From Mycobacterium sp. Z3061 (lineage in GTDB: Bacteria; Actinomycetota; Actinomycetes; Mycobacteriales; Mycobacteriaceae), in the NCBI RefSeq assembly GCF_031583025.1, contig NZ_CP134062.1:3286001-3350000 (forward strand): a stretch of 64,000 bases of DNA, written 5' to 3'. Below the pieces are notes generated by a model. That model saw only the letters and a program-made list of their open reading frames with translations. It had not been told where the DNA came from and made no database searches. The position numbers and the translations under genes were made by a program. Every line of letters starts with the position of its first letter. Positions within the stretch are counted from its first letter, which is position 1. Below, one piece after another: positions 1 to 64,000 of this stretch.

Positions 1-1
1 C

Positions 2-1147
2 TGCACCTTGGTGGACAAATCCATCCTCATCCGCACACCGGCCGATGACGCGGTGTATTTTCGCCAGCTGGCAACCCTGCGCGAATACGGCCACAATCAG
101 CTGAGCTCGGATGAGCAAGCCGAGCTGCGTCGCCGACATCTCGACTGGTATCACCGACTGGCCGCCGAACAAGCCGGCTTTGAATGGTATGGCGAGCACC
201 AGGTCGTCTGGCTTCAACGCCTCCGACGCGAAACGTCGAACCTCCGCGCAGCCTTGCGATTTGCGCTGGACACCGCACCGTCGGTCGCCCTGGAGATGGC
301 CACCCACCTGCGCGGCCTCTGGACTGCGATCGGCATGATGCAACAAGGGCGCCGCTGGATTGAGCAAGCCTTGGACGTCGTCTCCGCCGAACCTTCCCTA
401 GCGCGCCTTGCGGCGGTCATCTCGGTTGCGGAAACAGCCGTCTTGCAAGTCGATATACCCACCCTGGCCGCACGGCAGGCCGAAGCTCGTCAACTGCTCA
501 CCAGCGTCACCGAGGAACGGGCCCTCGCTCACTTCACTGCCAACGAGGCAGCCCTCGCCCTGCTTCAGGGGCAACCACACTCGGCACAGACCCTGGCCGA
601 ACAGTCCCTGAACGGCACCACGTATGTACCCGTGCAGATCTACGCCTTGCTATTGATGATCGGGGCGTGCGCGGCCGCCGGTGATGCGCATACAGCGATC
701 GCGCACGCCGAGCGCGGTCTTGCGCTATCGGAAGCCCACGGCCACGACATCGTCCTACGGACCTATCTGCTGGCGGCTCTCGGGCTGAGCCGTCTGGCGC
801 TCGGTGAACTCGACCAGGCCGAGCAATGCGTGCGTGAGGGGCTGCAATTGGCTCGGATGATCAACGACAGCGTCACCTGCGCCACCTTCCTCGAGACGGC
901 ATCCTGGATTGCCGCGGCCAGACAGGATCCGCGGCGCGCCGCGGTGCTGATGGCCGCGGCTGCCGCCATCGGCCGCGCTGCCGGCGCTACCGGCGCCGTC
1001 TCGGCATACGTAGGGCCTTTCCATGAAGCCTGCGAACTCCAAGTGAGGGAGCAGCTCGCGCCTGCCGATTACCGGGCGGCGACCAATGAAGGCAGATTGC
1101 TGTCCCTCGACGATGCCGTCGCCATCGTCCTCGAGGAACTGGTGTAA
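2..1147 (+). CDS. C-terminal part of a large ATPase/TPR transcriptional regulator (5' end outside window)
   Basis: The reading frame is open at the left edge, so the true start lies upstream and only about 380 residues are visible. The visible part begins with a segment typical of the region after an NB-ARC-type ATPase domain (FRQLATLREYG, then an HLDWY motif). An alpha-helical, Ala/Leu-rich TPR-like array follows, and the protein ends in LSLDDAVAIVLEEL. That ending is common in actinobacterial BTAD/NB-ARC/TPR (SARP, AfsR-like) proteins and in ATPase-LuxR proteins. No LuxR helix-turn-helix follows before the stop, so any DNA-binding domain should be N-terminal, as in SARPs. Its position about 3.6 kb from an NRPS operon with SARP-like promoter repeats makes it a candidate cluster activator; this is inference. 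The region to 1204 is a short spacer with no feature seen. Confidence 0.6.
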   Translation, partial: CTLVDKSILIRTPADDAVYFRQLATLREYGHNQLSSDEQAELRRRHLDWYHRLAAEQAGFEWYGEHQVVWLQRLRRETSNLRAALRFALDTAPSVALEMATHLRGLWTAIGMMQQGRRWIEQALDVVSAEPSLARLAAVISVAETAVLQVDIPTLAARQAEARQLLTSVTEERALAHFTANEAALALLQGQPHSAQTLAEQSLNGTTYVPVQIYALLLMIGACAAAGDAHTAIAHAERGLALSEAHGHDIVLRTYLLAALGLSRLALGELDQAEQCVREGLQLARMINDSVTCATFLETASWIAAARQDPRRAAVLMAAAAAIGRAAGATGAVSAYVGPFHEACELQVREQLAPADYRAATNEGRLLSLDDAVAIVLEELV

Positions 1148-1204
1148 TTCAGCTGACCGCTAACCGCAGCCCAGTCGAATATTGCTGCGCAAGAACAGGT
1201 TTGA

Positions 1205-1900
1205 TCAGTTCGCCGGCGCGGGGGTCATCGATCCGATGAAGTACGTTTCGCGGCCGGTGGGATAGCCACCGCCATTGGTGGCGATATGGACGTGGTCGTA
1301 ATGGTTGGCCGTTTCGTTGCCCAGGTCGGCGGTCCAGCTTCCCGAGGCGGGGCCGAGGTAGATCTTCTGCCGCCAGATGACGTGGTCGATTCCCCAGCGT
1401 TTGGCGTTGGCCAGGGCCAGCCCCGCGATCTGATTGCCCAGCGCGATGCCTTCCGGGCTGTCATGGTTCGGGATCATCACGTCGATCGCCAGACCACTGG
1501 GGTGCCAGCGCAAGGCATCCTGCCGGAAGCCGCCGATGGTCTTGATCTCCGGGAACAGCAACTCGATGACCCGGGCCGCCCAGATGGTCTTGACCTGCAA
1601 GCCTCCCTCAGGGGCGATCCCGGCAGGTAGCGCCATCTGAAAGTCCTGGGCCGACATGGGCGCGTTGCCGGCCAACATCGCCGCCTCGGCCGCGCTCGCG
1701 GTCTGGGGGGCGGCGACCGACGGGGACGCCGTCGTGCTTGTCGCCGGCGGCGCCGCGACCAGAGGGCTGTCGGCGCAACAGGGCGTGCTCTGCTTGGTGT
1801 CCTGGGCGTAGATCATCCCGCCGGCCAGCACCAGCGAGGCCGCGATCGCCAACCAGCGGCCCCAGCCTTTCGCATCGGCGTCTTTGCCCACCTGGAGCAC
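1205..1900 (-). CDS. Secreted or membrane-anchored M15-peptidase-like protein
   Basis: A protein of about 231 residues with an N-terminal hydrophobic segment (residues about 15-32, LAIAASLVLAGG) fitting a signal peptide or anchor. An Ala/Pro/Thr-rich linker follows, then a C-terminal globular domain. The domain carries HPSGLAID and YDHVHIA, the spaced His...Asp and His-x-His metal-ligand pattern of M15-type D,D-carboxypeptidase/VldE-C-like folds. The likely role is in the cell envelope, but catalysis is not certain because such domains also occur as non-enzymatic modules. The longest frame starts at GTG 1900. A second GTG at 1891 lies 7 nt downstream of a TAGAGT -10-like hexamer, so a leaderless start at 1891 is a good alternative. 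It lies 70 bp downstream of gabD2 on the same strand. Confidence 0.65.
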   Translation of the reverse strand: MLQVGKDADAKGWGRWLAIAASLVLAGGMIYAQDTKQSTPCCADSPLVAAPPATSTTASPSVAAPQTASAAEAAMLAGNAPMSAQDFQMALPAGIAPEGGLQVKTIWAARVIELLFPEIKTIGGFRQDALRWHPSGLAIDVMIPNHDSPEGIALGNQIAGLALANAKRWGIDHVIWRQKIYLGPASGSWTADLGNETANHYDHVHIATNGGGYPTGRETYFIGSMTPAPAN

Positions 1901-1904
1901 TCTA
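1899..1904 (-). promoter_or_regulatory. Putative -10 element (TAGAGT) for a leaderless transcript
   Basis: On the minus strand TAGAGT matches the mycobacterial TANNNT -10 and is followed by 7 nt and then GTG at 1891. This spacing is typical of leaderless mycobacterial genes. It would make 1891 the start of the M15-like gene. Confidence 0.35.
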
Positions 1905-1970
1905 GTGTCGTGTGGGGCGGATGTGGCACTCTTCGCCAGGTTGTCGGCGTTTTCTCAGCTCACTCGCAGC

Positions 1971-3527
1971 TCAGTTCCGCCCCGGCAGTTTCATCACGGT
2001 GCGCACGATGGGCAACAGCGACTTCTGCCAGAGGGTCGAAGGAAGACCAAAGGGCGGATCGAGATTGAACACCCGCGCGGTCGCGATCGTCTGCGACTCA
2101 GTGTATTTCAGCAGGCCCTCGGGTCCGTGCCGGCGACCGACACCGGACTGGCCCATTCCGCCCATCGGTGCGCTGAGGCTGCCCCAGGCGAAGGCGTAAC
2201 CCTCGTCGACGTTCACCGTTCCCGAACGCAACCGGGCGGCGATCTGTTGGCCTTCCGCCGGCGTGCGGGCCCACACGCTTGCGTTCAGCCCGTACTCGGT
2301 GTCATTGGCCTTCTCCACTGCTTCATCGACGTCGGCCACCGGGTAAATCGAGACCAGCGGCCCGAACGTCTCGTTGGCCGCGCATTCCATCTCCGGGGTG
2401 ACGTCGGTGAGCACCGTCGGCTCATAGAACAGGGGGCCGACGTCGGGCCGGGCCTTGCCACCCGCGATCACCTTGGCGCCCTTGGACGTTGCGTCCTTCA
2501 CGTGCTCCGAAACGGTCTCGAGCTGGCCTTCGGAGATCAGGCTGCCCATGTCGACCGAGAAGTCGTAGGCGGTGCCGAGCTTCATGTTGCGCACGGCGTC
2601 ACCGAACTTGCGGGTGAACTCGTCGGCGATGTCCTTTTCGACGTAGATCCGCTCGATGGAGATGCAGAGCTGGCCGGCGTTGGAGAAACACGCACGGGTG
2701 GCCGCCTTGGCCGCCTTGTCCAGGTTCGCGCCCCGGGTGACGATCATGGCGTTCTTGCCGCCGAGTTCGGCGGAGAAACCGATGAGACGGCGGCCGGCCT
2801 GCTCGGCGAGGTGGCTGCCGGTCTGGGAGGAGCCGGTGAACATCAGATAATCGCAGTTCTCGGTGATCGCGGTGCCGACGACCGAGCCCGGACCGGGCAC
2901 GATCGCGTACAGCGCTCGCGGAAGACCTGCTCGGTACAACAGTTCGGCGCAGGCCAGCGCGCAGTACGGTGTCTGGCTGTCCGGCTTGAGCACCACCGCG
3001 TTGCCGGCGAGCAGCGCCGGCACGGAGTCCGATGCTGTCAGCGTCATCGGGTAGTTCCACGGTGAGATCACACCGACCACGCCCTTGGGCTGGTAGCCCA
3101 CCGTGGTCTTGCCGATCGCCGGCAGCAGCGCCTGCACGTTATGCGGTTTGAGCAGCTTGGCGGTGACGCGAACGTAGTAGTTCGCGTTCGCCATCAGGTC
3201 GACGATCTCCTCCTGCGCCGCCCACCGCGCCTTGCCGGCCTCGGCCTGCAGCAGATCCATCAGGAACTCGCGGTTCTCGATCACCAGGTCCCGGTAGCGG
3301 CGGATGATCTCGATGCGCTCGGCGACGGGTCGCCTGGCCCATTCGACCTGTGCCGCCCGTGCCTGGGCGAACGCGGCAGCGACGTCGTCGGCGGTGCCGA
3401 CCGGGATGGTGGTCAGCGGCTTGCCGGTGAAGACTTCGTCGATCGTCTTGGTCGGACGTTCGGCGATGTCCTTGATCGCGGCGAGCTGACGCAAGCGGTC
3501 GAAGACCTCGGCTGACGGTGCAGGCAT
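1971..3527 (-). CDS. gabD2: Succinate-semialdehyde dehydrogenase GabD2
   Basis: This 518-residue aldehyde dehydrogenase closely follows the M. tuberculosis Rv1731 product as I recall it, including its length and the start MPAPSAEVFDRLR. It oxidises succinic semialdehyde to succinate with NAD(P)+, linking GABA and 2-oxoglutarate-derived semialdehyde to the TCA cycle in the cytosol. Visible motifs are the cofactor-fold sequence SPWNYPMT, the general-base Glu254 in ELGGK and the catalytic Cys288 in NAGQLC. The C-terminal bridging region ends in VMKLPGR. The ATG at 3527 is preceded by GAGAGG about 8 nt upstream. The gene sits downstream of an LLM oxidoreductase on the same strand with a 91-bp gap. 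Confidence 0.95.
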   Translation of the reverse strand: MPAPSAEVFDRLRQLAAIKDIAERPTKTIDEVFTGKPLTTIPVGTADDVAAAFAQARAAQVEWARRPVAERIEIIRRYRDLVIENREFLMDLLQAEAGKARWAAQEEIVDLMANANYYVRVTAKLLKPHNVQALLPAIGKTTVGYQPKGVVGVISPWNYPMTLTASDSVPALLAGNAVVLKPDSQTPYCALACAELLYRAGLPRALYAIVPGPGSVVGTAITENCDYLMFTGSSQTGSHLAEQAGRRLIGFSAELGGKNAMIVTRGANLDKAAKAATRACFSNAGQLCISIERIYVEKDIADEFTRKFGDAVRNMKLGTAYDFSVDMGSLISEGQLETVSEHVKDATSKGAKVIAGGKARPDVGPLFYEPTVLTDVTPEMECAANETFGPLVSIYPVADVDEAVEKANDTEYGLNASVWARTPAEGQQIAARLRSGTVNVDEGYAFAWGSLSAPMGGMGQSGVGRRHGPEGLLKYTESQTIATARVFNLDPPFGLPSTLWQKSLLPIVRTVMKLPGRN

Positions 3528-3618
3528 ATCGCTACCTCTCGAAGCACACGGGGTGTCTGTGACCTCAGCCTATCCGTCTGGATAAAGTGGCTATTGCGCG
3601 CTGGTCAGCGCTGTGCTG

Positions 3619-4635
3619 TCAACGAGCCGAAATCTGTTGCGCAATATCTCCGTATCGTTCGAACCGTTCCGGATTGCTCAGAGCGTTGTAGAGAACGATG
3701 CGGGTGGCGGTCCTCTGGTACTTGTCGACGAGCGCGTCCGCCAGCCCGTCCCAGGTCGCCTCGGTGGCGAATACCGCGATGTGGTCGTCGGTGATCTGCG
3801 CTGCCATCCCTTTGAAGTCACCCGCCTTCTGCTTCTCCCGAATCCGCGCCGTTGTGCCGTCGAATCCGGCTTCGTCCAGGATGAAGGCGTAATTGGGGGT
3901 GCTGGCGTAGAAGCTGAGACTTGCCCGCACGAGTTCCCGCTCGTTGTGCCGTTCCTCGTCGGTGTCACCGACGATCGTCATGACCGGCACGATCACCGCG
4001 ATGTCGGAGGTGTCGCGGCCGGACTTCTCGGCGCCGGCGGCGACGTTCGGTGCGACGTGGCGCGCGAGGTATCCGGGTTCCCCGAGGGGGTGGACGTGCA
4101 CGCCGTCGGCGACTTCGCCGGCCATGCGCAGCATCCAGGGATTGACCGCGGCGACGTCGACCTTGGGGTCCGCCGCATCGATGGGGCCGGCGCTCCACTG
4201 GGGGGTGATGAAATCGAGGTCATAAAAATCGCCGTGGTGATCGAGTTTTCCGGTTCGGAACGCGCTGAAGCACGCCTTGACGGCCCGCACGTAATCGCGC
4301 AGGCGCGGGCCGGGACGTTCGAAAGGCATTCCGTAGCGGCGCACCACGTGCGTGCGCACCTGGGTGCCCAGACCGAGGCGGAAGTTGCCGTTGGTTGCTT
4401 CCTGCAGTTCCCACGCCGTCGCCGCCGTGACGAACGGACTGCGCGGAAAAGCGACGGCGACACCGGTCGACAGCTCCAGACCGGGAGCGGCCTGGGACGC
4501 CACGGCGGCGTTCAAGTAGGCGGTGCGTCCGGTTTCGGTGAACAGCAGGCCGGAGAACCCGGCTTCCTGAGTACGCCTGGCGGTGTCTCCGATCTGCTTC
4601 AACGGCTGCGGGATAGTCATCGCGTCGACCTGCAC
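3619..4635 (-). CDS. F420-dependent LLM-class oxidoreductase (TIGR03617-like)
   Basis: This 338-residue protein is a luciferase-like monooxygenase-fold (TIM barrel) oxidoreductase. Diagnostic stretches are GLLFTETGRTAYLN, LELSTGVAVAFPRSPF, FRLGLGTQV and ADGVHVHPL. These match the mycobacterial F420-binding LLM subfamily, members of which reduce or oxidise small molecules using deazaflavin F420; the substrate cannot be predicted. GTG at 4635 is chosen because TAGCGT (TANNNT) lies 7 nt upstream, a leaderless arrangement. ATG at 4620 is an alternative. It is divergent from the NRPS operon, with 408 bp between them. Nothing ties it to the peptide pathway other than position. Confidence 0.85.
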   Translation of the reverse strand: MQVDAMTIPQPLKQIGDTARRTQEAGFSGLLFTETGRTAYLNAAVASQAAPGLELSTGVAVAFPRSPFVTAATAWELQEATNGNFRLGLGTQVRTHVVRRYGMPFERPGPRLRDYVRAVKACFSAFRTGKLDHHGDFYDLDFITPQWSAGPIDAADPKVDVAAVNPWMLRMAGEVADGVHVHPLGEPGYLARHVAPNVAAGAEKSGRDTSDIAVIVPVMTIVGDTDEERHNERELVRASLSFYASTPNYAFILDEAGFDGTTARIREKQKAGDFKGMAAQITDDHIAVFATEATWDGLADALVDKYQRTATRIVLYNALSNPERFERYGDIAQQISAR

Positions 4636-4642
4636 GGTCTGA

Positions 4643-4648
4643 ACGCTA
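4643..4648 (-). promoter_or_regulatory. -10 element (TAGCGT) of a leaderless LLM oxidoreductase transcript
   Basis: On the minus strand TAGCGT is followed by 7 nt and GTG at 4635. The same hexamer precedes the APC permease gene at the equivalent distance. Confidence 0.45.
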
Positions 4649-4741
4649 CCTGCGGCGGCCCGGTATGCGCATCAACACCGCACATCTGACCGATCCGGCG
4701 CCGGCGCGACTGAATGCGGCTGATCGTCAGCCGATTTCGGC

Positions 4742-4795
4742 GCAAGAATTCCGCAAGAAGTTCGCGAACTTGTGGCAAGCGTTGTGGCGCATCGT
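4742..4795 (+). promoter_or_regulatory. SARP-type activator site: four 11-bp-spaced heptamers plus -10-like hexamer
   Basis: Heptamers GCAAGAA (4742-4748), GCAAGAA (4753-4759), GCGAACT (4764-4770) and GCAAGCG (4775-4781) are spaced at exactly 11 bp, one helical turn. The last is separated by 8 bp from CATCGT (4790-4795), which keeps the A and final T of the mycobacterial NANNNT -10. Direct heptamers at 11-bp spacing with the 3' copy 8 bp from the -10 is the published arrangement for SARP regulators such as ActII-ORF4 and DnrI. The 60 bp at 4741-4800 align without gaps to 30602-30661 (47/60 identical), upstream of the kinase gene. It should drive the mbtH-NRPS operon. Confidence 0.6.
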
Positions 4796-5043
4796 ATGTG
4801 GTGACCGACGGTTGCCTGGCGATCTTGGGATCGGTAGCAACCCGATGGGCATGCAATGTGACCCAACCGGCCCCGGTCTCGACAACGTGGGAGGCAGTGG
4901 CCGGTAGGGGCTGGGAAAGCCGGGCCGGCCCGAGCTGAATATCGCAGCTCGTTCCGGCCGCGGATTGAAGGTTGCTGGTGCTATGTTGACGACGCTGTCG
5001 GTCTTGTCCTTGAATAATTACTGCTGGGTGGTTAGGGGAACGA
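4796..5043 (+). promoter_or_regulatory. Long 5' leader before the MbtH-like gene
   Basis: About 245 bp lie between the putative start site and the mbtH-like GTG. No convincing gene is present. A weak second promoter candidate is TTGACG (4986-4991) with TTGAAT (5010-5015) at 18-bp spacing. AGGGGA at 5034-5039 serves as the ribosome binding site for 5044. A small frame starting GTG 4801 encodes 45 residues, with nothing to support it as a gene. Confidence 0.3.
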
Positions 5044-5268
5044 GTGAGTGCCAACCCATTCGACGATGACAATGGTCGCTTCTTCGTACTCGTCAACGAT
5101 GAGGAGCAGCACAGCCTTTGGCCGGAATTCGCCGACGTGCCCGCCGGCTGGCGCGTGGTGTACGGCTTGGCCGACCGGGCCGCTTGTCTTGAATACATCG
5201 AGCAGAACTGGCCCGATATACGACCGAAGAGTCTGCGCGAAAGGCTTGCGCAGGACGCGGGCCGCTGA
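5044..5268 (+). CDS. MbtH-family NRPS adenylation chaperone
   Basis: This 74-residue protein has all the marks of an MbtH-like protein: [30 protein letters not shown] and [14 protein letters not shown]. MbtH-like proteins bind the N-terminal subdomain of NRPS adenylation domains and are needed for their folding or activity. The partner here is presumably the NRPS that starts 30 bp downstream. The GTG start has AGGGGA about 4 nt upstream. It is the first gene of the mbtH-NRPS-ABC-MMPL operon. Confidence 0.95.
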
Positions 5269-5298
5269 CCGACCAGCCGTCTGGGCATCGGCGGCGTC

Positions 5299-8200
5299 AT
5301 GACAACACTTGAGGGCGAACTCAAGCACAGCGACTCGCAGGAACCTTCGGTCGAACAGGTTTTGACCGATATCTACGCTCATGTGCTGGGTGTGGAGCGC
5401 GTCGGCGTCGATGAGTCGTTCTTCGACCTCGGCGGGGATTCGCTGTCGGCGATGCGGGTGATCGTCGCCGTCAACGCCGCGCTGAACGCCGACCTGCGCG
5501 TGGGTACCCTCTTCGAAGCGCCGTCGATAGCCCAACTGGCGTCGCGGATCGCGGGCGATTCCGGGCGGCTCAAACCTCTGCGCGCCGGTCCGCGGCCTGC
5601 GGTCGTGCCGTTGTCCTATGCGCAGAGCCGGTTGTGGTTCATCGACCAATTGCAGGGCGCGTCCCCCGTATACAACCGGGCGGTGGCGTTGCAGCTTCGT
5701 GGTCAGCTCGACGGGCAGGCGCTGGGTGTCGGTCTGACCGATGTGGTGCGCCGACACGAAGCGCTGCGGACGGTGTTCCCGGCTGTCGACGGAGTTCCCA
5801 GGCAGGTCGTGTTGCCGGCCGCGGGTGCCGACTTCGGCTGGCAGGTGGTGGACGCGACGGGGTGGCCCGCCGAACGGCTGGCTGCGGCGATCAAGGAGAC
5901 GGCCCGCCACCCATTCGATCTTTCTGTCGAAATCCCCTTGTGGGCAAGGCTTTTCAGGGTCGATGCACAGAATCACGTGGTGGTGGTTGTGGTCCACCAC
6001 ATCGCCGGGGACGGTTGGTCGATCAGCGTTCTCGCGAGTGACCTGATTGCGGCCTACATCAGCCGGTGCGCCGGGCGTGCGCCGGACTGGGCCCAATTGC
6101 CGGTGCAGTACCCCGATTACACGCTGTGGCAGCGGGACAATCTCGGGGATCTGACCGATTGTGACAGTCCGCTCGCGGCTCAGGTGGCCTACTGGGAAGA
6201 GACCCTCGCCGGGATGCCGCAGCGGCTGGAGCTACCCACCGATCACCCCTATCCGCCTGTCGCCGATCATCGGGGTGATCAGGTCCGCGTGGACTGGCCG
6301 GCGCTGTTGCAGCTGCAGATTCACCAGCTTGCCCGTGAGCACAACGCCACCAGCTTCATGGTGGTACAGGCCGCACTCGCTGTGCTGTTGTCACAGCTGA
6401 GCGCCAGTCCTGATGTAGCCGTAGGCTTTCCGATCGCCGGCCGCGGCGACCCCGCACTCGACGCCCTGGTGGGATTCTTCGTCAACACCCTGGTGCTGCG
6501 GGTAAACCTGGACGGCGACCCCACTTTCGCCGAATTACTCGCCCAGGTGCGCCAGCGCAGCCTGGCCGCTTACGAGCATCAGGATGTGCCGTTCGAGGTC
6601 CTGGTCGACCGGCTCAACCCTCCTCGCTCGCGGACGCACCACCCGTTGATCCAGGTCATTCTGAACTGGCAGAACAACGACCCCACCGTCGGACTGGTGG
6701 CGGGCGACTTGCAGATCACGCCGGTTCCCGTCGACACCGACACCGCCCGTATGGATTTGGCGTTCTTCCTGATCGACCGCGTCTCCCCGAGCGGGGAACT
6801 CGACGGCATCGGCGGGCGGGTGGAGTTTCGGACCGATGTGTTCGAGGTGAGCACGATCGAGGCGCTCATCGCGCGGCTGGAAACAGTGCTGGCGGTGGTC
6901 ACCGCCCATCCGCGACAAGCGTTGTCGAAGCTGGACCTGTTAGACGACGGTGAACGCGCCCGGTTGGCCAGGTGGGGTAACCGCGCGACACTGACCCGTC
7001 CGGCCCCTGCCGCGACGTCGATCCCGGCGGCGTGGGCGGCCCAGGTGACCCGCACACCCACGGCGGTCGCGCTGACCTACCGGGACCGGTCGTGGACCTA
7101 TCGTGAGCTCGACGAGGCGTCGAACCGGTTGGCGCATCTGCTGTCTGGTTTCGGGGCAGGTCCGGGCGAAGTGGTGGCGTTGTTGATGGAACGCTCCGCG
7201 CAGGCCGTGATCGCTATCCTGGCGGTGCTCAAGACCGGCGCCGCCTACCTGCCGCTGGACCCCGGGCTGCCCGCCTCGCGGCTGGACTTCATGCTCGACG
7301 ACGCCGCGCCTTGCGCAGCCCTCACCAGCGCCGGCCCCGGCACCTCGCTGACCGGGCGCGAGTTGCCGACGATCGATGCAGCCGCCTTCGATTCCGCTGA
7401 GCTGCAATCGAGTTCGTACACAGCCTGGCCCGGGCCGGATCCCGGGGACATCGCTTACCTGATGTACACCTCCGGAACCACAGGTGTTCCGAAAGGTGTG
7501 GCCATCGACCACCACAATGTCACGCGGCTGATGGGGTCGCTGGACGCGAAGCTGGGATACGCGCCGGGGCAGGTGTGGACACAGTGCCACTCCCTGGTTT
7601 TCGACTTCTCGGTGTGGGAGATCTGGGGGGCGCTGCTGCACGGCGCCCGGCTGGTAGTGGTACCCGACGACGTGGTGCGCTCACCCAACGACTTTCGCGC
7701 CCTGCTGGCCGCCGAACAGGTCAGCGTGCTCTGCCAGACCCCGTCGGCGTTCTTCGCGCTGGCAGCCGTGGACGCGGCTCAACGCGGTCTCGCCGGGCGG
7801 CTTCCGTTGCAGGCTGTGATTTTCGGCGGTGAAGCGCTGCAGCCGCAGCGCCTGCGGGGTTGGCTGCACGACAACCCGACGTCGCCGCGGCTGTTCAACC
7901 TCTACGGGATCACCGAGACGACCGTGCACGTCTCGGTGCGAGAGATCATCGCAGCCGACGTCGACTGCACCGTGAGCCCGATCGGGGTGCCGTTGCCCGA
8001 TATCACGTTGTTTGTGCTGGACCGCTGGTTGCGAACGGTGGCTGTCGGGGTGGTGGGCGAGTTGTACGTGGCCGGCCACGGGGTCGGCGTCGGTTACGTG
8101 GGCCGGGCGGGGTTGACCGCGTCCAGGTTTGTGGCGTGCCCGTTCGCCGGGGCGGCAGCGGCGGGAACACGCATGTACCGCACCGGAGACCTGGTGCGGT

Positions 8201-11200
8201 GGGGTCCCGACGGCCAGCTCGTCTACGTGGGACGTGCGGACGAGCAGGTCAAGATCCGGGGGTACCGGATCGAGTGTGGTGAGGTGGCCGCCGCGTTGGC
8301 AGAGGTAGACGGGGTGGAGCACGCCGCGGTGACGGTCCGCGAAGACCGCCCCGGCGACAAACGTCTGGTGGCGTACGTGACCGGGTCGGTCGCGGCGAAC
8401 CTGGACCCGCACGGGATACGTGCCGCGGTGGCAGAGCGGCTCCCGTCCTACATGGTGCCGGCCGCAGTGATCGCTCTCGAAGCGCTGCCACTGACGATCA
8501 ACGGCAAACTCGACACCAGGGCCTTACCGGCGCCGGCGTTTGTCGACGACGATCACTACCGGGCCCCCTCGACGCCGATCGAAGAAATCATCTCCGGCAT
8601 CTACGCTCACGTGCTCGGCCTCGAGCGGGTTGGTGTGGATCAGTCGTTCTTCGACCTAGGCGGCGATTCGCTGTTGGCCATGCGGGTGGTGGCGGCGATC
8701 AACGGCGCCCTGGATGCCGGTCTTGCCGTCCGGACTCTTTTCGATGCGCCGTCGATCGCCCAGTTGGCGTCGCGGGTCGCAGTGGGGGACAACCGGACAG
8801 AGCCGCTTACGGCAGACTCGCGGCCCCCCGCGATTCCGCTGTCGTACGCCCAGAACCGGTTATGGATCATCGACCAGTTCCAGGGGCCGTCCGCGATCTA
8901 CAACATACCGGCGGCCTTGCGGATATGTGGCCCGCTGGATGTCGAGGCACTCGGTGCCGCGCTGACCGACGTGGTGAGCCGCCACGAGAGCCTCCGCACG
9001 GTGTTCACCGCGGTCCAGGGAGTGCCCATTCAGACAGTGATCCCGTTGCGGCAGGCTGACTTCGGCTGGCGCGTCGTGGATGTGACGACGTGGCCGGCGG
9101 ACCGGATCACCGCGGCGCTCGCTGCCACGGCGTGTCACCACTTCGAACTGGCGAACGAAATCCCGCTACGCGCAGCACTTTTCAGGGTCTCAGAGCAGGA
9201 ACACGTCCTGGTGGTGGTCGTACACCACATCGCAGGTGATGGATGGTCGGTCGGTGTGCTGGCGGCCGACCTGGGTACGGCGTATGTGGCCCGGTCTGCC
9301 GGACAGCCACCCGGCTGGGCTGAATTGCCGGTCCAGTACGCCGATTACACGCTCTGGCAGCGTCGGACCCTCGGTGATCCGGCCGATCCGGACAGCCCGG
9401 CGGCTGGTCAGCTGCGGTATTGGGAGCAGGCGCTGGCCGGGCTGCCCCCGTATGTGGAGTTGCCCACCGACCGGCCGTACCCGCCGGTGGCCGAGCACCG
9501 CGGGGACAAAGTCGCCATCGAATGGCCGGCCGCGGTGGCCCGACGGGTGCGTGAGGTCGCCGGGGCCTACGGTGCGACCAGTTTCATGGTGGTCCAGGCC
9601 GCGCTGGCGGTGCTGCTGTCCAAGCTGAGCGGCAGTCGTGACGTGGCGGTCGGCTTCCCGATCGCCGGTCGCGGCGACCCGGCACTGGACGGGGTGGTGG
9701 GATTCTTCGTCAACACCCTGGTGCTGCGGGTCGACCTGAGCGGGAATCCGAGTTTCGCTGACCTGCTCACCCAGGTGCGGGAGCGCAGCCTGGCCGCCTA
9801 CGAGCGTCGCGATGTGCCGTTCGAAGTGCTGGTCGAACGCCTCAATCCGGCCCGCTCACTGACCCATCACCCACTGATCCAGGTGATGCTGGCGTGGCAG
9901 AACAACACCGCTCCCAACCTCGCGCTGAGCGATCTCGACGTCACGTCCATTCCGGTCGAGACCCACACCGCGCGAATGGATCTGGCGTTCTCGCTGGCCG
10001 AACAGCACACCGAGGACGGCCGGCCCGCGGGGATCGCCGGGACCGTGGAGTTCCGCACCGACGTGTTCGACGCGGCTACCATCGACGCGCTGGCGGGTTG
10101 GCTGGAGACGGTACTGGTCGCCGTAACGAACCACCCGAAGCACCCGCTGTCATCGGTAGATCTCGTCGCGGCCGAGGAGCGGTATCGGCTGAACCGGTGG
10201 GGAAATCGCGCGGTGCTGACCCAGCCCGCACCGCCCGCCGTGTCGATTCCGGAAGCGTGGGCGGTGCAGGTGGCGCGCACCCCGATGGCGGTGGCGTTGA
10301 CATGCGGAGCGCATTCGTGGAGCTACCGCGAACTCGACCAGGCGTCAAACAGGTTGGCCCACTACCTGTCTGCTCGCGGCGCGCATCGCGGAACTCTGGT
10401 CGCGCTGGTCTTCTCGCGATCCGCCGAAGCGATCGTTGCGATGCTGGCGGTACTCAAGTCCGGCGCCGGCTACCTACCGGTCGACCCGGCGCTCCCGCAG
10501 GCGCGGATCGGGTTCATGCTCGCCGACGCCGCGCCGGTGGCCGTGATCACCACCACCGGGCTGATCGAACGCCTCGAGGTGCACGGCGTGCCTGTCATCG
10601 ACATCGCCGACCCTTACCTGCGGTCCTGCCTCGTCACACCGCGGCCGATGCCGACTCCCGACCATCTTGCCTACCTGATCTACACCTCAGGCACCACGGG
10701 TGTGCCGAAAGGCGTGGCAATCACCCACCACAACGTCACGCAACTGTTGCGCATCACCGGCTTCTTCGGCCGCCCGGACCAAAGCGGCTCAGCCGCATTC
10801 GCCGCGACACAGTGGCACTCGTATTCGTTCGACGTCTCGGTCTGGGAGATCTGGGGCGCACTGCTGCGCGGCGGGCGGTTGGTGATCGTGCCGGAGGACG
10901 TGGCCGCCTCGCCCAGCGAATTTCATGACCTGTTGACCGCCGAGCGCATCGACGTGCTCACCCAGACCCCCTCTGCGGCAGGCATGTTAGAGGTTGCGGG
11001 GCTGGAATCGACAGCGCTGGTGGTCGGCGGTGAGGCGTGCCCGCCCGAGCTGGTGGATCGATGGGCGCCCGGCCGGGTGGTCATCAACGCCTACGGGCCC
11101 ACCGAAACCACCGTGTATGCCGCGATGAGCGCACCGCTGCAACCGGATTCGGGTGCGCCGCCGATCGGGTCACCGGTGTCGGGTGCGGCGCTGTTCGTCC

Positions 11201-14200
11201 TGGACCGGTGGCTGCGTCCGGTGCCGACCGGCGTGGTCGGCGAACTGTACGTCGCGGGGCGGGGTCTGGGGGTCGGGTACTGGCGGCGGGCGGCACTGAC
11301 GGCGGCCCGTTTCGTGGCGTGCCCGTTCGGCGGAGCGGGATCACGCATGTACCGCACCGGTGATCTGGTGCGGTGGCGCGATGACGGGCAGTTGGTTTAC
11401 CTCGGGCGCGCCGACGAGCAGGTCAAAATCCGGGGCTACCGCATCGAGTTGGGGGAGGTGCAGGCCGAACTTGCCGCGATCGACGGTGTCAGCCAGGCGG
11501 TGGTGGTCGCGCGTGAGGACCGTCCCGGCGACAAGCGTCTGGTGGGATATGTCACCGGGGCATGTGACCTGCCCCGCATTCGCGCCACCCTGGCCGAGCG
11601 GTTGCCGTCGTACATGGTGCCGGCCGCCGTGGTCGCGTTGAATGCGTTGCCGCTCACCGTCAACGGCAAACTCGACGCCCGCGCCCTGCCCGCGCCGGAG
11701 TATCAGGACACCGACTGCTACCGGGCGCCGGATGGCGTCGTCGAGGAGATCCTGGCCGCGATCTACGCCGAAGTCCTCGGACTCGATCGCGTCGGCGCCG
11801 ACGAACCGTTTTTCGACCTCGGCGGGGACAGCATCCTGGCGATGCAAGTGGTGGCGCGTGCCCGGGATGCGGGCGTGGTGTGCCGCCCGCGTGACGTTTT
11901 CGTCGAACAGACCGTCGCCGGGCTGGCGCGCGTCGCCGTTCTCACCGACGACGACGCCCATCCGGCCGACGAAGGCATCGGGGAACTGGTGCCCACCCCG
12001 ATCATGCGCTGGTTGCAGAGTCAGCGTGGCGCGGTTGATCAGTTCAACCAGACGATGGTGCTGCAGGCGCCGGCCGGCGTCACCGAAGCCGACGTCGTGG
12101 CGATCCTGCAAGCCTTGATCGACCGGCACCCGATGCTGCGACTCACGGGCGACGGTGACGCCTGGTGGGTGCCCGAACCGGGCGCGGATGCCCGCGGCCG
12201 GCTGCAGCGGGTGCCCGAAATCACGCCGGAGACGTTGGCGCAGGCCCGGTCCCGGTTGGACCCGCCGGCCGGTCGGATGCTGTGCGCGCAGTGGGATGCC
12301 GATGCCGGTCAGCTGGCCTTGATCATCCACCACATGGCCGTCGACGGCGTGTCCTGGCGGATTCTGCTGCACGACCTCAACGCTGCCTGGAGCCAAATGC
12401 GCGGTGGCCGTGAGGTGGCGCTGGCTCCGGCCGGCACCTCGTTCCAGCGCTGGGCGTCGTTGCTGAACGAGCACGCCCATGCTCGGTCGGTGATCGACAC
12501 GGCCGACACGTGGCGGCAGCTACTGACCGCCTCGACACAGCTGCCGCCGGTGCAGCCCGACGTCGACACTCTGGGCACCGCCGGGCACGTCTCGGTGACC
12601 CTGGACACCGACACCACCCGGATGGTGCTCGGAGCGGTGCCGACGGCGTTTCACGCTGGGGTGCAAGACATTCTGTTGATCGCGTTCGCCCTCGCGTGGG
12701 CCGAGTTCCTCGGCAGTGACGGCGCGCCGATTCTGATCGACGTCGAGGGACACGGGCGTCACGACGAGATAGCGCCCAGGATTGACGTGTCGCGCACGGT
12801 GGGTTGGTTCACCACCAGATACCCGGTGGCCCTGACCGTCGCGGGACCCGATTGGGCCGAGGTGGCGACCGGGGCCGGGGCGCTCGGGTCAACCATCAAG
12901 GACCTCAAAGAGCAACTACGCACTGTGCCGCATCCCATCACCTACGGCCTCTTGCGCTATCTGAACAACGATGTCGATCTGTCCGGGGCCGAGCCGGCAA
13001 TCGGTTTCAACTACCTGGGCCGCCTCGGCGCGCCCGCCAAGTCGGATGGCCAGGGCTGGTCGATCGGCACCCGAGTCGCCGACAGCAACGCGGGGCTGTC
13101 GCTGTCGCTGATGCACACCGTGGAGGTGAACGCCTTCACCGTCGATACGGAGGCCGGCCCACAACTGCACGCGGACTGGATGTGGGCACCGTCGGCGCTG
13201 GACCGGGTGCAGGTGAACCGGTTGAGCCGGTTGTGGTTTGAGGCCCTCGCCGGCATCTGCGCGCAGGTGCGCGGCGGTGGGGGCGGGCTGACGCCGTCGG
13301 ACATCGTGCCGGCCCGGCTGACCCAGGAACAGATCGACGAACTGCAGTCGCAGTACCGCATCGTCGATGTGCTGCCGCTGACCCCCGTGCAGCAAGGGTT
13401 GCTCTTCCACGCCGCCGCCACCGGTGGCGACGTGTACGCGGTGCAACTGGATTTCGCGATCGTCGGTGCTGTCGACCCCCAGCGGCTGCGTGATGCCGTG
13501 CAGTCCGTTCTCACCCGGCATCCGAATCTGGCGGCCCGCTTCTGTGACCATGAGCCGGTTCAGCTCATCCCGGCCGACCCTGCGCTGCCGTGGCAATACC
13601 TGCAACTCGGCACCGACGAGCAGGTCCGGCAGGTGTGTGCCGCCGAACGCGCCGCGGTGTGCGACCTCGCGGATCCACCTTCCTTCCGCGCGGCCTTGAT
13701 TCGTACCGGGGAGGACCGGCACCGGTTGGTGCTGACCAACCACCACATCGTCGTCGACGGCTGGTCGATGCCGATCATCCTGCGGGAGATCTTCGCCGCC
13801 TATCACGGGCAGCGGTTACCGGCGGCCGTGCCCTACCGGCGCTTCGTGACTTGGCTGGCCGACCGAGACGGTGTGGCCGCCGCGGAAGCCTGGCGGCAGG
13901 CGCTGCAGGACTTCGACACCCCCACACTGATCGGTACGCCCGGCCGGTCGGGGCCCGGCCCTCGGCGCGCGACTTTGTTCCGGCTACCTGCGGCTACCAC
14001 GCGGGCCCTCAACGAGCTGGCGCGCGCTCACCACACAACTGTCAATATTGTTCTGCAGGGCGCGTTTTCGCAGCTTTTGGTGCGCCTGACCGGCCAGCAC
14101 GACATCGCCTTCGGCACCACCGTATCGGGGCGGCCTGCCGAGGTGGCCGGTGCCGACGCGATGGTGGGCCTGTTCATCAACACGGTGCCGGTGCGCGCGA

Positions 14201-17200
14201 AGCTCACGGCGGGGACCACCACGGCGGACCTGCTGAGGCAGTTACATGGCGCGCACCGCGACACCCTCGAGCATCAGCACCTGGCGCTCAGTGAGATCCA
14301 TCGAATCAGCGGTCACGACATACTCTTTGACACCCTGTTCGTGTATCAGAACTTTCCGATCGACGCCGCGGCGCTCTCGGATGCCGACGGGCTGGTCATC
14401 TCGGAGATGTCGCGGCACGACTACAACCACTATCCGCTGACGATCCAGGCGCTCCCCGGCACCGAACTGGGGTTGCGGGTCGAATTCGACCCCGACGTTT
14501 TCGACACCGCCGGCATCGACGCGCTGATCCGTGGCTTCGAGCGGGTATTGGTCGCGATGACGGCCGATCCGGGCCGGCCGCTGTCGTCGATGGACGTCCT
14601 TGATGTCAATGAGCGTGCCCGCCTGGAGCAGTGGGGTAACCGGGCCGTGCTCAGTCGGCCGGTGCCCGCGGCGGCATCGATTCCAGTTTTATGGGCGGCT
14701 CAGGTCGCGCGGTCGCCCGACACGGTAGCGCTGCGCTTCCAAGGTGATTCGATCACCTATCGCGAACTGGAGGACACTGCGAACCGACTCGCGCACATGT
14801 TGGCCGGGGCCGGCGCGCGCCCGGGAACATCTGTGGCGCTGGTGTTTCCACGTTCGGCCCAGGCGGTCGCGGCGATCCTGGCGGTCCTGAAGACCGGGGC
14901 CGCGTATCTGCCGATCGATCCGGCACTGCCGGAAGCCCGCATCGCCTTCATGCTCGAGGACACCGCCCCGGTTGCCGCGGTGACCACCGGTGCGCTAGCC
15001 GACCGGCTCGCCGGGCATGACCTACCGGTCATCGACATCGGTGAGCTTGCGGATCTCGGCAGTCCACCGGGCCCCGCCTTACCCGCGCCTGGACCCGACG
15101 ACATCGCCTACCTCATCTACACTTCGGGCACTACGGGCGTCCCGAAAGGCGTTGCCGTCACCCATCGCAACGTCACGCAACTGCTCGGTTCGCTCGGTAC
15201 CCACATCCAGCACTCGGAGCAGGTATGGTCCCAGTGGCATTCGCTGGCGTTCGACGTCTCGGTGTGCGAGATCTTCGGTGCCCTGTTGTCCGGCGGCCGC
15301 CTGGTCGTGGTGCCCGAGTCGGTGACTCGCGCACCCGAGGAATTTCACGCACTGCTTGCCGCCGAACGGGTGACGGTGCTGAGCCAGACACCTTCGGCGT
15401 TCTACGCGCTGCAGGCCGCCGACGGGCTGTCACCGGCTGCAGGCCGGCCGCTCCAACTCGAAACGGTGTTGTTCGCCGGGGAAGCACTGGAACCGCAACG
15501 TCTTCGGGCCTGGCTGAGGAATCACCCGCGATCGCCGCGTCTGCTGAACCTGTACGGCACCACCGAGACCACGGTGCACGCCTCAGTGCGGGAGATCGTC
15601 GCGAGCGATGTCGACGCCGGCGACAGCCCCATCGGTGTGCCGTTGAGCCATCTCGGGTTCTTCGTGCTGGACGGCTGGTTGCGTCCGGTGCCGCCGGGGG
15701 TGGTGGGGGAGTTGTACGTGGCCGGCGGTGCCGTGGGAGTGGGGTATTGGCGTCGGGGTCCGTTGACGGCGGCCCGGTTCGTAGCCTGTCCGTTCGGGCG
15801 GCCAGGGGCACGGATGTACCGCACCGGGGACCTGGTGTGCTGGGGAGGGGACGGTCAGCTCCGCTATCTGGGGCGCGCGGACGAACAGGTCAAAGTCCGC
15901 GGGTACCGGATCGAACTCGGCGAGGTGCAGAACGCACTACTGGCCTGCCCGCAGGTCGACCAGGCCGTTGCCGCCGTGCCGGAGAACGTCACCGGCGGCA
16001 CAAACCTCGTCGCTTACATCACCCTGTCGCACGACACCACAGCAGCACCGGATACCGGTCGGGACACGGAGATCGTCGAACAGTGGCAGCATCTCTACGA
16101 CGACTTGTACGGGCCCGGCGACGCAGCCGCCGCAACGGGTTTCGGCCTGGATTTTCGGGGCTGGAACAGCAGCTACAGCGGTGAGCCCATCCCCGTCGAG
16201 CAGATGCGGGAATGGCGTTCGGCCACGGTGGATCGGATCCTGGCCCTGCAGCCGCGGCGCCTGCTGGAGATCGGCGCCGGCTCCGGACTGCTGCTGTCGC
16301 AGATCGCTCCGCACTGCGAGGAGTATGTCGCCACTGACCTGTCCGAGGTCGCCATCGGCAACTTGGCGGCGGCATTGCGCCACATCCCGTGGCGTGACCG
16401 CGTCCGGCTGCTGGCCCAGCCCGCCCACGTGCGGGCCGGACTGCCGCACAACCACTTCGACACCGTCGTCCTCAACTCGATCGTCCAGTATTTCCCGAAC
16501 GCGGGGTACCTGAAACAGGTCATCGACAACGTCATGGACCTGCTGGCCCCCGGCGGCACGCTGTTCCTCGGCGACGTCCGCAACCTCACCCTGCGGGGCG
16601 CGTTCTACACGTCGGTCGCGTATGCCCAAACCGCCGGCGACGCCGACGAGATCCGCAGAAGGGTCCGCCGCGCCGTCATCAGCGAATCCGAATTGCTGCT
16701 GGCGCCCGAATTTTTCTCGACCTGGGCGGCCGGTCATTCGGCGGTGGCCGGGATCGACATCCAGGTCAAACGCGGGTCCGCCGACAACGAGCTGAACCGG
16801 TACCGCTATGACGTGGTCGTACACAAGTCCCCGGCACCGGTGCGGTCACTTGCCACCGCACCCACCTGGCCGTGGAGTGGGGATGCGCGGTTGCTCGCCC
16901 GGTTGCGCTCCGATCGTCCCGGCGCCGTGCGCATCACCGGCATTCCCCGCACCGGACTGATCGACGACGTACTCCGCGAGCAGTCCCTCGTCGCCGGTAT
17001 GTCCCCTGCCGACGCCGGGACCCGTGCTGAGAGCGTCAGGCCCGAGGAGTTGTACCGCCTCGGGGCGGCCGCCGGATACCACGTCGCGGTCACCTGGGGT
17101 GCCCAGCCCGGCACGCTCGACGCCGTCTTCCTGACCGACGCAGCGCCGTTGACCGATGTGTATCTGTCCGGCAAGGACATTCGGCGGGGCGCCGCCCACG

Positions 17201-20200
17201 CCAACGACCCACACACCAGCAGCACGATCGATGCGGTGCGCCGGCAGTTGAGCGCCCAGCTGCCCGCCTACATGGTGCCGGCGCACATAGTGGTGCTCGA
17301 GGGGTTCCCGCTGACATCGTCGGGCAAGTTGGACCGGAAGTCTCTGCCGGCACCGGAATATCAAGACGCGCAACACTATCGGGCCCCGGTCGGCGTCGTC
17401 GAGGAGGTGCTGGCCGGGATCTACGCCCAGGTGCTGGGGTTGGCGCGCGTCGGCGTGGACGAATCCTTCTTCGAGTTGGGCGGCGACAGCATCCTGTCGA
17501 TGCAGGTGGTCGCGCGGGCGCGGGCCGCCGGGGTGCTCTGTAAGCCGCGCGACATCTTCGTGGAGCAGACGGTCGCCGGGGTGGCCAGGGTGGCCACGGT
17601 CGCCGACGGCGCCGTCGGCGTGGTCGACGACGACGGCGGCGGGCCGGTTCCGGCCACTCCGATCATGTGGTGGTGGCGCGGCCTCGAAGGCGGCCGCGAC
17701 CAGCTCAGTCAGGCCGTGGTGTTGCAGGCGCCCGCCGACGTGACCGAGGACGACGTGGCGGTCGTGCTGCAGGCCCTGCTCGACCACCACCCCATGCTTC
17801 GGCTACGAGTGGTCGAGGACGTTTCGGGGGATTGGTCGCTCACGGTGCCCGACCCGGGTTCGGTGTCCGCGGCGAGTTGCCTGCAGACAGTGCCGGAATG
17901 GTCCGATGAGGCGCTGACGGCGACCCGGTCGCGCCTGCGGCCGGCCGCAGGGGTGATGTTGAGCGCCCTGTGGGTTGCCGGCGATCGACAGCTGGTCTTG
18001 ATGATTCATCACCTGGCCGTCGACGGCGTATCGTGGCGAATCCTGCTCAGCGACTGGATAACCGGGTGGGCTCAGCACAGTCATGGGCAGCCGGTGGCGT
18101 TGTCCGGAACCGGCACATCTTTTCGGCGCTGGGCGTCGCTGCTGGGCGAGTATGCGGGCCGCCCCGAGGTGGTGCGGACGGCGCCGGCATGGCGGCAGGT
18201 GCTGGCGACTCCCGCGGCGCTACCGGCGGTTCGTCCGGACGTGGACACCCACGCCAGTGCCGGCCACCTGTCGGTGTCGCTCGACGCAGAGACCACATCC
18301 ATGCTGCTCGGTGTTGTACCGGCAGCCTTTCATGCCGGCCTGCAAGACATTCTGCTGATCGCCTTCGGTTTGGCATGGGCAGAGTTCGCCGGCCGCGGGT
18401 GCACGGCGACCGGCATCGACGTCGAAGGGCACGGACGTTACGAGGACGTGGTGGCGGATGTCGACCTGTCCCGCACCGTCGGTTGGTTCACCACGAAATA
18501 CCCGGTGGCCCTCGACCTGGACCGGCTGGACTGGACGCAGGTCGTCACCGGCGACCCGGCGCTGGGCGCAGTGATCAAAGCAGCCAAGGAACAGCTGCGC
18601 GCGCTCCCACACCCGCTGACCTTCGGAGTGTTGCGTTACCTCAACGAGGACGTCGACCTGTCCGGCCCCGACCCGGCAGTCCTGTTCAATTACCTCGGCC
18701 GGCTGGGTGATTCGCCGGCGCTGCTGCCCGCAGACGGTTGGCGCCCATTGCAGCGGCCACTACCCACTGACGCGATCTCGACTCCGTTGACGCACGCCGT
18801 CTCGGTCAACGCCGGCACGCTCGACACCGGGGAAGGGCCGCGCCTGCAGGCGAACTGGACATGGGCGCCCTCGGCCCTGGACGAAACGCAGATCAGTCGG
18901 CTGAGCCAACTCTGGTTCGACGCGCTGGCCGGCGTATGCGCGCACGTGCGACGCGGCGGAGGGGGGCTGACGCCGTCCGACATCGCTCCGGCCCGGTTGA
19001 GTCAGTGCCAGATCGATGAGCTGGAGTGCGGTCAACTGGTCGCCGACGTGCTGCCGCTGACCCCGTTGCAACGAGGGTTGCTCTTTCACGCGGACACTGC
19101 GGAGGACGATGTCTATGCGGTGCAACTGGATTTCACCGTCAGTGGCCCGCTCGATCCCGCGCGCCTGCACGCCGCGGTCCAAGCGGTGGCCGCTCGGCAT
19201 CCCCACCTCTGCGCCCGATTCACCGAAGAGTTCGACGAACCGGTGCAGATCATCCCTGCCCGCCCCGAGGTGCCGTGGCAATACCTGGAACTCGAGAACC
19301 ACCAGATCGAGGCGGTGTGCGCGGCCGAGCGCGCCGCCGTGTGCGACCTGACGAATTCGCCGGCGCTCCGGACGGCCCTGATCCGCACCGGCGAACACCT
19401 GCACACCTTCGTGCTCACGAACCACCACATCGTGCTCGACGGCTGGTCGCTGCCGATACTGCTGCAAGAGATCTTCGCCAGTTATCACGGGCACCCGCTG
19501 GCTTCTCCCGTGCCGTTTCGCCGTTATGTCACCTGGCTCGCCGATCGAGATGTCTCCGCGGCCCGGGCCGTATGGCAGGAGATGCTGGCAGGTTTCGAGG
19601 TACCGACGCTCGTCGCGCCGGGCAATCAGTTGCAGGCAGGGCGGCAAAGTGCTGCCTCGTTCACGCTGCCCGCCGAAATGACCACGGCGGTGGGCGATTT
19701 GGCGCGCTCCAGTCACACCACCGCCAATATTGTGCTGCAAGGCGCGTGGGCGCAGCTGTTGATGTGGCTGACCGGCAGCCGCGACGTCGTCTTCGGGACC
19801 GTCGTCGCCGGGAGGCCGTCCGAGCTGGCCGGCGCCGAGACGATGCTGGGACTCTTGATCAACACGGTGCCGGTGCGCGCCACGATCACCCCGGCCACCA
19901 CCACCGTAGAACTCGTCGACTTTCTGCAACGCGCCAACAACGACACCCTGGAGCATCAGCACCTGTCGCTCAACGAAATCCATCGCATCGCCGGCCAGCA
20001 ACTGCTGTTCGACACGCTTTTCGTATACCAGAACTACCCGGTCGACACCGCGGCGCTGCTCGATGCCCAAGATCTGGTCATCGCCCAAGGCGTCGGCCGC
20101 GACCTGACCCACTACCCGTTGACCATTCGCGTCCTGCCAGGGACCGAGTTGACCCTGCGGGTGCAATTCGACGCCGACCGGTTCGCCGCCGAAGACATCA

Positions 20201-23200
20201 ACACGCTTGTCGCGCGGTTCGAACATCTGTTGGCGGCCATGACCGCCGACCCGGCGCGCCGGTTGTGCTCTCTCGATGTGCTCGACTGCGGTGAGCACGC
20301 CCGGCTGGCCGAGTGGGGCAACCGGGCGGCGCTGAGTCGACCGGCCGGCGGGACAGCGTCGATTCCGGTGTCGATTCCGGTGTTGTGGGCAGCTCAGGTT
20401 GGGCGTACCCCCGCGGCGGTCGCGGTGTGCGCCGACGGCGATTCGATGACTTATCGCGAGCTCGACGACCTCGCGGATCGAATGGCGCAGCTGTTGGCAA
20501 GACACGGTGCTGGCCCTGGAACGGTTGTCGCTCTGCTGCTTTCGAGATCCGCTCAGGCCATCGCGGCAATTCTGGCGGTGCTGAAAACGGGGGCCGCCTA
20601 TCTGCCGATCGACCCGGGGCTGCCCGCGGCGAGGATCGAATTCATGCTCACCGACGCCGCGCCGATGGTCGCGCTCACCACCGGTGCCCTGGCTGCGCGG
20701 TTCGACGGGTTCGCCGGCCCGGTGATCGATGTCGATCACTCTGACCTGCACGAGTTCCCGGGTGCACCGCTGCCGGGACCGGCGCCCGACGACATCGCCT
20801 ACCTCATCTATACCTCTGGCACTACCGGAGTTCCCAAAGGTGTTGCCATAACTCATCACAACGTGACCGGGATGCTCAGTGTGCTGGCTGACCGCCTGCC
20901 GCCCCGGGGAGTGTGGTCGCAATGTCATTCGCTGGCTTTCGATTTCTCGGTGTGGGAGATCTTCGGCGCGCTGCTCAGTGGTGGGCGGCTGGTCGTGGTG
21001 CCCGACTCAGTGGCCCGTTCGGCGCAGGACCTCCATGCCATGCTGGTCGCTGAAAAGGTCAGCGTGTTGAGCCAAACCCCTTCTGCGTTCTACGCGTTGC
21101 AGTCCGCGGACGCGGTCAGCTCCGAGTCGAGCCTTCGATCGCAGCTCGACACCGTGGTCTTTGGTGGCGAAGCGCTCGAACCGCAGCGGCTCGGCGCATG
21201 GCCGGACGACCACCGCGGCTTACCGCACCTGCTCAACCTCTACGGCATCACCGAGACGACGGTGCACGCGTCGATACGGAAGATCGTCGCCGACGACCGC
21301 GAAAGAGCTTGCAGCCCCATCGGAAGGCCGCTGGATCACCTCGGCTTTCTCGTGCTGGACGGCTGGCTGCGACCGGTGCCCGTGGGTGTGGTGGGTGAGC
21401 TGTATGTCGCCGGTGCGGGGCTGGGAACCGGGTATGTAGGACGGCAGGGGCTGACGGCAGCGCGATTTGTGGCGTGCCCGTTCGGCGCTCCCGGAACCCG
21501 CATGTATCGCACCGGGGACCTGGTGTCGTGGGGCGCCGACGGGGAACTGCTGTATGTGGGGCGGGGTGATCATCAGGTCAAGATCCGCGGCTACCGCATC
21601 GAACTCGGAGAAGTCCGCGCGGCTCTGGCCGGGTTGCCCGGGGTGGAGCAGGCGGTGGTCATCGCCCGCGAGGACCGTCCCGGGGACAAACGGCTCGTCG
21701 GCTACCTCACCGAGTCAGTGCCCGGTGTGGTCGATGCGTCCGCGGCGCGGCAAGCGCTGGCTCAGCTCTTGCCCGCGTACATGGTGCCGGCCGCGCTCGT
21801 GGTAGTCGACGCGATGCCGTTGACCGTCAACGGCAAACTCGACCAGCGGGCTCTGCCCATGCCGGATTACGGCGCCGGGGTATCTCGTGCTCCCGCCAAT
21901 CCGCTGGAGGAGATCCTGGCCGGTATCCAAGCGCAGATACTCGGTCTGGAGCGGGTAGGCGTGGAGGAGTCGTTCTTCGATCTGGGCGGGGATTCGCTGT
22001 CAGCGATGCGTCTGGTCGCCGCAGTCAACACCACACTCCATGCCGGGCTGTCGGTGCGCATGGTGTTCGAGTCGCCGACAATTGCCCTGCTGGCGGCGCG
22101 CGTCGGTTCCACCCCTGCCGGGCGGGATCCGCTGACCGCGGGCCGGCGGCCCGCCGTAGTTCCGTTGTCGTCCGCGCAGAGCCGATTGTGGTTCCTGCAC
22201 CAATTCCACGGCCCCTCAGCGATATACAACATTCCGGTGGTGTTGCGGCTGCGCGGGCAGCTGGACGAGAACGCCTTGGGCGCGGCGTTCGTCGACGTAG
22301 TCACCCGCCACGAAATCCTGCGCACGGTGTTCGCGATGTCGGAGGGGATACCGCAGCAGGTGGTTCTGCCCGTCGACAAGGCGGACCCGGGCTGGCGCAC
22401 CGTCGACGCGACAGCGTGGTCGGACCGGCAGCTCACCGAGGCCATCGACGCAGTGGGCCGGCACGCATTCGACCTCACCACTGAAATCCCAATACGCGCA
22501 GAGCTTTTCGCGGTGACACCGGACGAGCACCTGCTGGCGTTCGTCGTGCACCACATTGCGGGGGACGGGTGGTCGATCGCCCCGCTGGCCCGCGACCTCG
22601 GGCTGGCCTACGCGGCGCGGTGCGCAGCCGGCTCGCCGCAATGGTCGGAGTTGCCGGTTCAGTACGCCGATTACGCGCTGTGGCAACGAGAGAGCCTCGG
22701 CGATCCGTCGGATCCGGCCAGCCGGTTGAGTCGCCAGCTGGCCTACTGGGAAGACGTGCTGAGCGGCCTTCCCGAACGGGTGCAGTTGCCCACCGACCGC
22801 CCCTACCCGTCGGCGGCCGACTATCGCGGTGCCAGCGTAGCGGTGCAGTGGCCGGTGCAGTTGCAGCGGCAGGTGCGAGATCTGGCCCGCGAGCATCATG
22901 CGACCGCTTTCATGGTGGTGCAGGCTGCGCTGGCGGTGTTGTTGGCCAAACTCAGCGCCAGTTCTGATGTCGCAGTTGGGTTTCCGGTCGCCGGTCGCAG
23001 CGACCCGGCGCTGGATGATCTGGTGGGGTGTTTCGTCAACACCCTGGTGCTGCGGGTCGATTTCGCCGGTGACCCGACGGTGGGTGAGCTGCTGGACCAG
23101 GTGCGCGAGCGCAGCCTGGCCGCCTACGAACACCAGGACGTGCCTTTCGAGCTCCTGGTCGAGCGACTCAATCCGACCCGGTCACTGACCCACCACCCGC

Positions 23201-26200
23201 TGATCCAGGTGCTGTTGGCCTGGCAGAACAACATCGCGCCGCGTTCGGTCCTGGGCGAGCTACAGGTCGAGCCGCTGCCCGTCGATACCCACACCGCCCG
23301 AATGGATCTCGCTTTTTCGCTGTCCGAGCGATTCACCGGGACCGGAGAACTCGCGGGGATCGGTGGGTCGGTGGAATTCCGCACCGATGTCTTCGACACG
23401 GCCACCGTCGAGAATGTGGTGTCGCGGCTGCAGCGCCTCCTGCAGGCCATGACGGCCGGGCCGAACATGCCGGTGTCGTCCCTGCACCTGCTCGAGGCCG
23501 CCGAACTGACGAGACTGTACGGCTGGGGCAACCGCGCCGTGCTGACGCAACCCGCACCGCCGGCGACATCGATCCCGGCGGCTCTGGCTGCCCAGGTCCG
23601 GCGCAGTCCCGACGCCGATGCGCTGACCTGTGACGGGCGGTCGATGACGTATCGACAACTCGACGAGGCGTCAAATCGCCTGGCACATCTGCTCGCCGAG
23701 CACGGCGCGGCGCCGGGGGCCTGCGTGGCGTTGCGGTTCGCAAGGTGCAGCGAGGCCATCGTGGCGATAGCGGCGGTCCTGAAGACGGGTGCCGCCTACC
23801 TGCCGATCGACCCGGCCTGGCCGGCGGCCCGGGTCGAGTTCATGATCGGGGACGCGGCGCCCGTCGTCGCCCTCACCGGACTGGCCGGCAGCTTCGGCGG
23901 CTACGACCTGACGGTCATCGATATCGGCGACCCGAGAATCGCGAACTGCCCCGCCACCGGCCTGCCGGCGCCCTCGGCGCAGGACGTGGCGTACCTCATC
24001 TACACCTCGGGCACCACCGGAGTACCCAAAGGCGTTGCTGTCACTCATCACAACGTCACGCAACTCGTCGGGACGCTGGATGACTCGCTGCCTCCCGCGG
24101 GCGTCTGGGCGCAGTGCCACTCCTATGCCTTCGACGTCTCGGTGTGGGAGGTCTGGGGTGCGTTGTTGCGCGGCGCCCGACTGGTCGTGGTGCCCGAGGA
24201 CGTGCTGGCTGCACCCGACGACTTTCACGACCTGCTGGTCGCCGAGCAGGTCAGTGTGCTCGATCTGAGTCCGTCTGCAGTACAGGTCCTTTCGCCGCAC
24301 GGCCTCGATTCCCTGGCCCTGGTCGTCGGTGGTGAAGCCTGCCCGGCCGATGTGGTGGACCGGTGGACCGCCGATGGCCGGCTGATGATCAACGCCTACG
24401 GACCGACCGAGGCGACGGTCGACGCCGCCAGAAGCGCGCCTCTGACGGGCGGCGTGCCCCCGATCGGATCGCCGGTGTCGTCGGCGGCGCTGTTCGTCCT
24501 GGACGAGCGGTTGCGACCGTCGCCCGCCGGGGTGGTGGGGGAGTTGTATATCGCGGGGCATGGCCTCGGCGTGGGGTATTGGCGCAGAACGGCTTTGACC
24601 GCTTCGCGGTTTGTCGCGTGCCCGTTCGGCGGGACCGGAACACGGATGTACCGGACCGGGGACCTTGCTTACTGGGGTGCTGACGGGCAGTTGCGGTACG
24701 TCGGGCGCGCCGACCAGCAGGTCAAGATCCGCGGCTCCCGCGTCGAACTCGGAGAGGTGCAGGCAGCGCTGGCCACCGTCGAAGGGGTCGATCACGCGGT
24801 GGTGATCGCCCGTGAGGACCGTCCCGGGGACACCCGCCTGGTGGGATACGTCACTGGAACAGCGGACCCGATTCGGGCCCGCGCCGACTTGGCCGGACGC
24901 CTGCCCTCGTACCTGGTGCCCGCCGCAGTGGTCGCCGTTGACACAATCCCGTTGACGATCAACGGAAAACTCGATTTCCGCGCCCTTCCGGCACCGGACT
25001 ACCACGATGCGGTCCAGTATCGCGCTCCCGCCACCCCCGTCGAAGAAATCCTGGCGGCCAGCTACGCCGAGATTCTCGGCCTGCCCAAGGTCGGCGTCGA
25101 CGAATCGTTCTTCGATCTGGGCGGCGACAGCATCTCCGCCATGCGGGTGATCGCCGCGATCAACAAGGCCCTCGACGTGCCGGTGAGCGTACGCACCCTG
25201 TTCGACACACCCACGGTGCGCGGACTCGGTCGGGTGATCGGCACCGCACCGGCCGTCGATCCGCGCTATGCCGCCGTGCACGGGCGGGGCGCCAGCGAGA
25301 TTCACGCCGCTGATCTGTCGCTGGACAAGTTCATCGACGCGGCGACCCTGGATGCTGCGCCCGGCCTGCCGGGTCCGAGCGCGGAGGTGCGAACCGTCCT
25401 GTTGACCGGCGCAACCGGTTTCGTCGGGCGCTACCTGGTCCTGCAGTGGTTGCAGCAGCTGGAACTGATCGACGGGACACTGATCTGCCTGGTGCGTGGG
25501 CAATCGGACGAGGACGCGCGGCGGCGCCTGGACGAGACCTTCGACAGCGGCGACCCGCAACTGTGGCGCCTCTATCAGGAGCTGGGCGCTGACCGCTTGC
25601 AGGTGATCGCCGCTGACAAAGCCCAGGTCGATCTGGGACTCGACCGGCAGACCTGGGACCGCCTCGCTGAAACGGTTGACCTGATTGTGGATTCCGCGGC
25701 GGTGGTCAGCGCGGTTCTGCCCTATCGCGACCTGTTCGGGCCCAACGTGGTGGGGACCGCTGAACTGATCCGGCTCGCCGTCAGCACCAAGCTGAAGGGC
25801 TACACATTCGTGTCCACAGCTGACGTCGGGCGCCAAATCGAGCCGTCTGAATTCACCGAAGACGCCGATATCCGAGTCGTGAGTCCCAGCCGCGCCATCG
25901 CCGCCGACCCGGCCAACGGTTACGGCAACAGCAAGTGGGCCGGTGAGGTGCTGCTGCGTGCGGCCAACGACCTGTGCGGGCTTCCGGTAACGGTATTCCG
26001 CTGCGGCATGGTGCTCGCCGACACCACCTTCGCGGGCCAACTGAACCTGTCGGACACCTTCAGCCGGATGGTGCTGAGCCTGGTGTCGACCGGCATCGCG
26101 CCCGCATCTTTCTACCGACCCGATCCGGACGGCAACCGCCCGAGGGCGCATTTCGACGGACTGCCCGTCAATTTCGTCGCCGAGGCGATCACCACCCTGG

Positions 26201-26631
26201 GCGCCCAGAGCGGTTCCACGGTGACCGGGTTCCAGACCTACCACGTCATGAATCCACACGACGACGGCATCGGACTGGATGAGTACGTCGACTGGCTGGT
26301 CGAGGCCGGCTACCCGCTCCGGCGCATCACCGACTTCGGCGAGTGGGTGCGCCAATTCGAGGCAACCCTGCACACCTTGCCGGAGCGGCAGCGCCGCCAC
26401 TCCGTGCTGCCGATGTTGGCGGCCCGCAATTCCGCTGCGGTGCAGCCACTCCCGCCGACGAACGGGTCCTACGCGCCCACCGATCGATTCCGCGCCGCGG
26501 TGCAGGAGTCCAAGATCGGTCCCGACAAGGACAATCCGGATATTCCGCACATCTCCCCGCCGGTCATCGTCAAGTACGTGACCGATCTGCAGTTGCTCGG
26601 ACTGCTCGGTGGAGGAACACCCCAATGCTGA
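5299..26631 (+). CDS. Five-module nonribosomal peptide synthetase with N-methylation, two epimerases and terminal reductase
   Basis: A 7110-residue protein in one unbroken frame from ATG 5299. Domain order (approximate residues): T0 15-90; C1 100-540, A1 555-1070, T1 1088-1164; C2 1175-1635, A2 1636-2125, T2 2140-2215, E2 2228-2680; C3 2690-3110, A3 3111-4018 with a methyltransferase at about 3588-3845, T3 4028-4101, E3 4115-4575; C4 4579-4998, A4 5001-5521, T4 5533-5604; C5 5613-6065, A5 6073-6564, T5 6576-6648; reductase 6694-7110. All six carrier serines (LGGDS), all C/E HHxxxDG motifs and all five A-domain YTSGTTG and GKLD lysines are intact, so the enzyme looks functional. C3 and C4 follow E domains, as expected for D-specific condensation. 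The product should be a reduced, partly D, N-methylated pentapeptide. It overlaps the ABC exporter gene by 7 bp. It is not one I recognise; it differs from the four-module GPL synthetases and from exochelin and mycobactin enzymes. Confidence 0.95.
5341..5568 (+). other. NRPS domain: N-terminal carrier domain T0 without its own adenylation domain
   Basis: Residues about 15-90, with Ser48 in LGGDSL as the phosphopantetheine site. The protein begins here, so the carrier must be loaded in trans, by a separate adenylation or acyl-AMP ligase, or stay empty. T0 plus C1 strongly resembles T1 plus C2 within the same protein, which suggests an internal duplication that left the carrier in front. Confidence 0.85.
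5596..8793 (+). other. NRPS module 1: C(LCL)-A(Thr-like)-T
   Basis: C1 has HHIAGDGWS (His233-His234) and the LSYAQSRLW...SPVYN start of LCL-type condensation domains. Pocket residues of A1, aligned by eye to GrsA, read D-F-W-C-I-G-L-V-H-K. This differs from the known Thr code DFWNIGMVHK at two positions, so Thr or a close relative is predicted. The T1 serine is residue 1124. Confidence 0.7.
8821..13356 (+). other. NRPS module 2: C(LCL)-A-T-E
   Basis: C2 has HHIAGDGWS (from His1309). The A2 pocket reads D-V-W-T-V-G-A-V-Y-K. I cannot assign this code; the W-T-V and A-V positions resemble Phe/Tyr-type codes but 236 and 331 do not. The T2 serine is 2178. E2 starts at VPTPIMRW and carries [13 protein letters not shown] (His2344), EGHGRH and NYLGR, the epimerase signatures, so this residue should be delivered as D. 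Confidence 0.75.
13365..19020 (+). other. NRPS module 3: C(DCL)-A-nMT-T-E
   Basis: C3 begins [16 protein letters not shown], typical of DCL domains after an epimerase, with HHIVVDGWS from His2815. A3 is interrupted after its A8 motif by a SAM methyltransferase (LLEIGAGSG near 3655, [11 protein letters not shown]), the normal place for N-methylating insertions. The A3 pocket reads D-V-C-S-L-A-L-V-H-K; Cys replaces the usual Trp at position 239 and the code is not one I know. The T3 serine is 4064. E3 has [13 protein letters not shown] (His4237), EGHGRYE and NYLGR. Confidence 0.75.
19033..22110 (+). other. NRPS module 4: C(DCL)-A(Thr-like)-T
   Basis: C4 begins [17 protein letters not shown] with HHIVLDGWS from His4709, DCL type, matching the preceding epimerase. 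The A4 pocket reads D-F-W-S-V-G-L-V-H-K, one change from the Thr code variant DFWSVGMVHK, so Thr is predicted. The T4 serine is 5566. There is no epimerase. Confidence 0.7.
22135..25240 (+). other. NRPS module 5: C(LCL)-A(possibly basic residue)-T
   Basis: C5 has HHIAGDGWS from His5751 and [16 protein letters not shown] type. The A5 pocket reads D-V-W-D-V-G-A-V-D-K. Two added acidic residues (278 and 331) and an 8/10 match to the Arg code DVADVGAIDK suggest Arg or another basic residue. The A8 motif is GSRVELGE rather than GYRIELGE. The T5 serine is 6611. Confidence 0.55.
25380..26631 (+). other. NRPS terminal thioester reductase (R) domain
   Basis: Residues about 6694-7110 form an SDR-type thioester reductase. 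They carry the NADPH-binding TGATGFVG and the Tyr-x3-Lys pair YGNSK (Tyr6875, Lys6879). It releases the peptide as an aldehyde or, after a second reduction, an alcohol; the sequence does not tell which. No thioesterase is present. Confidence 0.85.
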
Positions 26632-28340
26632 GTCTGCTGCGCCCGCACTGGGTCTCGATGACCATGAGTATGTCGCTGCTCAGTGCCGCGACAGTGCTCA
26701 TCCTCTGGCAACCGCTGCTGGTCGGCCGGCTCGTCGACCGGGCGACGACGGGTGCGCTGAACCTGGGCGTCGCCCTCGCGGTGCTCGCTGTCCTGATGTG
26801 CCAGCTCGCGCTGGAAGGTGTGGGGCACTTCCAGCTGGACCGCACCGGTGAAAGGATCGTGCTGCGGCTGCGCGCCGAGTTCACCGAACATGTCGTACGC
26901 CTGCCGATCGGACTGCTCGACCGGGCCCGCACCGGCGACCTGCTGGCCCGCGGAACGAGCGATGCCGGGCAGTTGCGTGACATGCCCCGCGCCGTGGGCG
27001 ACATCGCGTTCGGAATGCTGACGCTGCTGGGCGCGGGAGCATTCATGCTGTCGATCGATGCGCTCACCTTGTGTGTGGTGGTAGCGGTCATGACGGTTGC
27101 GTTCGGTGCCGGTAGCCCGTTCCTGTCCCGGATCCAGCGTGACTCACTGAATCGCCAAGTGGCCCTGAGTGACTACACGGCCGGCTTGGACCGGGCGCTG
27201 GGCGCGGCCCGCACGGTCAAGCTGTTCGGGGCCGAAGGCCGCGAAGTGGGATTCATCGGTCTCAGCGCGGCAGCCGCCTACCGGGCCGGGGTGCGGGTGG
27301 CGTCGTCCACGGCCATCAACATCCTGGCGATCCGGCTGGGCGTCACGGTCTCGTTCCTGACCATCATGGTCATCGACGGACGCCGCGTCGCCAACGGAGG
27401 ACTGTCCGTGGGTCACTTCGTCAGCCTCTTCGCTTTCGCCATGTACGCGGTCTTTCCGATCACGGCCGGCTTCGCCGCACTCGCCACCTTCCGCACCGCC
27501 GCGGGTGCCTATGAGCACCTCGTCGCCACCCTGCGCGAGCTTCCAGAGGGCGCCGCACCGGTGGGTGCGGAGGTCGCCGCGCCGCCGAGCCCGATGCCGC
27601 ACCAGGCCGGCGCGCCACTGGTCGAGTTCGATCACGTGTCGTTCGCCTATGGTTCCGGCGCAGCGGTGCTCGACGATGTCTCTTTCACACTTCACGGAGA
27701 TCAGATCACCGCGCTGATCGGCCCGTCCGGCGCGGGAAAGTCGACGATCCTCGCGCTGTTGTGCCGCTTTCACGATCCGGACGCCGGGACGATCCGGTGG
27801 GAAGGCCAGGACATCCGCACCATGACGCTGCGGGACCTGCGCGGTCGGCTCGGGCTGTTGGAGCAGGACGCGCCTGTGCTGCACGGCAGCATTCGTGACA
27901 ACCTGCTGATCGCCGACCCCGACGCCACCGACGACGACCTGTGGCGCGTCCTGCGACAAGCAAACATCGCCGACGAGATCGCCTGTCTGCCAAAACAACT
28001 CGACAGCCCCGTGCTGGAGCGGGGCCGCAGCCTGTCCGGTGGGCAGCGCCAGCGACTGGCCCTGGCCAGGGCTTTCCTGTCCCGGTCGCAGCTCATCCTG
28101 ATGGACGAACCGACATCACATCTCGACCGCGCCAACGAGTACGACGTCATGGCCAATCTTCTGCACGCGCGCGGGCGGCGCAGCATTCTCGTGGTGGCGC
28201 ACCGCTTGTCCACCGTCACCAACGCCGGGCAGATCCTCGTTCTGCAGGGCGGCCGGATCCAGGCCACCGGAACCCATACCGAGCTGATGGGCACGCCGAT
28301 CTACCGCGAATTGATCGAACACGAACTCGTGCGGCACTAG
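26625..28340 (+). CDS. ABC exporter, fused permease and ATPase
   Basis: A 571-residue half-transporter. The N-terminal part (residues about 1-330) is an ABC exporter membrane domain with several hydrophobic segments. The C-terminal ATPase has Walker A GPSGAGKS (366-373), signature LSGGQRQ (from 470), Walker [10 protein letters not shown] (Asp494, Glu495) and an H-loop VVAHRLS. It probably works as a homodimer exporting the NRPS product across the plasma membrane. Start ATG 26625 is chosen because it overlaps the NRPS stop and has GGAGGA about 9 nt upstream. The frame is open further upstream, but that is NRPS coding shadow. Confidence 0.92.
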
Positions 28341-28361
28341 AGAGCCAGGGGAGAGATCACC

Positions 28362-30590
28362 GTGCTGTACCGGATCAGTCTGCTGGCCATCGCGTTCCCG
28401 CGACGGGTCATCTCTGTGGCACTACTGGTGCTGGTCGGCGCCGCGATCTTCGGTGTCCCAGTGGTCAGGCAACTTTCGGGCGGGGGCGGGCTGGACCCCG
28501 GCGCGGAATCATCCAAAGCCACCGAGCTGCTGTCCCGCAAATTCGACCAGGGTGATACGACCCTGGTGATCGCCGTGACCTCGCCGGACGGCGCGAACTC
28601 GGCTCGGGCCAGGGCGGTCGGCACCGATCTCGTTCGGCGGCTGAAGAATTCGCCGGATGTTCGCGAAGTGCAGTCGGGCTGGACCGCACCGCCGGAATCG
28701 GCGCCGGTATTCTTCAGCAAGGACGCGAAGACGGGCCTGATCGTGGCCGCCATCGGCGGCGGCGAGAACAGAGCCCAGCAGAACGCCATGCGACTGTCCG
28801 ACGAACTCGTGCACGACCGCGACGGGGTCACGGTGCGTGCCGGCGGCGACGCCGCTGTCTCCTGGCAGGTGAACGCCCAGACCCAAAAAGACCTGTTCCT
28901 AATGGAATCCGTCGCGTTGCCGCTGAGCTTTGTCGTGCTGGTCTGGGTGTTCGGCGGACTGGTCGCGGCGGCGCTGCCGGTGGCGGTCGGTGTCTTCGCG
29001 ATCCTGGGCTCACTCGCCTGCCTGCGCACCATCGCACTGTTCACCAACGTGTCGATTTTCGCTTTGAACCTTTCGGTCGCGATGGGCATGGCCCTGGCGG
29101 TGGACTACACCCTGCTGATCCTCAGCCGGTTCCGGGACGAGTTGGCGGCGGGCCAGACCCGGGAGGATGCGCTGGTCCGCACCATGGCCACCGCCGGGCG
29201 CACCGTGCTGTTCTCGGCGATGACGGTGGCGTTGTCGATGTCGACGATGGTGCTCTTCCCGCCGTACTTCCTGAAATCCTTCGCCTATGCCGGATCTGCG
29301 GTGGTGGCGTTTGCCGCGGCGGCAGCGATCATCGTGACGCCGGCGGCGATCGTGTTGCTGGACCGTCGTCTGGATGCCGGAGATGTGCGCCCGTTGCTGC
29401 GCCGGGTCTTCTGGGGCAGCGCCGGCCGAAGCCGATCCCGGCAGCAGCGAACCTGGTATGACTGGGCCAAGTCGGTGATGCGCCACGCGCTGCCCATCGG
29501 CCTCGCTGTCGTCGCTGTGCTCTTGCTGCTCGGCTCACCGTTTCACCGCGCGCGGTGGGGCTTCGCGGACGACCGGATCCTGCCCACCTCAGCCTCGGCC
29601 CGCCAGGTGGGAGACTTGTTGCGCAACGACTTCCCGAACCGGGGAGTGCCCGACATCACCGTCGTGTTGCCGGACGCTGCCAATCTCAGCGCAGCCGAAC
29701 TCGATTCGTATGCCGCCGCGCTGTCGCAGGTGCCCGAGGTGAAGTGGGTCGCCTGGCTGGGCGGCACGTTCGTCGACGGCAGACGGTTCGGTCCACCCTC
29801 GGCGCCCTACGGGATCAGGGACGGCAGCGCCTTCCTGACCGTGGGCACCGCCGCGCCGCTGTACACCAGCGCCTCAACCACCCAGCTGGACCGGCTGCAC
29901 GCCGTCCCCACTCCGAAGGGCAGACCCGCCTGGCTCACCGGTGTGGCACAGAGTAATCGGGACAGTGTGCACGCCATCGCATCCCGGCTGCCGGTGGTGC
30001 TGGCGCTGATCGCCGCGATCACCCTGGTGCTGGTATTCCTGTTAACCGGAAGCGCGGTGTTGCCCGTCAAAGCCCTGTTGATGAACACGCTGTCGCTGAC
30101 CGCCGCGTTCGGTGCCCTGGTGTGGGTATTCCAGGAGGGCCATCTGGGCGGGCTGGGCACGGCGGCCACCGGCACCCTGGGTGTCGAGTTGCCAGTTCTC
30201 TTGTTCTGCATCGCTTTTGGCCTGTCCATGGACTACGAAGTGTTCCTGATATCGAGGATCCGGGAGTACTGGCTGGCATCGGATCAGGGGCCGGGCGCCA
30301 ACGATGAGAGCGTCGCGCTCGGGCTGGCGCACACAGCGCGGGTGATCACCGCCGCGGCGCTGATCATGACGATCTCTTTTTCCGCCCTGATGGCCGCGCA
30401 GGTGTCGTTCATGCGGCTGTTCGGATTCGGCTTGACCGTGGCGGTGGTTGCCGACGCCACTCTGGTCCGCATGTTGCTGGTGCCGGCGTTCATGCATGTG
30501 ATGGGCCGGTTCAACTGGTGGGCACCGAAGCCCATGGTCCGCTTGCACGAGCGGGTCGGGCTGAGCGAGGAACCCCCAACCACTCGTTGA
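28362..30590 (+). CDS. MMPL/RND-family transporter
   Basis: This 742-residue membrane protein has the duplicated RND plan: a membrane segment near residue 12-32, an extracytoplasmic loop (about 35-180), a multi-helix block, a second loop (about 400-540) and a second multi-helix block. Proton-relay Asp-Tyr pairs appear in LAVDYTLL (Asp248-Tyr249) and LSMDYEVFL (Asp624-Tyr625), as in mycobacterial MmpL proteins. MmpLs export lipids, lipopeptides and siderophores. Here it likely acts with the ABC exporter on the NRPS product. GTG 28362 follows the ABC stop by 21 bp with GGGAGA as ribosome site. There is no MmpS partner. It is shorter than the large MmpLs (over 900 residues). Confidence 0.9.
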   Translation: MLYRISLLAIAFPRRVISVALLVLVGAAIFGVPVVRQLSGGGGLDPGAESSKATELLSRKFDQGDTTLVIAVTSPDGANSARARAVGTDLVRRLKNSPDVREVQSGWTAPPESAPVFFSKDAKTGLIVAAIGGGENRAQQNAMRLSDELVHDRDGVTVRAGGDAAVSWQVNAQTQKDLFLMESVALPLSFVVLVWVFGGLVAAALPVAVGVFAILGSLACLRTIALFTNVSIFALNLSVAMGMALAVDYTLLILSRFRDELAAGQTREDALVRTMATAGRTVLFSAMTVALSMSTMVLFPPYFLKSFAYAGSAVVAFAAAAAIIVTPAAIVLLDRRLDAGDVRPLLRRVFWGSAGRSRSRQQRTWYDWAKSVMRHALPIGLAVVAVLLLLGSPFHRARWGFADDRILPTSASARQVGDLLRNDFPNRGVPDITVVLPDAANLSAAELDSYAAALSQVPEVKWVAWLGGTFVDGRRFGPPSAPYGIRDGSAFLTVGTAAPLYTSASTTQLDRLHAVPTPKGRPAWLTGVAQSNRDSVHAIASRLPVVLALIAAITLVLVFLLTGSAVLPVKALLMNTLSLTAAFGALVWVFQEGHLGGLGTAATGTLGVELPVLLFCIAFGLSMDYEVFLISRIREYWLASDQGPGANDESVALGLAHTARVITAAALIMTISFSALMAAQVSFMRLFGFGLTVAVVADATLVRMLLVPAFMHVMGRFNWWAPKPMVRLHERVGLSEEPPTTR

Positions 30591-30602
30591 GGCGGTTGCG
30601 CC

Positions 30603-30656
30603 GCAAGAATTTCGCAAGAATTGCGACAAGATGCGGCAAGCGTTGCGGGGCAGGGT
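30603..30656 (+). promoter_or_regulatory. Second SARP-type activator site, upstream of the Ser/Thr kinase
   Basis: Heptamers GCAAGAA (30603-30609), GCAAGAA (30614-30620), GACAAGA (30625-30631) and GCAAGCG (30636-30642) are at 11-bp spacing. They are followed by 8 bp and CAGGGT (30651-30656), a NANNNT -10 candidate. The layout is identical to the site at 4742-4795. The two share 47 of 60 bases without gaps, including mismatched spacers, pointing to one regulator for the NRPS operon and the kinase. Confidence 0.6.
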
Positions 30657-30718
30657 ATGTATGCCGGCCCATCGGGCGGCCCCGGCAGGGTTGACCGCAA
30701 CGCAGAAGGAAAGACACC

Positions 30719-32647
30719 GTGGACACCACTCACCCGCTGACGCTGACGACCGGACAGCTGTTCGCCGGATTCCGGATCATCCGGGTGCTCGGCGCCGGGG
30801 GAATGGGCACCGTATACCTGGCGGCGCACCCGCGACTGCCGCGCGAGAATGCCCTGAAAGTGCTGCCGGCGCAGTGGAGCGCTGACCCGGTGTACCGCGC
30901 GCGTTTCGAGCGCGAAGCCGAGTTGGCCGCGAATCTCTCGCACCCGCACATCGTCCAGGTCCACGATCGCGGTGAGCACGACGGTCAGTTCTGGCTCTCG
31001 ATGGACTACGTGCCCGGGACGGACGCGGCCCGCCTGCTGCGCGAAAGATTCTCCGGCGGAATGCCGTTGGACGAGGTGGTGAAAATCATCGGCGCGGTCG
31101 CGTCGGCGCTGGACCACGCCCACCAGCGGGGCCTGCTGCACCGGGACGTCAAACCTGCCAACATCCTGCTCAAGGATGACGGCCCCCAACAGCGAGACGT
31201 TTTCCTCGCCGACTTCGGCATCGCGCGGCGCATCGACGACGTGGGCGGACTCACCTCCACGAACATGACAGTAGGGACGGTGAACTACTCCGCCCCCGAG
31301 CAGCTTCGCGGTGACCCCGTCGACGCGCGCGCGGATCAGTACGCGCTGGCCTGCACCGCGTTTCATCTGCTGACCGGCGCACCACCCTTCGACGACGCCA
31401 ATTCCGCGGTGGTGATCGGTCGGCATGTCGGCGCGCCACCGCCCTCGATCGGGGCGCTGCGTCCCGAGTTGGCCGGGCTGGACTGGGTTTTCGCCACCGC
31501 GATGGCGAAGGACCCGGCCCACCGATTCGGCACTTGCCGGGAATTCGCCGACCATCTGGCCGGGCAACCGGCCCCGGCGTTCGCCTATGCCGGCGAGATT
31601 CCGGAAGGCTCGGTCCTGCAGTACCCGACGCACCCCTCGCTCAGCGCGACGCTGCCGGCTCTGCCACGAGTCACCGACGGGCGCGCCCGACGCACCCGGG
31701 TGCTCGTCGCCGCCCTGTTCTGCATCGCACTGCTTATCGGCGGCGGCATCATCGCGGGGGAGAAACTGATTTCCCACTACCGCTCGGGCGCGGCCGCCAA
31801 GACCCCGGTTGCCCTGCCTACCACCACCACTCCCGCACCCAATACGGGGCCGTTCACCGGGTCGTTTCAGGTGGAGTACGGCGTGGTGACCGGCGTGGAC
31901 GGCCAGCGTGCTGAGAAGCCGGTGCCGCCGACCAGTGAAACATGGTCGGTGCGATCGGTATGCGGTACCGCCGGATGCGTGGCAACCGCGTCGCGGTACG
32001 GCGGTGAGACCATGCAGGTACCGGAGATCGTGTTCGACCAGGTGGATGGGACGTGGGTGGCGGTCAGCGTCGGCTCTACCAACTGCGGTGAAGCCGTAGG
32101 TGAAGTGTGGGAGACGTTTACGCTGCGGGCCCGGCCGGATGGCACGCTGGCCGGTGAAGCGACCCAGACGATGGCCAAGGGCTGCGCGAACAAGCGGACG
32201 GTGACCTTCACCCGCACCGGAGACACCGACGTGAACAGCCTGCCCGATCCGGCCGCACTGCCCCCGCGGAAGACGTCACCGGCGGCGGCGCTGCACGGCC
32301 AGTACCACCAGTTCTCGATCCAGCCGAACGGATTCAAAGATCAGAACGATCTGGCTGCCCGGACCGACTGCCTGCGCACCGGTGATCGGTGCGTGACCCT
32401 CATGCACACCGCGCCGGCCACCGCCATGGTGTTGGTTTACGCCGACGGAACCTGGAACTATGACCGGGAATTCGACGGCACTTGTGGGCGGGGCCGTGCC
32501 ACGCATGTGAGAATCGTTGTGCCCTTTGCCCTTCCGCAGCCGCCACAAGACCCGATCACGACGCTGAGCGGAAATGGCCACGAGGACCTCACGGGCGGTT
32601 GCCCCAGTACCGACGTCCAGGTGACCTTCACCCGCACCGGCGACTGA
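30719..32647 (+). CDS. Transmembrane Ser/Thr protein kinase with a duplicated Cys-containing extracellular domain
   Basis: A 642-residue PknF-like kinase. The intracellular catalytic domain (about 15-280) has the glycine loop GAGGMG, Lys47, HRDVKPAN (Asp143), DFG (Asp165) and APEQ. A single membrane helix lies at about 326-346. The outside part has two related units, each ending VTFTRTGD, with paired cysteines (CGTAGC, TNCGE, KGCANK; then [18 protein letters not shown]). It probably senses an external ligand or wall state. GTG 30719 has AGAAGGAAAG about 5 nt upstream. The gene follows MMPL by 128 bp, which hold the SARP-like site, so it can be transcribed separately. Coregulation with the NRPS suggests it senses the product or modifies the regulator (compare AfsK-AfsR, PknH-EmbR); that is inference. 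Confidence 0.88.
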
Positions 32648-32665
32648 GACGGCGCGCTATCGGGT

Positions 32666-33112
32666 TCAGGAAGTCGTCGCGATGTGCTGACGTGCCCGTG
32701 GGCTGAAGTGGAATCGCCGGCCGGTCACCGATTCCGGAATCACCCGGACATAGTGCGATTTCTCTGAATCCGTCCAGGGCAGCAGGTGCGCGCGCTCGGC
32801 CTCGGCGATGTCGTCGTCGCTGCGCACCGAACGCGCGGTGCCCTTGACGATCACGCTCCAGCCCTCGGCGATGTTGTGGTCGTCCACCTCGAACACGACG
32901 TTGTTGTTGATCGCGGTACTGACCAGCTTGGTCCCGCCGGCGGTCCGGAACAGGATGGTCTTGCGCTGTACGACGTAGTTCACCGGAAAGATCTCAGGGC
33001 GCCCGTCGACGGCCGTCACCAACCGGCCCAACGTCATACTCGCCAGCAGCTGCCAGCATTCGTGTGCGGACAGGATGGCGGCGCCGACGTGGTCCTCGCT
33101 CTGGTGCGTCAT
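32666..33112 (-). CDS. PNPOx-like flavin/F420-binding split-barrel protein
   Basis: This 148-residue protein belongs to the pyridoxamine-5'-phosphate-oxidase-like split-barrel family (flavin/deazaflavin oxidoreductases). Features are the LGRLVTAVDGRPEIFPVNY strand-turn, ILFRTAGGTKL for cofactor phosphate contact, VVFEVDD and GWSVIVKGTA. Cytosolic, usually dimeric; the substrate is unknown. The start ATG 33112 lies 6 nt downstream of TAGTCT, suggesting a leaderless transcript. It is convergent with the kinase gene, with an 18-bp gap and no obvious hairpin. Confidence 0.85.
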   Translation of the reverse strand: MTHQSEDHVGAAILSAHECWQLLASMTLGRLVTAVDGRPEIFPVNYVVQRKTILFRTAGGTKLVSTAINNNVVFEVDDHNIAEGWSVIVKGTARSVRSDDDIAEAERAHLLPWTDSEKSHYVRVIPESVTGRRFHFSPRARQHIATTS

Positions 33113-33118
33113 GCCCTC

Positions 33119-33124
33119 AGACTA
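33119..33124 (-). promoter_or_regulatory. -10 element (TAGTCT) of a leaderless PNPOx-like transcript
   Basis: TANNNT on the minus strand, 6 nt before ATG 33112, with no separate ribosome site needed. Confidence 0.45.
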
Positions 33125-33191
33125 TTCAACGAGGCCCCACCAGCGCGCCTGCCAAAGGTCCTCTTCTGTCGGTGACCAAAAGCCGTACGGC

Positions 33192-33938
33192 TCAGGTGAC
33201 CGCGGTGCCGAAGAGGTGGCCGACCCCGTAGGTGAACGCCAGTCCCGCGGCACCGCCGATGGTCACGCGCAGCACCGCGCGGCGCACGCTGCTGCCGCCG
33301 ATCCGGGCGCTCAGGGCACCCGCGACAGCCAACGCGATCAACACCGCGACAAACGTCACGGGCACCCGCCAGGCCGCCGGGGGCAAGAGAATCGCCGCCA
33401 GCGGAAGCAACGCTCCGCCGATGAAGGAACCGGCCGAGGCCGCCGCGGCGTGCCACGGGTTGGTCAGTTCCTCCGGATTGATCTGCAACTCGGCTTCGGC
33501 GTGCGCGGCGAACGCGTCGTGGGCGGTCAGTTCCTTCGCCACCGTCGCGGCGGTCGTGGGCGAAAGACCCTTGGCCTGGTAGATGGCGGTGAGCTCAGCC
33601 AATTCCGCCTCGGGGGTGTCCCGCAGTTCGTGACGTTCCTTGTGCAACAGGGCCCGTTCACTGTCGCGCTGACTGGACACCGAAACGTACTCGCCCAGCG
33701 CCATCGACACTGCGCCGGCCACCAGACCCGCCAGTCCGGCGGTGAAGATCGGGCCGCGTGCGGCGGTGGCTCCGGCGACACCGACCACGATGCCGGCGAC
33801 GGAGACCACCCCGTCGTTGGCGCCGAGCACCGCGGCCCGCAGCCAGTTCAACCTGCCGGACGCACCTTCGCGGTGCGGCTCGGACGGATGATGTCCTCGT
33901 TGATCCCCAAGTCGGCTCTGCTGTTCGTCGTCAACCAC
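33192..33938 (-). CDS. VIT1/CCC1-family metal transporter-like membrane protein
   Basis: 248 residues. The family motif is visible: LRAAVLGANDGVVSVAGIVVGV at about 32-53, then GAVSMALGEYVSVSSQ. A soluble cytoplasmic helical segment (about 95-155, ERALLHKERHELRDTPEAE) and C-terminal helices follow, giving five hydrophobic segments. Family members move Fe2+ or Mn2+ out of the cytosol; the ion here cannot be read from sequence. The start is GTG 33938. It lies 48 bp downstream of the APC permease on the same strand. Confidence 0.88.
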   Translation of the reverse strand: MVDDEQQSRLGDQRGHHPSEPHREGASGRLNWLRAAVLGANDGVVSVAGIVVGVAGATAARGPIFTAGLAGLVAGAVSMALGEYVSVSSQRDSERALLHKERHELRDTPEAELAELTAIYQAKGLSPTTAATVAKELTAHDAFAAHAEAELQINPEELTNPWHAAAASAGSFIGGALLPLAAILLPPAAWRVPVTFVAVLIALAVAGALSARIGGSSVRRAVLRVTIGGAAGLAFTYGVGHLFGTAVT

Positions 33939-33986
33939 GGGGTAAAGCCAACAACACCGACGCGAGTACCGCCAGCAAGCCCAGGC

Positions 33987-35264
33987 TCACCAATCCCGTC
34001 GCAACAGGCGCCGCACCCAGAACACCACGGCGCCCAACGCGAGGAAAGCGGCGCCCGCGATCACCGATGTCACCGGCAGGGCGAAGGCCACCACGATGCA
34101 GCCCAGCGCCCCGAACACCGGAACGACCTTGGGCAGAGCACCCTCCTGTGGCCGCAGCGTGAAGGCGGATGCGTTGGCGATCGCGTAGTAGGCCAGCACC
34201 GCGAACGACGAGAAACCGATCGCGCCACGCAGATCGACCGCGGCGGCCAGTGCGGCGGCCACCACTCCGACCGCGATCTCGGCGCGATGCGGCACCGCGT
34301 ACCGCGGATGCACCGCGTCGAGCTGGTGCGGAAGATGGCGGTCGCGTGCCATCGCCAAGGCGGTCCGTGACACCCCCAACAGCAGCGACAGCAGGGAACC
34401 GAGCGCCGCGAGCACCGCACCGACAGCGACGACCGGCACCAGCCAGCCCGCGCCCGCCACCCGCACCGCATCCACCAGGGGCGCGGCAGTCGAGGCGACC
34501 CGCCGCGGTCCGAGCACTGTCAGCACGGCGACCGCGACGCCGGCGTACACCACCAGCGTGATCGCCAGCGCGATCAGAATGGCGCGCGGGATGGTTCGGG
34601 CCGGGTCACGAACCTCCTCGCCCAAGGTGGCGATCCGGGCATAGCCGGCGAACGCGAAGAACAGCAGTCCAGCCGACTGCAACACGCCACCCGGCGAAAT
34701 GCCCTGCACCGTCGTAAGATTCGCGGCGAGATCAGGCGCTGCGGAGCCGAACGCGGCCACCGCGACGGCTGTCACGACGGCCGCCAGCACGAGCAACACC
34801 GTGGCGACGATGCTCCGTGCCAGCCACGTCGACTTCTGTACGCCGAGGTAGTTGACGAGGGTGAGGGCCAGCACCGAGATCACCGCGACCGCGTGCGCGT
34901 GGGCAGGCCAGGCGTACGTCCCGACGGTGAGAGCCATCGCCGCGCAGGAGGCGGTCTTGCCGACGACGAAGCCCCAGCCCGCAAGATATCCCCAGAACTC
35001 GCCCAACCGCTCGCGGCCGTAGACGTAGGTACCGCCCGACGCGGGATACAGCGCCGCCAACCGCGCCGACGAACTCGCGTTGCAGTACGCCAGCACACCG
35101 GCCGCCGCCAGGCCGATCAACAAGCCGGCCCCGGCGGCCCGCGCCGCCGGCGCCAGCGCCGCGAAGATGCCGGCGCCGATCATGGAACTAAGGCCGATCA
35201 CCACCGCGTCGCCGACTCCGAGGCTGCGTCGCAGCCGATTCGAAGTCGGGCCGTCGCTCGTCAC
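33987..35264 (-). CDS. APC-family amino acid/polyamine permease
   Basis: 425 residues with about 12 hydrophobic segments. The start LRRSLGVGDAVVIGLSSMIGAGIFAAL is the TM1 motif of the APC superfamily, and YPASGGTYVYGRERLGEFWGYLAGW covers the TM3 region. FFAFAGYARIATLGEEVRDP is the conserved TM6 and following loop. It likely imports amino acids or related amines; no specific substrate is predicted. GTG 35264 is supported by TAGCGT 6 nt upstream (leaderless). It begins 9 bp after the WS/DGAT stop, so it can also be read through from that gene. Confidence 0.9.
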   Translation of the reverse strand: MTSDGPTSNRLRRSLGVGDAVVIGLSSMIGAGIFAALAPAARAAGAGLLIGLAAAGVLAYCNASSSARLAALYPASGGTYVYGRERLGEFWGYLAGWGFVVGKTASCAAMALTVGTYAWPAHAHAVAVISVLALTLVNYLGVQKSTWLARSIVATVLLVLAAVVTAVAVAAFGSAAPDLAANLTTVQGISPGGVLQSAGLLFFAFAGYARIATLGEEVRDPARTIPRAILIALAITLVVYAGVAVAVLTVLGPRRVASTAAPLVDAVRVAGAGWLVPVVAVGAVLAALGSLLSLLLGVSRTALAMARDRHLPHQLDAVHPRYAVPHRAEIAVGVVAAALAAAVDLRGAIGFSSFAVLAYYAIANASAFTLRPQEGALPKVVPVFGALGCIVVAFALPVTSVIAGAAFLALGAVVFWVRRLLRRDW

Positions 35265-35270
35265 CCGGCC

Positions 35271-35276
35271 ACGCTA
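35271..35276 (-). promoter_or_regulatory. -10 element (TAGCGT) of a leaderless APC permease transcript
   Basis: TANNNT on the minus strand 6 nt before GTG 35264, partly inside the last codons of the WS/DGAT gene. This implies an internal promoter between the two genes. Confidence 0.4.
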
Positions 35277-36710
35277 TCCCGCCGCGGCGAGCAACTCCTC
35301 GAAGGCGTTGTCCATGCACTGGGCGTAGTGGGCGGGATCGGGCAGCGTGTCGCGGTCCGCGGTGGCGCTGATCGACAGGATCCCGTTGTAGCTGGCCACG
35401 ACATGGCAGAGGTTCAAGCCGCCGATCAGCGGGCCGAGGCCGGCGGCGCGCAGCAGCCGGGCCCCGCGGAAGAAGATCGGATCGGGGGGACCCGGGACGT
35501 TGGTGACGGTCGTGTTGGCGACGGTGGGCCCCGAGAAGGGAAGCACGCTGGCGGCCTTGGCGGTGACCCCGAGCAGGGCCGTCGGCAGGGTCGCCACCAG
35601 TTCCAGCATCTGCGTCCTGGTCGTCTGCTCGGCTTCGGAGCGGCTCTGCGCGGTCGACTCGGCGATGGCGGTCAGCCGTTCGAGCGGATCGGCGATGTCG
35701 GTTGCCAACGTCTGCAGCCGGCCGGCCAGCATGTTCCCCTTACCGCTGGTATCGCCGGACTCGCGCAGGGAGATCGGGCACGCCGCGACGAGGGACTCCT
35801 CGGGAAGCTCGTCGTGCCCGGCCAGGTACCGGCGAAGGGCGCCACCGACGTAGGCGAGGGCCACGTCGTTGACGGTCGCGCCGGGAACCCGCGCCTTGAT
35901 CTTCTTGAAGTCGGCGAGGTCGTGGAACCGGGCTTCGAAAACGCGATGCGGCGACGCCGTCTCGTTGAAGCGGGTCCTCGGTGCGAACGAGGGCCGGCCA
36001 CCGTCGGCGACTCTGCTCACCAGGCCACCGGCCAGTTTGCCGGGCAGCCCGGCCAGCCCGCGGACCAGCTGCGGAGCACTCGACAGCACGACTTTGCCGG
36101 CCCGCACCGGGTACAGCGCCGCATTGACCGCCGTTCGGGACAGCAGGTCTGACGTCGAGGGCAGCGGGGCCGGGCGCCAGGGCCGGTCCGGGCCCGGCGG
36201 GCGTGGGCTGTCGGCGGACAGGTCGTGCAACGCCGCGATCATCTGGACGCTGGCCATCCCGTCCACTGCGCAGTGGTGCAGTTTCAGCGCCATGGCAAAC
36301 GAGCCCGCGGGAACGCCGGGCACGGCGTTGAGCCCCTCGATGACCGTGATCTCCCACGGCGGACGGCGCAGGTCGATCTGCCGGGCGTGCAGCCGGGCGA
36401 CCTGGATGCACAGCTGCCGCCAGTCTCCCGGCTGTGGTAGCCCGATATGGCGCACGTGATATTCGAGGTCGAAGTTCGGGTCCTCCACCCAGTACGGCAT
36501 GTGCAGGCCGCCCGGAAGCTCGGTCAGCCGCCGGCGGAAGACATCGGCCAGATGCAGCCTGGCGTCCAGTTCCTCCAAGATGCCCTTGAACGTCACCTTT
36601 CCGCCCGGTGCGGTGGACGGGTCGTAGATCAACAGCATTTGAATCTGCAACGGCGTGGCCGGGCCTTCGGCCCGCAGCATCATGTCGTCACTCCAACTCA
36701 ACTGCTGCAC
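35274..36710 (-). CDS. Wax ester synthase/diacylglycerol acyltransferase (WS/DGAT, Tgs-like)
   Basis: 478 residues from GTG 36710. The catalytic motif HHCAVDG (His145-His146, Asp150) is intact. The N-terminal QQLSWSDDMMLRAEGPATPLQIQ and C-terminal NVPGPPDPIFFRGARL and LNLCHVVASYNGILSISATAD are typical of mycobacterial triacylglycerol synthases. It transfers acyl groups from acyl-CoA to diacylglycerol or alcohols at the inner membrane, making storage lipid. GTG 36710 is chosen because AAGGGGG sits about 7 nt upstream; a TTG at 36752 extends the frame but has no such site. It is divergent from glutamine synthetase. Confidence 0.92.
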   Translation of the reverse strand: MQQLSWSDDMMLRAEGPATPLQIQMLLIYDPSTAPGGKVTFKGILEELDARLHLADVFRRRLTELPGGLHMPYWVEDPNFDLEYHVRHIGLPQPGDWRQLCIQVARLHARQIDLRRPPWEITVIEGLNAVPGVPAGSFAMALKLHHCAVDGMASVQMIAALHDLSADSPRPPGPDRPWRPAPLPSTSDLLSRTAVNAALYPVRAGKVVLSSAPQLVRGLAGLPGKLAGGLVSRVADGGRPSFAPRTRFNETASPHRVFEARFHDLADFKKIKARVPGATVNDVALAYVGGALRRYLAGHDELPEESLVAACPISLRESGDTSGKGNMLAGRLQTLATDIADPLERLTAIAESTAQSRSEAEQTTRTQMLELVATLPTALLGVTAKAASVLPFSGPTVANTTVTNVPGPPDPIFFRGARLLRAAGLGPLIGGLNLCHVVASYNGILSISATADRDTLPDPAHYAQCMDNAFEELLAAAG

Positions 36711-36878
36711 GTCAAGCCCCCTTCGCGCTTCGCGTCTCACGTTCGCAACCAATGCTGCGCCACCGTTGACGCGTGCGTAACAAGATCGCCATCGAACCTA
36801 CCTACGGTGAGGCGGTCTAGCGTCCGTCGGCGATGAGTCACGGACCCCCCTCAAAGCACGATAATGATAGGAACTCCA

Positions 36879-39056
36879 TTGAGCGGAAACGCGGTCCGCC
36901 TGCAGGCGATCAACAATGTCGAGGCATATGTACCCCCGGCGATCAGTTTTGTACCGGGTGAAGCTCCGGGCGAGATCTTCGGCTCCAATGTCTTCACCAA
37001 GGCCGAGATGCAGGCGCGGCTGCCGAAATCGGTCTTCAAGTCGATCGTGGCCACCATCGAGAAGGGTGCTCCGCTCGACCCCGCCGTGGCCGACACGGTC
37101 GCGGTGGCGATGAAGGACTGGGCGCTGGAGAAGGGCGCGACCCACTACGCGCACGTCTTCTACCCGATGACCGGCCTGACCGCGGAGAAGCACGACAGTT
37201 TCCTGGAGCCGGTCTCCGACGGCGCGACGCTGGCCGAGTTCGCCGGCAAGACGCTCATCCAGGGCGAGCCCGACGCGTCCAGCTTCCCGTCGGGCGGACT
37301 GCGCAGCACGTTCGAGGCGCGCGGCTACACCGGTTGGGACGTCACCAGCCCGGCCTACATCCTGGAAAACCCGAACGGCAACACGCTCTGCATCCCCACC
37401 GTTTTCGTCTCCATGACCGGCGAGGCGCTGGACTACAAGACGCCGCTGCTGCGCAGCCAGCAGGCCATGGGCATCCACGCCGAACGCATCCTCAAACTGT
37501 TCGGGCACCAGGACCTGAACAAGGTCGTGGCTTTCTGTGGTCCGGAGCAGGAGTACTTCCTGGTCGACCGGCACTTCTTCCTGGCGCGGCCCGACCTGAT
37601 CAACGCCGGGCGGACCGTGTTCGGCGCCAAGCCGCCCAAAGGCCAGGAGTTCGACGACCACTACTTCGGTGCGGTGCCGGAGCGGGTCCTGGGCTTCATG
37701 ATGGACACCGAGCGGGAGCTGTTCAAACTCGGCATTCCGGCCAAGACCCGGCACAACGAGGTGGCCCCGGGTCAGTTCGAGGTGGCCCCGATGTTCGAAC
37801 GGGGCAACATCGCCTCCGACCATCAGCAGCTGCTGATGACGATCTTCAAGACGATTGCCAAGAAGCACGGCATGGAATGCCTGTTCCACGAGAAGCCGTT
37901 CGCCGGCGTCAACGGCTCTGGCAAGCATGTCAACTTCTCGCTGGGCAACTCCGAGCTCGGTTCGCTGCTGGTTCCGGGCGACACCCCGCATGAGAACGCA
38001 CAGTTCCTGGTGTTCTGCGCCGCCGTGATCCGCGCCGTGCACAAGTTCGCTGGGCTGCTTCGAGTTTCGGTCGCCTCGGCCACCAACGATCACCGGCTGG
38101 GTGCCAACGAGGCGCCCCCCGCGATCATCTCGATCTTCCTCGGTGAACAGCTCGCCGACGTGTTCGAGCAGATCGCCAAGGGCGCGGCAACGTCGTCAAA
38201 GGGCAAGGGCACCATGATCATCGGTGTCGACACGCTGCCGCCGCTACCCACCGACGCCGGCGACCGCAACCGCACCAGCCCGTTCGCCTTCACCGGCAAC
38301 CGATTCGAGTTCCGCGCACCCGGGTCGGGACAGACAGTGGCGGTGCCGATGATCGTACTGAACACCATCATGGCCGACTCGCTCGACTACATGGCCACGA
38401 TCCTCGAGAAGGCCGTCGAAGACGGCGAGGACTTCGACGCCGCGGTGCAGAAATTGCTCACCGATGTCATCACCGAGCACGGCGCGGTGGTGTTCAACGG
38501 TGACGGGTATTCCGAGAACTGGCAGATCGAGGCGGCCGAGCGCGGATTACCCAACCTCAAAACAACATTGGACGCTATCCCGGAGTTGATCAAGCCGGAA
38601 GCGGTGGAGATTTTCGAAAAGTATGGAGTCTTCAACGAGCGTGAGTTGCACAGCCGCTACGAGGTGCGCTTGGAGCAGTACGCGCTGACCATCGCGGTGG
38701 AGGCGAAGCTGGCGCTGGAGATGGGCACGACGGTCATTCTGCCCGCGGCCCTGCGCTACCAGACGGAGCTCGCCCAGAACGTCGCCACCTTGAAGGCAGC
38801 CGGTGTCGAACCCAACACCGCTGCTTTGCAGGCGGTTTCGGCTCCGCTCGCGGACCTGACCTCTGCGCTGGCGACGTTGAAGGCGGCGTTGTCGGACCAC
38901 TCGGCGAGCACCGCGCTGGAGGAGGCCACCCACGCCCAGAAGGAGCTGCTGCCGGCGATGGAGGCGGTGCGGGCGGCGACTGACGCACTGGAAGGCATTG
39001 TGGCAGATGACCTTTGGCCGTTGCCCACTTACCAGGAGATGCTCTACATCCTCTGA
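36879..39056 (+). CDS. Type III glutamine synthetase (GlnN-type)
   Basis: About 725 residues, the long class (GSI enzymes are about 470). It has the GSIII N-terminal region, the catalytic core with [12 protein letters not shown] (metal Glu), [24 protein letters not shown] and [13 protein letters not shown], and the long C-terminal extension. It forms glutamine from glutamate, ammonia and ATP. It adds to the usual type I enzymes of mycobacteria and lacks a type I Tyr-adenylylation site context. The start TTG 36879 is preferred because AGGAA lies about 5 nt before it; ATG 36864 is in frame but has no ribosome site. Confidence 0.93.
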
Positions 39057-39064
39057 GAGACCGT

Positions 39065-39126
39065 CGTCGGGCGTGAGGGCCGGCCGCAACAGCGGACCTG
39101 GTGATTCCCGGCCCTCACGTCCGGCG
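39065..39126. terminator. Convergent hairpin between glutamine synthetase and PPE genes
   Basis: The arm at 39065-39083 pairs with 39108-39126 (17 of 19 positions) around a 24-nt loop. It sits just after the glutamine synthetase stop and overlaps the last codons of the converging PPE gene. No T-run follows, as is common in mycobacteria, so it may serve both strands. Confidence 0.55.
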
Positions 39127-40533
39127 ACTCGTGTCATCCCAGGTGGTAGGCGTCATCGGGACGGCCGGCGAGTCGCTGAAAGAGCTGCCGGCGAGCGTGG
39201 CCAATCCGGCGGCGTCTATGCCGGATACCGTTGCGGTTGCGGTGAATCCGAAGGATCCTGCCCCGGCGCTGGAGTGTCCGGCCGGCGGTTCCGGCGGCGC
39301 CGCGGGCTCCTCGATGGTCAGAAACTCGTCGCGGTAGCCACGGCTGTCGACGGTGCCGCGACGGCGCCGGCGGGGCGCAACGGCACCTCTGGCATCGGCC
39401 GCGGCGGACGTGGCGATCTGCGCCCCAGGGGCACTCGCTGCCGCCTTGGTGCGCAGAGCGGGACCGAGCGTCGGGCCGGCGCCGGGACCCGGGCCGACGA
39501 GATAGGCGACACCAGGGGCGGGCGCAGGTGCGGGCGCGCCGGCAGGAGCGGGAGCAACCGGCGTCTGCGGGGCAGGGGCAGCGCCGGGTGCCGCTGCCGC
39601 ACCCGCCGTCAGGGGCGCGGTGATGCCGGCGACGGGCACGACGCGTTCGGCGGCCGCGACGGGTGCTTCGGCGCCGGCCTCGGCGGCGACGGCGGGGAGG
39701 GCGCACAACGTGGAGAGGCCGAGCGCGAGCGGGATCGCGGCGAACCCGGGCGCCGCGACCACGGTATAGATGGGAGAGCCCAACAGCGCGAACGTTGCGG
39801 CGTAGGCGAACACGTAGATCAGCGGGAGCCAGGTGGTCAACGCGGCAGCCGGGTTGGTGGCGAAGTCGGTGATGATCTGCACCACCGTGCCGAACGGATT
39901 GGTAACCAGGCTTTTGAGAACCCGGTACATGCTCGAGAAATGTTCGGACCAGGCCAGCGCTTCTTCGATGGGATCGGTGGGAGGCAATTTGGCCGGTTCC
40001 GCGGTGCCGATCGGTGGCGAAGCGTCCGTGGGCGTCACCGAAGTGACCGCCGATGACGAAAGTGCCTGGTACACAGTCATCGTCGTGGCCGCCTGAATCC
40101 ACATGCGGACATAGTCGGCTTCGTTGAGCGCGATCGGGATCGTGTTGAGCCCGAAGAAGTTCGTCGCGACCAGTACGCCGTGCATCGCATGGTTTGCGGC
40201 CAGTTCGGCCATGGTCGGCATCGCCGCCAATGCCGCGGTGTACGCGGCGGCGGCCAACTCGTGTTGGGCGGCTGCGTTTGCGCTCTTGGCGCTCGCGCGC
40301 GTCAGCCAGTCCAGATACGGCACGTGGGCGGCGGCGTATCGCGACGCCGTCTGACCGTCCCACACTCCGCCCTGCACGGTGGCCAGCACGGTGGTCAGTT
40401 CGGTTGCCACCACGGCGAACTCGGTGCTGAGCGTCTGCCACCCCGACGCTGCGGCCAGCACGGCGCCGGGTCCCGGACCGCTGCTCAACAGGCTCGAATG
40501 CAGTTCGGGGGGTGTCGCCATCCATACGGTCAT
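39115..40533 (-). CDS. PPE-family protein (PPW-like C terminus)
   Basis: 472 residues. The N-terminal PPE domain is present (ATPPELHSSLLSSGPGPGAVLAAASGWQTLS, PYLDWL, AAAAYTAALAAMP, NFFGLNTIPIALNEADYVRMW), about residues 5-165. A hydrophobic middle, a Pro/Ala-rich stretch (about 305-350) and a basic patch RRRRR follow. The C-terminal part has GFTATAT in place of GFxGT and PMTPTTW, fitting the PxxPxxW ending of the PPW subfamily. PPE proteins are exported by type VII secretion, usually with a PE partner; no PE gene is adjacent. An IdeR-box-like site lies about 40 bp upstream, pointing to iron-repressed expression, as known for M. tuberculosis PPE37. The right-hand end overlaps a terminator hairpin. 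Confidence 0.9.
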   Translation of the reverse strand: MTVWMATPPELHSSLLSSGPGPGAVLAAASGWQTLSTEFAVVATELTTVLATVQGGVWDGQTASRYAAAHVPYLDWLTRASAKSANAAAQHELAAAAYTAALAAMPTMAELAANHAMHGVLVATNFFGLNTIPIALNEADYVRMWIQAATTMTVYQALSSSAVTSVTPTDASPPIGTAEPAKLPPTDPIEEALAWSEHFSSMYRVLKSLVTNPFGTVVQIITDFATNPAAALTTWLPLIYVFAYAATFALLGSPIYTVVAAPGFAAIPLALGLSTLCALPAVAAEAGAEAPVAAAERVVPVAGITAPLTAGAAAAPGAAPAPQTPVAPAPAGAPAPAPAPGVAYLVGPGPGAGPTLGPALRTKAAASAPGAQIATSAAADARGAVAPRRRRRGTVDSRGYRDEFLTIEEPAAPPEPPAGHSSAGAGSFGFTATATVSGIDAAGLATLAGSSFSDSPAVPMTPTTWDDTSRRT

Positions 40534-40572
40534 CGGGTGCCTCGCTGTCCTCGCCGCTCTCGTTGTCTGAAC

Positions 40573-40591
40573 TATGGGTAACCTAACCTAA
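40573..40591 (-). promoter_or_regulatory. IdeR-box-like iron operator between the PPE gene and pknE
   Basis: On the minus strand the 19 bases TTAGGTTAGGTTACCCATA match the IdeR consensus TTAGGTTAGGCTAACCTAA at 15 of 19 positions, including the whole left half. A -10-like TATAGA (40611 to 40606) lies upstream for the PPE gene, so a bound repressor would cover the start site. The same region is the upstream region of pknE. Confidence 0.6.
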
Positions 40592-40797
40592 CTTAGGGTG
40601 CCCTATCTATAGTTCCGGGCAACTGCTCGGACGCCTCTTTGCCGCTCGGCCCGGCAAAGCACGCCTGGTGCTTGCCGAAACCATTAGCCTTATGCCTGGC
40701 ACGCCACCGCGTACTCGTGTCCGGCGCAGGTCATGGTCGGAGGCGCGAAGGCGCTTCGGATCGGATTGCTGTGCGAAAGGCGGGTGGGAAGTCGGCG

Positions 40798-42624
40798 ATG
40801 GGTGACACGTCCGAAGGTTCGCGGGTGGGGACGCAGTTCGGGCCGTACCGCTTGCGGCGCCTGGTAGGGCGGGGCGGCATGGGTGACGTGTACGAGGCCG
40901 AGGACACCGTGCGCGAGCGTGTCGTCGCCCTGAAGCTGATGTCGCAGTCGCTGTCGCAGGACCCGGTCTTTCGCTCCCGGATGCAGCGGGAGGCCCGCAC
41001 GGCCGGACGTTTGCAGGAACCGCATGTCGTGCCGATCCACGATTACGGCGAGATCGACGGTCAGCTGTATGTGGACATGCGCCTGATCGACGGCAAAGAC
41101 CTGGCCGCCATCTTGAAGCGCTACGGACCCCTCACCCCGCCGCGCGCCGTGGCGGTCATCCGGCAGATCGGCGCCGCACTGGACGCGGCACACGCCGCGG
41201 GGGTGACGCATCGTGACGTCAAACCGGAGAACATCCTGGTCAGCGGGGACGACTTCGCGTACCTGGTCGACTTCGGCATCGCCAGCGCGGGTTCGGACGA
41301 GAAGCTGACCCAGATCGGCAGCACGGTGGGAACTCTCTACTACATGGCTCCGGAGCGCTTCGGCGAGGCCGAAGTGACTTACCGGGCCGACATCTACGCG
41401 TTGGCCTGTGTGCTGTATGAGTGCCTGGCCGGCACCCCGCCCTACCGGGGCGACCAGCTCAGCGTGATGGGCTCACATCTCAATCAGCCGGTTCCGCGGC
41501 CCAGCGTGGCGCGTCCGGGCATCCCGGCGGCCTTCGACCAGGTCATTGCCCGGGGTATGGCCAAGGATCCGGCGGACCGTTACCCCACCTGCGGAGACCT
41601 GTCGGCCGCGGCGTATGCGGCGCTGGCGACGCCCGACCAGGATCGGGCGGCGGACATCCTTGAACGCAGTCAGGTCGGGAAGCTGCCGCCACAGTTCGCC
41701 GGTCAGACACCCGGAAGTTTCCCGGCTGCCGCGCAGCCCGCGATGCCACCGGGAACACCCTGGCCGGCGCCTCCGGCACCGATGCCGGGAACGCAGCCCG
41801 CCGCCCAGGGTGGCCCCGCGCCGGGGCAGTGGGCTCCCACGCACGGCTGGGCAGCCACGCCCGCGGGCACCACCGGAGTACCCCCGTGGGGCCAACCGCA
41901 GCAGTCGCGGGGGACCGGCCTGCTGCGTAAGCCGTGGCTTTGGGCGGGTCTGGCGATCGCCGTGATCGTTGCGGTCGCGGGCGGGCTGATCATCGGTTTC
42001 TCCCACCCCAAGCATTCAGCCTCGCCGTCGAAATCCTCCACGCCGCCGCCGGCCCCGGATGCCGTGCAACTCAATGTGCTCAATGACGGCGTGTTCATCG
42101 GCAGCTCCGCGGCCGTCGCGACGATCGACGTCTTCAACGAACCGATCTGCCCGCCGTGCGGCGCGTTCATCAGGTCCTACGCCAGCGACATCGACACCGC
42201 GGTCAACAACAAGAAACTCGCGGTGCGCTACCACCTGCTCAACTTCCTCGACGAGCAGTCACACACCAAGAATTACTCGACCCGCGCCGTGGCTGCATCG
42301 TATTGTGTTGCGGCGCAGAATGACCCGAAGGTGTACACCGGCTTCTACTCCGCTCTGTTCGGCAGCGACTTCCAGCCACAGGAGAGCGCTCCCGCCGACC
42401 GAACCGACGCGGAACTGGCGCACCTCGCCCAGACCGTCGGGGCCAACAGCACCGCGACCAACTGCATCAAGTCGGGCGCCGACCTCGGGACCGCCCAGAC
42501 CAAGGCCAACAACGCCAGTGCGTCGCTGGCCGGGTTCAATGCCAACGGCACACCGTTCGTGTGGGACGGCAGCAGCGGCGTGGACCTGCAGAATCCCAAC
42601 TGGCTGACGAAACTGATCGGATGA
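40798..42624 (+). CDS. pknE: Ser/Thr protein kinase PknE with DsbA-like extracellular domain
   Basis: 608 residues from ATG 40798, closely following M. tuberculosis PknE along its length as I recall it. The kinase domain (about 15-280) has GRGGMGDVYEAED, Lys46, HRDVKPEN (Asp140), DFGIAS and APERF. A Pro-rich juxtamembrane stretch (about 300-375) leads to one membrane helix (about 380-401). The outside domain (about 420-608) is thioredoxin/DsbA-like with a CPPC motif in NEPICPPCGAF. PknE is tied to redox or nitric-oxide stress and survival signalling. The frame continues upstream to 40639, but ATG 40798 matches the homologue start and has GGTGGGA upstream. An IdeR-like site lies about 207 bp upstream, next to the divergent PPE gene. 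Confidence 0.93.
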   Translation: MGDTSEGSRVGTQFGPYRLRRLVGRGGMGDVYEAEDTVRERVVALKLMSQSLSQDPVFRSRMQREARTAGRLQEPHVVPIHDYGEIDGQLYVDMRLIDGKDLAAILKRYGPLTPPRAVAVIRQIGAALDAAHAAGVTHRDVKPENILVSGDDFAYLVDFGIASAGSDEKLTQIGSTVGTLYYMAPERFGEAEVTYRADIYALACVLYECLAGTPPYRGDQLSVMGSHLNQPVPRPSVARPGIPAAFDQVIARGMAKDPADRYPTCGDLSAAAYAALATPDQDRAADILERSQVGKLPPQFAGQTPGSFPAAAQPAMPPGTPWPAPPAPMPGTQPAAQGGPAPGQWAPTHGWAATPAGTTGVPPWGQPQQSRGTGLLRKPWLWAGLAIAVIVAVAGGLIIGFSHPKHSASPSKSSTPPPAPDAVQLNVLNDGVFIGSSAAVATIDVFNEPICPPCGAFIRSYASDIDTAVNNKKLAVRYHLLNFLDEQSHTKNYSTRAVAASYCVAAQNDPKVYTGFYSALFGSDFQPQESAPADRTDAELAHLAQTVGANSTATNCIKSGADLGTAQTKANNASASLAGFNANGTPFVWDGSSGVDLQNPNWLTKLIG

Positions 42625-42628
42625 TCCG

Positions 42629-43114
42629 ATGACGGAACGCATTGACACCGAACGCACCATCGCGGCTCCCGCCGCGCAGATCTTCGCGCTGCTCTGTGAG
42701 CCGCGCGGGCATGTCGCGATCGACTCGTCGGGGATGCTGCAGGACGCCGAAGGTGACCCGGTGAGGGCTGTCGGCGACACGTTCGTGGTCCACATGGACC
42801 GCGAGTCGTTGAACGACTTCCCGCAACTGGGGAAGTACGACGTCACGGTCGAGATCACCGAGTTCGAGCAGGACCGGCTGATCGCCTGGACCATCCTGGG
42901 GCAGATCCGCCCCCAGATCGGCCATGTCTACGGCTATCGTCTGGAGCCCACCGACGACGGCGCGGGCACCGTGGTCACCTCGTTCTACGACTGGTCGAAC
43001 ATCGACCAGCAGTGGCGCGACGCGGGAATCTTTCCGGTCATCTCCGAAGGCGCGCTTCGAGCGACGCTGGGCATCCTGGACCGGACCGTACGGGGGCGCG
43101 CCGGACCCGGTTGA
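42629..43114 (+). CDS. SRPBCC-family (polyketide cyclase-like) protein
   Basis: 161 residues with the START/SRPBCC helix-grip pattern: an N-terminal strand IDTERTIAAPAAQIFALLCEP, a middle of strands (VGDTFVVHMD, YDVTVEITEFE, LIAWTIL), and a C-terminal helix. Such proteins bind hydrophobic ligands in a central cavity; the ligand is unknown. It begins 4 bp after pknE and is probably cotranscribed. The TTG-GCG-type context gives no extra hint on function. Confidence 0.8.
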   Translation: MTERIDTERTIAAPAAQIFALLCEPRGHVAIDSSGMLQDAEGDPVRAVGDTFVVHMDRESLNDFPQLGKYDVTVEITEFEQDRLIAWTILGQIRPQIGHVYGYRLEPTDDGAGTVVTSFYDWSNIDQQWRDAGIFPVISEGALRATLGILDRTVRGRAGPG

Positions 43115-43150
43115 CGGACGCTGTCGGAGGTGTTCGGTAGGGTCCTCCGC

Positions 43151-45529
43151 GTGACGCCGACAGCAACCATCAAATCCGTAAATGCCCGTCTCGCTGAGGA
43201 ACTGGCGGTTGAGCTGCCCCAGGTGACCGCCGCGGTCAAGCTGCTCGACGAGGGCGCCACCGTGCCGTTCATCGCCCGTTACCGCAAAGAGGCCACCGGA
43301 AGCCTTGACGACGGGCAGCTCCGCCTGCTCGAGGAGCGGCTGCGGTACCTGCGGGAGCTGGACGAACGCCGCGCCGCCGTGCTCGCGTCGATCGCCGAAC
43401 AGGGCAAGCTGACCGACGAGTTGAAGGCCGCGCTGCTCTCGGCGGACACCAAGGCCCGGGTCGAAGACATCTATCTGCCGTACAAGCCCAAGCGCCGGAC
43501 CAAAGCACAGGCCGCGCGGGAAGCGGGCCTCGAGCCGCTGGCCGACCGGCTGGTCGGCGACCCGGCACAGCTCCCCGAAACGGCCGCCGCCGACTTCGTC
43601 GGTGACGAGTTCCCGGATGTTGCTGATGCCGCGGCGGCCCTGGAGGGTGCACGGCACATCCTGATCGAACGCGCCGCTGAGGACGCCGAACTGGTCGGCG
43701 CGATTCGTGAGACGTTCTGGGGGCGGGCCACGCTGCGCACCACGCCGTGGTCCGAGGAAGCGGCGAAAAGTCCTGAAGCGCAGAAGTTCCGCGATTACTT
43801 CGACTTCTCCGAGTCGCTCGAGAGTATGCCGTCCCACCGGGTGTTGGCCGTGCTGCGCGGCGAGAAGGAGAAGGCGCTGGCGTTCAGCTTCGACGGCGGG
43901 CCCGACGATGTCTACGAGGCCATGATCGCGCGAACCCTCGATGTCGACCTGTCTGTCAAGGCCGCGGTGCCACCGGCCCAGCGATGGCTGGCCACCACCG
44001 TCAACCTCGCCTGGCGGGCCAGGCTGATGTTCTCCGCGACGGTCGACGCGCGCATGCGGTTGCGGCAGCGGGCGGAAGAGGAAGCGGTGGCGGTATTCGC
44101 CAGAAACCTCAAGGACCTGCTGCTGGCGGCACCGGCGGGGGCGCGCACCACGTTGGGCCTCGATCCCGGTTTCCGGACCGGTGTGAAGGTGGCCGTGGTC
44201 GACGGCACCGGCAAGGTGCTCGACACCTGCGCCATCTACCCGCACCAACCCCAGCGGCAATGGGATGCCGCCAAGGCGGCTCTCGCCGCGCTGGTCGCCC
44301 GGCACGGCGTCGAGCTGATCGCGGTGGGAAACGGTACGGCCTCGCGTGAGACCGATGCGCTGGCAAGCGAATTGATCGCCGATATCCGGGCAGCCGGGGG
44401 CGGCTCGATCCGGGTCCCGGCGAAAGCAATGGTGAGCGAGGCGGGCGCATCGGTGTATTCCGCCTCGGCCTACGCCGCGCACGAACTGCCCGACCTCGAC
44501 GTCACCCTGCGCGGCGCGGTGTCGATCGCCCGGCGCCTGCAGGACCCGCTCGCGGAACTGGTGAAGATCGAGCCGAAATCCATCGGCGTCGGGCAGTACC
44601 AACACGATGTGACACCCGGGATCCTGGCCCGCAGTCTGGACGCGGTGGTCGAGGACGCGGTGAACGCCGTCGGCGTGGATCTCAACACCGCCTCGGTGCC
44701 GCTGCTGGCCCGAGTCTCCGGCATCTCCGAATCGCTGGCGGAGGCCATAGTCGCGCACCGCGACCACACCGGCCCGTTCGCGAACCGGCGAGCGCTGCTG
44801 GACGTTCCCCGCCTCGGGCCCAAGGCATTTGAACAGTGCGCGGGCTTCCTGCGAATCCGTGGCGGTGACGATCCGCTCGATGCCTCGGGTGTGCACCCGG
44901 AGGCCTACCCGGTGGTGCGGCGGATCCTGGACCGCTCGGGCGTCACATTGGCGGAGATCATCGGCGACGAACGTGCGTTGCGCAAGCTTCGCCCCGCCGA
45001 CTTCGCTGACGACAGGTTCGGTATTCCCACGGTGACCGACATTCTGGCCGAACTGGAAAAGCCGGGCCGCGACCCGCGTCCGGCCTTCACCTCCGCGACG
45101 TTCGCGACCGGCGTCGAGAAGGTCGCCGACCTCAAGCCGGGCATGGTGCTGGAAGGCGTGGTCACCAATGTGGCGGCTTTCGGCGCCTTCGTCGACGTCG
45201 GCGTGCATCAGGACGGTCTGGTGCACATCTCCGCGATGGCCGACCGCTATGTGTCGGATCCGCACGAGGTGGTTCGCTCCGGCCAGGTGGTGCGGGTGAA
45301 GGTGATGGAGGTCGACGTTGAACGTCAGCGCATCGGGCTGAGCCTGCGCCTGGGCGATCAGCCGCAGCGCGACAAGCGGCCGGATCGAACGGCAGCGTCC
45401 CGTCCCGGGGGCAAAAGCTCACCGCAGCAACGAAATTCGCAGCACTCCGGGAATTCCCGGCGCAGGGCGCCCGAGCCGTCGGGCAATTCGATGGCGCAGG
45501 CCCTGCGGGACGCGGGCTTCGGGCGGTGA
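43151..45529 (+). CDS. tex: Tex-family RNA-binding transcription accessory protein
   Basis: 792 residues. Order: N-terminal Tex helical region (ATVPFIARYRKEATGSLDDGQLR), YqgF/RNase H-like fold (TTLGLDPGFRTGVKVAVVDGTGKVL), helix-hairpin-helix pair (VGVDLNTASVPLLARVSGIS, LLDVPRLGPKAFEQCAGFLRI), and a C-terminal S1 RNA-binding domain (GMVLEGVVTNVAAFGAFVDVGVHQDGLVHIS). A basic Ser/Arg/Gln tail follows. Tex binds nucleic acid and aids transcription and RNA handling. GTG 43151 is preferred; GTG 43130 is also in frame. Spacing to the upstream gene is 36 bp. Confidence 0.95.
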   Translation: MTPTATIKSVNARLAEELAVELPQVTAAVKLLDEGATVPFIARYRKEATGSLDDGQLRLLEERLRYLRELDERRAAVLASIAEQGKLTDELKAALLSADTKARVEDIYLPYKPKRRTKAQAAREAGLEPLADRLVGDPAQLPETAAADFVGDEFPDVADAAAALEGARHILIERAAEDAELVGAIRETFWGRATLRTTPWSEEAAKSPEAQKFRDYFDFSESLESMPSHRVLAVLRGEKEKALAFSFDGGPDDVYEAMIARTLDVDLSVKAAVPPAQRWLATTVNLAWRARLMFSATVDARMRLRQRAEEEAVAVFARNLKDLLLAAPAGARTTLGLDPGFRTGVKVAVVDGTGKVLDTCAIYPHQPQRQWDAAKAALAALVARHGVELIAVGNGTASRETDALASELIADIRAAGGGSIRVPAKAMVSEAGASVYSASAYAAHELPDLDVTLRGAVSIARRLQDPLAELVKIEPKSIGVGQYQHDVTPGILARSLDAVVEDAVNAVGVDLNTASVPLLARVSGISESLAEAIVAHRDHTGPFANRRALLDVPRLGPKAFEQCAGFLRIRGGDDPLDASGVHPEAYPVVRRILDRSGVTLAEIIGDERALRKLRPADFADDRFGIPTVTDILAELEKPGRDPRPAFTSATFATGVEKVADLKPGMVLEGVVTNVAAFGAFVDVGVHQDGLVHISAMADRYVSDPHEVVRSGQVVRVKVMEVDVERQRIGLSLRLGDQPQRDKRPDRTAASRPGGKSSPQQRNSQHSGNSRRRAPEPSGNSMAQALRDAGFGR

Positions 45530-45586
45530 ACTCCGACGCGTAGTACTACTCATCCGGCGGTCCGGCCGGCTGGGCATGCTGGACGA

Positions 45587-46918
45587 ATGCCCCTCGCTAC
45601 TTCCCTGCCTGATCCTGCTGTGCTCGCATCCGACCGCAAGCGCGACCGTGCCGTTGACGTCGCGCGCCTGACCGCTTTGGTCGTGGTGATGTTCGGGCAC
45701 TGCGCGCTGTTGCTGGCCACCATCGATTCCGGTGGCATCCGGATCGGCAACCTGCTCGGAGCCATTCCTGCAATCGCGCCCGTGACCTGGGTGGTTCAGG
45801 TGATGCCGTTGTTCTTCCTGGCCGGTGGCGCCGCGGGCGCCTACGGCTGGCATTCCGGCTCGGCCTGGGGTTCGTGGTTGTTCGCCCGGGCGCAGCGCCT
45901 GTGCCGGCCGGTGTTCTGGTACCTGGCGGCGTGGACGCTGGCGCTGGTGGTGGTGCGGCTCACGGTCGGGGACGAATCCGCCGACGGCCTCGGACGCGAG
46001 TGCGTGGCGCTGCTGTGGTTTCTCGGCGTCTACCTGGTGGTACTGGCTTTCGTCCCGGCGTTGACCCGGTTGCGGTCGGGACGGGCGGCAGTGCTGACCG
46101 TGGTGGGTCTGCTCGTGGCCGCGTACGTGGTCGACAGGATCCGTTTCGCGGTGGGAACACCCGAGTCCGGTGTCGCCAACTTCCTGGTCGTCTGGTTGAT
46201 TCCGGTGGTGATCGGGGTTGCCTACGCCCGTGGGCTGACCAGCGTTCGGGCGGCGGTGGCCGCCGCGGTTTCGGCGCTCACCGCGCAGGTCGCGCTCGCT
46301 CTCGCCGGCACGTATGAGGTTTCGCTGGTGGTGACCGGCGCGGAGAAGGTGTCGAACGTGTCGCCGCCGACGCTGTTGCTGGCGTTGCACTGCACCTGGA
46401 TGTCGTGTGCCTTCGTGGCCGCCGCGGCGCCGATCCGCCGCTGGGCACAACGTCCCAGGGTCTGGCGCGCTGTCGCGGTGGGCAACGGGGGAGCGATGAC
46501 GTTGTACCTGTGGCACATTCCGGCGATCGCGATCGCCGCCGTCGGTCTGAATGCCGTGGGCCTGGACGCCTATGACGTGCACGCCCCGGGGTTCTGGGCG
46601 CTGCTCGCTCTGCGGGGGGTGGTTTTCGCCGCCGTCATGGCTTTGATGTTCCGGCTGCTCTCGCCCCTGGAGCACCGGCGCCTGCCCTGGTGGGACGCGC
46701 CGGTCCGGATCGCGGGGATCGGCACCACGGTCGCCGGGGGGTTGATCTGCATTGCCGGGATTGCCCTGGTGCTGATGGCCAAGAACGGTCTGGCCGGTGC
46801 TGACGGTTGGGTGGCGCTGGGCGGCTTCCTGGCAGCGGCGGCGGTTGCGCGGGTGGTCAGTCGCGAGCCATCTGCGAGGCCGGCGCTGCCCAGTCGGTCG
46901 ACACCGTCCGCTGTTTGA
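45587..46918 (+). CDS. Acyltransferase-3 family integral membrane protein
   Basis: 443 residues with about ten hydrophobic segments. The N-terminal RDRAVDVARLTALVVVMFGHCALLL carries the conserved first-helix R...H pattern of acyltransferase-3 (OafA/YrhL-like) enzymes, and VMPLFFLAGGAAGAYGW resembles the second conserved block. Such proteins O-acylate sugars, peptides or envelope components at the membrane; the acceptor is unknown. It stands alone, and its 3' end overlaps the converging NTF2-like gene by 62 bp (46857-46918). Confidence 0.85.
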   Translation: MPLATSLPDPAVLASDRKRDRAVDVARLTALVVVMFGHCALLLATIDSGGIRIGNLLGAIPAIAPVTWVVQVMPLFFLAGGAAGAYGWHSGSAWGSWLFARAQRLCRPVFWYLAAWTLALVVVRLTVGDESADGLGRECVALLWFLGVYLVVLAFVPALTRLRSGRAAVLTVVGLLVAAYVVDRIRFAVGTPESGVANFLVVWLIPVVIGVAYARGLTSVRAAVAAAVSALTAQVALALAGTYEVSLVVTGAEKVSNVSPPTLLLALHCTWMSCAFVAAAAPIRRWAQRPRVWRAVAVGNGGAMTLYLWHIPAIAIAAVGLNAVGLDAYDVHAPGFWALLALRGVVFAAVMALMFRLLSPLEHRRLPWWDAPVRIAGIGTTVAGGLICIAGIALVLMAKNGLAGADGWVALGGFLAAAAVARVVSREPSARPALPSRSTPSAV

Positions 46919-47300
46919 TCAGCCACGTGCCCTCGGCGGGAACCAGCACGTCGCGGTAGCGCCCGAAATGGTCCAGCCCGACGTGGGTGACCACCGTGAA
47001 GTACGACGAGACGTGCGCTTGCTCCGCGGTGAGGTCGGCGAACCGCACGTTGGCCAGGATGTGCCGGACGACGGTTTTGCCGCCTGCACCGGCGGTGGTG
47101 GCTACATCGGCCGTCACACCACGCAGAAAACCGGCGATCTCCGTTCTGCCGCGTAGCGACCGCGAGCCGCGTATCTCCAGCAGGCCGTCGACGCAGAACG
47201 TCGCGGCGAGGTCGTCGACCCGGCCGGCGTCACCCGACCAGTTGTACCGTGCCAGCGTGTCGCGAATCTGTTCGCGCGCAACGAGTTCCCAGATCTCCAC
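46857..47300 (-). CDS. NTF2-like (SnoaL-type) protein
   Basis: 147 residues with an NTF2/SnoaL cone-fold pattern: an N-terminal helix EQIRDTLARYNWSGDAGRVDDLAATF, DGLLEIRG, RGRTEIAGFLRGV, HILANVRFADL and a C-terminal strand pair (GTWLIKQRTVSTDW). Related proteins are ketosteroid isomerase-like or dehydratase-like enzymes; the substrate is unknown. It starts 12 bp after the FAD oxidoreductase stop on the same strand, so it is the last gene of a three-gene unit. Confidence 0.8.
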   Translation of the reverse strand: MEIWELVAREQIRDTLARYNWSGDAGRVDDLAATFCVDGLLEIRGSRSLRGRTEIAGFLRGVTADVATTAGAGGKTVVRHILANVRFADLTAEQAHVSSYFTVVTHVGLDHFGRYRDVLVPAEGTWLIKQRTVSTDWAAPASQMARD

Positions 47301-47312
47301 GGTTGTGGCGGC

Positions 47313-48437
47313 TCACCCGAAGGGACGGTTCTCGCGGATTCCGCGATACATTCCCCAGCGCACGATCAACGGCATCACCACATGCTCGACCGACCACAGC
47401 GGGAAGCGGAAGGCATGCCCGGTCGGGAAGAACACCTCCAGCCCGTCGCTCTGAACACCCACCAGCGAACCCCAGCGCCGCCCCGGCGCCTTGAAGGAAC
47501 GCAACGGGCGGTCGGCGAACAGAGCGCGAATGTTCCGTGCTACCAACCCATCTCCGCGGTTGCGCGCGGAGCTGCGCAGGGGATCGGTCGCCGCCACGTC
47601 ACCGACCGCGAAGACGTCGGGGTGCCCGGGGACCTGGAGTTGTCGCGTCACCCGCACGAACCCACCCTCGTCGAGCAGTTCCGGGGGCAGCCAGTCGGTG
47701 TTGGGGCGCACCCGGCCGATCGCCCACAGCACGGCGTCGGCCACCGCCGGTGTCTGGCCGGTGCTCCAGCGCACCGGCTCGCTGGTGATCTCGTCGCCGG
47801 TGAAGTCGTCGGTGATCACGGCCCGATGCCCGGGATGCAGGCCCACGCCGAGTTCGGCCAGCCGACCGGCGACGCGTTTCCAGATCCGCGGATGGTACTC
47901 ACCCAGCGGCCGCTCCGCGGGAAAGTACAGGTCGATCTGCTTGTCCGGCCACGTGGTGGCGATGTTGACGGCGCTGCTGACCGCCGCCGCGCCACCGCCG
48001 ATGACGATCACCGATCTGGCCGTTGCGACCTGCTCATGTGCCGCGTAGAGGCCGGCACCTATCTCGGCCGCGGACCGCAGAGACGGCTCACGCCAAAAAC
48101 CGTTGCTGACGCCGGTGGAGATGACCAGGGCGTCATACGGCTCGGCGATCGGCGTGCCATCCTCACGGCGGCCGAACACTTTCCGCCCGTCGAGGTCGAC
48201 TCCGGTCAGCTCGGCCTGCACCGTCCGGACCCGGTCCAACTTGCGGAACCTGTCGAACGGAATCCAGTAATCCCTTGCCCAATCGTCGGGGCGGGCGAGC
48301 CGGACGCCGAGTTCCTGGCCACTGACCAACCCGGGTTTGGCCGAGATCCCAATCACTTCGAAGTGTGGCGCGAGGTGAATCGCGGCCAGCACGCCGACGT
48401 CGCCCAGACCCGCGATCACGACCCGCTTGCGGCTCAT
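47313..48437 (-). CDS. NAD(P)/FAD-dependent pyridine nucleotide-disulfide-type oxidoreductase
   Basis: 374 residues from ATG 48437. It has an FAD-binding start VVIAGLGDVGVLAAIHL, a second dinucleotide fold SVIVIGGGAAAVSSAVNI (about 160-180), and the FAD-binding DVFAVGDVAATDP near 290. It resembles FSP1/Ndh2-type NADH:quinone or ferredoxin reductases; the electron acceptor is unknown. The ATG overlaps the DUF1295 stop (ATGA), implying coupled translation. The longer frame upstream of 48437 runs through the DUF1295 gene and is rejected. Confidence 0.88.
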   Translation of the reverse strand: MSRKRVVIAGLGDVGVLAAIHLAPHFEVIGISAKPGLVSGQELGVRLARPDDWARDYWIPFDRFRKLDRVRTVQAELTGVDLDGRKVFGRREDGTPIAEPYDALVISTGVSNGFWREPSLRSAAEIGAGLYAAHEQVATARSVIVIGGGAAAVSSAVNIATTWPDKQIDLYFPAERPLGEYHPRIWKRVAGRLAELGVGLHPGHRAVITDDFTGDEITSEPVRWSTGQTPAVADAVLWAIGRVRPNTDWLPPELLDEGGFVRVTRQLQVPGHPDVFAVGDVAATDPLRSSARNRGDGLVARNIRALFADRPLRSFKAPGRRWGSLVGVQSDGLEVFFPTGHAFRFPLWSVEHVVMPLIVRWGMYRGIRENRPFG

Positions 48438-49369
48438 GCCACCACTTTCCGCGGCGGTCGCGGCACGAAGCGCGACACCCGATCGATGACGCGCTGGTAT
48501 TCGGGGCGACGGGCCAAGCTGCGTGTCTCCATCATCGGAATACTGGCGCCGAGGAACATGGCCAGCATCGCCGCCGCTCCGACGAACAACCACCACCAAT
48601 CCGACGGTGCAGCCGCCACACCGAACAGCGCGAGGGAGAACCAGAAGCCGAACTCGCCGAAGTAGTTCGGATGCCGCGACCAGCTCCACAGCCCGCGGTC
48701 CATGGCCGCACCGGCGCGGGCCTCTCGGACAAACCGGTGCATCTGCACATCGGCCACGAGTTCAAGGGTGACCGCGGCCAACCCGATCACGAAAGCGAGG
48801 AGCGTGAGCCAGCGGATACCGGTGCCGGGGCGGGTCACGCAGACGTAGACCGGCAGCATGCCCGCGAACACCTGCAGCGTGGGGATGAGGTGGATGGCGG
48901 CCAGGTCGACGACGAATTCCCAGCGCCCCGCCCGCTCCTTGAACATCGGGTAGCGCCAGTCCTCGTGGTGCAAGCCGGGAAATCCGTAGACCCAGTTCGC
49001 GGTCAAGCGCACCGCCCACACCATGATCACCACGACCACCAGCCAGCAACGCAGTTGGTCGACTCCGGCCCCGGCCTGGCTCCACCAGTACAACACCAGC
49101 AGCGGTGGTATGACGCTCCAATACGCGTCGTAGAAACTGGAATTGCGATAGCGGCGGCTGAAGGCGAAGACCACCAAGGTGGCCAGCACGTCGGCGATGA
49201 AAGTGTCCAGCCACAGACGTCCGGTTCGCGGGCCCCAGGCCAGCCAGCCGGCAGCCGCACCGATCGCGATCACATACGCGAGGGTGACGAGTGTCAGCGA
49301 TCTCGCTTTGCCCACCGGCTTCGTCATGACACTGAGTTCATCTCTGCCACTGCGCTTTTCGGCAGACAT
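48434..49369 (-). CDS. DUF1295 (steroid 5-alpha-reductase-like) membrane protein
   Basis: 311 residues with about seven hydrophobic segments. DUF1295 marks are RRYRNSSFYDAYWSVIPPLL, WGPRTGRLW, and the C-terminal LWSWSRHPNYFGEFGFW, the conserved HPNY motif shared with steroid 5-alpha reductases and ICMTs. It is probably a NADPH-dependent lipid or steroid reductase of the membrane. ATG 49369 has AAGGAG about 13 nt upstream; ATG 49327 is an alternative start. It is the first gene of a unit with the FAD oxidoreductase and the NTF2-like protein. Confidence 0.85.
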   Translation of the reverse strand: MSAEKRSGRDELSVMTKPVGKARSLTLVTLAYVIAIGAAAGWLAWGPRTGRLWLDTFIADVLATLVVFAFSRRYRNSSFYDAYWSVIPPLLVLYWWSQAGAGVDQLRCWLVVVVIMVWAVRLTANWVYGFPGLHHEDWRYPMFKERAGRWEFVVDLAAIHLIPTLQVFAGMLPVYVCVTRPGTGIRWLTLLAFVIGLAAVTLELVADVQMHRFVREARAGAAMDRGLWSWSRHPNYFGEFGFWFSLALFGVAAAPSDWWWLFVGAAAMLAMFLGASIPMMETRSLARRPEYQRVIDRVSRFVPRPPRKVVA

Positions 49370-49472
49370 GCGTCATCCGGGTCTCCTTCAGCGCATGGCC
49401 CGGTTGGCCCGGGCGCCCGGCCACGGTAGGCAAAACTGTAACACGTTCTACCAACGCGACCGAGGGCCTCCG

Positions 49473-49748
49473 TCAGGGGGTGGGGGACTCGTGGGTGACG
49501 GCTCGGTAGCCCCGGGCGCCCGCCCGGTCGACCGCGGCTTTGACCACGCCGAATATCAGTCCCTGCAGGCCGGCGCCGATCAGGGCGGAGCGGGTGGAGT
49601 TGCTCAGATCCTTCGGATCGGGCGGCGCCTGGTCGTCGTCGCTGAACCGTTTCCAGACCTGACTGAAAACGGCGCCGGCCAACAGGCCGCCGGTGACACT
49701 GGTGGCCATCGACAGCGGAAGGTACAGGGCTTTGGACTTTGCGCTCAT
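49473..49748 (-). CDS. DUF4235 small membrane protein
   Basis: 91 residues from ATG 49748, which has AAAGGACAG just upstream. Two hydrophobic segments flank a loop: LSMATSVTGGLLAGAVFSQVWK and SALIGAGLQGLIFGVVKAAVDRAGARGY. The DDQAPPDPKD loop is typical of this actinobacterial family. Function is unknown. A longer frame to 49904 is possible but has no ribosome site. Confidence 0.85.
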   Translation of the reverse strand: MSAKSKALYLPLSMATSVTGGLLAGAVFSQVWKRFSDDDQAPPDPKDLSNSTRSALIGAGLQGLIFGVVKAAVDRAGARGYRAVTHESPTP

Positions 49749-49830
49749 CACTGTCCTTTGGTCGTGCGGTTTGTTGTTACCGGTGTTCCCCATCCGGCCG
49801 CTGTCCAAAGCCTCGACCCGAAGCCGGCGC

Positions 49831-50601
49831 CTAGGCTTTGTCGACTTTGCCGGCGACCTGGGTGGCCAGCTTGACCCCGGCGTCGCCCGGGTCCTTCGGC
49901 CCACATCCGCTGACGTCGATCACGACGTTGTTGCGCACGGTCAGGGCCCGCTGACAGGCTCCGCCGACCGGGGTGCCGTTGTCCGTCGTGCTCACCGAGA
50001 TGGTGGTGGTCAGCACGCCGTTGGACGAATTGACCTGTCCCACTTTCCAGGTGATCTCAGCACCGCCGGGGTCGGCGGGCACGACGAGCGTGCGGTCCGC
50101 GCAGGCCGGCCAGGCTTTGGTTGACGCCTCGAAGAAAGCCTTCGCCTCGGTCGCCGACGGGAACACCACCAGGTACTGCACGGCCTCGGGGTCCATGTCC
50201 TTCGATCCCGGGGTGGCCGGTGACGCGCCGTCATCGCGACCGAGCGCCGCGGTGAATCCACTGCCTGCGTACACCGGATTCTCGCCCGGGCCGTAGGCGT
50301 AGAGGCACTCCGCGGGCCATTTCCAGCCCTGCGGGTACTGCTTGTTGCCGTCGTCCGCCAGCTTGTCGGACTTGTCTCTGGTCGACATTCCGGTGGTGCC
50401 CATGGTGGTGTCGATCTCGGCCGGGGTGAGCAGCAGGTTGGCCAGCGCCGCCTGCGCGACCGGCGGCTTGGACGCCTGCGAACTGGCGGCAGTGGTTGCG
50501 GAACTCGACGACGACGCGGTGCCGTGCTCGTTGTCCCCGCCGCACGCGGCGACCAACAACCCGGTGGCGGCGACGGAGGCCGCTGCGATGAGGGAGCGCA
50601 T
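49831..50601 (-). CDS. Lipoprotein with PknH-like extracellular sensor domain
   Basis: 256 residues from ATG 50601. It has a signal peptide with lipobox LLVAAC (Cys20), a Ser/Thr-rich linker, then a PknH_C-like domain (about 60-256) with LLLTPAEIDTTMG, ECLYAYGP, and cysteines near 96, 167, 217 and 231. PknH-type sensor domains occur on kinases and on free lipoproteins such as LppH. Here it may bind a ligand at the outer face of the membrane; no kinase is adjacent. AGGACAG lies just before the start; the frame extends to 50634 but the lipobox fits this start. Confidence 0.85.
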   Translation of the reverse strand: MRSLIAAASVAATGLLVAACGGDNEHGTASSSSSATTAASSQASKPPVAQAALANLLLTPAEIDTTMGTTGMSTRDKSDKLADDGNKQYPQGWKWPAECLYAYGPGENPVYAGSGFTAALGRDDGASPATPGSKDMDPEAVQYLVVFPSATEAKAFFEASTKAWPACADRTLVVPADPGGAEITWKVGQVNSSNGVLTTTISVSTTDNGTPVGGACQRALTVRNNVVIDVSGCGPKDPGDAGVKLATQVAGKVDKA

Positions 50602-50729
50602 AACCTGTCCTTCTTGCTTGTCGTTGATATGCAAGCAATCCGCGACTCCCCGGCGCGCCTGCCGCAGTTGGCGGCCTGAGCATACTGCCGGTTCGGGCCC
50701 GGGGGAACAGGTTGGCGAGCGAACGCCCG

Positions 50730-52925
<2,196 letters not shown>

Positions 52926-53216
52926 CGTGCCTCCTGACGTTGACGGATTGACCGAACTGGAACACCGGCGGTCGGCCTCTGTATATCCGTTGCCGGGCCG
53001 GACTAAGCATGAGATCGCTCTCAGTCTGGGCAGTGTGCGGCGATGGGCCGAAAAAGGCTCCGTGAAAGTTGGTTTCGCAGTTCGGGGAAGGGTTGCGACA
53101 CGGTCACGGACACATACCTATTAACTGCTCAGCGGTCACAACAACCTCATTGCTCACTATCGTCACATCAACCCATGCGGACGTCAATTCGCGTCCGGCC
53201 AATGGAAAGGTGTGAA

Positions 53217-54722
53217 ATGTCGGCGATTCCTCGCTTCGTTTCGGTATCGCTGGCAGCGACGGCCGCTGTCGGACTTATCCTTCCGATCGGCCTGGTGCCC
53301 GGCGCCGCCCCGCAGGCGCATGCGTTGCCCTGTAGCGCGCCCGAAGCGAACGTCCCACCGCCGGCGAACGCGGTGGTGACCAATCCCGGCGGCAAGGTAC
53401 TGGGCCCCATGAACAAGCGCCCCCGGGGCGCCAACGACCGCGCCCCGCTTCCGCGGCTGGGTCCATTGCAGCGCACGCAACAACCGGGACAGCGCTACTC
53501 CGCGCCGATGCAACAGCAGGCACTCGTCCCGGGCGCCAACCCCGCACCCCCGGTTCCCGCTCCACCCGCCGCGGGGCAGCAGCCCGCGGCCGGCCAGCTG
53601 GCGCCCGCTCCGGAGGGGGCCGCCGTCCCGCCACCCAACCCGGCTCCGGCACCACCGCCCGGGGCGCCGGAGGCCGACGGCGCCCTCGGCGGCTCCAACA
53701 CCTCGCTGGTCGAATGGGTGACCGGCCCGGACGGCCCGAACAAGACCCTGGAACGGTTCGGCATCTCCGGAACCGACCTCGGAATCCTCTGGGACAACGG
53801 CGATCCCGCCAATCACCAGGTACTCATGGCCTTCGGTGACACGTTCGGCTACTGCGCCGTCAAGGGTGACCAGTGGCGCTACAACGTGTTGTTCCGCAGC
53901 AACGACCAAGACCTGTCGCACGGCCTGCACGTGGCCGCCGGCGACCCCAGCAACAGATACGCCGGTTCGCCCACCCAGCAGCCGGGCTTCTCCCGCCAGG
54001 TCATCAACAGCATCAAGTACGCCAGGGAAGAAACCGGGATCATCCCGACCGCCGCCATCTCGGTCGGCAAGACCCAGTACATCAACTTCATGTCCATCAA
54101 GGACTGGGGCCGCGACGGCGAATGGTGGACGAACTACTCCGGCGTCGCGATGTCCACCGACAACGGCCAGACCTGGTCGGTGTACCCGGGCACGATCCGC
54201 GCCAACGGTCCCGACGCGGCGCGGGTTCCGTACGTCGAGGGCAACGAAAACTTCCAGATGGGGGCCTACCTGAAGGGAAGCGACGGCTACCTGTACTCGT
54301 TCGGAACCCCGAACGGGCGCGGCGGCGCCGCCCACCTGTCGCGTGTGCAGCCGCGGTTCATCCCGGACCTCACCAAATACGAGTATTGGAACGGCGATTC
54401 GAACTCCTGGGTGCCGAACAAACCGTCGGCGGCGACTCCGGTCATCCCGGGCCCGGTCGCGGAGATGTCGGCCCAGTACAACACCTACCTCAAGCAGTAC
54501 CTGGTGATGTACACCAACGGCGCCAACGACGTGGTCGCCAGGACCGCGCCCACCCCGCAGGGCCCGTACGGCCCGGAGCACCTGCTGGTGTCGAATTTCC
54601 AGATGCCGGGCGGCGTCTACGCGCCGATGATGCACCCGTGGACGACGGGCAAGGACGTGTACTTCAACCTGTCGCTGTGGTCGGCATACGACGTGATGCT
54701 GATGCACACTTCTCTGGGCTAG
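53217..54722 (+). CDS. Secreted DUF4185 (beta-propeller/sialidase-like fold) protein
   Basis: 501 residues from ATG 53217, which has GGAAAGG about 6 nt upstream. It has a clear signal peptide, MSAIPRF then hydrophobic to AHA (about 36). A Pro/Ala-rich linker (about 50-150) follows, then DUF4185 (about 160-501) with DLGILWDNGDPANHQVLMAFGDTFGY, a repeated WWTNYSG and YEYWNGDSNSWVP. DUF4185 domains resemble glycoside hydrolase propellers; M. tuberculosis homologues have been linked to envelope arabinan degradation, a possible role here. It is convergent with an SDR gene after 9 bp. Confidence 0.85.
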   Translation: MSAIPRFVSVSLAATAAVGLILPIGLVPGAAPQAHALPCSAPEANVPPPANAVVTNPGGKVLGPMNKRPRGANDRAPLPRLGPLQRTQQPGQRYSAPMQQQALVPGANPAPPVPAPPAAGQQPAAGQLAPAPEGAAVPPPNPAPAPPPGAPEADGALGGSNTSLVEWVTGPDGPNKTLERFGISGTDLGILWDNGDPANHQVLMAFGDTFGYCAVKGDQWRYNVLFRSNDQDLSHGLHVAAGDPSNRYAGSPTQQPGFSRQVINSIKYAREETGIIPTAAISVGKTQYINFMSIKDWGRDGEWWTNYSGVAMSTDNGQTWSVYPGTIRANGPDAARVPYVEGNENFQMGAYLKGSDGYLYSFGTPNGRGGAAHLSRVQPRFIPDLTKYEYWNGDSNSWVPNKPSAATPVIPGPVAEMSAQYNTYLKQYLVMYTNGANDVVARTAPTPQGPYGPEHLLVSNFQMPGGVYAPMMHPWTTGKDVYFNLSLWSAYDVMLMHTSLG

Positions 54723-54731
54723 AGCGCTCGA

Positions 54732-57207
<2,476 letters not shown>

Positions 57208-57211
57208 CGCC

Positions 57212-58615
57212 TCAGTCCTTGCCGCGTGGCGGCGGCTGCACCTCCACGCCGCTGGAGGCGTGCTCGGGCCCGGCGTCGGGGTGTTCGGCGGGAACCCGAT
57301 CGCGATATTTCGTCGCCTCGCTGGATCTGGTGTCAGGGCCCGTCGCCTTCGCGCTACGGTACGGACCGGGCTTCGGCCGCGGCTTTCCTCCGGGGAACGC
57401 CAATCGGAAGATGGTGCGGTGCACCATGAACCACTGCTTGGAAAATCGCCCGGTGTTGTAGGGCAGCTCGTAGCGCTCGCAGATGTCCTTGATCTTCGGT
57501 GCGATCTCGGAGTACCGGCTGGCCGGCATATCCGGATACAGGTGGTGTTCTACCTGATAGCCGAGGTTCCCGCTGATCACGTGAAACAGGGGGCTGCCGT
57601 CGATGTTGGCCGCACCGACCAACTGACGCAGGTACCATTCCCCGCGGGTCTCGTCCTCGACTTCTTCCTCACTGAACGTGTAGGTCTGGTCGGGGAAATG
57701 GCCGCAGAAGATGATGGCGTGCGCCCACACATTGCGGATGACATTGGCCAGCGCGTCGGCGGCCAGGGTGCGCAGATACGTGCTTTCCGCGCCGGACAGG
57801 GCTTTGTCCAAAAACGTTGCGGTGGAGCCGGTTCGGCCCCGGCCGGAAATCTTGCGAAGCCGCCGGCCGAGGCGGGACTGCGCCGGCTGCTCGAGCCGGC
57901 CGCCCGATGCGAGCTGGACGAGCGCAAAAGCGCCGGCGCTGATCAGCGGCCACCCGATGTAGTCCTTGATCACCTGCGACCGCGCCTTCACACCGATGCC
58001 TTTCAGGTCCTTGCGGACCTCTGACCAGGGCTTCTCGCCCGCCCGGATGGCGTCGATGTCCATGTCGTGCACGGCCACGCCCCACTCGAACAGCACGGTG
58101 AGCAGTGCGTTGTAGAAAAATTGCCCCAGGTACCGCGGGTGCCAGGTCTGGTTCGGGTCGATCCGCATGATCTCGTAGCCGAGGTCTTTGTCTTTTCCGC
58201 GGATGTTCGTATAGGTGTGATGAATAAAATTGTGCGAGTGTCGCCACGACTCGGCGGTTGAGGCGGTGTCCCAATCCCACTTCGAGGAATGAATATCGGG
58301 ATCGTTCATCCAGTCCCACTGACCGTGCATCACATTGTGGCCGATCTCCATGTTTTCCAGGATCTTGGCCATACCCAGACACGCGGTACCCAGGACCCAT
58401 GAGGTCCTCGATCGAGAGGCGAGCAGCAGCACCCGGCCGACGACCACGATCTGCCGCTGCGCCGAAATGACCGCTTTGATGTAGTGGCGGTCCCGCTCGC
58501 CGAGATCGGCGAACACCTCGTCGTGAATGGCGTCGAGTTCTTTTCCGATTTTCTCCCGTTCCCGCTCGCCCAAGTGGGCGAACGGGCTTTCCGGGCGCTG
58601 CATGGTAGAAGTCAT
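57212..58615 (-). CDS. desA3: Membrane fatty acyl desaturase DesA3-type
   Basis: 467 residues from ATG 58615 (GGAAGGAAAGC just upstream). Three histidine boxes for the di-iron site are present: GHNVMHG (His93, His97), HSHNFIHH (126-133) and QVEHHLYP. Four hydrophobic segments place it in the inner membrane, and the long polar C-terminal tail is Pro-rich. M. tuberculosis DesA3 (Rv3229c) makes oleoyl-CoA from stearoyl-CoA with the Rv3230c reductase. That partner is encoded just upstream (14-bp gap), so the same electron chain is expected here. Confidence 0.93.
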   Translation of the reverse strand: MTSTMQRPESPFAHLGEREREKIGKELDAIHDEVFADLGERDRHYIKAVISAQRQIVVVGRVLLLASRSRTSWVLGTACLGMAKILENMEIGHNVMHGQWDWMNDPDIHSSKWDWDTASTAESWRHSHNFIHHTYTNIRGKDKDLGYEIMRIDPNQTWHPRYLGQFFYNALLTVLFEWGVAVHDMDIDAIRAGEKPWSEVRKDLKGIGVKARSQVIKDYIGWPLISAGAFALVQLASGGRLEQPAQSRLGRRLRKISGRGRTGSTATFLDKALSGAESTYLRTLAADALANVIRNVWAHAIIFCGHFPDQTYTFSEEEVEDETRGEWYLRQLVGAANIDGSPLFHVISGNLGYQVEHHLYPDMPASRYSEIAPKIKDICERYELPYNTGRFSKQWFMVHRTIFRLAFPGGKPRPKPGPYRSAKATGPDTRSSEATKYRDRVPAEHPDAGPEHASSGVEVQPPPRGKD

Positions 58616-58629
58616 TGCTTTCCTTCCGA

Positions 58630-59727
58630 TCAAAGCTCTAGTTCGACGTCGCCTTCGGCGGCGTTGATGCAGATCCGGACCTCTTGTCCAGTGGGCTCGG
58701 TCACGTCCCCGGAGCGCAAATCGCGGAGCTTGCCGGATTTGAGCGTCCCCGTGCAGGTGTGGCAGATGCCGATCCGGCACCCGAACGCGAGTTCCAGCCC
58801 GGCGTTCTCGCCTGCCTCCAGAATCGATGTGCCACCGTCACATTCGGCGGTCTTGTCACTCTTGAGGAAGCGGACTTCGCCGCCCTCGCCGTCCCCGGCG
58901 TCACCACCGATCTTCGGCTGAAACCGTTCATAGTGCAGACGATCGGGGTCGCCATTGTTCTCCCAATGCTCGATCAGCGCGTCGAGCATTTCCTCTGGTC
59001 CCGAGCAGAACGCTTCACGATCACGCCAATCCGGACACACTTCGTCGAGATCGCTCGGCTTGAGCCGGCCGCGATCTCCCGTGAGGCGCAGGTCCAGCTT
59101 CATTCCCTCGTGACGTTTATCCAGTCCTTCGAGGACATCCAAGAACATGACCTGCTCGCGGGTACGAGCCGAGTGAATGTGCAGGACGTCTCGCATCTCG
59201 TTGCGACGATCGAGACTGCGCAGCATGCTCATGATCGGGGTGATGCCACTGCCGGCGCTGATGAACAGCATTTTGTCGGGCAACGGCTCCGGCAGGGTGA
59301 ATACGCCTTCGATCTCGCCGAGCCGGACCAATTCCCCGGGCTGGATTTTCTCGACCAGGTACGGCGAGACGACGCCGCTGTCGACTTTTTTGGGCGTCAC
59401 GCTGATCAGGCCGTCCGCGGGTTCCGGGTCCGAGGTCAGTGAGTAGGCGCGCCAGTGATACACACCGTCGATCACCAGTCCCAGTCGCACGTACTGCCCA
59501 GGCTTGTGACCCGGCCACTCATAACCGGGGCGAATCAGGACACTCGATGCTTCCGATCCCTGCGCCTCGACCCGCTCGACCTTCCCTCGGAGCTCTTTGG
59601 TGGTCCAGAGCGGGTTGATCATCTCGAGGTAGTCGTCGGGTTCCAACGGCTTGAACAGATTTCGTATAGCGCGCAGAAAGAGTCTGCGGCCGCGTGGGAC
59701 CTGAGGCTGAGCGCCGCGTTCTGCCAT
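58630..59727 (-). CDS. Ferredoxin reductase-type electron donor for the acyl desaturase (Rv3230c-like)
   Basis: 365 residues from ATG 59727. Order: FAD-binding domain with RAYSLTS, NADP-binding SAGSGITPIMS, then a C-terminal plant-type 2Fe-2S domain with Cys-x4-Cys-x2-Cys in CRIGICHTC and a last Cys in RICINAAEG. It passes electrons from NADPH to the desaturase encoded downstream in the same transcript. ATG 59727 is chosen because TACTCT lies exactly 6 nt upstream (leaderless); GTG 59742 would overlap that promoter. Confidence 0.93.
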   Translation of the reverse strand: MAERGAQPQVPRGRRLFLRAIRNLFKPLEPDDYLEMINPLWTTKELRGKVERVEAQGSEASSVLIRPGYEWPGHKPGQYVRLGLVIDGVYHWRAYSLTSDPEPADGLISVTPKKVDSGVVSPYLVEKIQPGELVRLGEIEGVFTLPEPLPDKMLFISAGSGITPIMSMLRSLDRRNEMRDVLHIHSARTREQVMFLDVLEGLDKRHEGMKLDLRLTGDRGRLKPSDLDEVCPDWRDREAFCSGPEEMLDALIEHWENNGDPDRLHYERFQPKIGGDAGDGEGGEVRFLKSDKTAECDGGTSILEAGENAGLELAFGCRIGICHTCTGTLKSGKLRDLRSGDVTEPTGQEVRICINAAEGDVELEL

Positions 59728-59733
59728 GGGCTG

Positions 59734-59739
59734 AGAGTA
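59734..59739 (-). promoter_or_regulatory. -10 element (TACTCT) of the leaderless reductase-desA3 transcript
   Basis: TANNNT on the minus strand, 6 nt before ATG 59727. Confidence 0.5.
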
Positions 59740-59754
59740 CACAGTTGTACACTC
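59735..59754 (-). promoter_or_regulatory. Palindromic operator candidate over the desaturase operon -10
   Basis: GAGTGTACAACTGTGTACTC on the minus strand is an inverted repeat with 9-bp arms (7 of 9 paired) and a 2-bp centre. It overlaps the -10 TACTCT, so a bound dimer would block RNA polymerase. The form and place fit a TetR-type lipid-responsive repressor, as known for DesT at the related Pseudomonas desCB genes; the protein is not in this window. The rest of the region to 59999 holds only the SDR ribosome site. Confidence 0.45.
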
Positions 59755-59999
59755 AAATAAACGTTGTGCACAGAAATATCCGGTTAATGGCCTGATTACC
59801 GTTAGGGTTCAACCTGCGGGGATGGAAAACGAATGTTCACTGAGTGCAGGCTGACGGGCGCGCAGAGCCCGCGTCTGCTGTGAGCGGGATTACCTGATCC
59901 GGGACGTTTAAACTTGCCGGCGCAATGAAGTGTGATCCGAGGGACGCCGCTTCCGCGTGTCGCGTCGTGAGATCTGGATCCGGCGGCTAGGAGTAGCGA

Positions 60000-60839
60000 A
60001 TGCGTACGAGGAACCCGATCGGGCTCGAGCATGCCGCGGTGGCGATCACCGGCGGTGCCCGTGGCATCGGGCTGGCCACCGCAGAAGCGTTTGCCCGCGC
60101 CGGGTCGCGCGTCTTCATCGGTGACCTCGACGCCGACCTGGCCGCCGCGGCCGCCGCCGGGATCGGAGGGCACGGTCTGGGACTGGACGTGCGGTCCCGG
60201 GAGTCCTTCGCCGCGTTCCTCGATGCGGTCGATGAAGCAGGCGCCCCGCTGGCGGTATTGGTGAACAACGCGGGCATCATGCCCGCAGGGCGATTCGCCG
60301 ACGAGGACGACGCGATCACCGACGCAATCCTCGACATCAACACCAGGGGAGTCCTGACCGGCACCAAGCTGGCGCTACCCGGCATGCTCGCCCGGGGCAC
60401 CGGTCATATCGTCAACGTCAGCTCGTATCTGGGCAAGGTGCCCGCAGCCGGACTGGCGACCTACTGCGCGAGCAAGTATGCGGTCGTCGGATTCAGCGAA
60501 GCCTTGCGCGACGAGCTCGCCGGGTCCGGAGTGACGGTCTCGGTCGTCCTGCCCTGTGTCGTGCGCACCGAACTGACCGCGGGAGTCAGGCTCGGTGGAG
60601 TGCTGCCTACCGTCAACCCCGAAGACATTGCGGATGCCGTGGTGACGGCGTGCGCCCACCGTCGCGCCGTCGTCGCGGTGCCGGCATGGATGCGGGCCTA
60701 TGAGGCCACCGCCGCCGCGCTGCCGGACCGCCTGGTTGCCGCCGTTCGTGGCCGTCTCACCCGCAACCGGGTGTTGCGGACGCTGGATACGGTCGCGCGT
60801 GCCGGCTACGACGGCCGGGTGCGCGACACCACCCGCTAG
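60000..60839 (+). CDS. SDR-family oxidoreductase
   Basis: 279 residues from ATG 60000, with TAGGAGTAG just upstream. TGGARGIG (about 18-25), NNAGIMP, NVSSYLG (catalytic Ser) and YCASKYA (Tyr-x3-Lys) are all intact. The C-terminal basic helix (VAAVRGRLTRNRVLRTL) is of the kind seen in mycobacterial lipid-related SDRs. The substrate is unknown. It stands alone, divergent from the desaturase operon. Confidence 0.9.
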   Translation: MRTRNPIGLEHAAVAITGGARGIGLATAEAFARAGSRVFIGDLDADLAAAAAAGIGGHGLGLDVRSRESFAAFLDAVDEAGAPLAVLVNNAGIMPAGRFADEDDAITDAILDINTRGVLTGTKLALPGMLARGTGHIVNVSSYLGKVPAAGLATYCASKYAVVGFSEALRDELAGSGVTVSVVLPCVVRTELTAGVRLGGVLPTVNPEDIADAVVTACAHRRAVVAVPAWMRAYEATAAALPDRLVAAVRGRLTRNRVLRTLDTVARAGYDGRVRDTTR

Positions 60840-60877
60840 AGGTCATCAACCATTCTGCGGTGCAACAGCTTTCAGGA

Positions 60878-60902
60878 GTTACTGTACGCCCCAGGTTACT
60901 GT
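60878..60902 (+). repeat. Direct repeat GTTACTGT upstream of the type III PKS
   Basis: GTTACTGT occurs at 60878-60885 and 60895-60902, 17 bp apart, within the 176-bp region 60840-61015. A related CAGGTAAC lies at about 60963. It may be a regulatory site for the PKS gene. No clear -10 is seen. Confidence 0.25.
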
Positions 60903-61015
60903 GAATGCCCTCGGAGAAGCCTGCCAATCTGGTGTGCACCGGCAGATAGCCGAAATGTGTTCCAGGTAACCGCAATTCGATGAACTAATCGGCCATTCGT
61001 GGCCGTGCCCTAGCT

Positions 61016-62122
61016 ATGACCGTAACAACGTATTCCGGGTCGGCTCATCATGCCGGCCGACACCATGACGACTCACCCCGAATCGCCGGTACCGCAGTGG
61101 CTTTCCCGCCGCACCGGCACAATCAGGAGGAAGTCGCACGCGAACTCACCCGGGTGACCGGGCCGGAGTTCATGCGCTTTGCCCGCACGGCCGGAGTCGA
61201 CGAACGAAACCTGGCCCTGCCGCTGTCGCGGTACCCGGAGCTCAGCGGTTTCACCGAAGCCAACAATGCCTACATCGAGGTAGCCACCGAAATCGGTGAG
61301 CGAGCGATACTTTCGGCCCTGGCTACAGCAGATATCGAACCACGCGAGGTGGATGCCATCATCGTTGTCTCCAGTACCGGGATGGCGGTGCCGACACTGG
61401 ACGCGCGACTGATCCCGCGGGTGGGACTGCGCCCCGATGTCAAACGAATCCCGTTGTTCGGGCTGGGCTGCGTGGCGGGTGCTGCGGGAATGGCCCGCTT
61501 GCATGACTATCTCCGCGGGTTTCCCGGCGACGTGGCGGTGCTGCTGTCGGTGGAGCTGTGTTCACTGACGCTGCAGCGTGACGACGTCTCCATCCCGGCG
61601 CTGATCGGGGTGTGCTTGTTCGGAGACGGCGCCGCGGCTGTCGTAGCCACCGGAGCTGGTCGTAGTCTCCTTGGCGACAGCATGATTCGCGATCCGCGGA
61701 TCTTGGCGACGCGCAGCCGGGTGATTCCGGACACCATCGGCGTGATGGGTTGGGATATCACCTCCAACGGATTTGGGCTGGTGATGGGCCGGGAGGTCCC
61801 GCAAATGGCCGACAACTACCTGCGTGGCGAGGTTGACGACTTCCTCACCGAGAACGGTTTGTCGATCGACGACATCTCGGAATGGGTGTGCCATCCCGGC
61901 GGCCCCAAAGTGCTCGACTCCATCGAGAAAGCACTGGGGCTACCTCCGGAGGCGGTAGGGCACAGCCGCGACTCCATGCGCGAGAACGGGAACATCTCCT
62001 CGGCGTCGGTTCTCGACGTCCTGTGCCGGACGGTTGCCGACCCGCCATCCGCGGGTTCCTACGGAGTGATGATGGCGATGGGGCCCGGTTTCAGCTTCGA
62101 ACTGCTGCTACTGAGCTGGTGA
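61016..62122 (+). CDS. Type III polyketide synthase (alkylpyrone/alkylresorcinol type)
   Basis: 368 residues with the full chalcone-synthase-like triad: Cys152 in GLGCVAGA, His293 in CHPGG and Asn326 in ENGNISS. It resembles mycobacterial Pks10/Pks18-type enzymes, which extend long-chain acyl-CoA with malonyl-CoA to pyrones or resorcinols. The starter is not readable. The next gene, an ICMT-family methyltransferase, overlaps its stop (GTGA), as in Streptomyces griseus SrsA-SrsB, so the product is probably O-methylated. No Shine-Dalgarno is obvious before ATG 61016. Confidence 0.92.
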   Translation: MTVTTYSGSAHHAGRHHDDSPRIAGTAVAFPPHRHNQEEVARELTRVTGPEFMRFARTAGVDERNLALPLSRYPELSGFTEANNAYIEVATEIGERAILSALATADIEPREVDAIIVVSSTGMAVPTLDARLIPRVGLRPDVKRIPLFGLGCVAGAAGMARLHDYLRGFPGDVAVLLSVELCSLTLQRDDVSIPALIGVCLFGDGAAAVVATGAGRSLLGDSMIRDPRILATRSRVIPDTIGVMGWDITSNGFGLVMGREVPQMADNYLRGEVDDFLTENGLSIDDISEWVCHPGGPKVLDSIEKALGLPPEAVGHSRDSMRENGNISSASVLDVLCRTVADPPSAGSYGVMMAMGPGFSFELLLLSW

Positions 62123-62631
62123 GCGATATGTATTACTTCTGCTTCGTCGGTGCCGTGGGTGTGGAACGTATTGTCGAACTGGTCGTTGCCCGGCGCAACG
62201 CCGCATGGTCAATTGGTCAGGGCGGCAAAGAGTTCGGTCAGGGTCACTACCCGGTGATGGTTGGCATGCACACGCTCATCCTCATTGCCTGCGTCACCGA
62301 AGTCGGGGCCCTGCACCGGCCGTTCATACCCTGGCTGGGCTGGCCGATGGTCGCGATCGTGCTGCTCAGCACCATTGTTCGCTGGCGGTGCGTCACCGTG
62401 CTCGGCAAACGTTGGAACCCAAGGCTTATCGTGATTCCGGGGGCCGCACTGGTCACCGGTGGACCGTACCGCTGGCTTCGCCATCCCAACTACGCCGCGG
62501 TTGCCGCGGAAGTCGCCGCGCTGCCCCTGGTGCACACGGCGTGGTTGACTGCGATCGCGTTCAGCATCGCCAACGCCTTGGTGCTCACTGTCCGAATCCG
62601 CGCGGAGAACGCCGTGTTGGGCTATGCCTGA
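62119..62631 (+). CDS. ICMT-family (isoprenylcysteine carboxyl methyltransferase-like) membrane methyltransferase
   Basis: 170 residues from GTG 62119, overlapping the PKS stop by 4 bp. Four to five hydrophobic segments and the family's C-terminal SAM-binding region GPYRWLRHPNYAAVAAE are present. The likely partner is the upstream type III PKS; SrsB of S. griseus, from the same family, methylates an alkylresorcinol. The pair suggests a methylated phenolic or pyrone lipid. ATG 62128 is another possible start. Confidence 0.88.
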   Translation: MSDMYYFCFVGAVGVERIVELVVARRNAAWSIGQGGKEFGQGHYPVMVGMHTLILIACVTEVGALHRPFIPWLGWPMVAIVLLSTIVRWRCVTVLGKRWNPRLIVIPGAALVTGGPYRWLRHPNYAAVAAEVAALPLVHTAWLTAIAFSIANALVLTVRIRAENAVLGYA

Positions 62632-62745
62632 CCGCAGCCAGTCCTCGCCGCGCGCCGCAGGTCGCCTGGTTGAGCTCGTCAAATCCCTCGAGTAGTGACA
62701 AGGTGAAGGTATGACGCCTCCGCCGCGACCCTCGTTCGGCTAAAT

Positions 62746-63453
62746 GTGGCGATCTACGAGGAACTCCTCGCGGCCGTCGACGGTCGCCACGGGGTAGATG
62801 CCGCCGACCGGCTCTGTGAAGCATGCGTGGATCTCCTCGATGTCGATGCAGCGGCGATATCGCTCGTCTTCGACGGTGCGAGCAGCGCAACTCTGGGGTC
62901 CAGTGGAAAGCAGGCTCGCATCTACGACGAACTGCAGTTCACCCTCGGCGAGGGGCCGTGCCTGGAATCGGTGGCGCGACGTTCGCCCGTTCTGGTTCTC
63001 GATCTCGCCGACCCCGAGGAGTCTCGCTGGCCTGCGTACGGCCCTGCCATGCTGGCTCACCAGATCAGGGGCGTATATGCGCTACCCGTCGTCGTGGCCG
63101 GCGAATTTATCGGCGCTCTTGATCTTTTCCGGATGCGGCCCGGTCAACTGATGAGCGAGGACTTGACCGGCGCAACGGCCGCTGCCGAGATTGCCGGCGT
63201 CCCCGTTCTAGACCTTCTCGACAGCGATATGCGGGCCAGCGTGGCCGACCCGACCAGCGATGCGTGGGCCGAATTGAACACCCTGAGTCGTGCAGAGGTC
63301 AGCCAGGCGACCGGCATGCTCGTGGCCCAGTTGCAAATCGAGCCCGCCGAAGCGCTGGTGCGGCTACGGGCCCACGCTTACGCCACCGGACGTAGCGCTA
63401 CCGACGTCGCCCGCGACATCCTTGAGCGCCGATTGAAGCTCGAGGCGGACTGA
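62746..63453 (+). CDS. GAF-ANTAR domain RNA-binding regulator
   Basis: 235 residues. The N-terminal GAF domain (about 15-150) has CEACVDLLDVDAAAISLVFDG, FTLGEGPCLE and GALDLFR. The C-terminal ANTAR part (about 165-235) has the L..A...I/V.QATGMLVAQL...A...LR.HA pattern, seen in RAEVSQATGMLVAQLQIEPAEALVRLRAHAY. ANTAR proteins bind RNA hairpins and relieve transcription termination. The signal for the GAF domain is unknown. GTG 62746 is the start; no clear ribosome site was seen, so a nearby alternative is possible. Confidence 0.85.
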   Translation: MAIYEELLAAVDGRHGVDAADRLCEACVDLLDVDAAAISLVFDGASSATLGSSGKQARIYDELQFTLGEGPCLESVARRSPVLVLDLADPEESRWPAYGPAMLAHQIRGVYALPVVVAGEFIGALDLFRMRPGQLMSEDLTGATAAAEIAGVPVLDLLDSDMRASVADPTSDAWAELNTLSRAEVSQATGMLVAQLQIEPAEALVRLRAHAYATGRSATDVARDILERRLKLEAD

Positions 63454-63493
63454 TGCGGGAGCGGCTGGGAAGACTTCTCCGAAGGAGGCAATC

Positions 63494-64000
63494 ATGACTG
63501 ATACGCCCCGAGAGACAGGCGTTCTGGACGCTGTCGTCTCGCTCGTCGACAGTCTGCTCGACGACTTCGACATCGTCGATCTCTTGACCGGTCTCACCGA
63601 ACGCTGTGCCGAGTTGCTCGACATCGAGGCGGCGGGCATCCTGCTCGCTGACCCCCTGAATCAGCTCCACCTGCTGGCAGCCACCTCGGAGCAGGCCCGT
63701 GAACTCGAACTTTTCCAGCTGCTGGCCGACGATGGACCATGTCTTGATTGCTACGCCACCGGCCGACGGGTGTCGGTAGCCGACCTCCGCAACGAGAGCG
63801 ACCGCTGGCCGCGGTTCGTTCCCGCCGCGATCGGGGCCGGCTTCGCCTCGGTGCATGCGGTCCCGATGCGAGCTGCCGGAAGAGTCCTGGGCGCGCTCGG
63901 CTTGTTCGGCGCCCGCCCCGGGGAGCTCACCGAGGCCGACCTGCTCGTCGGTCAGGCCCTGACGCACGTTGCGTGTGTCGCGATACTCCAGGATCACCCA
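63494..64000 (+). CDS. GAF-domain regulator, 3' end outside the window
   Basis: The visible 169 residues start at ATG 63494 behind a strong GAAGGAGG site (about 6 nt). They form a GAF domain: LLTGLTERCAELLDIEAAGILLAD, LLADDGPCLDCY, VHAVPMRAAGRVLGALGLF. The frame is open at the edge, so the C-terminal part, perhaps another ANTAR domain, is not seen. It lies 40 bp downstream of the first GAF-ANTAR gene and resembles it in the GAF motifs, so the two look like a duplicated pair in one operon. Confidence 0.85.
   Translation, partial: MTDTPRETGVLDAVVSLVDSLLDDFDIVDLLTGLTERCAELLDIEAAGILLADPLNQLHLLAATSEQARELELFQLLADDGPCLDCYATGRRVSVADLRNESDRWPRFVPAAIGAGFASVHAVPMRAAGRVLGALGLFGARPGELTEADLLVGQALTHVACVAILQDHP

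What the first reader, a model, noticed from the sequence alone, without database searches (positions are those of the whole stretch)
4742..4795. Shared SARP-like promoter element links the NRPS operon and a distant kinase gene
Two promoter regions 26 kb apart (4741-4800 and 30602-30661) match at 47 of 60 bases without a gap. Both hold four GCAAGAA-type heptamers at exact 11-bp spacing, ending 8 bp from a NANNNT hexamer. Published SARP operators have this geometry. The sequence shows the repeats; that a SARP-type protein binds them is inference.
Basis: partly seen in the sequence, partly recalled or inferred. Interest (0 to 1): 0.78.

Follow-up and report, generated by a model that had tools for sequence, protein, structure and literature searches.

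The report
Operator of a mycobacterial EmbR-type regulator
The repeated promoter motif appears to be the landing site of a relative of the mycobacterial regulator EmbR; it sits in front of a peptide-making gene cluster, a signalling kinase and small secreted proteins, and gives a little-understood regulator family a testable DNA target.

Summary
In detail: 47 of 60 bases match without a gap, in the published SARP geometry (repeats every 11 bp, the last 8 bp from the -10). A matrix from 31 sites of other species scores only these two places in the window (66.3, 64.4; next -7.8). Sites occur in 18 of 148 Mycobacterium genomes and 53 of 396. They track one regulator, an EmbR paralogue (winged helix, BTAD, FHA) in the emb cluster: 54 of the 396 carry it, 52 of those have sites. 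Of the other two, one has a site the search missed; the other's copy lacks its DNA-binding domain. Of 342 genomes without it, one has sites. In 27 of the 52 a site lies within 2.2 kb downstream of the regulator gene. Two -10 bases outside the search pattern are nearly invariant, and at 9 of 43 sites an ATG follows 6-7 bases later. EmbR proper goes with a different, related element. I read this as the operator of an FHA-SARP controlling a lipopeptide NRPS operon, a PknF-like kinase and small secreted proteins. Binding and activation are inferred.

The parts
4742..4781 (+). Four 11-bp-spaced operator repeats (heptamers at 4742, 4753, 4764, 4775) upstream of the MbtH-NRPS genes
   Evidence: R1 E=2.6e-14 (the site is in the model); leave-clade-out matrix score 64.4
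4790..4795 (+). -10 hexamer CATCGT (NANNNT), 8 bp after the last repeat; predicted start about 4802
   Evidence: A and T columns nearly invariant (41/43 and 42/43) although absent from the search pattern
5044..5268 (+). MbtH-like protein, first gene of the run
   Evidence: PF03621; start from a home-made gene caller
5299..26631 (+). 7110-aa NRPS: leading carrier domain, 7 condensation and 5 adenylation domains, one methyltransferase, terminal NAD_binding_4 reductase domain (counted in two halves); lipopeptide product inferred
26625..28340 (+). ABC exporter
   Evidence: PF00664, PF00005
28362..30590 (+). MmpL transporter
   Evidence: PF03176
30603..30642 (+). Four 11-bp-spaced operator repeats upstream of the kinase gene
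   Evidence: R1 E=1.1e-14 (the site is in the model); leave-clade-out matrix score 66.3
30651..30656 (+). -10 hexamer CAGGGT, 8 bp after the last repeat; predicted start about 30663
30719..32647 (+). Ser/Thr kinase, 642 aa; one hydrophobic, probably membrane-spanning, segment at about residues 326-350; kinase domain closest to PDB 7NAA (PknF by recall)
   Evidence: PF00069, 7naa 367.6 bits, hydropathy

Best explanation
The 60-bp element is a SARP-type operator-promoter. Its regulator is most likely the EmbR paralogue encoded in the emb cluster of the same genome (L038, G000:C1:6638903-6640048), not EmbR proper. Protomers would bind four 11-bp repeats lying about -60 to -21 from the predicted start; the downstream pair covers the -35 region as the AfsR dimer does, and RNA polymerase is helped onto a promoter that has a -10 (NANNNT) but no -35 consensus. 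This would switch on the mbtH-NRPS-ABC-MmpL gene run, a PknF-like kinase and two small proteins with secretion-signal-like N-termini (judged by eye). The FHA domain would read phosphothreonine, so the kinase is a candidate upstream partner, giving a feedback loop. Shown: element, geometry, conservation, near-perfect co-occurrence, physical linkage. Inferred: binding, activation, phosphorylation, feedback, lipopeptide product.
For: Geometry equals the published SARP rule. R1 finds sites (E<=1e-6) in 18 of 148 genomes, all 18 with the L038-type regulator, none in the 129 genomes lacking it. Enlarged set of 396 genomes: 54 with regulator, 53 with sites, 52 both; among the 248 genomes not used before: 35, 35, 34 both. 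In 27 of the 52 a site lies 16-2194 bp downstream of the regulator gene on the same strand. The exceptions are informative: G148 has a site 13 bp after the gene that the filtered search missed; G030's copy starts at residue 120, without the DNA-binding domain; G216 has a C-terminal regulator fragment beside a weak site. G045, nested in the site-bearing clade of the rpoB tree, lacks both. The regulator has winged helix, BTAD and FHA and its type is one clade at 100/99 support. An ATG 6-7 bases after the -10 at 9 of 43 sites fits leaderless starts.
Against: No binding, expression or transcription-start data. Related species are not independent, so Fisher values overstate; the site label needs about 4 changes on the tree of 30 chosen genomes. 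Sites were seeded from the window, so very different operators of the same protein would be missed. Three genomes without the regulator (G062, G091, G100) have pattern hits with 2 mismatches that R1 does not score at E<=0.01; I did not look at them further. The regulator gene is 3.3 Mb from the window and its own 14-kb stretch in this genome has no site. At AfsR's two base-contacting positions this regulator and EmbR proper have the same majority residues, so those two do not explain the paralogues' different operators. The kinase-regulator partnership rests on analogy.
Confidence: 0.82

Rival explanations
1. EmbR proper (Rv1267c-type, L037) or another BTAD protein of the genome binds the element.
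For: EmbR proper is 60% identical to the paralogue, has the same majority residues at the two AfsR base-contact positions and is present in all 18 site genomes of the 148 (one of them, G031, as a split gene).
Against: 20 of 148 genomes have EmbR proper (72% identity or more) without the paralogue and none has an R1 site, while 12 of those 20 carry the different R2 element. Strong R2 sites (E<=1e-8) occur in 27 genomes, all with EmbR proper. The two other BTAD proteins of this genome are large (973 and 2395 aa) and have no FHA match; their distribution was not mapped.
Confidence: 0.08
2. An OmpR/PhoB-type response regulator (such as PhoP), which also uses 7-bp direct repeats every 11 bp, binds the element.
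For: Same DNA-binding fold and similar repeat spacing (both recalled).
Against: Such regulators are expected throughout the genus (recalled, not searched), whereas sites are nearly confined to genomes with the EmbR paralogue and often sit next to its gene.
Confidence: 0.04
3. The element belongs to a clade-specific sigma factor or is a mobile repeat, and the match to SARP geometry is incidental.
For: Copies sit at unrelated genes; the family B gene has its site near embR in some species and far from it in this one.
Against: Conservation follows 11-bp units and stops just after the -10; the -35 place shows no fixed motif other than the third unit. Transposase genes and terminal repeats were not searched for.
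Confidence: 0.04

Closest known systems
AfsR / afs box of Streptomyces coelicolor (SARP operator; PMC10936776, passages and one section read)
   Same: Direct repeats every 11 bp, 3' repeat 8 bp from the -10, operator over the -35 region, regulator with OmpR-type winged helix and BTAD
   Different: Four repeats instead of two, the two distal ones best conserved; other repeat sequence (GCAAGAATTTC); the regulator ends in FHA, not NOD-TPR
EmbR (Rv1267c, PDB 2FEZ) and PknH of Mycobacterium tuberculosis
   Same: Winged helix, BTAD, FHA; FHA-dependent phosphorylation by a Ser/Thr kinase is published (review PMC4601284, passages read)
   Different: The present regulator is a separate clade inside the emb cluster (489 bits to 2FEZ against 721 for the other paralogue); no motif for EmbR appeared in the passages read; no site was found in the emb stretch of this genome
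EmbR2 of M. tuberculosis CDC1551
   Same: EmbR paralogue with FHA
   Different: Reported as an inhibitor of PknH that is not phosphorylated (PMC4601284); whether it belongs to the clade described here was not tested

Membership tests
SARP operator-promoter | Heptamer direct repeats spaced 11 or 22 bp | tested here: met
   four units at 11 bp, third degenerate
SARP operator-promoter | 3' repeat ends 8 bp from the -10 element | tested here: met
   A and T of NANNNT in 41/43 and 42/43 sites at fixed distance though not in the search pattern
SARP operator-promoter | No consensus -35; the operator covers it | tested here: met
   Matrix consensus 17 bp upstream of the -10 is AAGATC
SARP operator-promoter | Bound by a winged-helix BTAD protein that recruits RNA polymerase | not testable with these tools
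   Only co-occurrence and gene adjacency
EmbR family (FHA-SARP) | Trans_reg_C, BTAD and FHA domains in one protein of about 380 residues | tested here: met
   L038 protein (382 aa)
EmbR family (FHA-SARP) | FHA motifs GR, SxxH, NG | tested here: met
   Visible in the 2FEZ alignment; motif definition from PMC4238996 (passage)
EmbR proper (Rv1267c orthologue) | Groups with 2FEZ and lies beside a PknH-like kinase | tested here: not met
   L038 type forms its own clade, lies among emb genes, 489 bits to 2FEZ against 721 for L037

The most novel reading that the evidence does not exclude
Each mycobacterial FHA-SARP paralogue owns a distinct promoter code of 11-bp repeats. The emb-cluster paralogue uses it to control a kinase that may in turn control it, tying lipopeptide export to envelope signalling; and the conserved target of EmbR proper is not embCAB but the secreted-protein gene just upstream of embR.
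Probability: 0.4. Interest if true: 0.78.

Novelty: new member of a known kind. Interest (0 to 1): 0.64.

Why it matters
Evidence on the targets of EmbR-type regulators conflicts: the 2022 study (PMC9239209, passages read) reports no embCAB change in the mutant and no detectable binding to hspX, against earlier gel-shift work it cites. This finding supplies a concrete, conserved candidate operator for one paralogue and, as a by-product, one for EmbR proper, both checkable by gel shift. It also links a Ser/Thr kinase and an NRPS-MmpL cluster to one regulator.

Tried and rejected
Chance match: rejected. The pattern search (up to 3 mismatches) rang in 39 of 148 genomes; its reversed-pattern control rang in 33 of 148 (my count), so 3-mismatch hits were dropped, except G143's, kept because it lies beside the regulator gene; it is in R1, so its R1 score is by construction. 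Dropped or not fetched: 3-mismatch sites L043 and L055, and 2-mismatch hits in G062, G091 (two), G100 and G120:C104; R1 lists none of these at E<=0.01. Sites in the emb stretch of this genome: none. G105 weak R1 match (E=3.8e-5): about 43 bp upstream of a small gene near its EmbR proper; left as an intermediate form. First rpoB tree was wrong because the loci were not turned to one strand; replaced. I first took the 726-aa gene before the kinase in the interjectum-like genomes for MmpL; it is a type III glutamine synthetase. R2 also has weak matches (E 2e-5 to 5e-5) in G039 and G081, which lack EmbR proper at 72%. Papers: no EmbR-family operator sequence was seen in the listings of searches, nor in the passages read; searches gave nothing on this NRPS in their listings. 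The library lacks most subscription journals.

Full report
WHAT IS THERE. The window is G000:C1:3286001-3350000 of a 6.79-Mb single-contig genome. In the rpoB tree the window's genome pairs with G006, then G120. The two 60-bp stretches match at 47 of 60 positions without a gap, and similarity falls off at both ends. They lie upstream of an mbtH gene (5044), followed by a 7110-aa NRPS, an ABC exporter and an MmpL, and upstream of a Ser/Thr kinase (30719), the repeats starting 12 bp after the mmpL stop. So the two genes are neighbours in one cluster, not distant.

NOT CHANCE. Composition alone predicts 2.8e-6 such pairs. A matrix made only from 31 sites outside the gordonae clade scores these two places 66.3 and 64.4; the next-best position on either strand scores -7.8. 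Those 31 were themselves found by similarity to the window, so this shows specificity rather than independence.

THE ELEMENT. From 43 different sites the consensus is four 11-bp units, GCAAGAATTTC GCAAGAATTTC GCGAAGATCCG GCAAGCG, then 8 bp, then CAACCT. The pattern used to find the sites ended at the fourth GCAAG. Twelve and sixteen bases beyond its end, A (41 of 43) and T (42 of 43) are nearly fixed at the second and sixth places of the hexamer. At 9 of 43 sites an ATG lies 6 or 7 bases after the hexamer, as expected for leaderless transcripts, common in mycobacteria (recalled). Published SARP operators have repeats every 11 or 22 bp with the 3' repeat 8 bp from the -10 (PMC10936776, passages and one section read). 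The -35 place shows AAGATC, no consensus -35.

WHICH REGULATOR. The genome has four BTAD genes. Two encode EmbR-type proteins of 381-382 aa with winged helix, BTAD and FHA domains. One (L037) lies beside two Ser/Thr kinase genes and matches the solved M. tuberculosis EmbR at 721 bits; the other (L038) lies among the emb arabinosyltransferase genes (named by homology and recall) and matches at 489 bits. In a tree of 61 EmbR-type rows the L038 type is one clade with 100/99 support.

CO-OCCURRENCE. In 148 Mycobacterium genomes the L038 type (69% identity or more) is in 19, and a profile of the element (R1, 36 sites) finds sites at E<=1e-6 in 18; all 18 are among the 19. In 396 genomes (these 148 included) 54 have the regulator (68% or more, E<=1e-140, so short fragments are not counted), 53 have sites at E<=1e-5, 52 have both; in the 248 genomes not seen before the numbers are 35, 35 and 34. 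The three misfits were examined. G148 has a version with five units 13 bp after its regulator gene that the strict filters missed. G030 carries only residues 120-382 of the regulator, on a 3.3-kb contig whose similarity to the emb locus covers 822 bases. G216 has sites but, of this type, only a C-terminal fragment (57% identity, residues 297-380) next to a weak site. In 27 of the 52 genomes a site lies 16-2194 bp downstream of the regulator gene on the same strand. G045, a single-contig genome inside the site-bearing clade of the rpoB tree, lacks both regulator and sites. Species are not independent: the tree of 30 chosen genomes needs about four changes of the site label, so p-values are not to be taken at face value. 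Against the picture, three genomes without the regulator have pattern hits with two mismatches, which R1 does not score.

TARGETS. The first genes behind sites fall into families: the kinase, small proteins of family A, cysteine-rich small proteins of family B, MbtH-NRPS, an acyltransferase-domain protein, small family C, and a family of 242-245 aa. Secretion is judged by eye from the N-termini. In this genome the four sites at E<1e-9 are those of the NRPS and the kinase, one whose pattern ends 23 bp before the ATG of a family A gene (G000:C1:1162316), and one upstream of a family B gene (5729001), with a Rieske oxygenase gene behind it. Family B genes are behind sites near embR in other species, so the gene kept its site although its place differs. 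The kinase is informative: 10 of 148 genomes hold an orthologue of at least 63% identity along its length (G017's is cut by its contig end) and in all 10 the pattern ends 58-79 bp before the start codon, although the gene upstream of the site is MmpL in six (81-100% identical to the window's) and a type III glutamine synthetase in the four interjectum-like genomes. G074 matches the kinase domain alone at 67% and has no site. I could not run the equivalent search for the NRPS, so the six NRPS sites are counted among sites found, not among NRPS genes.

MECHANISM. I propose that the L038-type protein binds the repeats side by side, as AfsR protomers do, and recruits polymerase to a promoter lacking a -35. 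In AfsR, T88 and R92 contact bases. By the alignment, ungapped there, these fall at positions 77 and 81 here, where both EmbR types have the same majority residue, while four neighbouring positions (68, 70, 76, 84) are fixed differently in the 18 L038-type and 30 EmbR-proper sequences compared, and position 69 nearly so; so the paralogues could read related but distinct repeats. EmbR of M. [quoted passage not shown]). The kinase here is closest to 7NAA, PknF by recall. A loop in which the regulator raises the kinase that modifies it is plausible and untested. The NRPS domains (leading carrier domain, seven condensation and five adenylation domains, one methyltransferase, terminal reductase, scanned in two halves) suggest a reduced lipopeptide exported by the ABC and MmpL proteins; that is inference.

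A SECOND ELEMENT. At loci of EmbR proper a related element, consensus TCACTCCAAGAATTCGTAGAGATAACGAAAAGGCC, 8 bp, GAACCT, lies upstream of one or two genes just before embR that encode proteins of 229-242 aa (Peptidase_C39-like in the one tested); the start codon follows about 40-75 bp after the hexamer. Its profile R2 (23 sites from such loci) finds strong sites (E<=1e-8) in 27 of 148 genomes, all among the 38 with EmbR proper (72% identity or more, plus the split gene of G031); 11 of the 38 have none. Some of the 27 have further sites away from embR, not examined. Twenty genomes have EmbR proper without the paralogue: 12 have R2 sites, none has R1. No R1 or R2 site lies in the emb stretch of this genome, although embCAB is the reported EmbR target. 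The 72% cut-off is my choice; one genome at 71% (G005) was left out and has no R2 match.

VERDICT. Operators of this kind are known from Streptomyces; a sequence-defined regulon for an FHA-SARP in mycobacteria was not found in the papers I could search. Binding and activation remain to be shown.

Noticed in passing
L037:3449-3503 and L037:4365-4419 (G000:C1:5102448 and 5103364): Candidate operator of EmbR proper: three 11-bp units 8 bp from GAACCT/CAACCT, upstream of the genes just before embR; strong sites in 27 of 148 genomes, all with EmbR proper.
   Followed up: partly
window 5299-26631: NRPS with leading carrier domain, a methyltransferase and a terminal reductase domain, as expected for a lipopeptide alcohol or aldehyde.
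   Followed up: no
L042:4091-4429 and relatives: Cysteine-rich small protein family B, no Pfam match for this copy, shared by this genome and species where it lies near embR.
   Followed up: partly
L366:5345: A version with five GCAAGAA-type units 13 bp after the regulator gene in G148.
   Followed up: no
L367:4118 (G113:C86:80118): Weak site (R1 E=0.004) just before a predicted start of a 643-aa gene, on the contig that also holds a further EmbR paralogue and three kinases related to the window's.
   Followed up: no
L304:14408-14464, minus strand: Intermediate element about 43 bp upstream of a 110-aa protein gene near EmbR proper in G105; similar ones before 95-114-aa genes in L108, L109, L351, L360, L361 and L362.
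   Followed up: no
L143 (G030:C109): Regulator fragment 95% identical to this genome's protein in a genome of another clade: transfer remnant or contamination.
   Followed up: partly
window 36879-39056: The type III glutamine synthetase near the kinase is 92-95% identical to the one directly before the kinase site in four interjectum-like genomes.
   Followed up: no
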